DNA of 64,000 nucleotides from Clytia hemisphaerica (taxonomy: Eukaryota > Cnidaria > Hydrozoa > Leptothecata > Clytiidae), in assembly GCA_902728285.1 (NCBI GenBank), contig CACVBU010000743.1, positions 1,692,866 to 1,756,865 on the forward strand. Reading direction: 5' to 3'. The notes beneath the pieces are model-generated. The model did no database searches. It was not told the origin of the DNA and saw nothing but the letters and a program-made list of their open reading frames with translations. Shown piece after piece: positions 1 through 64,000 of the stretch. A program made the translations under genes and the position numbers. Numbering within the stretch: the stretch's first letter is position 1; every line of letters starts with the position of its first letter.

Positions 1-3000
1 ACGCGGTGACTCAAACTTTCTTTCCTGGCCTTCTGAACCCTAGCAAAGCCTTACAATACCCCCTAACCACTCATTTTTGCTATGCTTTCACCGCGTTTAC
101 CCTGCCAAGCCAAACGCGGTGACTCAAACTTCTTTTCCTGGCCTTCTGAACCTTAGCCAAGCCCTAGAACACCCCCTAACCACTCATTTTTTTGCTATGC
201 TTTCACCGCGTTTACCCTGCCAAGCCAAACGCGGTGACTCAAACTTCTTTTCCTGGCCTTCTGAACCTTAGCCAAGCCCTAGAACACCCCCTAACCACTC
301 ATTTTTGCTATGCTTTCACCGCGTTTACCCTGCCAAGCCAAACGCGGTGACTCAAACTTCTTTTCCTGGCCTTCTGAACGTTAGCCAAGCCCTAGAACAC
401 CCCCCTAACCACTCATTTTTGCTATGCTTTCACCGCGTTTACCCTGCCAAGCCAAACGCGGTGACTCAAAACTTCTTTCCGGCCTTCTGAACCTTAGCCA
501 AGCCTAGAACACCCCCTACAACTCATTTTGCATGCTTGCTTTCACCGCGTTTACCCTGCCAAGCCAAACGCGGTGACTCAAACTTCTTTTCCTGGCCTTC
601 TGAACCTTAGCCAAGCCCTAGAACACCCCCTAACCCACTCATTTTTGCTATGCTTTCACCGCATTTACCCTGCCAAGCCAAACGCGGTGACTCAAACTTC
701 TTTCCTGGCCTTCTGAACCTTAGCCAAGCCTAGAACACCCCTAACCACTCATTTTTGCTATGCTTTCACCGCGTTTACCCTGCCAAGCCAAACGCGGTGA
801 CTCAAACTTCTTTTTCCTGGCCTTCTGAACCTGCCAAGCCCTGAACACCCCCTACCACTCATTTTTGCTATGCTTTCACCGCGTTTACCCTGCCAAGCCA
901 AACGCGGTGACTCAAACTTCTTTTCCTGGCCTTCTGAACCTTAGCCAAGCCCTAGAACACCCCTAACCACTCATTTTTGCTATGCTTCACCCGCGTTTAC
1001 CCTGCCAAGCCAAACGCGGTGACTCAAACTTTCTTTCCTGGCCTTCTGAACCCTAGCCAAGGCCTTAGAACACCCCCTAACCACTCATTTTTGCTATGCT
1101 TTCACCGCGTTTACCCTGCCAAGCCAAACGCGGTGACTCAAACTTCTTTCCTGGCCTTCTGAACCTTAGCCAAGCCCTAGAACACCCCCAACCACTCATT
1201 TTTGCTATGCTTTCACCGCGTTTACCCTGCCAAGCCAAACGCGGTGACTCAAACTTCTTTTCCTGGCCTTCTGAACCTTAGCCAAGCCCTAGAACACCCC
1301 TAACCACTCATTTTTGCTATGCTTTCACCGCGTTTACCCTGCCAAGCCAAACGCGGTGACTCAAACTTCTTTTCCTGGCCTTCTGAACTTTAGCCAAGCC
1401 CTAGAACACCCCCTAACCACTCATTTTTGCTATGCTTTCACCGCGTTTACCCTGCCAAGCCAAACGCGGTGACTCAAACTTTCTTTCCTGGCCTTCTGAA
1501 CCCTAGCAAAGCCTTACAATACCCCCTAACCACTCATTTTTGCTATGCTTTCACCGCGTTTACCCTGCCAAGCCAAACGCGGTGACTCAAACTTCTTTTC
1601 CTGGCTTCTGACCTTAGCCAAGCCCTAGAACACCCCTAACCACTCATTTTTGCTATGCTTTCACCGCGTTTACCCTGCCAAGCCAAACGCGGTGACTCAA
1701 ACTTCTTTTCCTGGCCTTCTGAACCTTAGCCAAGCCCTAGAACACCCCCTAACCACTCATTTTTGCTATGCTTTCACCGCGTTTACCCTGCCAAGCCAAA
1801 CGCGGTGACTCAAACTTTTCTTTCCTGGCCTTCTGAACCCTAGCCAAGCCTTAGAACACCCCCTAACCACTCATTTTTGCTATGCTTTCACCGCGTTTAC
1901 CCTGCCAAGCCAAACGCGGTGACTCAAACTTCTTTTCCTGGCCTTCTGAACCTTAGCCAAACCTAGAACACCCCCTAACCACTCATTTTTGCTATGCTTT
2001 CACCGCGTTTACCCTGCCAAGCCAAACGCGGTGACTCAAACTTCTTTTCCTGGCCTTCTGAACCTTAGCCAAGCCCTAAAACCCCCCCTAACCACTCATT
2101 TTTGCTATGCTTTCACCGCGTTTACCCTGCCAAGCCAAACGCGGTGACTCAAACTTCTTTTCCTGGCCTTCTGAACCTTAGCCAAGCCCTAGAACACCCC
2201 CTAACCACTCATTTTTGCTATGCTTTCACCGCGTTTACCCTGCCAAGCCAAACGCGGTGACTCAAACTTTTTTCCTGGCCTTCTGAACCTTAGCCAAGCC
2301 CTAGAACACCCCCTAACCACTCATTTTTGCTATGCTTTCACCGCGTTTACCCTGCCAAGCCAAACGCGGTGACTCAAACTTCTTTTCCTGGCCTTCTGAA
2401 CCTTAGCCAAGCCTTAGAAACCCCCTAACCACTCATTTTTTGCTATGCTTTCACCGCGTTTACCCTGCCAAGCCAAACGCGGTGACTCAAACTTCTTTTC
2501 CTGGCCTTCTGAACCTTAGCCAAGCCCTAGAACACCCCCTAACCACTCATTTTTGCTATGCTTTCACCGCGTTTACCCTGCCAAGCCAAACGCGGTGACT
2601 CAAACTTCTTTTCCTGGCCTTCTGAACCTTAGCCAAGCCCTAGAACACCCCCTAACCACTCATTTTGCTATGCTTTCACCGCGTTTACCCTGCCAAGCCA
2701 AACGCGGTGACTCAAACTTCTTTTTCCTGGCCTTTGAACCTTAGCCAAGCCCTAGAACACCCCCTAACCACTCATTTTTGCTATGCTTTCACCGCGTTTA
2801 CCCTGCCAAGCCAAACGCGGTGACTCAAACTTCTTTTCCTGGCCTTCTGAACCTTAGCCAAGCCCTAGAACCCCCCTAACCACTCATTTTTGCTATGCTT
2901 TCACCGCGTTTACCCTGCCAAGCCAAACGCGGTGACTCAAACTTCTTTTCCTGGCCTTCTGAACCTTAGCCAGCCCTAGAACACCCCCTAACCACTCATT

Positions 3001-4800
3001 TTTGCTATGCTTTCACCGCGTTTACCCTGCCAAGCCAAACGCGGTGACTCAAACTTCTTTTCCTGGCCTTCTGAACCTTAGCCAAACCTAGAACAACCCC
3101 TAACCACTCATTTTTGCTATGCTTTCACCGCGTTTACCCTGCCAAGCCAAACGCGGTGACTCAAACTTTCTTTCCTGGCCTTCTGAACCCTAGCAAAGCC
3201 TTACAACACCCTAACCACTCATTTTTGCTATGCTTTCACCGCGTTTACCCTGCCAAGCCAAACGCGGTGACTCAAACTTTCTTTTCCTGGCCTTCTGAAC
3301 CTTAGCCAAGCCCTAGAACACCCCTAACCACTCATTTTTGCTATGCTTTCACCGCGTTTACCCTGCCAAGCCAAACGCGGTGACTCAAACTTCTTTTCCT
3401 GGCCTTCTGAACCTTAGCCAAGCCCTAGAACACCCCCTAACCACTCATTTTTGCTATGCTTTCACCGCGTTTACCCTGCCAAGCCAAACGCGGTGACTCA
3501 AACTTTCTTTCCTGGCCTTCTGAACCCTAGCAAAGCCTTAGAACACCCCCTAACCACTCATTTTTGCTATGCTTTCACCGCGTTTACCCTGCCAAGCCAA
3601 ACGCGGTGACTCAAACTTCTTTCCTGGCCTTCTGAACCCTAGCAAAGCCTTACAATACCCCCTAACCACTCATTTTTGCTATGCTTTCACCGCGTTTACC
3701 CTGCCAAGCCAAACGCGGTGACTCAAACTTTCTTTCCTGGCCTTCTGAACCTTAGCCAAGCCCTAGAACACCCCCTAACCACTCATTTTTGCTATGCTTT
3801 CACCGCGTTTACCCTGCCAAGCCAAACGCGGTGACTTCAAAACTTTCTTTCCTGGCCTTCTGAACCTTAGCCAAGCCTAGAACACCCCCTAACCACTCAT
3901 TTTTGCTATGCTTTCACCGCGTTTACCCTGCCAAGCCAAACGCGGTGACTCAAACTTTCTTTTCCTGGCCTTCTGAAGCCTAGCCAAGCCTTAGAACACC
4001 CCCTAACCACTCATTTTTGCTATGCTTTCTTTCACGCGTTTACCCTGCCAAGCCAAACGCGGTGACTCAAACTTCTTTCCTGGCCTTCTGAACCTTAGCC
4101 AAGCCCTAGAACACCCCCTAACCACTCATTTTTGCTATGCTTTCACCGCGTTTACCCTGCCAAGCCAAACGCGGTGACTCAAACTTCTTTTCCTGGCCTT
4201 CTGACATTAGCAAGCCCTAGAACAACCCTATAAAAAACGCAAAACCTAAAAACTACCCACCCCCTAACCACTCATTTTTGCTATGCTTTCACCGCGTTTA
4301 CCCTGCCAAGCCAAACGCGGTGACTCAAACTTCTTTTCCTGGCCTTCTGAACCTTAGCCAAGCCCTAGAACACCCCCTAACCACTCATTTTTGCTATGCT
4401 TTCACCGCGTTTACCCTGCCAAGCCAAACGCGGTGACTCAAACTTCTTTCCTGGCCTTCTGAACCCTAGCAAAGCCTTACAATACCCCCTAACCACTCAT
4501 TTTTGCTATGCTTTCACCGCGTTTACCCTGCCAAGCCAAACGCGGTGACTCAAACTTCTTTTCCTGGCCTTCTGAACCCTAGCCAAGCCTTAGAACACCC
4601 CCTAACCACTCATTTTTGCTATGCTTTCACCGCGTTTACCCTGCCAAGCCAAACGCGGTGACTCAAACTTTCTTTCCTGGCCTTCTGAACCTTAGCCAAG
4701 CCTTAGAACACCCCCTAACCACTCATTTTTGCTATGCTTTCACCGCGTTTACCCTGCCAAGCCAAACGCGGTGACTCAAACTTCTTTTCCTGGCCTTCTG
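1..4800 (+). repeat. satellite, indel-rich left segment
   Basis: Units here differ mainly by single-base gains and losses in homopolymers (C runs before TAACC, T runs after AACTT) plus a recurring variant with CCCTAGCAAAGCCTTACAATA in place of the usual CCTTAGCCAAGCCCTAGAACA. At about 4226-4260 one unit carries a foreign A-rich insert of about 35 bp. The indel-dominated pattern may reflect poorly polished sequence near a contig end, real older divergence, or both. Confidence 0.85.
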
Positions 4801-7800
4801 AACCTTAGCCAAGCCCTAGAACACCCCCTAACCACTCATTTTTGCTATGCTTTCACCGCGTTTACCCTGCCAAGCCAAACGCGGTGACTCAAACTTCTTT
4901 TCCTGGCCTTCTGAACCTTAGCCAAGCCCTAGAACACCCCCTAACCACTCATTTTTGCTATGCTTTCACCGCGTTTACCCTGCCAAGCCAAACGCGGTGA
5001 CTCAAACTTCTTTTCCTGGCCTTCTGAACCTTAGCCAAGCCCTAGAACACCCCCTAACCACTCATTTTTGCTATGCTTTCACCGCGTTTACCCTGCCAAG
5101 CCAAACGCGGTGACTCAAACTTCTTTTCCTGGCCTTCTGAACCTTAGCCAAGCCCTAGAACAACCCCTAACCACTCATTTTTGCTATGCTTTCACCGCGT
5201 TTACCCTGCCAAGCCAAACGCGGTGACTCAAACTTCTTTTCCTGGCCTTCTGAACCTTAGCCAAGCCCTAGAACACCCCCTAACCACTCATTTTTGCTAT
5301 GCTTTCACCGCGTTTACCCTGCCAAGCCAAACGCGGTGACTCAAACTTCTTTTCCTGGCCTTCTGAACCTTAGCCAAGCCCTAGAACACCCCCTAACCAC
5401 TCATTTTTGCTATGCTTTCACCGCGTTTACCCTGCCAAGCCAAACGCGGTGACTCAAACTTCTTTTCCTGGCCTTCTGAACCTTAGCCAAGCCCTAGAAC
5501 ACCCCCTAACCACTCATTTTTGCTATGCTTTCACCGCGTTTACCCTGCCAAGCCAAACGCGGTGACTCAAACTTCTTTTCCTGGCCTTCTGAACCTTAGC
5601 CAAGCCCTAGAACACCCCCTAACCACTCATTTTTGCTATGCTTTCACCGCGTTTACCCTGCCAAGCCAAACGCGGTGACTCAAACTTCTTTTCCTGGCCT
5701 TCTGAACCTTAGCCAAGCCCTAGAACACCCCCTAACCACTCATTTTTGCTATGCTTTCACCGCGTTTACCCTGCCAAGCCAAACGCGGTGACTCAAACTT
5801 CTTTTCCTGGCCTTCTGAACCTTAGCCAAGCCCTAGAACACCCCCTAACCACTCATTTTTGCTATGCTTTCACCGCGTTTACCCTGCCAAGCCAAACGCG
5901 GTGACTCAAACTTCTTTTCCTGGCCTTCTGAACCTTAGCCAAGCCCTAGAACACCCCCTAACCACTCATTTTTGCTATGCTTTCACCGCGTTTACCCTGC
6001 CAAGCCAAACGCGGTGACTCAAACTTCTTTTCCTGGCCTTCTGAACCTTAGCCAAGCCCTAGAACACCCCCTAACCACTCATTTTTGCTATGCTTTCACC
6101 GCGTTTACCCTGCCAAGCCAAACGCGGTGACTCAAACTTCTTTTCCTGGCCTTCTGAACCTTAGCCAAGCCCTAGAACACCCCCTAACCACTCATTTTTG
6201 CTATGCTTTCACCGCGTTTACCCTGCCAAGCCAAACGCGGTGACTCAAACTTCTTTTCCTGGCCTTCTGAACCTTAGCCAAGCCCTAGAACACCCCCTAA
6301 CCACTCATTTTTGCTATGCTTTCACCGCGTTTACCCTGCCAAGCCAAACGCGGTGACTCAAACTTCTTTTCCTGGCCTTCTGAACCTTAGCCAAGCCCTA
6401 GAACACCCCCTAACCACTCATTTTTGCTATGCTTTCACCGCGTTTACCCTGCCAAGCCAAACGCGGTGACTCAAACTTCTTTTCCTGGCCTTCTGAACCT
6501 TAGCCAAGCCCTAGAACACCCCCTAACCACTCATTTTTGCTATGCTTTCACCGCGTTTACCCTGCCAAGCCAAACGCGGTGACTCAAACTTCTTTTCCTG
6601 GCCTTCTGAACCTTAGCCAAGCCCTAGAACACCCCCTAACCACTCATTTTTGCTATGCTTTCACCGCGTTTACCCTGCCAAGCCAAACGCGGTGACTCAA
6701 ACTTCTTTTCCTGGCCTTCTGAACCTTAGCCAAGCCCTAGAACACCCCCTAACCACTCATTTTTGCTATGCTTTCACCGCGTTTACCCTGCCAAGCCAAA
6801 CGCGGTGACTCAAACTTCTTTTCCTGGCCTTCTGAACCTTAGCCAAGCCCTAGAACACCCCCTAACCACTCATTTTTGCTATGCTTTCACCGCGTTTACC
6901 CTGCCAAGCCAAACGCGGTGACTCAAACTTCTTTTCCTGGCCTTCTGAACCTTAGCCAAGCCCTAGAACACCCCCTAACCACTCATTTTTGCTATGCTTT
7001 CACCGCGTTTACCCTGCCAAGCCAAACGCGGTGACTCAAACTTCTTTTCCTGGCCTTCTGAACCTTAGCCAAGCCCTAGAACACCCCCTAACCACTCATT
7101 TTTGCTATGCTTTCACCGCGTTTACCCTGCCAAGCCAAACGCGGTGACTCAAACTTCTTTTCCTGGCCTTCTGAACCTTAGCCAAGCCCTAGAACACCCC
7201 CTAACCACTCATTTTTGCTATGCTTTCACCGCGTTTACCCTGCCAAGCCAAACGCGGTGACTCAAACTTCTTTTCCTGGCCTTCTGAACCTTAGCCAAGC
7301 CCTAGAACACCCCCTAACCACTCATTTTTGCTATGCTTTCACCGCGTTTACCCTGCCAAGCCAAACGCGGTGACTCAAACTTCTTTTCCTGGCCTTCTGA
7401 ACCTTAGCCAAGCCCTAGAACACCCCCTAACCACTCATTTTTGCTATGCTTTCACCGCGTTTACCCTGCCAAGCCAAACGCGGTGACTCAAACTTCTTTT
7501 CCTGGCCTTCTGAACCTTAGCCAAGCCCTAGAACACCCCCTAACCACTCATTTTTGCTATGCTTTCACCGCGTTTACCCTGCCAAGCCAAACGCGGTGAC
7601 TCAAACTTCTTTTCCTGGCCTTCTGAACCTTAGCCAAGCCCTAGAACACCCCCTAACCACTCATTTTTGCTATGCTTTCACCGCGTTTACCCTGCCAAGC
7701 CAAACGCGGTGACTCAAACTTCTTTTCCTGGCCTTCTGAACCTTAGCCAAGCCCTAGAACACCCCCTAACCACTCATTTTTGCTATGCTTTCACCGCGTT

Positions 7801-10800
7801 TACCCTGCCAAGCCAAACGCGGTGACTCAAACTTCTTTTCCTGGCCTTCTGAACCTTAGCCAAGCCCTAGAACACCCCCTAACCACTCATTTTTGCTATG
7901 CTTTCACCGCGTTTACCCTGCCAAGCCAAACGCGGTGACTCAAACTTCTTTTCCTGGCCTTCTGAACCTTAGCCAAGCCCTAGAACACCCCCTAACCACT
8001 CATTTTTGCTATGCTTTCACCGCGTTTACCCTGCCAAGCCAAACGCGGTGACTCAAACTTCTTTTCCTGGCCTTCTGAACCTTAGCCAAGCCCTAGAACA
8101 CCCCCTAACCACTCATTTTTGCTATGCTTTCACCGCGTTTACCCTGCCAAGCCAAACGCGGTGACTCAAACTTCTTTTCCTGGCCTTCTGAACCTTAGCC
8201 AAGCCCTAGAACACCCCCTAACCACTCATTTTTGCTATGCTTTCACCGCGTTTACCCTGCCAAGCCAAACGCGGTGACTCAAACTTCTTTTCCTGGCCTT
8301 CTGAACCTTAGCCAAGCCCTAGAACACCCCCTAACCACTCATTTTTGCTATGCTTTCACCGCGTTTACCCTGCCAAGCCAAACGCGGTGACTCAAACTTC
8401 TTTTCCTGGCCTTCTGAACCTTAGCCAAGCCCTAGAACACCCCCTAACCACTCATTTTTGCTATGCTTTCACCGCGTTTACCCTGCCAAGCCAAACGCGG
8501 TGACTCAAACTTCTTTTCCTGGCCTTCTGAACCTTAGCCAAGCCCTAGAACACCCCCTAACCACTCATTTTTGCTATGCTTTCACCGCGTTTACCCTGCC
8601 AAGCCAAACGCGGTGACTCAAACTTCTTTTCCTGGCCTTCTGAACCTTAGCCAAGCCCTAGAACACCCCCTAACCACTCATTTTTGCTATGCTTTCACCG
8701 CGTTTACCCTGCCAAGCCAAACGCGGTGACTCAAACTTCTTTTCCTGGCCTTCTGAACCTTAGCCAAGCCCTAGAACACCCCCTAACCACTCATTTTTGC
8801 TATGCTTTCACCGCGTTTACCCTGCCAAGCCAAACGCGGTGACTCAAACTTCTTTTCCTGGCCTTCTGAACCTTAGCCAAGCCCTAGAACACCCCCTAAC
8901 CACTCATTTTTGCTATGCTTTCACCGCGTTTACCCTGCCAAGCCAAACGCGGTGACTCAAACTTCTTTTCCTGGCCTTCTGAACCTTAGCCAAGCCCTAG
9001 AACACCCCCTAACCACTCATTTTTGCTATGCTTTCACCGCGTTTACCCTGCCAAGCCAAACGCGGTGACTCAAACTTCTTTTCCTGGCCTTCTGAACCTT
9101 AGCCAAGCCCTAGAACACCCCCTAACCACTCATTTTTGCTATGCTTTCACCGCGTTTACCCTGCCAAGCCAAACGCGGTGACTCAAACTTCTTTTCCTGG
9201 CCTTCTGAACCTTAGCCAAGCCCTAGAACACCCCCTAACCACTCATTTTTGCTATGCTTTCACCGCGTTTACCCTGCCAAGCCAAACGCGGTGACTCAAA
9301 CTTCTTTTCCTGGCCTTCTGAACCTTAGCCAAGCCCTAGAACACCCCCTAACCACTCATTTTTGCTATGCTTTCACCGCGTTTACCCTGCCAAGCCAAAC
9401 GCGGTGACTCAAACTTCTTTTCCTGGCCTTCTGAACCTTAGCCAAGCCCTAGAACACCCCCTAACCACTCATTTTTGCTATGCTTTCACCGCGTTTACCC
9501 TGCCAAGCCAAACGCGGTGACTCAAACTTCTTTTCCTGGCCTTCTGAACCTTAGCCAAGCCCTAGAACACCCCCTAACCACTCATTTTTGCTATGCTTTC
9601 ACCGCGTTTACCCTGCCAAGCCAAACGCGGTGACTCAAACTTCTTTTCCTGGCCTTCTGAACCTTAGCCAAGCCCTAGAACACCCCCTAACCACTCATTT
9701 TTGCTATGCTTTCACCGCGTTTACCCTGCCAAGCCAAACGCGGTGACTCAAACTTCTTTTCCTGGCCTTCTGAACCTTAGCCAAGCCCTAGAACACCCCC
9801 TAACCACTCATTTTTGCTATGCTTTCACCGCGTTTACCCTGCCAAGCCAAACGCGGTGACTCAAACTTCTTTTCCTGGCCTTCTGAACCTTAGCCAAGCC
9901 CTAGAACACCCCCTAACCACTCATTTTTGCTATGCTTTCACCGCGTTTACCCTGCCAAGCCAAACGCGGTGACTCAAACTTCTTTTCCTGGCCTTCTGAA
10001 CCTTAGCCAAGCCCTAGAACACCCCCTAACCACTCATTTTTGCTATGCTTTCACCGCGTTTACCCTGCCAAGCCAAACGCGGTGACTCAAACTTCTTTTC
10101 CTGGCCTTCTGAACCTTAGCCAAGCCCTAGAACACCCCCTAACCACTCATTTTTGCTATGCTTTCACCGCGTTTACCCTGCCAAGCCAAACGCGGTGACT
10201 CAAACTTCTTTTCCTGGCCTTCTGAACCTTAGCCAAGCCCTAGAACACCCCCTAACCACTCATTTTTGCTATGCTTTCACCGCGTTTACCCTGCCAAGCC
10301 AAACGCGGTGACTCAAACTTCTTTTCCTGGCCTTCTGAACCTTAGCCAAGCCCTAGAACACCCCCTAACCACTCATTTTTGCTATGCTTTCACCGCGTTT
10401 ACCCTGCCAAGCCAAACGCGGTGACTCAAACTTCTTTTCCTGGCCTTCTGAACCTTAGCCAAGCCCTAGAACACCCCCTAACCACTCATTTTTGCTATGC
10501 TTTCACCGCGTTTACCCTGCCAAGCCAAACGCGGTGACTCAAACTTCTTTTCCTGGCCTTCTGAACCTTAGCCAAGCCCTAGAACACCCCCTAACCACTC
10601 ATTTTTGCTATGCTTTCACCGCGTTTACCCTGCCAAGCCAAACGCGGTGACTCAAACTTCTTTTCCTGGCCTTCTGAACCTTAGCCAAGCCCTAGAACAC
10701 CCCCTAACCACTCATTTTTGCTATGCTTTCACCGCGTTTACCCTGCCAAGCCAAACGCGGTGACTCAAACTTCTTTTCCTGGCCTTCTGAACCTTAGCCA

Positions 10801-13800
10801 AGCCCTAGAACACCCCCTAACCACTCATTTTTGCTATGCTTTCACCGCGTTTACCCTGCCAAGCCAAACGCGGTGACTCAAACTTCTTTTCCTGGCCTTC
10901 TGAACCTTAGCCAAGCCCTAGAACACCCCCTAACCACTCATTTTTGCTATGCTTTCACCGCGTTTACCCTGCCAAGCCAAACGCGGTGACTCAAACTTCT
11001 TTTCCTGGCCTTCTGAACCTTAGCCAAGCCCTAGAACACCCCCTAACCACTCATTTTTGCTATGCTTTCACCGCGTTTACCCTGCCAAGCCAAACGCGGT
11101 GACTCAAACTTCTTTTCCTGGCCTTCTGAACCTTAGCCAAGCCCTAGAACACCCCCTAACCACTCATTTTTGCTATGCTTTCACCGCGTTTACCCTGCCA
11201 AGCCAAACGCGGTGACTCAAACTTCTTTTCCTGGCCTTCTGAACCTTAGCCAAGCCCTAGAACACCCCCTAACCACTCATTTTTGCTATGCTTTCACCGC
11301 GTTTACCCTGCCAAGCCAAACGCGGTGACTCAAACTTCTTTTCCTGGCCTTCTGAACCTTAGCCAAGCCCTAGAACACCCCCTAACCACTCATTTTTGCT
11401 ATGCTTTCACCGCGTTTACCCTGCCAAGCCAAACGCGGTGACTCAAACTTCTTTTCCTGGCCTTCTGAACCTTAGCCAAGCCCTAGAACACCCCCTAACC
11501 ACTCATTTTTGCTATGCTTTCACCGCGTTTACCCTGCCAAGCCAAACGCGGTGACTCAAACTTCTTTTCCTGGCCTTCTGAACCTTAGCCAAGCCCTAGA
11601 ACACCCCCTAACCACTCATTTTTGCTATGCTTTCACCGCGTTTACCCTGCCAAGCCAAACGCGGTGACTCAAACTTCTTTTCCTGGCCTTCTGAACCTTA
11701 GCCAAGCCCTAGAACACCCCCTAACCACTCATTTTTGCTATGCTTTCACCGCGTTTACCCTGCCAAGCCAAACGCGGTGACTCAAACTTCTTTTCCTGGC
11801 CTTCTGAACCTTAGCCAAGCCCTAGAACACCCCCTAACCACTCATTTTTGCTATGCTTTCACCGCGTTTACCCTGCCAAGCCAAACGCGGTGACTCAAAC
11901 TTCTTTTCCTGGCCTTCTGAACCTTAGCCAAGCCCTAGAACACCCCCTAACCACTCATTTTTGCTATGCTTTCACCGCGTTTACCCTGCCAAGCCAAACG
12001 CGGTGACTCAAACTTCTTTTCCTGGCCTTCTGAACCTTAGCCAAGCCCTAGAACACCCCCTAACCACTCATTTTTGCTATGCTTTCACCGCGTTTACCCT
12101 GCCAAGCCAAACGCGGTGACTCAAACTTCTTTTCCTGGCCTTCTGAACCTTAGCCAAGCCCTAGAACACCCCCTAACCACTCATTTTTGCTATGCTTTCA
12201 CCGCGTTTACCCTGCCAAGCCAAACGCGGTGACTCAAACTTCTTTTCCTGGCCTTCTGAACCTTAGCCAAGCCCTAGAACACCCCCTAACCACTCATTTT
12301 TGCTATGCTTTCACCGCGTTTACCCTGCCAAGCCAAACGCGGTGACTCAAACTTCTTTTCCTGGCCTTCTGAACCTTAGCCAAGCCCTAGAACACCCCCT
12401 AACCACTCATTTTTGCTATGCTTTCACCGCGTTTACCCTGCCAAGCCAAACGCGGTGACTCAAACTTCTTTTCCTGGCCTTCTGAACCTTAGCCAAGCCC
12501 TAGAACACCCCCTAACCACTCATTTTTGCTATGCTTTCACCGCGTTTACCCTGCCAAGCCAAACGCGGTGACTCAAACTTCTTTTCCTGGCCTTCTGAAC
12601 CTTAGCCAAGCCCTAGAACACCCCCTAACCACTCATTTTTGCTATGCTTTCACCGCGTTTACCCTGCCAAGCCAAACGCGGTGACTCAAACTTCTTTTCC
12701 TGGCCTTCTGAACCTTAGCCAAGCCCTAGAACACCCCCTAACCACTCATTTTTGCTATGCTTTCACCGCGTTTACCCTGCCAAGCCAAACGCGGTGACTC
12801 AAACTTCTTTTCCTGGCCTTCTGAACCTTAGCCAAGCCCTAGAACACCCCCTAACCACTCATTTTTGCTATGCTTTCACCGCGTTTACCCTGCCAAGCCA
12901 AACGCGGTGACTCAAACTTCTTTTCCTGGCCTTCTGAACCTTAGCCAAGCCCTAGAACACCCCCTAACCACTCATTTTTGCTATGCTTTCACCGCGTTTA
13001 CCCTGCCAAGCCAAACGCGGTGACTCAAACTTCTTTTCCTGGCCTTCTGAACCTTAGCCAAGCCCTAGAACACCCCCTAACCACTCATTTTTGCTATGCT
13101 TTCACCGCGTTTACCCTGCCAAGCCAAACGCGGTGACTCAAACTTCTTTTCCTGGCCTTCTGAACCTTAGCCAAGCCCTAGAACACCCCCTAACCACTCA
13201 TTTTTGCTATGCTTTCACCGCGTTTACCCTGCCAAGCCAAACGCGGTGACTCAAACTTCTTTTCCTGGCCTTCTGAACCTTAGCCAAGCCCTAGAACACC
13301 CCCTAACCACTCATTTTTGCTATGCTTTCACCGCGTTTACCCTGCCAAGCCAAACGCGGTGACTCAAACTTCTTTTCCTGGCCTTCTGAACCTTAGCCAA
13401 GCCCTAGAACACCCCCTAACCACTCATTTTTGCTATGCTTTCACCGCGTTTACCCTGCCAAGCCAAACGCGGTGACTCAAACTTCTTTTCCTGGCCTTCT
13501 GAACCTTAGCCAAGCCCTAGAACACCCCCTAACCACTCATTTTTGCTATGCTTTCACCGCGTTTACCCTGCCAAGCCAAACGCGGTGACTCAAACTTCTT
13601 TTCCTGGCCTTCTGAACCTTAGCCAAGCCCTAGAACACCCCCTAACCACTCATTTTTGCTATGCTTTCACCGCGTTTACCCTGCCAAGCCAAACGCGGTG
13701 ACTCAAACTTCTTTTCCTGGCCTTCTGAACCTTAGCCAAGCCCTAGAACACCCCCTAACCACTCATTTTTGCTATGCTTTCACCGCGTTTACCCTGCCAA

Positions 13801-16800
13801 GCCAAACGCGGTGACTCAAACTTCTTTTCCTGGCCTTCTGAACCTTAGCCAAGCCCTAGAACACCCCCTAACCACTCATTTTTGCTATGCTTTCACCGCG
13901 TTTACCCTGCCAAGCCAAACGCGGTGACTCAAACTTCTTTTCCTGGCCTTCTGAACCTTAGCCAAGCCCTAGAACACCCCCTAACCACTCATTTTTGCTA
14001 TGCTTTCACCGCGTTTACCCTGCCAAGCCAAACGCGGTGACTCAAACTTCTTTTCCTGGCCTTCTGAACCTTAGCCAAGCCCTAGAACACCCCCTAACCA
14101 CTCATTTTTGCTATGCTTTCACCGCGTTTACCCTGCCAAGCCAAACGCGGTGACTCAAACTTCTTTTCCTGGCCTTCTGAACCTTAGCCAAGCCCTAGAA
14201 CACCCCCTAACCACTCATTTTTGCTATGCTTTCACCGCGTTTACCCTGCCAAGCCAAACGCGGTGACTCAAACTTCTTTTCCTGGCCTTCTGAACCTTAG
14301 CCAAGCCCTAGAACACCCCCTAACCACTCATTTTTGCTATGCTTTCACCGCGTTTACCCTGCCAAGCCAAACGCGGTGACTCAAACTTCTTTTCCTGGCC
14401 TTCTGAACCTTAGCCAAGCCCTAGAACACCCCCTAACCACTCATTTTTGCTATGCTTTCACCGCGTTTACCCTGCCAAGCCAAACGCGGTGACTCAAACT
14501 TCTTTTCCTGGCCTTCTGAACCTTAGCCAAGCCCTAGAACACCCCCTAACCACTCATTTTTGCTATGCTTTCACCGCGTTTACCCTGCCAAGCCAAACGC
14601 GGTGACTCAAACTTCTTTTCCTGGCCTTCTGAACCTTAGCCAAGCCCTAGAACACCCCCTAACCACTCATTTTTGCTATGCTTTCACCGCGTTTACCCTG
14701 CCAAGCCAAACGCGGTGACTCAAACTTCTTTTCCTGGCCTTCTGAACCTTAGCCAAGCCCTAGAACACCCCCTAACCACTCATTTTTGCTATGCTTTCAC
14801 CGCGTTTACCCTGCCAAGCCAAACGCGGTGACTCAAACTTCTTTTCCTGGCCTTCTGAACCTTAGCCAAGCCCTAGAACACCCCCTAACCACTCATTTTT
14901 GCTATGCTTTCACCGCGTTTACCCTGCCAAGCCAAACGCGGTGACTCAAACTTCTTTTCCTGGCCTTCTGAACCTTAGCCAAGCCCTAGAACACCCCCTA
15001 ACCACTCATTTTTGCTATGCTTTCACCGCGTTTACCCTGCCAAGCCAAACGCGGTGACTCAAACTTCTTTTCCTGGCCTTCTGAACCTTAGCCAAGCCCT
15101 AGAACACCCCCTAACCACTCATTTTTGCTATGCTTTCACCGCGTTTACCCTGCCAAGCCAAACGCGGTGACTCAAACTTCTTTTCCTGGCCTTCTGAACC
15201 TTAGCCAAGCCCTAGAACACCCCCTAACCACTCATTTTTGCTATGCTTTCACCGCGTTTACCCTGCCAAGCCAAACGCGGTGACTCAAACTTCTTTTCCT
15301 GGCCTTCTGAACCTTAGCCAAGCCCTAGAACACCCCCTAACCACTCATTTTTGCTATGCTTTCACCGCGTTTACCCTGCCAAGCCAAACGCGGTGACTCA
15401 AACTTCTTTTCCTGGCCTTCTGAACCTTAGCCAAGCCCTAGAACACCCCCTAACCACTCATTTTTGCTATGCTTTCACCGCGTTTACCCTGCCAAGCCAA
15501 ACGCGGTGACTCAAACTTCTTTTCCTGGCCTTCTGAACCTTAGCCAAGCCCTAGAACACCCCCTAACCACTCATTTTTGCTATGCTTTCACCGCGTTTAC
15601 CCTGCCAAGCCAAACGCGGTGACTCAAACTTCTTTTCCTGGCCTTCTGAACCTTAGCCAAGCCCTAGAACACCCCCTAACCACTCATTTTTGCTATGCTT
15701 TCACCGCGTTTACCCTGCCAAGCCAAACGCGGTGACTCAAACTTCTTTTCCTGGCCTTCTGAACCTTAGCCAAGCCCTAGAACACCCCCTAACCACTCAT
15801 TTTTGCTATGCTTTCACCGCGTTTACCCTGCCAAGCCAAACGCGGTGACTCAAACTTCTTTTCCTGGCCTTCTGAACCTTAGCCAAGCCCTAGAACACCC
15901 CCTAACCACTCATTTTTGCTATGCTTTCACCGCGTTTACCCTGCCAAGCCAAACGCGGTGACTCAAACTTCTTTTCCTGGCCTTCTGAACCTTAGCCAAG
16001 CCCTAGAACACCCCCTAACCACTCATTTTTGCTATGCTTTCACCGCGTTTACCCTGCCAAGCCAAACGCGGTGACTCAAACTTCTTTTCCTGGCCTTCTG
16101 AACCTTAGCCAAGCCCTAGAACACCCCCTAACCACTCATTTTTGCTATGCTTTCACCGCGTTTACCCTGCCAAGCCAAACGCGGTGACTCAAACTTCTTT
16201 TCCTGGCCTTCTGAACCTTAGCCAAGCCCTAGAACACCCCCTAACCACTCATTTTTGCTATGCTTTCACCGCGTTTACCCTGCCAAGCCAAACGCGGTGA
16301 CTCAAACTTCTTTTCCTGGCCTTCTGAACCTTAGCCAAGCCCTAGAACACCCCCTAACCACTCATTTTTGCTATGCTTTCACCGCGTTTACCCTGCCAAG
16401 CCAAACGCGGTGACTCAAACTTCTTTTCCTGGCCTTCTGAACCTTAGCCAAGCCCTAGAACACCCCCTAACCACTCATTTTTGCTATGCTTTCACCGCGT
16501 TTACCCTGCCAAGCCAAACGCGGTGACTCAAACTTCTTTTCCTGGCCTTCTGAACCTTAGCCAAGCCCTAGAACACCCCCTAACCACTCATTTTTGCTAT
16601 GCTTTCACCGCGTTTACCCTGCCAAGCCAAACGCGGTGACTCAAACTTCTTTTCCTGGCCTTCTGAACCTTAGCCAAGCCCTAGAACACCCCCTAACCAC
16701 TCATTTTTGCTATGCTTTCACCGCGTTTACCCTGCCAAGCCAAACGCGGTGACTCAAACTTCTTTTCCTGGCCTTCTGAACCTTAGCCAAGCCCTAGAAC

Positions 16801-19800
16801 ACCCCCTAACCACTCATTTTTGCTATGCTTTCACCGCGTTTACCCTGCCAAGCCAAACGCGGTGACTCAAACTTCTTTTCCTGGCCTTCTGAACCTTAGC
16901 CAAGCCCTAGAACACCCCCTAACCACTCATTTTTGCTATGCTTTCACCGCGTTTACCCTGCCAAGCCAAACGCGGTGACTCAAACTTCTTTTCCTGGCCT
17001 TCTGAACCTTAGCCAAGCCCTAGAACACCCCCTAACCACTCATTTTTGCTATGCTTTCACCGCGTTTACCCTGCCAAGCCAAACGCGGTGACTCAAACTT
17101 CTTTTCCTGGCCTTCTGAACCTTAGCCAAGCCCTAGAACACCCCCTAACCACTCATTTTTGCTATGCTTTCACCGCGTTTACCCTGCCAAGCCAAACGCG
17201 GTGACTCAAACTTCTTTTCCTGGCCTTCTGAACCTTAGCCAAGCCCTAGAACACCCCCTAACCACTCATTTTTGCTATGCTTTCACCGCGTTTACCCTGC
17301 CAAGCCAAACGCGGTGACTCAAACTTCTTTTCCTGGCCTTCTGAACCTTAGCCAAGCCCTAGAACACCCCCTAACCACTCATTTTTGCTATGCTTTCACC
17401 GCGTTTACCCTGCCAAGCCAAACGCGGTGACTCAAACTTCTTTTCCTGGCCTTCTGAACCTTAGCCAAGCCCTAGAACACCCCCTAACCACTCATTTTTG
17501 CTATGCTTTCACCGCGTTTACCCTGCCAAGCCAAACGCGGTGACTCAAACTTCTTTTCCTGGCCTTCTGAACCTTAGCCAAGCCCTAGAACACCCCCTAA
17601 CCACTCATTTTTGCTATGCTTTCACCGCGTTTACCCTGCCAAGCCAAACGCGGTGACTCAAACTTCTTTTCCTGGCCTTCTGAACCTTAGCCAAGCCCTA
17701 GAACACCCCCTAACCACTCATTTTTGCTATGCTTTCACCGCGTTTACCCTGCCAAGCCAAACGCGGTGACTCAAACTTCTTTTCCTGGCCTTCTGAACCT
17801 TAGCCAAGCCCTAGAACACCCCCTAACCACTCATTTTTGCTATGCTTTCACCGCGTTTACCCTGCCAAGCCAAACGCGGTGACTCAAACTTCTTTTCCTG
17901 GCCTTCTGAACCTTAGCCAAGCCCTAGAACACCCCCTAACCACTCATTTTTGCTATGCTTTCACCGCGTTTACCCTGCCAAGCCAAACGCGGTGACTCAA
18001 ACTTCTTTTCCTGGCCTTCTGAACCTTAGCCAAGCCCTAGAACACCCCCTAACCACTCATTTTTGCTATGCTTTCACCGCGTTTACCCTGCCAAGCCAAA
18101 CGCGGTGACTCAAACTTCTTTTCCTGGCCTTCTGAACCTTAGCCAAGCCCTAGAACACCCCCTAACCACTCATTTTTGCTATGCTTTCACCGCGTTTACC
18201 CTGCCAAGCCAAACGCGGTGACTCAAACTTCTTTTCCTGGCCTTCTGAACCTTAGCCAAGCCCTAGAACACCCCCTAACCACTCATTTTTGCTATGCTTT
18301 CACCGCGTTTACCCTGCCAAGCCAAACGCGGTGACTCAAACTTCTTTTCCTGGCCTTCTGAACCTTAGCCAAGCCCTAGAACACCCCCTAACCACTCATT
18401 TTTGCTATGCTTTCACCGCGTTTACCCTGCCAAGCCAAACGCGGTGACTCAAACTTCTTTTCCTGGCCTTCTGAACCTTAGCCAAGCCCTAGAACACCCC
18501 CTAACCACTCATTTTTGCTATGCTTTCACCGCGTTTACCCTGCCAAGCCAAACGCGGTGACTCAAACTTCTTTTCCTGGCCTTCTGAACCTTAGCCAAGC
18601 CCTAGAACACCCCCTAACCACTCATTTTTGCTATGCTTTCACCGCGTTTACCCTGCCAAGCCAAACGCGGTGACTCAAACTTCTTTTCCTGGCCTTCTGA
18701 ACCTTAGCCAAGCCCTAGAACACCCCCTAACCACTCATTTTTGCTATGCTTTCACCGCGTTTACCCTGCCAAGCCAAACGCGGTGACTCAAACTTCTTTT
18801 CCTGGCCTTCTGAACCTTAGCCAAGCCCTAGAACACCCCCTAACCACTCATTTTTGCTATGCTTTCACCGCGTTTACCCTGCCAAGCCAAACGCGGTGAC
18901 TCAAACTTCTTTTCCTGGCCTTCTGAACCTTAGCCAAGCCCTAGAACACCCCTAACCACTCATTTTTGCTATGCTTTCACCGCGTTTACCCTGCCAAGCC
19001 AAACGCGGTGACTCAAACTTCTTTTCCTGGCCTTCTGAACCTTAGCCAAGCCCTAGAACACCCCCTAACCACTCATTTTTGCTATGCTTTCACCGCGTTT
19101 ACCCTGCCAAGCCAAACGCGGTGACTCAAACTTCTTTTCCTGGCCTTCTGAACCTTAGCCAAGCCCTAGAACACCCCCTAACCACTCATTTTTGCTATGC
19201 TTTCACCGCGTTTACCCTGCCAAGCCAAACGCGGTGACTCAAACTTCTTTTCCTGGCCTTCTGAACCTTAGCCAAGCCCTAGAACACCCCCTAACCACTC
19301 ATTTTTGCTATGCTTTCACCGCGTTTACCCTGCCAAGCCAAACGCGGTGACTCAAACTTCTTTTCCTGGCCTTCTGAACCTTAGCCAAGCCCTAGAACAC
19401 CCCCTAACCACTCATTTTTGCTATGCTTTCACCGCGTTTACCCTGCCAAGCCAAACGCGGTGACTCAAACTTCTTTTCCTGGCCTTCTGAACCTTAGCCA
19501 AGCCCTAGAACACCCCCTAACCACTCATTTTTGCTATGCTTTCACCGCGTTTACCCTGCCAAGCCAAACGCGGTGACTCAAACTTCTTTTCCTGGCCTTC
19601 TGAACCTTAGCCAAGCCCTAGAACACCCCCTAACCACTCATTTTTGCTATGCTTTCACCGCGTTTACCCTGCCAAGCCAAACGCGGTGACTCAAACTTCT
19701 TTTCCTGGCCTTCTGAACCTTAGCCAAGCCCTAGAACACCCCCTAACCACTCATTTTTGCTATGCTTTCACCGCGTTTACCCTGCCAAGCCAAACGCGGT

Positions 19801-21120
19801 GACTCAAACTTCTTTTCCTGGCCTTCTGAACCTTAGCCAAGCCCTAGAACACCCCTAACCACTCATTTTTGCTATGCTTTCACCGCGTTTACCCTGCCAA
19901 GCCAAACGCGGTGACTCAAACTTCTTTTCCTGGCCTTCTGAACCTTAGCCAAGCCCTAGAACACCCCCTAACCACTCATTTTTGCTATGCTTTCACCGCG
20001 TTTACCCTGCCAAGCCAAACGCGGTGACTCAAACTTCTTTTCCTGGCCTTCTGAACCTTAGCCAAGCCCTAGAACACCCCCTAACCACTCATTTTTGCTA
20101 TGCTTTCACCGCGTTTACCCTGCCAAGCCAAACGCGGTGACTCAAACTTCTTTTCCTGGCCTTCTGAACCTTAGCCAAGCCCTAGAACACCCCCTAACCA
20201 CTCATTTTTGCTATGCTTTCACCGCGTTTACCCTGCCAAGCCAAACGCGGTGACTCAAACTTCTTTTCCTGGCCTTCTGAACCTTAGCCAAGCCCTAGAA
20301 CACCCCCTAACCACTCATTTTTGCTATGCTTTCACCGCGTTTACCCTGCCAAGCCAAACGCGGTGACTCAAACTTCTTTTCCTGGCCTTCTGAACCTTAG
20401 CCAAGCCCTAGAACACCCCCTAACCACTCATTTTTGCTATGCTTTCACCGCGTTTACCCTGCCAAGCCAAACGCGGTGACTCAAACTTCTTTTCCTGGCC
20501 TTCTGAACCTTAGCCAAGCCCTAGAACACCCCCTAACCACTCATTTTTGCTATGCTTTCACCGCGTTTACCCTGCCAAGCCAAACGCGGTGACTCAAACT
20601 TCTTTTCCTGGCCTTCTGAACCTTAGCCAAGCCCTAGAACACCCCCTAACCACTCATTTTTGCTATGCTTTCACCGCGTTTACCCTGCCAAGCCAAACGC
20701 GGTGACTCAAACTTCTTTTCCTGGCCTTCTGAACCTTAGCCAAGCCCTAGAACACCCCCTAACCACTCATTTTTGCTATGCTTTCACCGCGTTTACCCTG
20801 CCAAGCCAAACGCGGTGACTCAAACTTCTTTTCCTGGCCTTCTGAACCTTAGCCAAGCCCTAGAACACCCCCTAACCACTCATTTTTGCTATGCTTTCAC
20901 CGCGTTTACCCTGCCAAGCCAAACGCGGTGACTCAAACTTCTTTTCCTGGCCTTCTGAACCTTAGCCAAGCCCTAGAACACCCCCTAACCACTCATTTTT
21001 GCTATGCTTTCACCGCGTTTACCCTGCCAAGCCAAACGCGGTGACTCAAACTTCTTTTCCTGGCCTTCTGAACCTTAGCCAAGCCCTAGAACACCCCCTA
21101 ACCACTCATTTTTGCTATGC
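4801..21120 (+). repeat. satellite, homogenised core
   Basis: About 144 consecutive units are essentially identical at exactly 113 bp. The exceptions I saw are a C-to-A change near 5162 and single-C deletions near 18950 and 19852. Such uniformity fits recent amplification or gene conversion. The true copy number could differ if the assembler collapsed or expanded the array. Confidence 0.95.
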
Positions 21121-24100
21121 TTTCACCACGTTTACCCTGCCAAGCCAAACGCGGTGACTCAAACTTCTTTTCCTGGCCTTCTGAACCTTAGCCAAGCCCT
21201 AGAACACCCCCTAACCACTCATTTTTGCTATGCGTTCACCGCTTTTACCCTGCCAAGCCAAACGCGGTGACTCAAACTTCATTTCCTGGCCTTTTGAACC
21301 TTAGCCAAGCCCTAGAACACCCCCTAACCACTCATTTTTGCTATACTTTCACTGCGTTTAACCTGCCAAGCCAAACGCGGTGACTCAAACTTCTTTTCCT
21401 GGCCTTCTGAACCTTAGCCAAGCCCTAGAACACCCCCTAACCACTCATTTTTGCTATGTTTTCACCGCGTTTACCCTGCCAAGCCAAACGCAGTGACTCA
21501 AACTTCTTTTCCTGGCCTTCTGAACCTTAGCCAAGCCCTAGAACACCCCTAACCACTCATTTTTGCTATGCTTTCACCGCGCTTACCCTGCCAAGCCAAA
21601 CACGGTGACTCAAACTTCTTTTCCTGGCCTTCTGAACCTTAGCCAAGCCCTAGAACACCCCCTAACCACTCATTTTGCTATACTTTCACTGCGTTTACCC
21701 TGCCAAGCCAAACACGGTGACTCAAACTTCTTTTCCTGGCCTTCTGAACCTTAGCCAAGCCCTAGAACACCCCCTAACCACTCATTTTTGCTATTTTTTC
21801 ACCACGTGTACCCTGCCAAGCCAAACGCAGTGACTCAAACTTCTTTTCCTGGCCTTCTGAACCTTAGCCAAGCCCTAGAACACCCCCTAACCACTCATTT
21901 TTGCTATGCGTTCACCGCTTTTACCCTGCCAAGCCAAACGCGGTGACTCAAACTTCATTTCCTGGCCTTTTGAACCTTAGCCAAGCCCTAGAACACCCCG
22001 TAACCACTCATTTTTGCTATACTTTCACTGCGTTTACCCTGCCAAGCCAAACACGGTGACTCAAACTTCTTTTCCTGGCCTTCTGAACCTTAGCCAAGCC
22101 CTAGAACACCCCCTAACCACTCATTTTTGCTATGCTTTCACCGCGCTTACCCTGCCAAGCCAAACACGGTGACTCAAACTTCTTTTCCTGGCCTTCTGAA
22201 CCTTAGCCAAGCCCTAGAACACCCCCTAACCACTCATTTTTGCTATGCTTTCACTGCGTTTACCCTGCCAAGCCAAACACGGTGACTCAAACTTCTTTTC
22301 CTGGCCTTCTGAACCTTAGCCAAGCCCTAGAACACCCCCTAACCACTCATTTTTGCTATGTTTTCACCGCGTTTACCCTGCCAAGCCAAACGCAGTGACT
22401 CAAACTTCTTTTCCTGGCCTTCTGAACCTTAGCCAAGCCCTAGAACACCCCCTAACCACTCATTTTTGCTATGCTTTCACCGCGTTTACCCTGCCTCGCC
22501 CAACGCGGTGACTCAAAATTCTTTTCCTGGCCTTCTGAACCCTAGCCAAGCCCTAGAACACCCCCTAACCACTCATTTTTGCTATACTTTCACCGCGTTT
22601 ACCCTGCCAAGCCAAACGCGGTGACTCAAACTTCTTTTCCTGGCCTTCTGAACCTTAGCCAAGCCCTAGAACACCCCCTAACCACTCATTATTGATATGC
22701 TTTCACCGCGTTTACCCTGCCAAGCCAAACGCGGTGACTCAAACTTCTTTTCCTGGCCTTCTGAACCTTAGCCAAGCCCTAGAACACCCCCTAACCACTC
22801 ATTTTTGCTATGCTTTCACCGCGTTTACCCTGCCAAGTCAAACGCGGTGACTCAAACTTCTTTTCCTGGCCTTCTGAACCTTAACCAAGCCCTAGAACAC
22901 CCCCTAACCACTCATTTTTGCTATGCTTTCACCGCGTTTACCCTGCCAAGCCAAACGCGGTGACTCAAACTTCTTTTCCTGGCCTTCTGAACCTTAGCCA
23001 AGCCCTAGAACAACCCCTAGCCACTCATTTTTGCTATGCTTTCACCGTGTTTACCCTGCCAAGCCAAACGCGGTGACTCAAACTTCTTTTCCTGGCCTTC
23101 TGAACCTTAGCCAAGCCCTAGGACACCCCTTAATCACTCATTTTTGCTATGCTTTCATCGCGTTTGCCCTGCCTAGCCAAACACGGTGACTCAAACTTCT
23201 TTTCCTGGCCTTCTGAACCTTAGCCAAGCCCTAGAACACCCCGTAACTTCTCATTTTTGCTATGCTTTTACCGCGTTTACCCTGCCAAGCCAAACGCGGT
23301 GACTCAAACTTCTTTTCCTGGCCTTCTGAACCTTATCCAAACCCTAGAACACCCCCTAACCACTCATTTTTGCTATGCTTTCACCGCGTTTACCCTGCCA
23401 AGCCAAACACGATGACTTAAACTTCTTTTCCTGGCCTTCTGAACCTTAGCCAAGCCCTAGAACACCCCCTAGCCACTCATTTTTGCTATGCTTTCACCGC
23501 GTTTACCCTGCCAAGCCAAACACGGTGACTCAATTTTTTTTCCTGGCCTTCTGAACCTTAGCCAAGCCCTAGAACACCCCCTAACCACTCATTTTTGCTA
23601 TGCTTTCATCGCGTTTGCCCTGCCTAGCCAAACGCGGTGACTCAAACTTCTTTTCCTGGCCTTCTGAAGCTTTGCCAAGCCCTAGAACACCCCCTAACCA
23701 CTCATTTTTGCTATGCTTTCATCGCGTTTGCCCTGCCTAGCCAAACGCGGTGACTCAAACTTCTTTTCCTGGCCTTCTGAACTTTAGCCAAGCCCTAGAA
23801 CACCCCCTAACCACTCATTTTTGCTAAGCTTTTACCGCGTTTACCCTGCCAAGCCAAACGCGGTGACTCAAACTTCTTTTCCTGGCCTTGTGAACCTTAG
23901 CCAAGCCCTAGGACACCCCTTAATCACTCATTTTTGCTATGCTTTCATCGCGTTTGCCCTGCCTAGCCAAACACGGTGACTCAAACTTCTTTTCCTGGCC
24001 TTCTGAACCTTAGCCAAGCCCTAGAACACCCCATAACTACTCGTTTTTGCTATGCTTTTACCGCGTTTACCCTGCCAAGCCAAACGCGGTGACTCAAACT

Positions 24101-24331
24101 TCTTTTCCTGGCCTTCTGAACCTTAGCCAAGCCCTAACGCGGTGACTCAAACTTCTTTCCCTGGCCTTCTGAACCTTAGCCAAGCCCTAGAACACCCCCT
24201 AACCACTCATTTTTGCTATGCTTTCACCGCATTTACCCTGCCAAGCCAAACGCGGTGACTCAAACTTCTTTTCCTGGCCTTCTGAACCTTAGCCAAGCCC
24301 TAGAACACCCCCTAACCACTCATTTTTGCTG
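21121..24331 (+). repeat. satellite, diverged right edge with higher-order duplications
   Basis: Units here differ by base substitutions, not indels. Many changes fall on the CpGs of the inverted repeat (CGCG to CACG or TGCG, ACGCGG to ACACGG or ACGCAG). Marked variant units recur in blocks: the unit with tgcgttcacc at 21231 reappears at 21907 (six units later), and a ggacacccct block at 23121 reappears at 23911 (seven units later). One unit is internally deleted near 24135, where gccct runs straight into aacgcgg. Confidence 0.9.
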
Positions 24332-25208
24332 TTAGGGTTAGGGTTAGGGTTAGGGTTAGGGTTAGGGTTAGGGTTAGGGTTAGGGTTAGGGTTAGGGTTA
24401 GGGTTAGGGTTAGGGTTAGGGTTAGGGTTAGGGTTAGGGTTAGGGTTAGGGTTAGGGTTAGGGTTAGGGTTAGGGTTAGGGTTAGGGTTAGGGTTAGGGT
24501 TAGGGTTAGGGTTAGGGTTAGGGTTAGGGTTAGGGTTAGGGTTAGGGTTAGGGTTAGGGTTAGGGTTAGGGTTAGGGTTAGGGTTAGGGTTAGGGTTAGG
24601 GTTAGGGTTAGGGTTAGGGTTAGGGTTAGGGTTAGGGTTAGGGTTAGGGTTAGGGTTAGGGTTAGGGTTAGGGTTAGGGTTAGGGTTAGGGTTAGGGTTA
24701 GGGTTAGGGTTAGGGTTCGGGTTAGGGTTAGGGTTAGGGTTCGGGTTAGGGTTAGGGTTAGGGTTAGGGTTAGGGTTAGGGTTAGGGTTAGGGTTAGGGT
24801 TAGGGTTAGGGTTAGGGTTAGGGTTAGGGTTAGGGTTCGGGTTAGGGTTCGGGTTAGGGTTAGGGTTAGGGTTAGGGTTAGGGTTAGGGTTCGGGTTAGG
24901 GTTAGGGTTAGGGTTAGGGTTAGGGTTAGGGTTAGGGTTAGGGTTAGGGTTAGGGTTAGGGTTAGGGTTGGGTTAGGGTTAGGGTTAGGGTTAGGGTTAG
25001 GGTTAGGGTTAGGGTTAGGGTTAGGGTTAGGGTTAGGGTTAGGGTTAGGGTTAGGTTAGGGTTAGGGTTAGGGTTAGGGTTAGGGTTAGGGTTAGGGTTA
25101 GGGTTAGGGTTAGGGTTAGGGTTAGGGTTAGGGTTAGGGTTAGGGTTAGGGTTAGGGTTAGGGTTAGGGTTAGGGTTAGGGTTAGGGTTAGGGTTAGGGT
25201 TAGGGTTA
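24332..25208 (+). repeat. interstitial telomeric repeat block (TTAGGG)n
   Basis: About 146 TTAGGG hexamers run without a break from the satellite edge to 25208. A few units are TTCGGG (near 24717, 24741, 24837, 24849 and 24891), one is TTGGG near 24969 and one is TTAGG near 25054. The G-rich strand reads rightward, the direction expected if the physical chromosome end were to the right, yet ordinary sequence follows. It is therefore an interstitial block, an old healed end, or a misjoin. The Leu-Gly open frame across it is only the translation of the hexamer. Confidence 0.97.
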
Positions 25209-26139
25209 TGGTCTTGGAAAACTAATTTGTCTCTTTAAGATAAATTTTTGTCTATATGCGATGCGTTTTTGATTCGCTAGTATCCTTTGTTTATATGCTA
25301 TAATTTTTTGTTTCTATGCGAATTTATCACATATAAACAAAATTTATAGCAGGGAAACAAATTTTTGTTTCAATACTATAGATTTTTGTCTTGCTGCAAT
25401 GTGAATTGTTTCTATGCTATTTTTCATTTGTTTCTGTGATATAAATCCTTGTTTTAAGCTTTTATAGGCCATTCCAGTATAGGGATGGAATTTGTTTGCT
25501 ATAAATTGCAGATAGCATGGTTTCTTTACAAGGACATTACTTTTAAGGTGAAAATCTTTCTATTTTTATTTTATATTGTTAAGATGATGTCATTTTTCAT
25601 CTGGAGACTATTTTTCGGTTTATCTCAACACAGTTTGATTGTTTCTGACTTTTAGAAGGACTCAAAAGCACTGAAGGGGAATCTCTGAAACTTGTATTTT
25701 TTTCTTAAGTGTTTTGGTACTCTGGTAAAGTATTGCGTATAATCCAAACTTTCGTTAAGTTTTCGGAAGCAGTTCCACCCCTCCTAGCATAATAAATTAT
25801 ACCTTTTGAGAAGCGCATTACGATGTAGAAAATAAAAATCGGTGTTACTTGAATTTAGATTTTATCAAAAAACCGTAAAAACCGAAAAATGCTGACGTAA
25901 GGAAAACTTGTTGTTTTAATAACTCTAGTTAGGCTAAGGGTAAAAAATGAAATTTGGATTATAGTTGCATATCATTAATAGAAACGTTTTTGCAAATTTT
26001 TTTTTTAATTTTTCTGACGTCAGCACTAATCAGCTAAATACTAAAATTTGCAATATCACTGCGTCAGCAAAATTTAAAAAAATGTTTTTTTCAAAAGATC
26101 CTTTTAATGATGTACATGAATTTAAGATGTTTTCAAAAG
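25209..26139. other. AT-rich non-coding DNA with scattered TTTGTTTCTATGC motifs
   Basis: No gene is visible. Between about 25240 and 25450 there are several imperfect copies of TTTGTTTCTATGC or the like (TTTGTCTATATGC, TTTGTTTATATGC, ATTGTTTCTATGC), a loose short repeat. The rest is low-complexity AT-rich sequence. Confidence 0.6.
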
Positions 26140-29100
26140 AAATGTCTTGATAATGTTGTAAGAGTGGATAAATAAAACTTCTTGAAGAAAATGCTACTTT
26201 TCGCAATTTCCCTGCGTTAACACTAAATCATCTTGTCTTCAGAAAAATTGAAACGGGCATCAATAGATGAAGCTGTACAGCATACTTTGCTTTTGGTGAA
26301 AGTGAAGTCTGATATCTACCACTAAAGTCTACCGTTAAATTTTATTATCATGTCGTAATGCATTTAGCATTCCTTTCTTAAATTTCTTCCTAAGATAAAA
26401 TTTCAAGTTTCATAAATAGTTAAAAAAGTCTAATGGAGTGGGTTGGGTATCGCGCTCTCTGAAAGAATTGGGTAAAACTTGGATTAATCATAAAGTGCAC
26501 TTCAAGATCAATATCTAAAAAGTTATTTTCATCTTACTCAAATGGGTTGCTTCAAAGTACTTCTCAGAACTGATCTAAACAAGGAAACCCTTTTCACGTA
26601 ACTATAAAATCAGCCTAATAAAATAATAAAATCATTATCTTTAAAAACACGATTTACCACTGTTCATAATGGAAAATGAGATTTTTTCCATAAACTTCAT
26701 GTTACAAAATAGATGGCCATTAATTCTTTTGCAATTTTCTTATGATTGTTTCGAGTTAGAGCACTTTAAACTTTTAGGGATGGATAACATAGGAACAAAT
26801 TATATTTCATCCCCAAAAGTTGTTTTTATGCAATAATTCAAAATTGCCTTAATCTCATGAATTTATATAGTTAGAATAGTTTAAAAAGCAATGTCTCGAT
26901 AATGCTGTATGAGTGGATAAATGAAATTGCTATTTTTTGCAGTTTGCACGCTTAACACTAAGTTAGCTTGTCTCCAAAAAAATTTAAACGGGCGTCGATA
27001 GATAAAGCCGTACCACATACTTTGCTTTTGGTGAAAATAAAGTCTGAAGTATAGAGTTAAAGTCTACCGTTTAAATCTATTATCATGTCGTCCAACATTT
27101 AACATTCCTTTCAAAAGTTCCTTCCTAAGATAAAATGCCAGGTTTCATGAATAGTTAAAATGCTTTAATAGAGTTTGTATATGTGTACGTACTCTCTTAA
27201 AGAATGGGGTAAACCTTGAATTGATCATGAAGTGCACTTCAAGATAATTATCTAAAATATTATTTTCATCTTACTAAAATGGGTTGCTTCAAAGTATATA
27301 AACTTTTGATTTACTTCTCAGACCTGATCTAAATAAAGAAACCCTTTTCACATAACTATAAAATTAGCTTAATATTATAATAAAATCACTATCTTTAAAA
27401 ACACGATTTACCACGGTTCCTAACAGAGAATGAGATTTTCCCATAAACTTCATGTTACAAAATAGATGGTGATTAACTCTTTTGCAATTTTCTTATGATT
27501 TTTTTGAGTTAGAACACTTTAACATAGGATAACATAGGAACAAATTATATTTCATCCCCAAAAGTTGTTTTTATGCAATAATTCAAAATTGCCTTAATCT
27601 CATGAATTTTAATAGTTAGTATAGTTTAAAAAGCAATGTCTCGATAATGCTGTAAGAGTGGATAAATAAAACTGATATTTTTCGCAGTTTGCACGCTTAA
27701 CACTAAGTTAGCTTGTCTCCAAAAAAATTGAAACGGGCTTCGATAGATAAAGCCGTACCACATGCTTTGCTTTTGGTGAAAATAAAGTCTGAAGTATAGA
27801 GTTAAAGTCTACCGTTTGAATCTATTATCATGTCGTGATTCGTTTAACATTCCTGTCAAAAGTTCCTTCCTAAGATAAATGCCAAGTTGCATGAATAGTT
27901 AAAATGCTTTAAAGGAGTCGGTTTATGTGTACTCTCTGAAAGAATGGGGTAAACTTTGGATTATTCATGAAGTACATTTCAAAATTATTATCTGAAATAT
28001 TATTTTCATCTTACTCAAATGCATTGCTTTAAAGTATATAACCTTTTGATTCACTTCTCCGACCTGATCTAAATAAAGAAACCCTTTTCACATAACTATA
28101 AAATCAGCCTAATATTATAATAAAATCACTATCTTTAAAAACACGATTTACCACGGTTCCTAACGGAGAATGAGATTTTCCCATAAACTTCATGTTACAA
28201 AATAGATGGTGATTAACTCTTTTGCAATTTTCTTATGATTTTTTCGAGTTAGAACACTTTAAACTTTTAGGGAGGGATAACATAGGAACAAATTATATTT
28301 CATCCCCAAAACTTGTTTTTATGCAATACTTCAGAATTGCCTTAATCTCATGAATTTTAATAGTTAGTATAGTTTAAAAAGCAATGTCTCGATAATGCTG
28401 TAAGAGTGGATAAATAAAACTGATATTTTTCGCAGTTTGCACGCTTAACACTAAGTCAGCTTGTCTCCAAAAAAGATTGAAATGGGCGTCGATAGATAAA
28501 GCCGTACCATATGCTTTCCTTTTGTTGAAAATAAAGTCTGAAGTAACCGTTTAAATCTATCATCATGTCGTGAATCATTTAACATTCCTTTCAAAAGTTC
28601 TTTCCTAAGATAAAATGCCAAGTTGCATGAATAATTAAAAAGCTTTAATAGAGTTGGTATATGTGTACGTAATCTCTGAAAGAATGGGGTAAAACTTGGA
28701 TTAATCATGAAGTACATTTCAAAATTATTATCTAAAATATTATTTTCATCTTACTGAAATGGGTTGCTTCAAAGTATATAACCTTTTGATTTACTTCTCA
28801 GACCTGATCTAAATAAAGAAACCCTTTTCACATAACTATAAAACCAGCCTAATAATATCATAAAATCGTTATCTTTAAAAGCACGATTTACCACGGTTCC
28901 TAACGGAAAATTAAATATTCCCATACATAAACTTCATGTTACAAAATAGATGCTCATTAACTCTTTTGCAATTTTCTAATGATTTTTTTGAGTTACAGCA
29001 CTTTAAACTTTTAGGGATGGATAACATAGGAACAAATTATATTTCATCCCCAAAACTTGTTTTTATGCATTAATTCAAAATTGCCTAAATCTCATGAATT

Positions 29101-30110
29101 TATATAGCTAGAATAGTTTAAAAAGCAATGTCTTGATAATGCTGTATGAGTGGATAAATAAAACTTCTATTTTTTGCTTGTATCCAAAAGAAAATTGAAA
29201 CGGGCGTCGATAGATAAAACCTTATCACATGCTTTGCTTTTGGTGAAAATTAAGTCTGAAGTATAGAGTTAAAGTCTACCGTTTAAATATATTATCATGT
29301 CGTGAATCTTTTAACATTCCTTTCAAAAGTTCCTTCGTAAGATAAAATGCCAAGTTGCATGAATAGTTAAAAAGCTTTAATAGAGTGGGTATATGTGTAC
29401 GTATTGTACTCTCTGAAAGAATGGGGTAAAACTTAGATTAATCATGAAGTACATTTCAAGATTATTATCCGAAATATTATTTTCATCTTACTCAAATGGG
29501 ATGCTTCAATGTACATAACTTTTTGATTTACTTCTCAGACCTGATCTAAATAAAGAAACCCTTTTCACATAACTTTAAAATCAGCCTAATAATGTACCAA
29601 AATCATCATCTTTAAAAACACGATTTACCACTGTTCATAATGGAAAATGAGATTTTTTCCATAAACTTCATGTTACAAAATAGATGGCCATTAATTCTTT
29701 TGCAATTTTCTTATGATTGTTTCGAGTTAGAGCACTTTAAACTTTTAGGGATGGATAACATAGGAACAAATTATATTTCATCCCCAAAAGTTGTTTTTAT
29801 GCAATAATTCAAAATTGCCTTAATCTCATGAATTTATATAGTTAGAATAGTTTAAAAAGCAATGTCTCGATAATGCTGTAAGAGTGGATAAATGAAATTG
29901 CTATTTTTTGCAGTTTGCACGCTTAACACTAAGTTAGCTTGTCTCCAAAAAAATTGAAACGGGCTTCGATAGATAAAGCCGTACCACATGCTTTGCTTTT
30001 GGTGAAAATAAAGTCTGAAGTATAGAGTTAAAGTCTACCGTTTCAATCTATTATCAAGTTGTGATGCATTTAACATTCCTTTCAAAGATTCCTTTCTAAG
30101 ATAACATGCC
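26140..30110 (+). repeat. 745-bp tandem repeat, about 5.3 copies
   Basis: The landmark AATGTCTCGATAATGCTGTA or a close variant occurs at about 26141, 26890, 27634, 28382, 29127 and 29860, giving a period of 733-748 bp. Copies are roughly 85-95% alike by eye and share ordered blocks, including TTTTAGGGATGGATAACATA and a following stretch that ends in TTTCATCCCC. No open frame is kept between copies, so I see no coding function. Older copies of the same family lie at 48411-50110. Confidence 0.93.
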
Positions 30111-30780
30111 AAGTTTGTCCCGAAAAAATTGAAACGTTGAAACGTCGAAACGCCGTCAGATAAAGCCATACAACATACTTTGATTTTGGTAAAAATGAGT
30201 TCTGAAAACTAGAGTTAAAGACTAATGTTAAAATCTACAATCATGTTTGTTTTTCTGTTTTGTTTGAAATACTTCATATGCATTAGAGACTTCATATACT
30301 TATCTCGCAGTAAATTTAAAAAGGTTTCATAAAATCTTATTCAATGTAAATGACAGGCAGACAAATATAAAAATGAAAAACGTGAGTAAAGAAGTTTTAA
30401 AAGAAAATATCGTTTCAAAATTATTTTCCTTACTTCAATAAACAAGCTATGAAGATATGGCAAGGACTCAAAAAAATAATCAAAGAAACTATATTAACTG
30501 ATCTTTAAATTTTGCTTAGGCAATATGTTTGATTTTAATTCTTTTCTATTCATATTCTTAAAAAAGAGAAACTTCACAATATGGATGCTTGAAAGCTTTT
30601 TTCATAAGTTAATATCAATAATGTGATTGATGCAGAACTACAACTTCTTCTTTACTGACTATTTGAAAATGTTGGTACCTAAAAATAGCGACCGTCCCTG
30701 ATTTTTGTCTCTGTGTTTTCTAAGATCGTGAATTTCTATATTCTATCTAGCAGATAAATTCCAACGAATTTTCTTTCGAC
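30111..30780. other. AT-rich intergenic DNA
   Basis: A short stretch at about 30117-30220 still resembles the 745-bp repeat (an aaaattgaaacg block). Beyond that I see nothing recognisable on either strand. Confidence 0.5.
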
Positions 30781-31500
30781 ACGCTGCTCTGAAGATCGGG
30801 AAAATATTAAACATCTGGAAGGTTTTGATTATACGGAATTTCGCCTGACCGCGCAACGAATATCAAAGAAAAGTATGGGCCCCAGGGCCAATTTTCGGGC
30901 CTTGTTGGGTTCAACTGCCAATTTCTTCGCTTAGCGCAAATAGGACGTCTGAAACCAACTAGAGTTGTCGGCACATCAATGAATGGATGACAACCATTCC
31001 TCACCAATTGGCTATTAGCCCGCCCATTTAGAGCTTTAGCGTGGGTGGGCGGGCAAATTTCTTTTCCGTACATGGACGGGAGTATCTCATCTTGACGGTT
31101 GGGAGTATCATCGACGGGCGGGAGTATCTTAAACTTATCTTAATTCTTGAAATATCGACCCGAGCGGGGTTCTAATCACAAAATGAAAAAGTTTCTGATC
31201 AGAAAACAAGCGCGCTATCCGTTGAGCCACTTGCACGGCAGAACACAAAATTTGAAAATACTTATAGAATGACAGAAAAGACGGGGGCAATGTTATTATA
31301 ATATCGGTAAAATTTCCCCTTTTGTAACCTGTGTGAAATTCGAGCCGTTACTAGCAACCCTGACCTAAGGAATTCCAAACAACAAAACCAAACAACAAAG
31401 ATGAGATACTCCCGACCGTCGATGATACTCCCGTCCATGTACGGAAAAAAAATTGCGGCGGCCACCAATACGCAATCGGAATATCAATTAACTATTAAGT
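30781..31500. repeat. GC-rich repeat patch with inverted GGGAGTATC repeats
   Basis: Base composition changes sharply from the AT-rich flanks. Three direct copies of a roughly 23-bp unit around GACGGGAGTATC lie at 31074-31129, and two copies in the opposite orientation lie at 31401-31437. The outer 25 bp (31062-31086, containing CCGTACATGGACGGGAGTATC without its last base) match the reverse complement of about 31421-31446. The element looks like a fold-back or terminal-inverted-repeat insertion of about 390 bp carrying a tRNA-like segment inside. Confidence 0.7.
31150..31243 (-). repeat. tRNA-like pol III head, probable SINE
   Basis: Read on the minus strand, TGGCTCAACGG at 31229-31219 fits an RNA polymerase III A box, and GATTAGAACCCC at 31178-31167 fits a degenerate B box about 51 nt downstream, followed by CGCTCGGGTC. 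The spacing is right for a tRNA, but I could not form a convincing acceptor stem. A tRNA-derived SINE or tRNA pseudogene is the best reading. It lies inside the GC-rich inverted-repeat patch. Confidence 0.5.
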
Positions 31501-31849
31501 TATACTTCTCGGGACGGTCACGCGTTTTAACCGTGCTCAAACTGATTTTTTTAAAGCTTCCGCTCGGCAAACCTTAAACAACTAGAGTAAAAAGAAGGTA
31601 ATTCTTAAATTTAAAGATGGCGCGTCGAGGCATATGTGCACTTCTTCTTTAAAATTTAGAATTGTTTTGATGCTTTTGGTCAGGGAATTGTAAAATTGTA
31701 ATTGATGCATGAGAGATTATGAAAGATTAAAAGTTAACAGATTATGAAAGTTTTAAAGTTAAATAGTGTTATTGGCCAAAAATCTGGTGTTGTTTCCTTA
31801 TTAAGTTTTTGTTTCCTTATTATACAGCTCAAAAACATTGTGTGCTCTT

Positions 31850-33705
31850 GCATAAGCTTTTATAACTTTTGATAAAATACAAATTCTGATCTCAAATTTT
31901 GCAATAAGCTTGAAAATTATGATGTCCAAAAGTGTTTGAAATTTGAAAGTAAACGTACAAGTGGTTTTGATTCCCCAGCGCGTCAAAACTCATTTTTTTT
32001 ACCGCTTAACTTATAAAACTTGTGTTTGCTTATAACTTTTGATATGATTCAAATTTTGATCTCAAATTTTGAAATGAACTTGAACATTATGATATCTAAA
32101 AGTATTTCAAATTTGAAAGTAAACGTACAAGTGGTTTTGATTCCCCGGCGCGTCAAAACTCATTTTTTTGACCGCGTAACTTATAAAACTTGTGTTTGCT
32201 TATAACTTTTGATACGATTCAAATTTTGATCTCAAATTTTGAAATGAACTTCAACATTATGATATGTAAAAGTGTTTCAAATTTGAAAGTAAACGTACAA
32301 GCGGTTTTGATTCCCCGGCTTGTCAAAACCCATTTTTTTACCGCGTAACTTATAAAACTTGTGTTTGCTTATAACTTTTGATATGATTCAAATTTTGATC
32401 TCAAATTTTGAAATGAACTTGAACATTATGATATCTAAAAGTGTTTCAAATTTGAAATGAAACGTACAAGTGGTTTTGATTCCCCGGCGCGTCAAAACTC
32501 ATTTTTTTGACCGTGTAACTTATAAAACTTGTGTTTGCTTATAACTTTTGATATGATTCAAATTTTGATCTCAAATTTTGAAATGAACTTGAACATTATG
32601 ATATCTAAAAGTGTTTCAAATTTGAAAGTAAACGTACAAGTGGTTTTGATTCCCCGGCTTGTCAAAACCCATTTTTTATACCGCTTAACTTATAAAACTT
32701 GTGTTTGCTTATAACTTTTGATATGATTCAAATTTTGATCTCAAATTTTGAAATGAACTTGAACATTATGATATCTAAAAGTGTTTCAAATTTGAAAGTA
32801 AACGTACAAGTGGTTTTGATTCCCGGCTTGTCAAAACCCATTTTTTTTACCGCTTAACTTATAAAACTTGTGTTTGCTTATAACTTTTGATATTATTCAA
32901 ATTTTGATCTCAAATTTTGAAATGAACTTGAACATTATGATATCTAAAAGTGTTTCAAATTTGAAATGAAACGTACAAGCGGTTTTGATTCCCCGGCTTG
33001 TCAAAACCAATTTTTTTGCCGCGTAACTTATAAAACTTGTTTTTGCTTATAACTTTTGATACAATTCAAATTTTGATCTCAAATTTTGAAATGAACTGAA
33101 ACATTATGATATCTAAAAGTGTTTCAAAATTGAAATGAAACGTACAAGTGGTTTTGATTCCCCGGCTTGTCAAAACCCGTTTTTTGCCGCGTAACTTTTA
33201 AAACTTGTGTTTGCTTATAACTTATGACATAATCCAAATTTTGATCTCAAATGTTGAAATGAACTTCAACATTATGATATGTAAAAGTCTTTCAAATTTG
33301 AAATGATACGTACAAGTGGTTTTGATTCCCCGGCTTGTCAAAACCCAATTTTTTTGACCGCATAACTTATAAAACTTGTGTTTGCTTATATAACTTTTGA
33401 CATAATTCAAATTTTGATCTCAAATTTTGAAATGAACTTGAACATTATGATATGTAAAAGTGTTTTAAATTTGAAATGAAACGTACAAGTGGTTTTGATT
33501 CCCGGCTTGTCGAAACCCAATATTTTTACCGCGTAACTTATAAAACTTGTGTTTGCTGATAACTTTTGATATGATTCAAATTTTGATCTCAACTTTTGAA
33601 ATGAACTTGAACATTATGATATCTAAAAGTGTTTCAAATTTGAAATGAAACGTACAAGTGGTTTCGATTCCCCGGCTTCTCAAAACTCATTTTTTTGCCG
33701 TTTTA
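31850..33705 (+). repeat. 169-bp tandem repeat, about 11 copies
   Basis: The block CTTATAACTTTTGATATGAT recurs about every 169-170 bp (near 32030, 32199, 32368, 32538, 32708, 32878 and onward). Each unit also holds GATTCCCCGGCGCGTC or a variant with CTTGTC. Open frames of about 61 codons recur with the repeat and end in it, so they are shadows. The unit is close to nucleosome length, a common property of satellites. Confidence 0.95.
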
Positions 33706-34420
33706 AACACAGAAACAAAATTTAGGGATGGAATGCTTATAATGCGTCTTATTTTAGTATGAACTTTTTCTAACTGCAGTATTGTGTAGTATTTGATAGT
33801 CAAAATGTTTCTTGATAATCAAACCATGTGTTCTAGAAATATTTCTCAATTTGATACAAAATAATTTTCTTTCTTACTACTGCCGTTTTAAACACAGAAA
33901 CAAAATTTAGGGATGGAATGCTTATAATGCGTCTTATTTTAGTATGAACTTTTTCTATCTGCAGTATTGTGTAGTATTTGACAGTCAAAATGTTTCTTGA
34001 TAATCAAACCATGTGTTCTAGAAATATTTCTCAATTTGATACAAAATAATTTTCTTTCTTACTTACTAAGCCTTGTTTAGTGTGATTCAAAAATTATGTT
34101 TGCTTATAACTTTTGACGTATTTCAAACTTGTTTTATATACATGGAAAGTCAATTGTATGATTGTAAAGTGTTTGTAATTTTTTTCTCTTGTCAATCAAT
34201 TTTATTAGCTGTACATTAAAAAAAGAAAGAAACCCAATGCCTAAAGGAAAGTTTTAAACACAGAAACAAAATTTAGGGATGGAATGCTTATAGTGCGTCT
34301 TAATTTAGTATGAACTTTTTCTATCTGCAGTATTGTGTAATATTTGAAACCATGTGTTCTAGAAATATTTCTCAATTCAATACAAAATAATTTTCTTTCT
34401 TACTAAGCCTTGTTTAGTGT
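33706..34420 (+). repeat. 177-bp repeat, two tandem copies plus a third
   Basis: Sequence beginning GCCGTTTTAAACACAGAAAC at 33708 is repeated nearly identically at 33882, and a shorter third copy starts at about 34252. Each contains GAAACAAAATTTAGGGATGG and a GATAGTCAAAA...TTGATAATC near-palindrome. Confidence 0.92.
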
Positions 34421-34891
34421 GATTCAAAAAAGTAAAAAAAACAAATGCTTAAAGGAAAGCGTTAATACAAAAGTAAAATTTAGGGATGGGATGTTCATAG
34501 TGCATGGGATTTCTATGTAAACTGTTTTCTTCTCTGTAACATCATTTAGCGTTTGATGGTCCAAGTGTTTCTTTGACCATCAAACCATGCAATCTAGAAA
34601 TTATTTTCTATTAGAATTTGTTTTTTATTTTATTTTACAAAAATAATAATCTTTCCTACCAAGCCTTGTCCTTTCATAAAGAGACAAATATGGTCAAAGA
34701 AACACTTGGATAATCATTTGTTGAGTTTAAAACTCACTTCCAAAGCTCATTTGTAATTTGTTAACTATTTATCTTTCCTTTATCAAAAGTCTTATTAAAA
34801 GTTAGTAATGAATAATTTTCATAGTTATGTCTGTCATTTATTAATAGTTTCCTGTTAACTTTTGATGTTTATTATTATTTTTCTTTTTAAG
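34421..34891. other. 5' flank of the recombinase gene
   Basis: AT-rich. It holds another copy of the recurrent motif at about 34466-34490 and a 9-bp perfect hairpin, TTGATGGTC and GACCATCAA, at about 34552-34587. Immediately before the ATG at 34892 lies a long pyrimidine run ending in TTTTTAAG, a good 3' splice site, so an untranslated upstream exon is likely. No promoter element is convincing. Confidence 0.45.
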
Positions 34892-37800
34892 ATGTACACG
34901 TGTAAAGAGTGTGGAGCCCTATACTCCATACCTGAGCTCCAACTAAGAAAGACATGTAACGCATGCTATTTAAAACGGTTATGTGATGTTTTGGCTGACG
35001 TTACAATCAAACAAGTCGCAAAGAAAAACAATATGGGTAGCCAACTTTTAAAAGGGCCAAACGATATGCGGATGGTTAACTGTATAAAGAAAGCAATAGT
35101 TGATAAAAGAAAGGAACTTTCAAATGGCGGTCCAAATTCAGACGATAAAGATCAAGAAGATTTTGAAGATGATAAAGATAGTGAAGAAGATGAAGAAAGT
35201 GAAGAAGATGAAGAAAGTGATGGGGAAAGTGATGGAGATGAAGACTTTGACCCTAAAAGACATCAAAAAAGAAAGAAAGTTGTTTTATCATCAAAGGTTT
35301 CTGAATCTAAAGTCAAACACAAAAGAAAAGAAGGAAAGAAGAAGGAAAAGAAAAGAAAGAAGACACAACCGAAATCGCCTGACTGGAAAAACATACATTA
35401 TTACCCAGATATTGACGACTTTTCTGTTGATTTATCAGAGTTTGACGTAGATGATAGCATATTAAAGGCAAAACAGTCCAGAATTCGAGAAGATCTCATG
35501 AGTGCATTTGGAGAGCTTAACACTATCAAAAATCCCATGGAAATGATCAAAGAAGTAACCTGTCCCTTTAAAAGTTGCACTTTTAAGGGTGTCAATCTAA
35601 AGGATCATTTGACGCGTAAATCTACACATAATTGGCCAACAAACATGGCCATTTTGGAACAATCCTACCGAAAACGTCAGTTTTCTCACCTAACTAAAAT
35701 GCAAAAATTTAAGTCAATGGAACCTGCACCATGTTGTGAATGTGGATATTTCTTTGAACGCTTAGATTCACACGTAGCATCAAAAGCTCACAACATAAAA
35801 CGACACTCTTCTCAATATAAAAAGTTTATGATGGAATGCAACTTGGCCTATGAAAGCTTTCGCAGTTTCAGAAATTCTTTTCAAAACCTGAAACATGCAA
35901 GGTAAGTCCTTCTTGTAATTACTTGCCAAATTTAGATAGACTAGTATGGTAATAGCGCAATTGAACAGGATAAAATGAACTTTGAGAGTTTATATTCTCT
36001 TTTTATTTTTTCTTAATATTTGGGCGTTTCATACCACTGTTTCATGTATCATTGATCTCATCATTTCAATGACTTTTCACTCCTCTTGACGAGAAGATCG
36101 TTTAAATCATTCAAGACAGTCGTTTGTTTTACTCCCACTACACGTTTTTTTATTTATAAGCATCACAAGGGTGGGTTTTGTTTTGAAAACGATAGATCTA
36201 TTGTTGCAGGACAACAGAAATTAAAGCAAATACCCAGGCTTAGCAAAAATTACCCTATGCTTAAAAAAATAATTTTTTAACACTTCTGTTAGTTTCTTTC
36301 TCTTTTTTTATTACAGGGAACAGCAATCATTATTTAGAGAGGAAATTCCTAGGTAATATAAGCCATTCTATCTCTTACAATTTCTTTACACATTAACAAA
36401 AAAAGAAATGTTTCATTTGGATAACTTATATGATTCTCAAGGTCTTCTATCTCTGAAATACCACTTGATTTTACTATCCTGTTATTTTTATTGAATGCAG
36501 CCATTAATATATTTCTACAGTTATTTTTTGTGAAAGTAAACATTTCTTCTGCATTACAGCACATCAAGATCATCGTTTCCATTAAATTCGCAGTGGTAAG
36601 ATAGAGAGTTATTTGCTGCGTTGAGTAATTTAGCATGAGATATATTTAAAAAGTTTTACATCTTAAGGAAACAAAAATAAGGGATCGGGTTTTACTGAAG
36701 ACTTTTGTGCTCGGGATTTTTCTCATCTTCTTGTGCAATATTATTGTTAAAATATTGCAAAAAGCCAGAGCCTTTAAATAAAACTTGAAACTCGATGGGG
36801 CTTAAATTTAGCATGTGCGTATACATTTTTTAATTTTATTTTGATGGGTTCGGAACTAGAAAGAAGGACCACAAACTGTATGCTTTCAATTCTTTCAATG
36901 TTTTTATTTTTTTGACATTTACAATTTCTTTCTAATTTTCAGTGAACTCCAGAGCTCATCAGCAACATGTTCATCATCATTTACTTCTCGGTAAGAAAGT
37001 TTAAAATTACTTATATGAATTTTTATAGTATTTGATGGTTTTAATGTCGTAATTTGGCTTGAGAGATATTTAAAATATTTTAACATCTTAAGGAAACAAA
37101 AATAAGGGATCGGGATTAACTGAAAAATTTTGTACTAAGGGCTTTTCTCATCACCTTGTGTAATATTAATGTTAAAATATTACAAAAAGCCAGAGCCTTT
37201 AAATAAAACTTGAAACTCGATGGGGCTTAAATTTAGCATGTGCGTATACATTTTTTAATTTTATTTTGATGGGTTCGGAACTAGAAAAAAGGACCACAAA
37301 CTGTATGCTTTCAATTCTTTAAATGTTTTTACTTTTTGACATTTACAATTTTTTTTTTAATTTTCAGTGGACTCCAGAGCTCATCAGCAACATGTTCATC
37401 ATCATTTACTTCTCGGTAAGAAAGTTTACAATTACTTATATGAAGTTCATAGTATTTGATGGTTTTACTGTCATAATTTGGCATGAGAAATATTTAAAAT
37501 ATTTTTGCATCTTAAGGAAACAAAAATAAGGGATCGGGCTTTACTGAAAAATTTTTTACTCAGAGCTTTTCTCATCTCCTTGCCTAATATCATTGTTAAG
37601 CTATTACATATGCGTACACATTTTTTAATTTTATTTTGATGGGTCGAAACTAGAAAAAAAGACCACAAACTGTATGCTTTCAATTCTTTCAATGTTTTTA
37701 CTTTTTGACATTTACATATTTTTGTTTTTAATTTTCAGCGAACTCCAGAGTTCATCAGCAACATGTTCATCATTTACTTCCCAGTAAGAAAGTTTACAAT

Positions 37801-40800
37801 TACTTATATAAAGTTTCATAGTATTTGATGCTTTTACCGTCATAATTTGGCATGAGAAATATTTAAAAAAGTTTTGCATCTTAAGGAAACAAAAATAAGG
37901 GATCGGACTTCACTGAATTTTTTTGTGCTCAGGGCTTTTCTCATCTCCTTGTGTAATACTATTGTTAAACTATTACAAATTTACAAACTATTACATTGGT
38001 TTTTCTGTTATGTGTTATGTCATACATTTTAATTGCTTCCAACCATTTCTTTTGGTGAAAAAAAGTGTTCTTTGTATTACAGGAAAACCAGATCGTCGCG
38101 TCCATCACGATCGGCTTCAGCGAGGTAATTTTGAATGTATGGGAAATATTGTATCACAAGGTTAATATATTGTGTTACTTTGACTGCCAAAATAGCTAAT
38201 ACATTTTAAGGAAACAAAAATCAGGGATGAGTGTTTACACAGGCTCTAAAGCCACTTTGGTAATCATTTCAGCTACTAAAATATATTTTTTGAGCTTATT
38301 CTTAACCGTTTCTAACTAGTTTCAAAAGACAACATTCCGATGAATCGAGTGACGACGACAGTGATGACGGAAACAAGTAGGTGAATTTGATCAAGAAACT
38401 CGTTATGAACTGAATTAATTACACTTAAATTTTCTTTTGAATGGAATAACTTATGTTGAATGTGAAACAAAGATCAGAGAAGATCAAAAATATAGATTTT
38501 TCTATTTTCAATTATTCAGTGGAAAGAAAAAGATACTGAAAAAGGCTTCATCACACAAGATGGTCACAGCAAGTTACAAGATTTTCAAGCTGACTGATAA
38601 AATTGACATGACTAAGAACCACCATGAAGATATTGGGACTGATCCTCTCACCCAACAGTATTTGTTCTTGAATGCTGATGCACTCTTACATAATTTTCTG
38701 AACTGGATGTGCCTGTGTCGCAGAATGAAGGAGACCAATGCCAAAGAGGTAATAGCGACTATTTTACTCTCATTAAGAATTTGTTTAGTGATTTTTTCTC
38801 ATTAACCAAAATAATGAGTGGTTGTTTTACTTAATAACGATAACCACAATGAATAATAATACAAGCTATGTGACATGCGTCGTAAGAATCGAAGGAACTC
38901 ATGAATTTGTCTAAAGATTTTAGTCTAAGCTGACTTTTAATCTGATTTATTGTATACTTTTTATCGTTTAGATCCTTTCACATGTTAAGCATGTTTGGAA
39001 AACGATTGATGTGAATCTTACATGTGGCTTCAAAACTTTGCTGACAGGTGAAAATGTGTCGGACGTGTTTTTTAATCCATTGGTCGCTGAGATGGAAATT
39101 GAAATGAAAAAACCCCTTGATTGCCAGAAACAAAATTTCTACAAACCCACTACACTCTCCACCAAGACAGGCGCTGTCATTTTGTTCCTCGACTTTGTTG
39201 AAGAAAGGAGAATTTATTTTGGTTTGAAGTTGGCTGAGATCAAAATATTCCGAAAACAAATGAAGACAAACCAAAAAGGTTTAAACTTAAAACTTATATA
39301 TAATGAAATTCATATTCTGTACAACTTGTTACCTTCGTGACATTCGTGTGGCAGAGCAACATTTATTTATCATATCAGCAGTATATATCAAATAGTCAAT
39401 CTAAACATCTTCATATATCTTTAAAAAGTATAGAAAAGTTGTGCTTTTTGAATGCTTCAAATGATATGCAACCTCACTTTCCAGTATTTTTTTTACTTCG
39501 CAAATTTAGGTCTCAACAAATCAACAAAACAGCGGCAGCAAGATGTGCAGGATAACAAACTTGACCACCTTCTCCAAATCAAAGATTTTGCAGCATATGG
39601 CAATTCTAATTATGTAAAAGAAATCGTCAATAGGCTGAGCGACAGAAACTCATTTTTCACGCTAAGGGAAGCCTTTGCAGCGAGGAATATGCTGTTCGTT
39701 TTTTTATGCTACACAAATGGTGTCAGGGCGTCAAACTTGATGACCATGACGTTAAGAGATTTCAAGAAAGCGGATTGGGATTTAGAGTTTAAGGCGTATG
39801 TTCTTAAAAACAAACGATACAAAACCAGTCTTTTGTATGGACAGAAGATCATCGTGCTTTCAGCTAACCTTTACCAAATGTTTAATACATACATTAAAAG
39901 ATGTCGGAAATACTTTGTTACCGATGAAGACAAAAGATCTTATGAGAGGTATTTTTTTTTTGTCTCAATCACTTATCATTGTTTGCTGTTCATTCAAATT
40001 CATTTCTGCAATCATTTTATAAAATTCACTATTTAAAGTTAAACTCTTAACAATATTTCATTCATTTTTCTATCAGACCGATGTTTCCATCTTCGCAGAC
40101 AGGGTTACCGCTTCCTCACCCAGCTATCTGCAAGGCAATGAGCAAATCTTTCGAGGAAGCAGATTCCCTAAAGGGAACGAAATTAGATGAAAGGATATCT
40201 CCAACGAGGATTCGCATATCAATAGCAACTGAATTTTCTGCAAATGAAGGTTATACTAAATAAATACGGCAATGATACTTTTTCTCTATTTATTTTCTAT
40301 AAAACAGGTGCATAAATTATTAAAGTCTATCCAAAAACTTTGCAGGCACTGTATTTTTGTAATGAATATGATAAGATATGCAACCATAGCATTTAAATGT
40401 TTCCTTGATTAGAAGAACGAAAACAACGTAGTAGCCAACAGTAGCTCTGTTATGGGTAAATCAAATACGTTGTATTTTTAATTATTCTACTTAGAACTTT
40501 TGATAAAACAATCACAAAGAACTCTGTTCAAATGTTAACTTACACGGAGAAAATTGTCTTTGTTCATTGGTTTAGGTGTCGATTATGATAGGTTTGCCGA
40601 ACTCTTTATGAAGCATCGAGCAACCACAAGTAAAAAGTTTTACGTTACACGATTCAACCACAGAGAGGCAATTCAAATGAGCCTTAAATGCTATGAGGTA
40701 ATTAAATATACTATTAGTAGCTACAAACGTTTCAACTCGATCCATTGAAAAATGGACTTCACTTATTTGATTGTGGTAACAGCGGACTTTTTAACAGCTT

Positions 40801-43800
40801 ATCCATTCATGGATAAAAGTTAGTTTTTTTCATGACAGTTTTCATCTCTCTTAAAACACGTCAGGTTTTTGGAATTGACAAAACACTACAGACAGAGGCA
40901 AAGAAATTCGCAAAATCAATCAAGACCACTTCGAGTAACGCGGGGAAGTTGAAAGATTGGCTCAAAAAGAATATCACGATGATAAAGGAAGAAACAGGTG
41001 AAGATGCTTGTGATGAGGAGATCGTAGAAGAGCTGAGATCGCTTTTAGGTAACTAGAATGCTTTGTTCCTCTGTGTATTTGGCCTTTTATTGATGAATAA
41101 ATCATAGATATGAGGAGAAAGTAGTAAGAAGCTGGTATATAGGAAAACTTTATTGTGACCCTTTTAGACTTCAGCCATAACATGAATTCAATTATTTTAT
41201 ATTCATTTCGCTTCTTTCATCTAGGAAGTATGGATGGTGAAAAAAGCAACATCGGACAAGAAGGTTACTTATTTATATTTTTCTCTTCATGATTTTGAAC
41301 AGATTTTACAGAAACAATATTTAGGGATTGGGTCATATTTCTCATTTGGAGAGATATATCCATTAATACTTTGAGGTTTTTTTTTCATTAGATGCAGTAG
41401 GTGTGGATATAAACACTTGTACAGAATCAAGTAATGGTGTGTAGTTACTTATATCAATTCATCTGACTTTGCGAACCTGCTGTTTGATAATTCTAAACCA
41501 AAAAACAAAACAAATGTTATCTCATACATTAATGTCGTACTGTTTATTTAATTATAGTAAAACATGTTTTTTCCAAATTACGTAAAACAAGATAGATCCT
41601 CTGTTTTTGGAACACGTATAAGTATTTACAAAGAAAACCGCATTGATTTTTTAACGGAATGTATAAGAACAAAGTTTAGGGATCACGATACGTGAAACCA
41701 TCTGTCAATGACCCTTTATTTTCTTTCCCCATCTTTTTTACCGAGGAGGTTTCGAAATTTTTCATGATTTGTAATACTTTAGGCATTGAAGAAAGCGACA
41801 CAACCCATGATATTAAGAGATCCTCTGAGGAGACATCAGGTAAGATTGCATTTATCGTAATTTTGTTTTAATTGCATCATTGTTCTTTTGTAATAGATCG
41901 TTCTGAAACAAGACTTAGGGATCACCATATGCTAATTAGATTTTGAAGCTATTTTTCAAAGGACCTGCTCTTTTATCTGCCACCATTTCTTACCGAGGAT
42001 GTTTCCAAATTTTTCATGATTTGTAATACTTTAGGCATTGAAGAAAGCGACTCAACACATGATACTAAGAGATCCTCTGAGGAGACATCAGGTAAGATTG
42101 CATTTATCTTAATTTTGTTTTAATTGCATCATTGATCTTTTGTAATAGATCGTTCTGAAACAAGACTTAGGGATCACCTTATGACAATTAATTTTTGAAG
42201 CTATATTTCAGAGGACCTGCTCTTTTATCTGCCACCTTTTGTTACCGAGGGGGTTTACAAACTTTATATGATTTGTAACACTTTAGGCATTGAAAAAAGT
42301 GACACAACCCATGATATTAAGAGATCCTCTGAGGAGACATCAGGTAAGATTGCATTTATCGTAATTTTGTTTTGACATCATTGTTCTTTTGTAATAGATC
42401 GTTCTGAAACAAGACTTAGGGATCACCATATGCTAATTAGATTTTGAAGCTATTTTTCAAAGGACCTGCTCTTTTATCTGCCACCTTTTGTTACCGAGGG
42501 GGTTTACAAACTTTATATGATTTGTAACACTTTAGGCATTGAAAAAAGCGACACAACCCATGATATTAAGAGATCCTCTGAGGAGACATCAGGTAAGATT
42601 GCATTTATCTTAATTTTGTTTTAATTGCATCATTGATCTTTTGTAATAGATCGTTCTGAAACAAGACTTAGGGATCACCTTATGACAATTAATTTTTTAA
42701 GCCATTTTTCAAAGGACCTGCTTTTTCATCCGCCAACTTTTCTTGCCCGGACACATATACACTTTGTAACATTTCGATATTGAGGTTTTATATCTTAATT
42801 CTATAGAAACATCATATTCATTCATTAGATTAATTTATTTTGTTAATTTTTCTGTTATTCAGGAGATATGGAGATCGATGACGATGGCAATGGCAGTATT
42901 AGTAAGTGATTCTTTCTCAAAGAAATGTCATCTAGATTTTTAAAGTATTTGTTCAATTCACAATTGAATTTGGCATTTCCAAAGAATGTTTTTTCAATCA
43001 AAATTTAATTTAGTGGAAAGGTTATAAATTATTTTCTATCATTATATTCTTTAGACTTTTCGATAGAGTTTGACATCAACAACTTAAAAGACAGTTCTGG
43101 TGCGTATAATCGTTATTATTAAAATTGTTATTTATTAGGGATTCAGGGTTATGTGAATAAATTAAAGAAACTAAATTTGCATCGTTCTTGTAGCTGCTTC
43201 CATATTGTTCTTAACATTAGTAACCATTTTTTGTTTTTTTCTATGCGTGTGTTCAAAAAGTAAAGGATGTTGTTTTTATATGTTTTAGAATCTACCATCA
43301 TTTCAGAAATTTTGGATGAATTGATCGACAAAGTCTCTAACATAAGTCCTTTAAATGACGGTAAGACTGAGTTTTATTTTTCTATTTTAAATATATGTTT
43401 TACTTTTACTTCCAGTGGTTTTTTTGCATATGTATTGATATCCTGACGACTATTCATTTTAAGTAATGTATATTTTTATTTAAGTTTTTCCTTTTTGGAA
43501 TTTATTAACCTATTTAAGTTTTAGCCAAAACAAAAGAAGTAACAACTGTAAAAGAAGAAACCAAATTAAAGGACTTTAAAGTTGTTCTTAAAGACGTCCA
43601 ACATAAAACTACCTCAGGCAAAAGTAAGTGTAGATATTCTGCATTGAAAAAAAAGGATTTGGATATGAGTTATTGTTAAGTTAATCTGAATAAAACTGAT
43701 AAGAAATCTATATTTGATTCAAACAGTGGGTTTTGCTTAAAATGAAGAGAAAAAAATCTTATGACTTTGTATTCTAGTGTTTGCCTATTTTTAAATTTTA

Positions 43801-46085
43801 GCATTCCGTGAAAACATCGAAATTAAAGAGAATTCAGACAAAAGTAAGTGTAAAGTTTTTTCCAGCTAATGCACTTGACAGTCAAACAATGCTAAATAAT
43901 TTGACTATTTTCTGTAACTGTACCTCAACTTTGTTATTAATAATATTTTCTATTCACTGAAAATTATTCTTTTTGTTACAGGCAAAAAAGTACTCAGTAA
44001 AGATGGTGAAGTAATCTTCCTAAAGGATACGTTTCAAGGTAAATAATTTTATTCGAGCGTTGGGTGTTTAAAAGATGACAAGTGTTGCGCAGAATCGTGA
44101 CCTTTCGTAGAAAAGTTTTGAGGTTTTGAGGATTAGTTGATGGTACATGCTGGCTAACTACGTAACTATTAGTTTATTGCCAAACTTTTCAAAGTATACC
44201 ATCACATACAAAAACCTCTTTATAATTAAAATTGCTTAATAGAAATCTGGCTAAACTCCTTATGTGTTCCCCAGAAATTTAACATTTAATATATTTTTGA
44301 ATATTGAATTCAATATATATTAATGTATTCACTTTTTAAGCTAATTAAAAACAAATTCAAGGTGTCATCCCTAAAAATTGTTTCCTTGAAAAGGAATTTA
44401 AAACAACCATCAGTGTCCAACACGAAAACTAGTTTGCGTGACTTTTTATCATTTATTGATTTCATGTAAAAAATCTTTTCAGAGGAGGAAGTACCAAGAA
44501 GACAACTTAAAGAGGTTTATAACAAGATGAAACGCCTGACATCAAAGGATGTTGATAATTTTTACACCACCTTCAGGAAGCATCTTTCGTCTTTGGTTGG
44601 GGGTGGATGTGCTTCTGCACGATACGAAGTTTTGTTTGGTACAAAACAGCATTTTGATTATGAAGGGAAGCAAATCACAGTGCATCTGTTAAACCATTAT
44701 CAAAACACGGGTAAGTTATATTTAAGCTCTGTATTTCGGTAAATACACACATTTCATTTTTAAAATTAAGGTGTTTCATACTTGAATAAAATGAGCTTTA
44801 TGATATATTTGTTCTAAATCTTTTAGGCTTTCTAAAAGATGATTTGTACGAACACTTTGAAAAGGCAGTTGATGAACTCTTCCCATCGAAAAACTCGTTA
44901 GATTTGCATCGAAAGTTTAACTTATTAATACCCGTCTCATTGATTTGGTTAACACAATTCGAGACAAACCTATCTGCCGAACAAGCCGCATACTTTCTGT
45001 CCCATCATTATGAAGGAGCAACGAATAGTAAGCTCTTTTTTATTTCCTTGAATTTAAAGAAGATATTTAACTAATCTGATTTCGAAAATTATAAAGTTGA
45101 TTCCGTTAAAAGTAATAAAGAAGAGGTATCTTATATCTAACAGCTTTATTTAAAGATTCCTAATTCGTTAACTAACACGTTATTCGTTAAAAAGTATTGT
45201 TGCATCGTTATCGATCTCTCGACTGACTGTCTAACCTATTTTTTTAATTACTACTTGATCGTAAAAAGTAGTCAGATTTCAGTTGTATATATTCATAACT
45301 CACTTACATTGTAACCGTTTATTTTTGTTTTATCCTTTTCTGACTGAAACCTATAATATCTTTTTGAGAATAAAAATTGTTTACTGGATCTTTATTTCAA
45401 TATCTGAATCTTTATTTGTAGCTAAACATTGGCCACCTTTTTACGGAGGCACAGTGATAAGTTAAGCGTATTCAAATTTCAGCACAATCTGAGGACGAAG
45501 CGGAAGAAGAAAAAGAAGAAGAAAGCATAAATGAAAACAAAATGGACAAAGGTAGGGTTAAAGTCTTTCTAATTATCAAACCTGGGAAAACAAGCAATGT
45601 CTTATCAAGTATTTTCAATGACTAGACAAATTTACCTTAATCTATCAATCAAACAAAATATTAATTATGACGAAAAGTTTATTTTAGAAAAAGTTCTTCT
45701 TACACTATTACAATGGTAATATTTTATTCTATTATATCCAGATAAAACGTTATCATTCAGACGAGACTTTTCGCTTGAAGATTGGCACCAGACGACAAAG
45801 CTAACTCGGGAGCAATTACTGATCTTGGTGTTTGTCATCAAAGACTTGATTCGACAAGGAAAATATATTAAGAAGTCGCTTTTCGAAGACACCTTAAGAG
45901 TGGCCACTACCACATATCCAAGAGCACGTCAGCTTTGTGACTTGACATGGAATGCTCACTTTAAAGACGTCATTACCAGTATGACAAGAAAATTTATCAA
46001 AGAGAAGAGAACAAAAGATACTTCGAAGTTTGAAGAGTTTGTTTTGGAAGCACGTAGACTTTACAACTATGATTTAAAACATTAG
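34892..46085 (+). CDS. Crypton-like tyrosine recombinase gene, 30 exons, intact
   Basis: Exons: 34892-35901, 36317-36352, 36560-36595, 36943-36990, 37368-37415, 37739-37783, 38083-38124, 38320-38376, 38520-38748, 38972-39278, 39510-39948, 40077-40249, 40576-40697, 40865-41048, 41225-41263, 41392-41436, 41783-41839, 42035-42091, 42287-42343, 42536-42592, 42863-42901, 43055-43099, 43289-43360, 43525-43623, 43802-43843, 43982-44038, 44483-44710, 44827-45027, 45483-45551, 45742-46085. Together they give 4284 nt and 1427 residues with GT-AG borders and no stop. Seen: a C4/C7/C22/C25 zinc finger, acidic and Lys-rich stretches (83-160), Cys-His fingers at about 224-246 and 281-300, and a recombinase domain at about 620-864 with R692, K724, T809-x-x-R812, H837 and nucleophile Y846. 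Known: this family cuts and rejoins DNA through the Tyr. Inferred: a Crypton transposase or a host gene derived from one. The start was chosen at the ATG directly after a splice acceptor. The tail after about 925 is unrecognised. Confidence 0.85.
36317..38376 (+). other. micro-exon cluster of the recombinase gene, Ser-rich linker
   Basis: Seven exons of 36, 36, 48, 48, 45, 42 and 57 nt all begin and end in phase 2 (two bases carried over), so any can be skipped or duplicated without a frameshift. Exons 36943-36990, 37368-37415 and 37739-37783 are near copies (core LQSSSATCSS) and their flanking introns are also copies, showing tandem duplication of exon plus intron with periods of 425 and 371 bp. 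They encode a Ser-rich linker between the zinc fingers and the recombinase domain. Confidence 0.82.
41783..42592 (+). repeat. four tandem 57-nt exons, 19-residue protein repeat
   Basis: Exons 41783-41839, 42035-42091, 42287-42343 and 42536-42592 encode nearly the same 19 residues, GIEESDTTHDIKRSSEETS. Each sits in a repeat of 249-252 bp that includes the intron. All borders are phase 1, each exon ends CATCAG before GTAAGATT, and each is preceded by an ACTTTAG acceptor. The peptide is acidic and Ser/Thr-rich and probably disordered, lying after the recombinase domain (about residues 954-1029). Confidence 0.9.
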
Positions 46086-46185
46086 TGATTTTTCTATTTT
46101 AATGTTTTACTTTGTGATAGCAACAGTGGAGATTTATTTCAACGGTCGTATTCGCTCGATTCGAAAATAGTTAGAGGCTAAAATT

Positions 46186-46235
46186 TACAATAAAAAAATA
46201 AATATAAAGTAAGAAAATAAAATACAAAATTTAGA
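46186..46235 (+). terminator. candidate polyadenylation signals of the recombinase gene
   Basis: AATAAA at about 46189 and further AATAAA-like hexamers to 46225 lie some 100-140 bp after the stop codon at 46083-46085, a normal 3' UTR distance. Confidence 0.5.
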
Positions 46236-46449
46236 ATACTAAGGAGCTAATCTGAGATATAAGCTAAGTTTTGTGTTTGGTTTTTTTATTGGTATTTCAC
46301 CTATCATTATTGTTGAATAAACGAACGTTGAAACAAAACCTCACTGTCGCTATCACGTATATAGCACGTGTAGTGTGTTTTTCTTTTATTACATATATAA
46401 TGTATCTTTTGAAGTCTTTGTATATTATCTTCAAATCTATATGTAGATT

Positions 46450-46840
46450 TATAGGAGATAATTAATGTTGACATTTTCTTTTCTTATGAAACCTATCCCT
46501 GAAATTTGTTTTTTCAGAATGCAACATTTTACTTGAAAAAGAAAAAGCGAAAAAGAAGGTGTTTCAACACAAAAACGGAAGTAGAATTTGCGTTATTTTC
46601 CCTAAAGTAAAGTTTGATAGGAGATAGATATTGTTGACTTTTTATTTCTCTTTGAAACCCAACCCTGAAATTTGTTTCTTTGCATTGCAACATTAAACTT
46701 GAAAGTGAAAAATTGAAAAGAAGGTCTTTCAACACAAAAATGGAAGTAGACTCTGCGTTAACTTTCCTAAAGTTAATATTGATAGGAGATTTATGATATT
46801 TTTGACTTTTTATTTCTCTATGAAACCTCTGTTAGGGTTA
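46450..46840 (+). repeat. 165-bp direct repeat, 2.4 copies
   Basis: Blocks starting ATAGGAGATA are repeated at about 46452, 46617 and 46780. They share CCCTGAAATTTGTTT and a downstream TTTCAACACAAAAA. The third copy breaks off at a short CTGTTAGGGTTAGG. The CCCTGAAATTTGTTTC part is the recurrent intron motif in reverse. Confidence 0.85.
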
Positions 46841-47270
46841 GGTTAAATTGAAGCCTCAAAGGGATGCCATCTATAGGTGTATTTTACCCCTCATGCAAAG
46901 AAAATTGAAAGAGACCGGCCGTTGTGTGTAGAGTTTTAATGCTACGTCTTTGAAACTTTGCAAAATTGTTCTCCAGTCAGTAGAGAGGCCTCAGGGAAAG
47001 TTTGATGGGCTAAAAACGAGAACATTTCGCAGCCCGTAGCCCGGCGACCGCTGACGGTGGAGTGATGAAATTTGGCATGCTCCCCCCTCAACATTGTTAA
47101 CGTCTCCAGAAAGTTTCAAGTCGTGAGACCCGCCCAGTTCCGTACAGGTCCTTTACAGTCCCATAGTGCCTTCCCGTCAACTGTATAGGACTTTGGACCA
47201 TTTTTTTTCGGAATCTACATAAAAAAAAACATAAAATATCAAAACCTGGATGAAAATTTAAAAAAAGACC

Positions 47271-47343
47271 TTGACCCGATTCGAACTAGGGATCCCCAGT
47301 GCGTGAACCAAAAGCCTTATACCACTGGGCCAACTTACTTCTC
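47271..47343 (-). repeat. tRNA-like pol III head, probable SINE
   Basis: On the minus strand TGGCCCAGTGGTATAAGGC (47332-47314) is an excellent A box, and GTTCGAATCGGGTC (47286-47273) is an excellent B box at tRNA-like spacing. The predicted acceptor arms do not pair and the T stem is poor, so a working tRNA is unlikely. A T/A-rich stretch follows. Confidence 0.6.
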
Positions 47344-47491
47344 GCTGTGCACCGATGAAACTTCTATGGGCTGTGATGGCTTGCTAATGATCTCTAAAGA
47401 CCCCTTAGAGCATTCTTGAGGTTTGCCTAAAGATGCAAAAGAAAAGCACATCCACCCAAAACCATAGCATAGCATTACTAGAAGAAAAACT

Positions 47492-47577
47492 TCCCCCATC
47501 CAAGTACTCCGACTATGCTTAACTTCTGTGATCTGAAGAGAACGGGTGTTTTCATCCTCCTATAGATGTGGAGCATG
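47492..47577 (-). pseudogene. 5S rRNA-derived sequence (SINE3 head or 5S pseudogene)
   Basis: Read on the minus strand, the segment carries AACACCCGTTCTCTTCAGAT, then CACAGAAGTTAAGCATAGTC, then AGTACTTGGATGGGGGA. These line up with the conserved middle of eukaryotic 5S rRNA, including the internal control region (A box, then C box). About 8 nt expected between the GTCGG and AGTACTTGG parts are missing, and the 3' quarter is lost. It is thus a broken 5S copy or the head of a 5S-derived SINE. Confidence 0.75.
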
Positions 47578-48410
47578 CCTGGAATGTTTTTTGGCTATTT
47601 TTACTTTGCTCAAGGCCAACTAAGCAGTCAGGCAAAGTCCTCCGGTGGGACCGAATGATCAGTAAAGCAAATTTCCCCGGTTGGACCGATTCAGGCTCCT
47701 ACAGCCCTCCACAGCCCCCCATAGCCTTTGGGACCCCTTCGGAAACCTACTGCATTGTTCTCCCTCAAAGCCAACACCCTCCATCAGTCCTCCGAAGCCA
47801 TTAGAAGGCTTGGAAAGGCTTGAAACTTGGAGAAAATTCGTCAAAACTAGAAAAAAATGAACCGGAGAACAAGTGTGCACAAGATCTAAGACGTAGCATT
47901 AAAACTCAACACACAGTGCCCTGTCAAAAAATTGCTTAAATCCCGTTTGACACCTTCCCGTAAGGACGATTGCCGGGCCGTACGGCGTTTTCAGCCGGTC
48001 AAATTTCCCGTGAAGCATCTCTACCGACCGGAGAACAACTTTTTGCAGTGCTTTGAATTTACAGACCTGGGTATTCGCCATTCGAAACGGAGTCGGGGCC
48101 CTTACGTCGTTTTCATCCAAATTTTAATATTTCATCTTTTTATGGTGTAGATTCCGAAAAAATTGGTCCCAAGTTCTGAAAATGTCGCAGGAAGGCTCTA
48201 CGGGGGGGTCTAGGCCCTTAGGGGACCCTTCCGTAGCGTCGGACTGGGTGGAATTTACGTATTGAAATTTTCTTGAGACGTTGAGCATGTGAAAGGGGGG
48301 AAGTATGCCAAATTTGATACCTTCGCCGGCCGTGAAAGTACAGTGTGGGACGTTCTGTACGGCCGTTTTACGGCTTAAAAATGCTGGACTTTTTTTCAAA
48401 AATCGCTTTA

Positions 48411-50110
48411 CCATGGTTCATAATGGAATTTTTTTATAAATTTCATATTAGAAAATAGATGCTCATTAAGTCTTTCACAATTTTTTTATCATTTTCTCGA
48501 GTTACACCACTTTAAATTGTTAGGGATGGATAGCATAGAAACAAATTATATTTCATCCCCAAAAATTGGTTTTATGCAATAACTTAATAATATTTATAGT
48601 TGACTCCTCTGAATCTTCAGTGGATTCGTCAACACCATGAAAAATTACATTGCATGCCGTGGATTGAATCTATTGTTCCTCATGTTTTTCCCTTCGAAGT
48701 ACGTTTTCTATGTTCTTCTCAATTTGCCTTAACACGACTGCTGCGTAGCTTTGGGATCTACTTTCTCCTTTCTTCTCAATGATGTCTTCCATCTTCTTTT
48801 CAATCATTGCCAATCTGGTCTCAAAGCTATCCTTTAATTCGCTGATCATTGTATTGACGTCTTTGGACTTAAGTTAAGTGATTTCTACGTCCTGGGCTTT
48901 CATTATATTTTCGCAAGCTTTTATCTCCTTCCGGAATCTTGAAACTGTTGATGTTTCACATGAAGTAACCCGTTCCAATAGATCAGGATTAATCACAACA
49001 CAATTTCGACAAATAAAAGCTCTCGATATATATGTTAGACATAACTGGATTTGATAGACGGAGAGCTTTTAACAGAAGAAGTGTACGATTCGATTGCACT
49101 TCTTATATTCAAATGTGTATTTAGGATCTTCCTTCTTCACTTGAAACACATTCAGATGGGCTGCAAAGGTTGTAAATTGATGCTGAATTCGGTTGTTTTC
49201 GTAGATTTTCCTGAATTTTCTCCGCCATATTTACATCTTTTAACAACACATCCGTTCAGTTTTATTTGACGTCAGAAAGGGCTAAATCTCATGAATTTGG
49301 AACGTTTTCAAGAAAAAATTTTTCTATAATGTTGTAAGAGTGGGTAAATGATGACGAATAAAGGAAAAAAATACTATTTCTTGCATTTTGCTAAGCGTAA
49401 CTTAAAAATGTTTAAACTTCATGAAATTGGATTGTCTTGTTTAAGCCTGCTAAATAAACTTTTAAACCCTTCAGTGACAGTTGTAAGCTGACTTTTCATC
49501 TTATGGTTCAATTAGTTAGGTTTTACTTTCTAGATTCCTTGCTAGGAATAACTGACTTCAAAAGGGATCAAAACTACCCTCTCCCATGTTCTACATCACC
49601 TTTTGACTTTCTTTTTAGACCTAAACGTGTTAAAAAACTCTCAACATAACTATAAAATTAGCTTTATAGTTTAATAAAGTCATTAGTTTGAAAAACACGC
49701 TTTAACATGATTCGTAATAGAAAATAAGGTTTTTCCATAAACTTCATATAATATATTAAATGGTCATTAAGTTTTTTCCGTGGCTTTGTTAGCAATTTCT
49801 CGAGTTACATTAATTTAAAAATTTAGGGATGGATAGCATTTGAACAAATTATATATCATCTCCAAAAATTGTTTTTATGCAATAAGTTAAAAATGCCTAT
49901 ATCTCATAAATTTGGACACTTTTATAAAAAAAAAGTTTCCATCATGTTGTAAGAGTGGACGAAAAAGATTTTCTGAAAAAATCGCTTCTTTTTTCGTTTT
50001 GCTCGCCTAACACTAAATCAAAAAAGTCTAAGAAAAAAATCGAAACGGACCGCGTTGGATAAAATTGTACAACTTACTTGGATTTTGGTCAAAATGAGGT
50101 TTTTAAACTA
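48411..50110 (+). repeat. old copies of the 745-bp family, split by a LINE fragment
   Basis: 48411-48595 and 49275-50110 match blocks of the 26-30 kb repeat in the same order: a TTTACCAYGGTTCATAATGG-like start, TTAGGGATGGATAGCAT, TTTATGCAATAA, TAATGTTGTAAGAGTGG and a GAAACGGACC block. Identity is clearly lower than among the 26-30 kb copies. The break at about 48595-49275 falls between the AATAACTT and AAATCTCATGAATTT blocks, which are adjacent in intact units. Confidence 0.8.
48600..49228 (-). pseudogene. decayed LINE ORF1 (PHD-like finger plus coiled coil)
   Basis: Read on the minus strand, fragments show YKKCNRIVHFFC and later FICRNCVV, the H-x-x-C and C-x-x-C halves of a PHD-type finger. 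A charged coiled-coil stretch follows (SELKDSFETRLAMIEKKMED) and then NVIFHGVDESTEDSEES, a match to the start of the RNA-binding domain in ORF1 of many animal LINEs. Three in-frame stops and a doubtful 5' part show it is dead. It sits inside a copy of the 745-bp repeat. Confidence 0.7.
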
Positions 50111-50481
50111 AAATCTTGAAATCACCCAACACTTTTAACTTTTTGGAAATGACATACTAAAATAGATTGGCAGTTCAAATTTCAACTTGTTAGGGGGATA
50201 TTTGGTCCCTAGGGACCAATTTTAGGGAAAATATTTTACTGAAACAAAATCTTTTATAGGAACAAAAAAGTGCTCATTTTCTGAATTTTATCTCAAGAAC
50301 TAGAACTCATCTTACAGTGTTAGACAGTAGTATTAATGTACATGAAAAAGTACTGACCAAATGTCAAAATTCCGAGATTCTGAAATGCTTAGCTTGGCTA
50401 ACACTAAAACCAACCCTAATTCCCATCCCTCATCTGAAGGAAACAAAAAATAAAATTTTGTCTCCTTGCTTAGGACCATGA

Positions 50482-50627
50482 TTAGGGTTAGGGTTAGGGT
50501 TAGGGTTAGGGTTAGGGTTAGGGTTAGGGTTAGGGTTAGGGTTAGGGTTAGGGTTAGGGTTAGGGTTAGGGTTAGGGTTAGGGTTAGGGTTAGGGTTAGG
50601 GTTAGGGTTAGGGTTAGGGTTAGGGTT
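50482..50627 (+). repeat. second interstitial (TTAGGG)n block, about 24 hexamers
   Basis: Perfect TTAGGG repeats of about 146 bp in the same orientation as the large block at 24.3 kb. It ends GGGTTATG, as the large block also does. No satellite is next to it. Confidence 0.97.
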
Positions 50628-50900
50628 ATGTTTCCTGTAGGTATTGCATCGCATCCAGTAGTCTTTGTATCGTATCAAGTAGGTTTTGTATCGCCAAAGT
50701 CGGTATTGTAGCGCCATTGAAAAATGGCGCTATAATACCTACTAAAGTAGGCAACTTATCGCGGTAGGCTCTGTATCGTTTAACCACCTTCTGCGATGTT
50801 ATACCTACTTCAAAGGTAGGCATTGTAACGTTTTGTAGGCATTATATTGCTTTGTTTCATTATATTGCTCTTTTCATCTTTTTATCGCGTTAAAGTTATA
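50628..50900. repeat. short imperfect repeats of GTAGGTATTGTATCG
   Basis: Directly after the telomeric block, variants of a 14-16 bp motif recur every 20-50 bp: GTAGGTATTGCATCGC, AGTAGGTTTTGTATCGCC, GTCGGTATTGTAGCGCC, GGTAGGCTCTGTATCG, GTAGGCATTGTAACG. A GCGCCATT/AATGGCGC hairpin lies at about 50710-50730. No gene is seen. The rest to 51400 is AT-rich with degenerate telomere-like runs near 51250-51290. Confidence 0.6.
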
Positions 50901-51411
50901 TTTTTTAGTAGGCATTGTAACATACCGTATATTTTTTTTGCGCTCGTTTTATGTACCGTATTTTATTTGAAAAGTAGTCATTGTAACTCCCTTTTTTAGA
51001 TGTTTTGTTTCATTTGAGTTGTGCTTCAATCGATTTAAGTTAACAATTGCTTTAAAAATATGAATATCACCCTTTAATTAAGATTAGAGTCAATTTTTTT
51101 TTTTTTTTTTGAAAAGGGTAAATTTTAGGGCAGAGGGTTTTGTATCGGGGTATATAAGTTTAGCGTCATAATACCTATGGAAAGGGGAATTTTAAGTAGA
51201 TCTTATATCGGAAATTGAGAAAAGCTTTGCTTATTATGAGGATTCTTTTTTTAGGGTTAAGGATAGGGTTAGTGTTAGGATTAGGATTTGTTTCATAATG
51301 TCATCACAGTAGTAAATTAGAACATCAATTTTTAATGTTGAGTAAATAATCTAACATCCTCTTTTGATGGTTTGGGTGATTTTATGATCGAAATATTCTT
51401 GTACGAAATTA

Positions 51412-51970
51412 ATGGAGGAACAGTCTCCGAAAAACTCTCAGTCTTATTCTTCCTTTTCTTCTATAGGTTTAGATAATAGGGTTGTCTCTTGCCATGTCAA
51501 TTTCGGTCTTAGATCTTCTAAAAAGTCAAAAATTGATCCAATTAAATCCATTTGTTTCCAACAAGTCTATACCAACTCTGATCTTCTGATCTACTGAGTA
51601 CCAAACTTGATTAAGGCCAATGAAGTAATCAGCCTCTCCTTTCTACCCAAGAAGCAAGAAGAACCAAATAGAGAAAAGTCGAAGCACTATTATCAAAATT
51701 TTAGCTATGAGGCGTATTCTGGAAGAAATGTGAAAACTCAACAACGATACATATATTTTGCTTGTTGATATTAAGAAAGCCTTTGTTTCAATATCTTGAG
51801 AAAAAATATTCGAAATTCTTAAGTTATACGATCCACCAGCTACAATTTTTTTGGCCATTAAAGCACTCTACATATGACTCGGATACTTTTGATGTTTTTG
51901 CAGGAGTCCTTCAGGGTGATACTCTTGCTCCTTTTCTTATCATAATTTTTTTTAAATTACGTTTTATTTA
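51412..51970 (+). pseudogene. LINE ORF2 remnant: endonuclease tail and reverse transcriptase part
   Basis: The first part reads IGLDNRVVSCHVNFGLRSSK, matching the end of an APE-type endonuclease where GSDHR is usual; the catalytic His is Asn here. After a stop come EVISLSFLPKK, RSTIIKILAMRRILEE, LVDIKKAFVSIS and, in another frame, AGVLQGDTLAPFLIII, which are successive reverse transcriptase motifs. Stops at about 51597 and within the RT part, plus a frameshift near 51885, show that it is inactive. The YxDD box is absent. I do not assign a clade. Confidence 0.82.
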
Positions 51971-52833
51971 AGAAGTAATGCCTAATGTTGTATGTATTAT
52001 AAATTCATATGATAGGGTAGATTTGTGGAGAAGCTAGACTTGGTGAAAGGTGTAAAATTCAGTGGAGAAAAATCAAGAAGAAGGTTCCCAGAACCCATCC
52101 CCCAGGGTCAGATAGCTCATTTTACCAAGCTCTTTAAAAACAAAAAACAGAATATCGATTTTCTATTAATGCAGAAGAATATTTTTGAGCACTTAGCAAC
52201 GATAAAATCTGATAAAATACAATGAAATATTATCTCAGCAAAATAAAATATTAAAAAGTACGTTTTTTCTCTTGTTTTGCAAATAAAACATGTTTGATTA
52301 AAAAAATCATGTTTTATTAAAAAATATCAACATCAGTTAAGAAACATAAAGATAGGAATATGAACATATCACGCATACGCATTTCAATAAAGAAAAGCAA
52401 CAAAGGGCATTCATAAAAAGTATTATTAAGAATCGAACGGCTTCTTTAACCTCATAATAACTTCAAATTACTAATGCGTATATCATCTGGTTTTTTGTAT
52501 TTCTTTACAAATCCTTGTGGGGGTTAGGGTTAAGGGGGAAAATGGCGAATTTCGCCTTAGAACTTTAGCTGGAGTTATTTTCATTTGAAGTTCTAGCTCA
52601 CAAGTTACTATTTTCATGTTTACAAGATGATACAACCTAGAGGACTCTCAGTCACAATTTCATTATAAAACTCAAGCTAAGTCAGTTTCATAACTTCTCA
52701 ATTAGTTAGGGTAAGATTTGACCTGGTATAGAGCCAAAGGGTTAAGAACTGTCGTGGTATGTACATAAACCTACCAAATGTAAGAAAAATTTCTATATGA
52801 CCTACGTATATCTTTTTTTAAAACAGTGCTGAA
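51971..52833. other. AT-rich intergenic DNA
   Basis: A 66-codon open frame at 52025-52225 resembles nothing I know. A short GGGTTAGGGTTAAGGGGG lies at about 52519-52536. No other structure is supported. Confidence 0.4.
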
Positions 52834-53110
52834 ATACACGCTTTTTTTTTTATAAGAATGGTGTAAATCCATTTTCATCATGGATATTCTTAACTTTTTT
52901 GGGAAAATCATCCTAAAATATTCTTACAGCATTCTTATTATTTTGGGGGTAATTGGCAATTTATAATTTAAAATGCTCTAAAAATGACATTCTTAGCTTG
53001 AGTAGCAAAATTCCATGATGGTGATATTCTTAGCATATTCTTAATTTTTTAGCAATTTTCATCATGGACATTCTTATAAAGTGTATTCTTATAAAAAAAA
53101 AAGCGTGTAT
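52834..53110. mobile_element. 277-bp palindromic MITE-like element
   Basis: Perfect 26-bp terminal inverted repeats: ATACACGC, ten T, ATAAGAAT at the left end and the exact reverse complement at 53085-53110. The interior is AT-rich, non-coding and full of ATTCTTA heptamers, with ATTTTCATCATGGA occurring twice. I could not find a clear target-site duplication, so the superfamily is open. Confidence 0.8.
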
Positions 53111-55108
53111 GTGACATGAAATAATCAGTTAAGAACTGTCGTCTCAGGTGAGTTAGGGCGTGTCCAAACTTTTGAAAAACCCTAAATGGCAAAAAGTAAA
53201 TAAATGGAACCCGTACCCAGGGAACCACTTAGTAACCTTTTAATGATCAATTATATGTAGTTTCAGGATCCGGTTTGTGACCTAACTAAATACTACCTCA
53301 AGATTCAATGATCAACAATAAAGTAAAAATTGGCGTCATAACCGGATGATATCATAAATCTTGAAAACATGATATCTTGAAAACTGTTAATTTTGAACTA
53401 TGAACTAGGTCATTAAAATTTTAAATCTTTTGTTCAAAGTTAAATTTCAACGACATGCATTTTAGCTCCAAATTTGGTGAAGTTTTCAAGACGTCACGTT
53501 TTCAATTTACGACTTGATATTGGACTTAAATCACCTGTGGTGGTAAATACATAGAAATATCATATATAACATATAAAACCTGCCTATATGTCAGTACAGA
53601 TCTTGTTTTACAAAATATGTGACATAAAATTACCATACATAAAATATATCTTTCACAGTATAGCGCATTTTCAATTAGCCATGGAGTTTTTAGTAATATC
53701 ATCTGTCGTCTCAGGTGATTCTTTCAAATTGATAGGTCGAGCATAACGTGCCTAAGAAAAGAAAAGAATAAACTGTGAAAAAAGATTGATGAATATGAAA
53801 AAATAAGTTTGGAACCGGAAAATATAATGGAATGGAATGCATCGCTTCCTAGCACAAGTTCTATCGTTTGCCTGGATTGTAATTGGATTAATTAAGTACA
53901 TCCTTAATTAGTTCCGCATTTATTAGTTCTTGCATAAAGTTATTCTTTTAAGGTAACCAGTTAGTGAAAGAATAGGATTAAGCCTTGCTTTCGAAAAAAC
54001 CATTACGATATAAGCGAAGAATAGTGACACGACCATTTCAAACATTCGTGACATCTTTTAGAAAAGTTCAGTATCGCACTATATTATGTTTGATGTATTT
54101 TAAAAGAAAAAAACTTCTTTTTCAATCTTCACGGCGATCTTTGGTTTTACCACACGCAAGCAAGACATTTGCGTAGTTTCTCAAATTTCAAAGTATGGAT
54201 GTTAGAAAATTGCAAAAGTATCTTTTATTTGGTTCAAAACAATGTCTCAATCGATGACATTTATTCACAACAATGCTCTTGGAACTCCTGCAAGAAAAAT
54301 TATTTCCCAGTGATAATTTCTATTCTTAGTTGATTCCCAAAGATAAATATCCCGAATGAGGAAGAACTGGGGAGGATATATCCCTACCTAAAATCACTAT
54401 TTGGAGAATTTAAATTTTGATGCCATTTCGTTCTTATGGGAGAATGATGAAATTTATATAGTACAATGGTCGTAAACATATTTAGGGATTAAATGCACTG
54501 GTCAAATGTATGTAAGATTATTTTTGGCCATTTGGTATTTCAAAATGCAACCGCTAAAGGTACGCGTACAAGATCGCCGTGCTTATTCGTTTCTTTTCAT
54601 TCAAATAGCTCCGAGGTTCAATGATTGAAGGTATGCTAGGTGTATCGGGTGCGCCAAGAAAAGTATACAAGTTTGTCAAGATATCCTGAGCTTTAAGATA
54701 AAAGGTTTTAAATGATTCTATTTTTATTGATATCGAGCATGAAAGATTTCTCAAATCTAAGCTTTTTTCGCAAGGCTGCGGAAAATGGGAGTCTCGGTAC
54801 GAGTGACGTAGATTTGAAAATCTAATTTTTCTACAAAGTATATCTAAACTAAAGTATATCTAAGTATATCGAAGCTAAAACTGTCTGAAATTGTTATATA
54901 TGTGGCTATGTGATTGGTAAAAAGTCCACTAAACAGGCAGAAAAGATGTCCAGAGTATATTAATAAAAAAAGAAGAATTGAATAACATTAAATTACATTA
55001 TTTATTAAATTGTTGAATAAACGAACCTGTAAACAAGACTTAAAAGGATATCAAAGATCTTTTATTTGGCGACATGTATAGAGAGAAAGATTAAAGGGTT
55101 TTTGAAAA
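53111..55108. other. AT-rich intergenic DNA, no gene seen
   Basis: Short open frames at 53985-54176 (+) and 54554-54754 (-) lack any recognisable motif or splice context. The phrase CTGTCGTCTCAGGTGA occurs at about 53137 and 53703, and GTTAAGAACTGTCGT at 52741 and 53129, suggesting small dispersed repeats. Confidence 0.4.
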
Positions 55109-55432
55109 ATGTTCAAAGTTGAAGTTCTGAGGAAATCAATCTCTCAAGTTTTCAATTGTGAGATTTTAAGTGTTATAAATTGTAAAAATATGTCAGAGGA
55201 ATATGAAAATAGTTCTAGTGATTCCTCTAGTACAACGATCAGTGACACTGAAGACAATTTCAATGAGCTGCAAGATCTGTGCGATGATTTCGCTGTGTTA
55301 TTAATTCTCACCCAATAACTCAGCCTAGAAGAAGACTCGGAGGAATTTTTTGGCATTGATAGAGAAATCAGAAATCAGCGTAAATTAATATTTATGAGAA
55401 AGACACAGTCCTGTCTAATTATCAAATCCGTC
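55109..55432 (+). pseudogene. possible decayed acidic-protein fragment
   Basis: A 69-codon frame with a Ser-rich acidic part (SSSDSSSTTISDTEDNF) ends in TAA at 55316-55318, but the same frame continues open for some 37 more codons (including EEDSEEFFGIDREIRNQRK) to 55432. That pattern suggests a coding remnant with one nonsense change. I do not recognise the protein, and chance is possible. Confidence 0.25.
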
Positions 55433-56066
55433 TAGAGAAGAAAAAGAAGACAAGCAACAACATGAACATTTAACTGTAAATCTCGTTTAAAGCAGCTTTC
55501 CTCAAAATGATTCGAGCAAATGTAAAAGTTTTTCTCATCTTTAAGAACCTTCCCTTCAGATATGTTATAAAGCAATTTTTCGCAATCCCGTTTCATTTGG
55601 AAGTTGAAAAAATTTAAACTCTATATTCCTTTTCCATTTCTTTTTGTAACTGAAAGCTGAACAGTACCGAATCATTTTAAGTCTTGATAACTCTTGATAG
55701 ATGAAGCCATAAGCACAAGAAGTACTAGTTTTGCAAGATAATGGGAAGGTGCCGTCCGACCTTTGGTGATTAGGCCCATAGAGGAGCTAAAACAGAGCTT
55801 AATGGGACTGAAAGCCAGGAAAAACCCAACTTTTTACGAATTATGTAACCCTTTATTGGAATATTTAACTTGAGGGTCGAGAAATTGTATTTAGCTGTTT
55901 TAACAACCCTTAGAGGGACTGGATTTAAAGTTCGTGATTTTTGCGATTCTCAGTGGGATTTTTAAGGTAAAAAAAGGGACACTCAAGGGCAGCATATACC
56001 TGTACCCTCTTTTTGCCTAGTACCTTCCCCAGGAACATAAGAAGCAAAGCAAAAGGGCATAATTTC
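55433..56066. other. intergenic DNA, nothing recognised
   Basis: No gene, RNA or clear repeat on either strand. Confidence 0.4.
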
Positions 56067-56272
56067 TCTACTACTACTACTACTACTGCTACTGCTACTG
56101 CTAATGCTACTGCTACTACTACTACTACTGCTACTGCTACTGCTACTGCTACTGCTACTGCTACTGCTACTGCTACTACTACTACTACTGCTACTGCTGC
56201 TGCTACTGCTACTGCTGCTACTGCTACTGCTGCTACTGCTACTGCTACTACTACCACTAATACTACTGCAAA
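56067..56272 (+). repeat. (CTACTG)n / (CTA)(CTG) microsatellite
   Basis: About 200 bp of CTA and CTG triplets, partly alternating as CTACTG. Poly-Ser, poly-Leu, poly-Ala and poly-Thr open frames over it are translations of the microsatellite. Confidence 0.97.
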
Positions 56273-56337
56273 AACACTTGTTTGAAAAAATAGAGAGAGT
56301 TTCTATCCTCAGTGTGTCGTCAGAATACATTAATTTT

Positions 56338-56482
56338 AAAAAAATCAAAACAAAAAACACATTTTTCTTTTGGAACAATATTTCGACACTTACATTCCTT
56401 TTTCATGTACTTCTCCTTACTTGAAAAACGTATGTCGAAATATCGTTCTAAAAGAAAAATGTGTTTTCTGTTTTGATTTACT
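56338..56482. repeat. fold-back element with about 45-bp arms
   Basis: The left arm (ending AACAATATTTCGACA at about 56392) pairs with the right arm (starting near 56431, TGTCGAAATATCGTT) through about 45 bp with a few mismatches. Both contain ACACATTTTTCTTTT or its complement. The loop is about 40 bp. A small palindromic element is likely. Confidence 0.75.
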
Positions 56483-58004
56483 GCGTTCACACTTTATCTT
56501 GACTTATTATGTTTGACTTAATTTTAAAAAAGATTTTTTTCAAAAGGGGTCGTTTTTTGAAGCTTTTTTGTGAATTTTGAGACGAGATTGTGAAAAAAAG
56601 TAGAAGTTATCGGCTCTAGATAAACCTTATTTTTTGATTTTACCCCAACTTAAATGGCAATTTCTACATTTTAAAAAGATTAATGTATAACTTTTTTCTA
56701 GCTTTTAAGTTTTTAATTACTTTTTGTGTTTTGCAATTGAACGAAGTCATTACAAGAAATTCTGTAAACGCAGTTTTGTGCTAAATATCAAAATTGATAC
56801 TTTGAGTAAGGTTTTGATGCAAAGTTTGATAATTGACTTTTGGGTAGAATCAACAAAGTCATAATATTTGAGAAAAAAGGGAAATTAACCCTCGAAAATT
56901 CATAACCACAAACGATTTGGAACTGCTCTAAAGTAGGTTGGAAGGGTAGAGTTTTACCTCTGAGTTTTAACGCTAGACTTAAGACTGAGGAGCTTAGGAT
57001 CTGAGGATCCGAAAGTTCAAAAATGGTCCAATAAGGCTCAGAATATAACCTGGAAGTCTGCCAAAACCGCCAAAATTGAAATATTCGATTACATTCAAGA
57101 GATAGCCCAAAATCAATCCTCTCGCCCGAAGTTCAAAATTCGAAAAACGTGGAAATATGCAAAATTCTCAATTTATTTCGACTTTAATTGTATGTCCAGA
57201 GCCCAATTCTAAAAAGGACTTTTTGTTTCGTGATCCCTGAGTGCATTAAAAACATATTTGGAAAAAAGTTTTTCGGTGGTGTGGCCCTTTAAACAGTAGA
57301 ATAGCCTTAAAAAGAATAGATTTTTCAACTGGTAACTGTAAAATGGATGATTTAAGTTCACTAAAGCTCAAACTTTGCGAAGAAAGTGAAATTTTCCATA
57401 AAACTACCAAATTTTTTGCTAAATAGCTAAAAACTCAACAAAAAAACATCCAATTCTCTAGTAAAACTCTCAAAATGCTACCATAACTCTACTTTGACTC
57501 CCTGATTTTGCGCCTTTTCTTAGATAATCTTTATATTTTTAGAGGCGGGGACAACTTTTAAGATGAATATTTACCAAAAAATGCAATTTTATCGATTTAC
57601 CTTATTATTAACTTTTGTCTTATACACAAAAATTTGCGTTAGTCTTTCCTCTGAACAATGAAAAGACAATAAGTTAACAACTCTTATCCTAAAGCTCCAA
57701 TATCTTGAAAAACTTGTATACTTTTTCTTGCCGCATCCGGTATGCTTAACATTTGGATCATTAACAGTCCGATGCTTATAAGTACAATGCTCATGAAAGG
57801 AAAAGATATATTCCTGATTTATTTGATATTATAGGTAGCAATTCGCCAAAAGGGCCGTGAAAGAAATATAATATGCATCGATCAAAATCTGGTTTCTAGT
57901 AGGTAGCTCCTATCGCAATTTTAACTAGCTTTAAAATATATTGAAAAGTAGCAATCATATCAGCTCTCTATTCAATTTGAGTAGTTTAAATCTTCCAGCT
58001 TGAT
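56483..58004. other. AT-rich DNA; 3' flank of the SET gene
   Basis: No coding sequence is recognised from 56483 to 57800. On the minus strand AATAAA at about 57823-57818 lies some 180 bp after the proposed stop of the SET gene and could be its polyadenylation signal. Confidence 0.4.
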
Positions 58005-61000
58005 TTAGATACAAACTATCAACATCCTAGCAAAAAGACACCTAAAAAATGGTATAAGAAAATCATTTCTAGTATTACAAAAGTAAATTACCTTCGATCT
58101 CCAGGTGAGATTTTGGAGCTATAGCTATATCTCACTTCTGTGTTTTTGGGTATGTCTTTGGCCGCAAAAAAACACAAATATACTTTCTGGTCGACATGGA
58201 TAACCTTTGGAAGAGCATTAATGTGTCTTGGAGGGCTATCGTTTATATATCTCCCTATCCTTGTTGATCGTGTTGCATCGAGACTAGAAAGATTGAAAAC
58301 CAAAAGATAATTCCAGCACAATACTAACAGTTGTATATTCAATTCATTCAAATCAATGCTCGGTAAGATTTCTTTTCCTAATCTTGGTCGTAAATGAATT
58401 TATTTGTAGATTTCATTCCCTAAATTTGGTCTTGAAAGATAATGGACAGTATTCGGAGTTACACAGTGAAATTTCCTTTTCTAATCCTGGTTTTCAGAGT
58501 GATGAATCGGATTACCAGTTTTTCAATTTTCCCTAAAGTTTCAGGATCGTCTAATGTTGGGCCATGATTCTCAACCGTACTTGAAGACAAACAAAAATCA
58601 GCACATTAAGTATTATAATAGGTGTTTTAAGATTAGTTAATTCACTCACATATACTTCTTATTTTCGATCTGAACATCAAAGATATAGGAACCCAAGTCT
58701 TCTTGGTCATATTGTTCAATACGTAGGTTTCTTTCTGTGTCAGAAATGAGTTCACCTGGATACTCACAGATGAACTCACCCTTGACCAAGTCTTTCAATA
58801 CATATACACCATAACCTTTAGAAAATGGTAATATATACGTTAATCACAAATAGTTCCTTGGAAGTTTCAGAATAACTTCATATTCACGTGAGTCTGACCC
58901 GATACAAATCCTGAATACCCATAATCAATGAATGTTGAGGAGGAGCTACTTCATAACTTATGGCTAAATTTTTCTTCTTTAAAGTTACCTATGTATTCAT
59001 CGATCCATAATTTGATCAAATACTCAGGATCTTCTTTGTTTCTGCAAACCTGTTGTGCAAGCGCGAACTAAAAAAGAAAGGAAAAAAAGATACCCTGACC
59101 ATTTAAACACACTCCAACAAAAACTTTCAGGAACTAGAAACTTTTAGTATATCAATACTTTTTTAAAAGGTACAATGGTTTTAGTGCTTATGTAAAGTGC
59201 GAAGACAAATTCTAGTGCATATCATGGAAGTTTAGAAACTATTTTTACCTTGTTTTCCTCCAAAGAAACAGATTTCGATCTGGTATGATATGTATCTAAA
59301 AATTAAAACTAATACTTCAATCGATCGATAAGATATTTGCATGCGAGATCCCTAAACTTAACATAGAATAGAGTGACTCTGTCGGATTGCATGCGTTAAA
59401 AAGGTGATTACTACAAAGAGGCTCATATATACGATTCAAACTAACATATTTTAATAAATATTTATGAATGTATTGAAATTGTTTTCTCTCATTAAGTCTT
59501 CTTGGGGCGTTTTTTAATTAGTCACACTTTTTTTATTAATTTTTCTTTTGATTGAGAGCTTTTACAATGGCCCGAAGTGTCTCAAATTTTCGGTTATCCT
59601 ATCTAGCATCATTTAGAAACATTAATTCAGCAATAAAACTGTTTTGACGCAAGTTATAAGCCGAAAACCACAAATCTGTTGGACGGAATCGTTCCGTCCA
59701 ACATATATTTAACCCTAATCATTTCGTTTCTGAAATTACTTCAGTTGTTCTAACTTGTTTTGTTTGAAAGTTTAAGCCTAGCCGTTCAAAAAAGTATCTA
59801 CTTGAAGGAAAATTTCAAACGCTATACGTGCTAAAATCGATAGCGGAAACCGTTCCGTCCAACAGATTGATAGGTAACTTTGTGAGGCTCTTACATAGAA
59901 GGCATTGTACCTAACAATGTAAATCTTGTTTCTCCTAGTAGGTAAAAGGTTAAGGTAAAAAAAAAAACAATAACCGTTAGGTTTACATTTCTCTAACGAT
60001 GCTCCAAGTGGTGCTAAAGTTAAGAGTTCAAAAAACACGTTCTATCGATTCCGTTCAACAGATATTTTAATAGGGCGTGGCACGAGCACTAAGCTCTAGC
60101 ATGATTGTAAATTAAGCTATTTTGAAGGCTTTTACCTAGGGTTTTCATCACAAATAAAAAATTATTTTCAGGTAGGTCTTCTGTTCGTCCCTAATTCACT
60201 TTAAGGTATCGAATTCTGTCCAACAGATTTGTTAATTAAAAAAAACGGCACCTCTTAAAGAGTTATCCACCCTGACTATTAATAATTATCAACAATCTAT
60301 ATGATGTCATTACGGAAATATTGTTAGCAAAAATAAAGGAAATAGTTACCGTGTCCACTAGATAAAAAATTTCATGGTCTCTTCCAAACCAAGCCAAGCT
60401 GTACTTGAAACTTTGTGATCATGAAAAAAAAAAATGAAACAAAATGCACAAAGTCCACTAAATTTTCCGTTTACAGATTTCATAATAACGGAAAGTGTTT
60501 TTTTAATATTTAGTTAATCATTGTGAACAAATTTAGTACATGTCTTTGTAAAAAGGCAAAATTAGTTCCTATATTGTACCCATCTTTACTGAAATTTTCT
60601 ACATCCTCATTGTTCAATATATTATGAAGTTTTCGACCCGTTTTCAAAAACAGGATCTGCAATGAAAATAATCCGTCGAATAGAATTCATTATCAAGACT
60701 TTCTTACCGATTGTTTTCCCGTAACTACAAGGTGATGTTGTGGCAATAGGTGGACAAGAAAGACCATTTGATGAGGTGTGAACATTTGAAGGGATTGGAA
60801 CAGCTTTTGTTTCTGTGTTGACCGGCGAAAATTTAGGTTGGGAACAATCTGAAGCTGCCACCAAAATAGGATTATTTAAATCTTTGCAATGCTCTTTGTC
60901 GTATGATGTTTCAACAGAAGTATTGCCGCAATCTCCTTCATCATCTAAAATCAATATTATATCAATATCAATATCAATATCGATTGAAAGTTTTTTTGAG

Positions 61001-63919
61001 TCCTTAGGAACAATGTCAATATTTGATACAATTGTTTTTGTTTTGTTAAGGGGTCAGTCACAAATCGATTTTAGGTTAGAAAAACGTCAATTGACGTTTT
61101 TAAAGTTAACCCACCCACCCAGCCCCCAAAACCAAGCCAAGCTGTACTTGAAACTTTGTGATCATGAAAAAAAAAATGAAACAAAATGCACAAAGTCCAC
61201 TAAATTTTCCGTTTACAGATTTCATAATAACGGAAAGTGTTTTTTTTAATATTTAGTTAATCATTGTGAATAAATTTAGTACATGTCTTTGTAAAAAGGC
61301 AAAATTAGTTCCTATATTGTACCCATCTTTACTGAAATTTTCTACATCCTCATTGTTCAATATATTATGAAGTTTTCGACCCGTTTTCAAAAACAGGATC
61401 TGCAAAGAAAATAATCCGTCGAATAGAATTCATTATCAAGACTTTCTTACCGATTGTTTTCCCGTAACTACAAGGTGATGTTGTGGCAATAGGTGGACAA
61501 GAAAGACCATTTGATGAGGTGTGAACATTTGGAGGGATTGGAACAGCTTTTGTTTCTGTGTTGATCGGCGAAAATTTACGTTGGGAACAATCTGAAGCTG
61601 CCACCAAAATAGGACTATTTAAATCTTTGCAATGCTCTTTGTCGTATGATGTTTTAACAAAAGTATTGCCGCAATCTCCTTCATCATCTAAAATCAATAT
61701 TATATCAATTTCAATATCAATATCGATTGAAATTTTTTTTAAGTCCTTAGGAACAATGTCAATATTTGATACAATTGTTTTTGTTTTGTTAAGGGGACAG
61801 TCACAAATCGATTTTAGGTTAGAAAAACGTCAATTGACGTTTTTAAAGTTAACCCACCCACCCAGCCCCCCAAAACCTAGCCAAGCTGTACTTGAAACTT
61901 TGTGATCATGAAAAAAAAAATGAAACAAAATGCACAAAGTCCACTAAAATTTCCCGTTTACAGATTTCATAATAACGGAAAGTGTTTTTTTAATATTTAG
62001 TTAATCATTGTGAACAAATTTAGTACATGTCTTTGTAAAAAGGCAAAATTAGTTCCTATATTGTACCCATCTTTACTGTAATTTTCTACATCCTCATTGT
62101 TCAATATATTATGAAGTTTTCGACCCGTTTTCAAAAACAGGATCTGCAAAGAAAATAATCCGTCGAATAGAATTCATTATCAAGACTTTCTTACCGATTG
62201 TTTTCCCGTAACTACAAGGTGATGTTGTGGCAATAGGTGGACAAGAAAGACCATTTGATGAGGTGTTACATTTGAAGGGATTGGAACAGCTTTTGTTTCT
62301 GTGTTGACCGGCGAAAATTTAGGTTGGGAACAATCTGAAGCTGCCACCAAAATAGGATTATTTAAATCTTTGCAATGCTCTTTGTCGTATGATGTTTCAA
62401 CAGAAGTATTGCCGCAATCTCCTTCATCATCTAAAATCAATATTATATCAATATCAATATCAATATCGATTGAAAGTTTTTTTTGAGTCCTTAGGAACAA
62501 TGTCAATATTTGATACAATTGTTTTTGTTTTGTTAAGGGGTCAGTCACAAATCGATTTTAGGTTAGAAAAACGTCAATTGACGTTTTTAAAGTTAACCCA
62601 CCCACCCAGCCCCCAAAACCAAGCCAAGCTGTACTTGAAACTTTGTGATCATGAAAAAAAAAATGAAACAAAATGCACAAAGTCCACTAAATTTTCCGTT
62701 TACAGATTTCATAATAACGGAAAGTGTTTTTTTAATATTTAGTTAATCATTGTGAATAAATTTAGTACATGTCTTTGTAAAAAGGCAAAAATTAGTTCCT
62801 ATATTGTACCCATCTTTACTGAAATTTTCTACATCCTCATTGTTCAATATATTATGAAGTTTTCGACCCGTTTTCAAAAACAGGATCTGCAAAGAAAATA
62901 ATCCGTCGAATAGAATTCATTATCAAGACTTTTCTTACCGATTGTTTTCCCGTAACTACAAGGTGATGTTGTGGCAATAGGTGGACAAGAAAGACCATTT
63001 GATGAGGTGTGAACATTTGGAGGGATTGGAACAGCTTTTGTTTCTGTGTTGACCGGCGAAAATTTAGGTTGGGAACAATCTGAAGCTGCCACCAAAATAG
63101 GACTATTTAAATCTTTGCAATGCTCTTTGTCGTATGATGTTTCAACAGAAGTATTGCCGCAATCTCCTTCATCATCTAAAATCAATATTATATCAATATC
63201 AATATCAATATCGATTGAAATTTTTTTTGAGTCCTTAGGAACAATGTCAATATTTGATACAATTGTTTTTGTTTTGTTAAGGGGTCAGTCACAAATCGAT
63301 TTTAGGTTAGAAAAACGTCAATTGACGTTTTAAAAGTTAACCCACCCACCCAGCCCCCGAAAACCAAGCCAAGCTGTACTTAAAACTTTGTGATCATGAA
63401 AAAAAAAATGAAACAAAATGCACAAAGTCCACTAAATTTTCCGTTTACAGATTTCATAATAACGGAAAGTGGTTTTTTAATATTTAGTTAATCATTGTGA
63501 ACAAATTTAGTACATGTCTTTGTAAAAAGGCAAAATTAGTTCCTATATTGTACCCATCTTTACTGTAATTTTCTACATCCTCATTGTTCAATATATTATG
63601 AAGTTTTCGACCCGTTTTCAAAAACAGGATCTGCAAAGAAAATAATCCGTCGAATAGAATTCATTATCAAGACTTTCTTACCGATTGTTTTCCCGTAACT
63701 ACAAGGTGATGTTGTGGCAATAGGTGGACAAAAAAGACCATTTGATGAGGTGTGAATCATTTGAAGGGATTGGAACAGCTTTTGTTTCTGTGTTGACCGG
63801 CGAAAATTTAGGTTGGGAACAATCTGAAGCTGCCACCAAAATAGGATTATTTAAATCTTTGCAATGCTCTTTGTCGTATGATGTTTCAACAGAAGTATTG
63901 CCGCAATCTCCTTCATCAT
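58005..63919 (-). CDS. KMT5A-like SET-domain gene, 3' part, with tandem exons
   Basis: Exons in transcript order: repeat exons 63919-63682, 63175-62939, 62430-62195, 61687-61451 and 60944-60708; then 59295-59249, 59067-58989, 58815-58650, 58283-58092 and a tentative last exon 58041-58005. Phases agree at every junction (1, 0, 1, 2, 2). Seen: a SET domain with GYGVYVLKDLVKGEF, EYPGELIS, then ILDATRSTRIGRYINDS and NTEVRYSY. Known: KMT5A/SET8 proteins methylate histone H4 Lys20, and the DATR...GRxINHS and YDYG motifs are their hallmark. Here NHS is NDS and YDYG is YSYS, while the Asn and the catalytic-type Tyr remain, so the substrate and activity are uncertain. The region before it is a 79-residue repeat encoded by tandem exons. 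The 5' end lies beyond 64000. Third and fifth repeat exons carry frameshifts. Confidence 0.78.
59296..60387. other. intron of the SET gene with a repeated TTCCGTCCAACAGAT motif
   Basis: The intron between the last repeat exon and the 47-nt exon. The motif TTCCGTCCAACAGAT or a one- to two-base variant occurs at about 59852, 60049 and 60214, and as a near-perfect hairpin TTGGACGGAA-TCG-TTCCGTCCAA at 59679-59701. Short open frames in it show no motif or conservation. Confidence 0.6.
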
Positions 63920-64000
63920 CTAAAATCAATATTATATCAATATCAATATCAATATCGATTGAATTTTTTTTGAGTCCTTAGGAACAATGTCAATATTTGA
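60388..64000 (-). repeat. 744-bp tandem repeat carrying one exon per unit
   Basis: Five units with periods of 743, 744, 744 and 743 bp, about 98% alike, running off the window. Each unit holds one 237-nt exon (79 codons, phase 1 at both ends) with a TTGATTTTAG acceptor and a GTAAGAAAG donor, plus about 506 bp of intron. Units 1, 3 and 5 share one set of variants (NNPILV, PIPSN) and units 2 and 4 another (NSPILV, PIPPN), so the array is built of dimers. Unit 3 lacks one base and unit 5 has one extra base in the exon, at the same spot. Confidence 0.93.

Follow-up and report, generated by a model that had tools for sequence, protein, structure and literature searches.

A probable multi-exon tyrosine recombinase gene was identified in a 64,000-nucleotide stretch of the Clytia hemisphaerica genome (the window). 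We read it as a true gene of this type, belonging to an old multi-copy family of probably Crypton-like origin in which no other member of its subfamily was found at full length, with an estimated probability of about 0.6. The family is large and includes damaged copies, the catalytic exons of the locus are constrained, and four intron positions are in common with a paralog; the locus is therefore best regarded as one full-length copy in an old intron-bearing family.

Gene model

Re-splicing of 30 forward-strand exons (34892–46085, Table 1) reproduced the open reading proposed in the initial annotation, with 1427 codons and a single terminal stop. GT..AG ends were found in 29/29 introns, YAG acceptors in 29/29 and GTAAG donors in 15/29, and retention of any one of the 29 introns broke the frame. 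Leave-one-out codon testing ranked the claimed frame first of six for 23/30 exons; all 10 exons of at least 120 nt favoured it, and none of the seven misses exceeded 48 nt. Two of the splice joins, those after residues 765 and 823, fall within the segment that aligns to known recombinases. The model is a reading of the sequence, and the gene is predicted to be transcribed. Constraint on the tandem exon copies within the gene was not significant (variable columns 10/102 exonic vs 66/484 intronic, p = 0.19). An Rfam search of 24–64 kb and a tRNA search returned no matches.

Table 1. Features of the recombinase locus, in window coordinates
Feature	Position	Strand	Remarks
exon 1	34892..35901	+	residues 1-336; by eye, CxxC..CxxC, acidic/basic linker and a pair of C2H2-like motifs; no Pfam match reaching the curated score
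exon 2	36317..36352	+	re-splicing
exon 3	36560..36595	+	re-splicing
exon 4	36943..36990	+	tandem-duplicated exon, copy 1
exon 5	37368..37415	+	tandem copy 2 (set of exons 4-6)
exon 6	37739..37783	+	tandem copy 3 (set of exons 4-6)
exon 7	38083..38124	+	re-splicing
exon 8	38320..38376	+	re-splicing
exon 9	38520..38748	+	kept in paralogs; probable start of core-binding region
exon 10	38972..39278	+	kept in paralogs; probable core-binding region
exon 11	39510..39948	+	catalytic domain; R692, K724
exon 12	40077..40249	+	catalytic domain; T809 (box-II position), R812
exon 13	40576..40697	+	catalytic domain; H837, putative nucleophile Y846
exon 14	40865..41048	+	re-splicing
exon 15	41225..41263	+	re-splicing
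exon 16	41392..41436	+	re-splicing
exon 17	41783..41839	+	tandem-duplicated exon, copy 1
exon 18	42035..42091	+	tandem copy 2 (set of exons 17-20)
exon 19	42287..42343	+	tandem copy 3 (set of exons 17-20)
exon 20	42536..42592	+	tandem copy 4 (set of exons 17-20)
exon 21	42863..42901	+	re-splicing
exon 22	43055..43099	+	re-splicing
exon 23	43289..43360	+	re-splicing
exon 24	43525..43623	+	re-splicing
exon 25	43802..43843	+	re-splicing
exon 26	43982..44038	+	re-splicing
exon 27	44483..44710	+	C-terminal region
exon 28	44827..45027	+	C-terminal region
exon 29	45483..45551	+	re-splicing
exon 30 + stop codon	45742..46085	+	re-splicing
AATAAA polyadenylation-like signals	46189..46221 (46189, 46197, 46216), also 46316	+	3' of stop

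The predicted product is a tyrosine recombinase

Profile searches identified the predicted protein as a tyrosine recombinase, in agreement with the initial annotation, at a score just under the Pfam cut-off: Phage_integrase (PF00589) matched with E = 5.4e-6 and 26.7 bits, 0.4 bits short of the curated 27.1. The NCBIfam XerD model gave E = 2.9e-6 at a score far below its equivalog cut-off, and the NCBIfam scores were likewise far below their own cut-offs. Comparison of the family profile with a profile of XerD and five other known enzymes yielded 96.7% (E = 4.2e-10); the single spliced sequence reached just 51% against the same six. The best PDB matches were XerD chains (4.6e-4 and 5.7e-4), and a PDB search with the single sequence gave no match. 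When scored by the six-recombinase profile, the spliced protein ranked first among itself and 579 window ORFs, followed by the frame containing exon 11, and residues 619–870 outscored 2000/2000 shuffles. An AlphaFold2 model of exon 11 alone was unusable (mean pLDDT 42).

By profile, the catalytic domain is that of XerD/XerC, with the R, R, H and Y columns in register. Identity to these enzymes is 19–23%, and the locus differs in its replaced box-II His, its eukaryotic multi-exon structure and its long extensions, which include about 560 residues beyond the end of the recombinase domain (residue 864, after Y846). No significant Pfam match was found for the N-terminal zinc-binding-like motifs or the C-terminal part. 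Invertebrate genome annotations include tyrosine recombinase genes that have zinc fingers but no name; in common with the locus, these carry motifs of the type N-G-x-R, YKTS..YG, TRIR and MKH..T..Y. Searches of viral_contigs, genome_contigs and phages found no relatives; all but one of these searches used exact 8-residue seeds, which detect close relatives only.

Active-site residues

The Arg I, Arg II and Tyr columns align with those of known enzymes, and the same residues are kept in paralogs. Within the aligned family, R692 (23/24), K724 (24/24), R812 (23/23) and Y846 (18/19) are nearly invariant. K724 is the invariant lysine, with positions 719 and 721 variable, and H837 is replaced by Asn in 5/16 readable paralog places. 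The position of the box-II His (HxxR) is occupied by Thr809, giving TRIR here versus HVLR in XerD, and is Thr or Ser in 20/20 readable places (21 paralog places in all). The initial annotation had described a full catalytic set. All five residues that it named, R692, K724, R812, H837 and Y846, were found where it had placed them, but with Thr809 in place of the box-II His the description goes too far. According to the available text of PMC4381057, the Cre H289A mutant, in which the equivalent His is lost, still recombines at lower efficiency, which favours the preferred reading. Recombination by Flp H305A is blocked after cleavage, which counts against it.

A working mechanism can be proposed. 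The zinc-binding-like N-terminal motifs and the region of exons 9–10 would bind DNA, and the scissile phosphate would be held in the catalytic domain (exons 11–13) by R692, K724 and R812 with the help of H837. Attack by Y846 would produce a 3′-phosphotyrosine, and strand exchange would be the last step.

Relatives in the genome

A count of genomic copies, suggested in the initial annotation, produced 98 exon-level matches over 36 contigs of the 417-Mb genome, and some members have no introns in the domain. A lone domesticated gene is not supported by this. The nearest relatives read, C937 and C390, are truncated and interrupted; their homology to the window covers 35380–44363 and 39616–44083, respectively, and in the stretches read both lack the initial 430 bp of exon 1 as well as exons 27–30. 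The many near-identical full-length copies by which the initial annotation would have recognized an active transposon were not seen, as the C-terminal exons had no second match above 55% identity elsewhere in the genome. The locus is the sole full-length copy found of its subfamily.

A paralog approximately 74 kb downstream is 32–47% identical and has intron positions 10/11, 11/12, 12/13 and 13/14, with their phases, in common with the locus (by eye). On the strand of the C261 paralog, a C-terminal relative lies 6.5 kb beyond it. Copies are dispersed, and their ends vary from pair to pair. Near-identical pairs occur on separate contigs (99.6%, C672/C608; 98.6%, C563/C546), and C13, C128 and C517 are 96–98% identical over most of their length. 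High-identity homology of C517 starts at C517-strand position 3891 with C13 and at 6050 with C128, and the right ends differ too. Segmental duplication of copies with their introns would seem to be the main way in which the family has spread.

Selection on the catalytic exons

Comparison of the catalytic exons with the damaged copies C937 and C390 gave dN/dS values of 0.29 and 0.23 (p = 0.0036 and 0.0010). The initial annotation had argued for selection on the open frame. This holds for the catalytic exons and for the residues kept in divergent paralogs, but over the whole shared coding part (754 codons) dN/dS was just 0.59, indicating weaker constraint, and exons were overall no more conserved than introns. 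Exon and intron identities were 93.7% vs 93.9% for C937 and 94.9% vs 94.7% for C390, where intron values come from the best local pieces and so flatter the introns. These comparisons support selection of the catalytic exons for what is predicted to be catalysis.

Dead copies should show no constraint. Exons 11–13 nonetheless seem to be under constraint when the damaged copies are compared with each other (dN/dS 0.32, 9 differences, p = 0.09).

Origin and alternative explanations

Among the closest known systems are the Crypton DNA transposons of animals (CryptonA/CryptonI), which are likewise multi-copy eukaryotic tyrosine recombinases not seen coupled to reverse transcriptase; CryptonV is a further Repbase group listed in the available text of PMC5753468. 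The tetrad of Crypton recombinases is R-H-R-Y and animal Cryptons lack a C-terminal domain, as described in the accessible portion of Kojima and Jurka (2011, PMC3212892). The locus, in contrast, keeps R, R and Y with Thr for H (reading the tetrad H as the box-II His), continues for some 560 residues after 864 with C-terminal relatives, and encodes a 1427-residue, 30-exon protein with no element ends seen. DUF3504 was absent from its Pfam matches up to E = 1. The suggestion of an unusually intron-rich Crypton is close in kind, but the tetrad His, a DUF3504 match and element ends are lacking, and extra regions are present.

A Crypton-type intron-bearing DNA transposon, excising as a circle, reintegrating and selected for transposition, with the window copy intact and perhaps still mobile, is an unlikely though plausible alternative. 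It would account for the large dispersed family, the intronless-domain relatives and damaged copies, and the near-identical relatives on other contigs, some pairs of which could be allelic contigs. However, copies of one subfamily have no common ends (C517/C13 vs C517/C128), the stretches of C937 and C390 that were read do not include either extremity of the gene, and the C-terminal exons stand alone above 55%. Self-comparison of pieces of at least 100 bp also listed no repeat linking 30–34.9 kb with 46.1–48 kb. That the locus is what remains of a DIRS or Ngaro retrotransposon is extremely improbable, although such elements encode tyrosine recombinases too (available text of PMC4157794): non-exon frames of at least 85 aa inside the gene span are all shorter than 120 aa (by eye), and no reverse transcriptase was recognized by eye among frames of at least 85 aa across 25.2–64 kb, a survey that could overlook one divided by introns. 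At 51.7 kb, a peptide resembling reverse transcriptase had no Pfam match, and that reading was rejected.

That a single functional gene amid dying relatives serves its host, whether in DNA binding or in programmed recombination, appears quite unlikely. The sole full-length copy, its constrained catalytic exons and the intron positions in common with a divergent paralog would fit this explanation, but the active site is kept in many relatives. Crypton-derived DUF3504 host genes (KCTD1, KIAA1958, ZMYM2/3/4, QRICH1 and WOC) similarly combine a recombinase-like domain with further regions; the accessible text of PMC3212892 describes their loss of both the catalytic Tyr and the second Arg, whereas Y846 and R812 are present here and DUF3504 is not matched. 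More speculatively, and with a low likelihood, an active family as a whole, its genes rich in introns and its active site of the Thr/Ser type, may have been adopted by the host for programmed DNA rearrangement or as a retained enzyme predicted to be active. An unexpressed relic, its frame open through chance or youth, would explain the roughly equal whole-gene divergence of exons and introns and the damage in the close copies read. It is very unlikely given the intact ends of all 29 introns, a frame open over 1427 codons and catalytic dN/dS of 0.23–0.29.

Under the preferred reading of an old multi-copy recombinase family, the family is large and intron-bearing, with R, K, R and Y kept, the box-II His replaced wherever readable, and catalytic exons under purifying selection. 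It is well suited to studying whether a tyrosine recombinase is put to use in an animal-type genome, and what allows enzymes of this kind to persist when no element ends are obvious. Vertebrate Crypton-derived host genes, as covered in the available text of Kojima and Jurka (2011, PMC3212892), have no preserved catalytic site, and a host-adopted family would, if true, differ from them in this respect.

The motif GAAACAAAATTTAGGGATGG was considered as a genome-wide repeat and rejected. Its exact form is absent from viral_contigs and occurs three times in the genome, in each case inside the window.

Gene model

Splicing rebuilt from the sequence joined 30 exons into 1427 codons and one stop, reproducing the reading frame free of internal stops proposed in the initial annotation. 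All 29 introns had GT..AG ends and YAG acceptors, 15 of the 29 had GTAAG donors, and retention of any one intron broke the frame. GC content was 38% in exons versus 28% in introns. A leave-one-out codon test, trained without the tandem exon copies, ranked the claimed frame first of six for 23 of the 30 exons, including 10/10 of those of at least 120 nt; since the seven misses were all 36–48 nt long, the model is less certain for the short exons. Symmetric exons made up 22 of the 28 internal ones. Exons 4–6 and 17–20 were tandem duplicates, copied as exon and intron together, and their variable columns (10/102 exon, 66/484 intron) did not differ significantly in frequency. A tblastn search with the spliced protein gave no other match in the 64-kb window.

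Features of the window and extents of homology to the gene (window coordinates)
Feature	Position	Strand	Remarks
113-bp satellite	1–24300		about 24 kb; 99% alike in 4258–24136, 95% before; extends into left flank
TTAGGG array	24331–25212		147 copies, adjoining the 113-bp satellite
~745-bp tandem repeat	26131–30115, 48394–50095		diverged relatives (70–87%) on the opposite side of the gene
170-bp tandem array	31860–33700		immediately upstream of the gene
Motif near GAAACAAAATTTAGGGATGG	33712–46678		12 places (≤3 mismatches) versus 0.02 expected
Tyrosine recombinase gene	34892–46085	+	30 exons
Homology to copy on contig C937	35380–44363		introns included
Homology to copy on contig C390	39616–44083		introns included
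Stretch with inverted ends	47065–48318		downstream of the gene; ends ~69% alike; perhaps a fold-back element
TTAGGG array	50482–50628		24.5 copies
SET-domain gene exons	58091–58816	−	Pfam SET, E = 8.7e-15
~744-bp tandem repeat	60386–64000		98%; continues past window end

Recombinase domain and catalytic residues

Used as the query, the 245-residue catalytic region (the domain) matched PF00589 over residues 673–847 (E = 5.4e-6; 26.7 bits, just under the curated 27.1). The NCBIfam XerD (2.9e-6) and XerC (1.3e-5) models also matched, both far under their equivalog cut-offs. Aligned by hhalign to a reference profile of XerD, XerC, FimB, FimE and IntS (E. coli K-12) and lambda Int, the single domain sequence reached only 51%, in clear register; replacing it with the family alignment raised the probability to 96.7%. 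Together with the Pfam match, this upheld the assignment to the tyrosine recombinases. The spliced protein was the top scorer against the six-enzyme profile among itself and 579 window ORFs, and residues 619–870 outscored 2000/2000 shuffles. A PDB search with a five-member family profile placed XerD chains first (E = 4.6e-4 and 5.7e-4); the poxvirus capping-enzyme subunits that followed (E = 0.0075 and 0.01) were taken as chance matches. Neither the zinc-binding-like motifs of exon 1 nor the C-terminal part had a significant match in Pfam, and the AlphaFold2 prediction for exon 11 taken by itself was uninformative.

The catalytic set had been described as full. GVRASNL (R692) aligned under XerD GLRVSEL, TRIRISIAT (R812) under HVLRHAFAT, H837 in KH under GH, and Y846 under the XerD tyrosine, but the column of the box-II His (HxxR) was occupied by Thr809. 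In tyrosine recombinases the tyrosine cuts, forming a 3′-phosphotyrosine, assisted by two Arg, a Lys and a His/Trp. Thr809 is compatible with catalytic activity, though no proof of it, because Cre is described as tolerating loss of the box-II His at reduced efficiency (PMC4381057); in Flp, H305A is described there as causing a block after cleavage.

Conservation was surveyed at 21 paralog places, the remainder of the 30 loci listed by the genome-wide domain search after removal of eight belonging to the window gene and its two close copies, with two overlapping. Lys was found at position 724 in 21/21 and Arg at 692 in 20, with one Cys. Among visible places, position 809 was Thr in 15 and Ser in 5 of 20, 812 was Arg in 20/20 and 846 was Tyr in 16/16; at 837, His outnumbered Asn by 11 to 5 over 16 places. 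With the window gene and two copies added, the counts were R692 23/24, K724 24/24, R812 23/23 and Y846 18/19.

Close copies and selection

The copies on C937 and C390 were 84–95% identical to the window gene in long non-overlapping pieces. Exon 11 of C937 is split by ~2 kb at base 39616, and the C390 homology starts at that base, adjoining the same insert end. Other inserts lie in exon 1 (C937), intron 12 (C390) and intron 23 (both).

Ratios of dN/dS were calculated by NG86, leaving out six tandem exons (4–6, 18–20). The ratio for window/C937 was 0.59 over 754 codons (p = 0.011). Over the catalytic exons 11–13 it was 0.29 for window/C937 (200 codons, p = 0.0036) and 0.23 for window/C390 (199 codons, p = 0.0010), two comparisons that share the window branch and so are not independent. 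Across the 365 codons common to all three, values were 0.48 (window/C937), 0.48 (window/C390) and 0.93 (C937/C390); the damaged pair C937/C390 gave 0.32 in exons 11–13, with only 9 differences (p = 0.09). Exon and intron identities were 93.7% and 93.9% for C937, and 94.9% and 94.7% for C390. Since introns match the copies about as well as exons do overall, the proposed selection is borne out for the catalytic exons but not for the whole gene. Selection for transposition would be expected to give the same sign of dN/dS.

Size, spread and origin of the family

The assembly comprises 417 Mb in 951 contigs, the window being C517:1692866-1756865. Genome-wide, with 142/142 candidates scored, the domain had at least 98 exon-level matches on 36 contigs; match counts are lower bounds, and the contig figure was counted from the match listing. 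Exon 1 had 21 matches, one of them spanning all 336 residues at 91% on contig C250, where neither the domain search nor the C-terminal (exons 27–30) search gave a match. Exons 27–30 had 10 matches, four being the window gene itself. The initial annotation had linked an active transposon to many near-identical full-length copies; no full-length copy was found besides the window gene, C250 being a possible exception, because C-terminal matches elsewhere reach 55% at best.

A paralog ~74 kb downstream on the same contig (minus strand; 32–47% identity by piece) carries one in-frame TAG. By eye, its introns after exons 10, 11, 12 and 13 fall at the same residues and in the same phases (1, 2, 1 and 0) as in the window gene. 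The same reading puts the intron following exon 9 some eight codons away and shows an additional intron close to the position of Arg-692. Some relatives have no introns in the domain, as on C205, a single 498-residue frame. In a midpoint-rooted tree of 24 sequences, family members only with no outside recombinase, the window gene, C937 and C390 grouped together, beside C261 and a group from C13, C128, C517, C541, C672 and C608.

Near-identical family members (96–99.6%) were found on different contigs (loci L024/L033, L027/L028 and L030/L031/L034); some of these may be allelic contigs, not duplications. In the set C517/C13/C128, high-identity homology between C517 and C13 begins upstream of the single point at which both start to match C128. 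The right homology ends differ, and C517 is interrupted relative to C13 by a 17.6-kb stretch. These differing starts and ends and the interruption fit segmental duplication or conversion; an inserted element with fixed ends would account for them less well. An old transposon origin of the family is nevertheless likely. The gene had been proposed to be a domesticated recombinase or an intron-rich Crypton. As described by Kojima and Jurka (2011, PMC3212892), animal Cryptons are without a C-terminal domain, Crypton recombinases carry R-H-R-Y, and Crypton-derived vertebrate genes have lost the catalytic Tyr and the second Arg; the family fully fits neither description. No title on such a recombinase family was found in a literature search with most subscription journals outside its coverage. 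Unnamed genes that appear similar occur in invertebrates.

Surroundings of the gene

GC content was about 33%, which, together with the TTAGGG arrays, the sizes of the introns and the neighbouring SET-domain gene, would point to an invertebrate animal. The TTAGGG arrays are interstitial telomere repeats, because they lie far inside a 2.63-Mb contig. The exact form of the GAAACAAAATTTAGGGATGG motif is present, genome-wide, in the window only. AGGGAT occurs in 13 of the 29 introns of the gene (12 sense, 1 antisense), some being tandem copies. Two core pieces of the SET-domain gene map back at 100%. In the ~744-bp repeat, three copies have an open minus-strand frame, and two look frame-shifted by eye.
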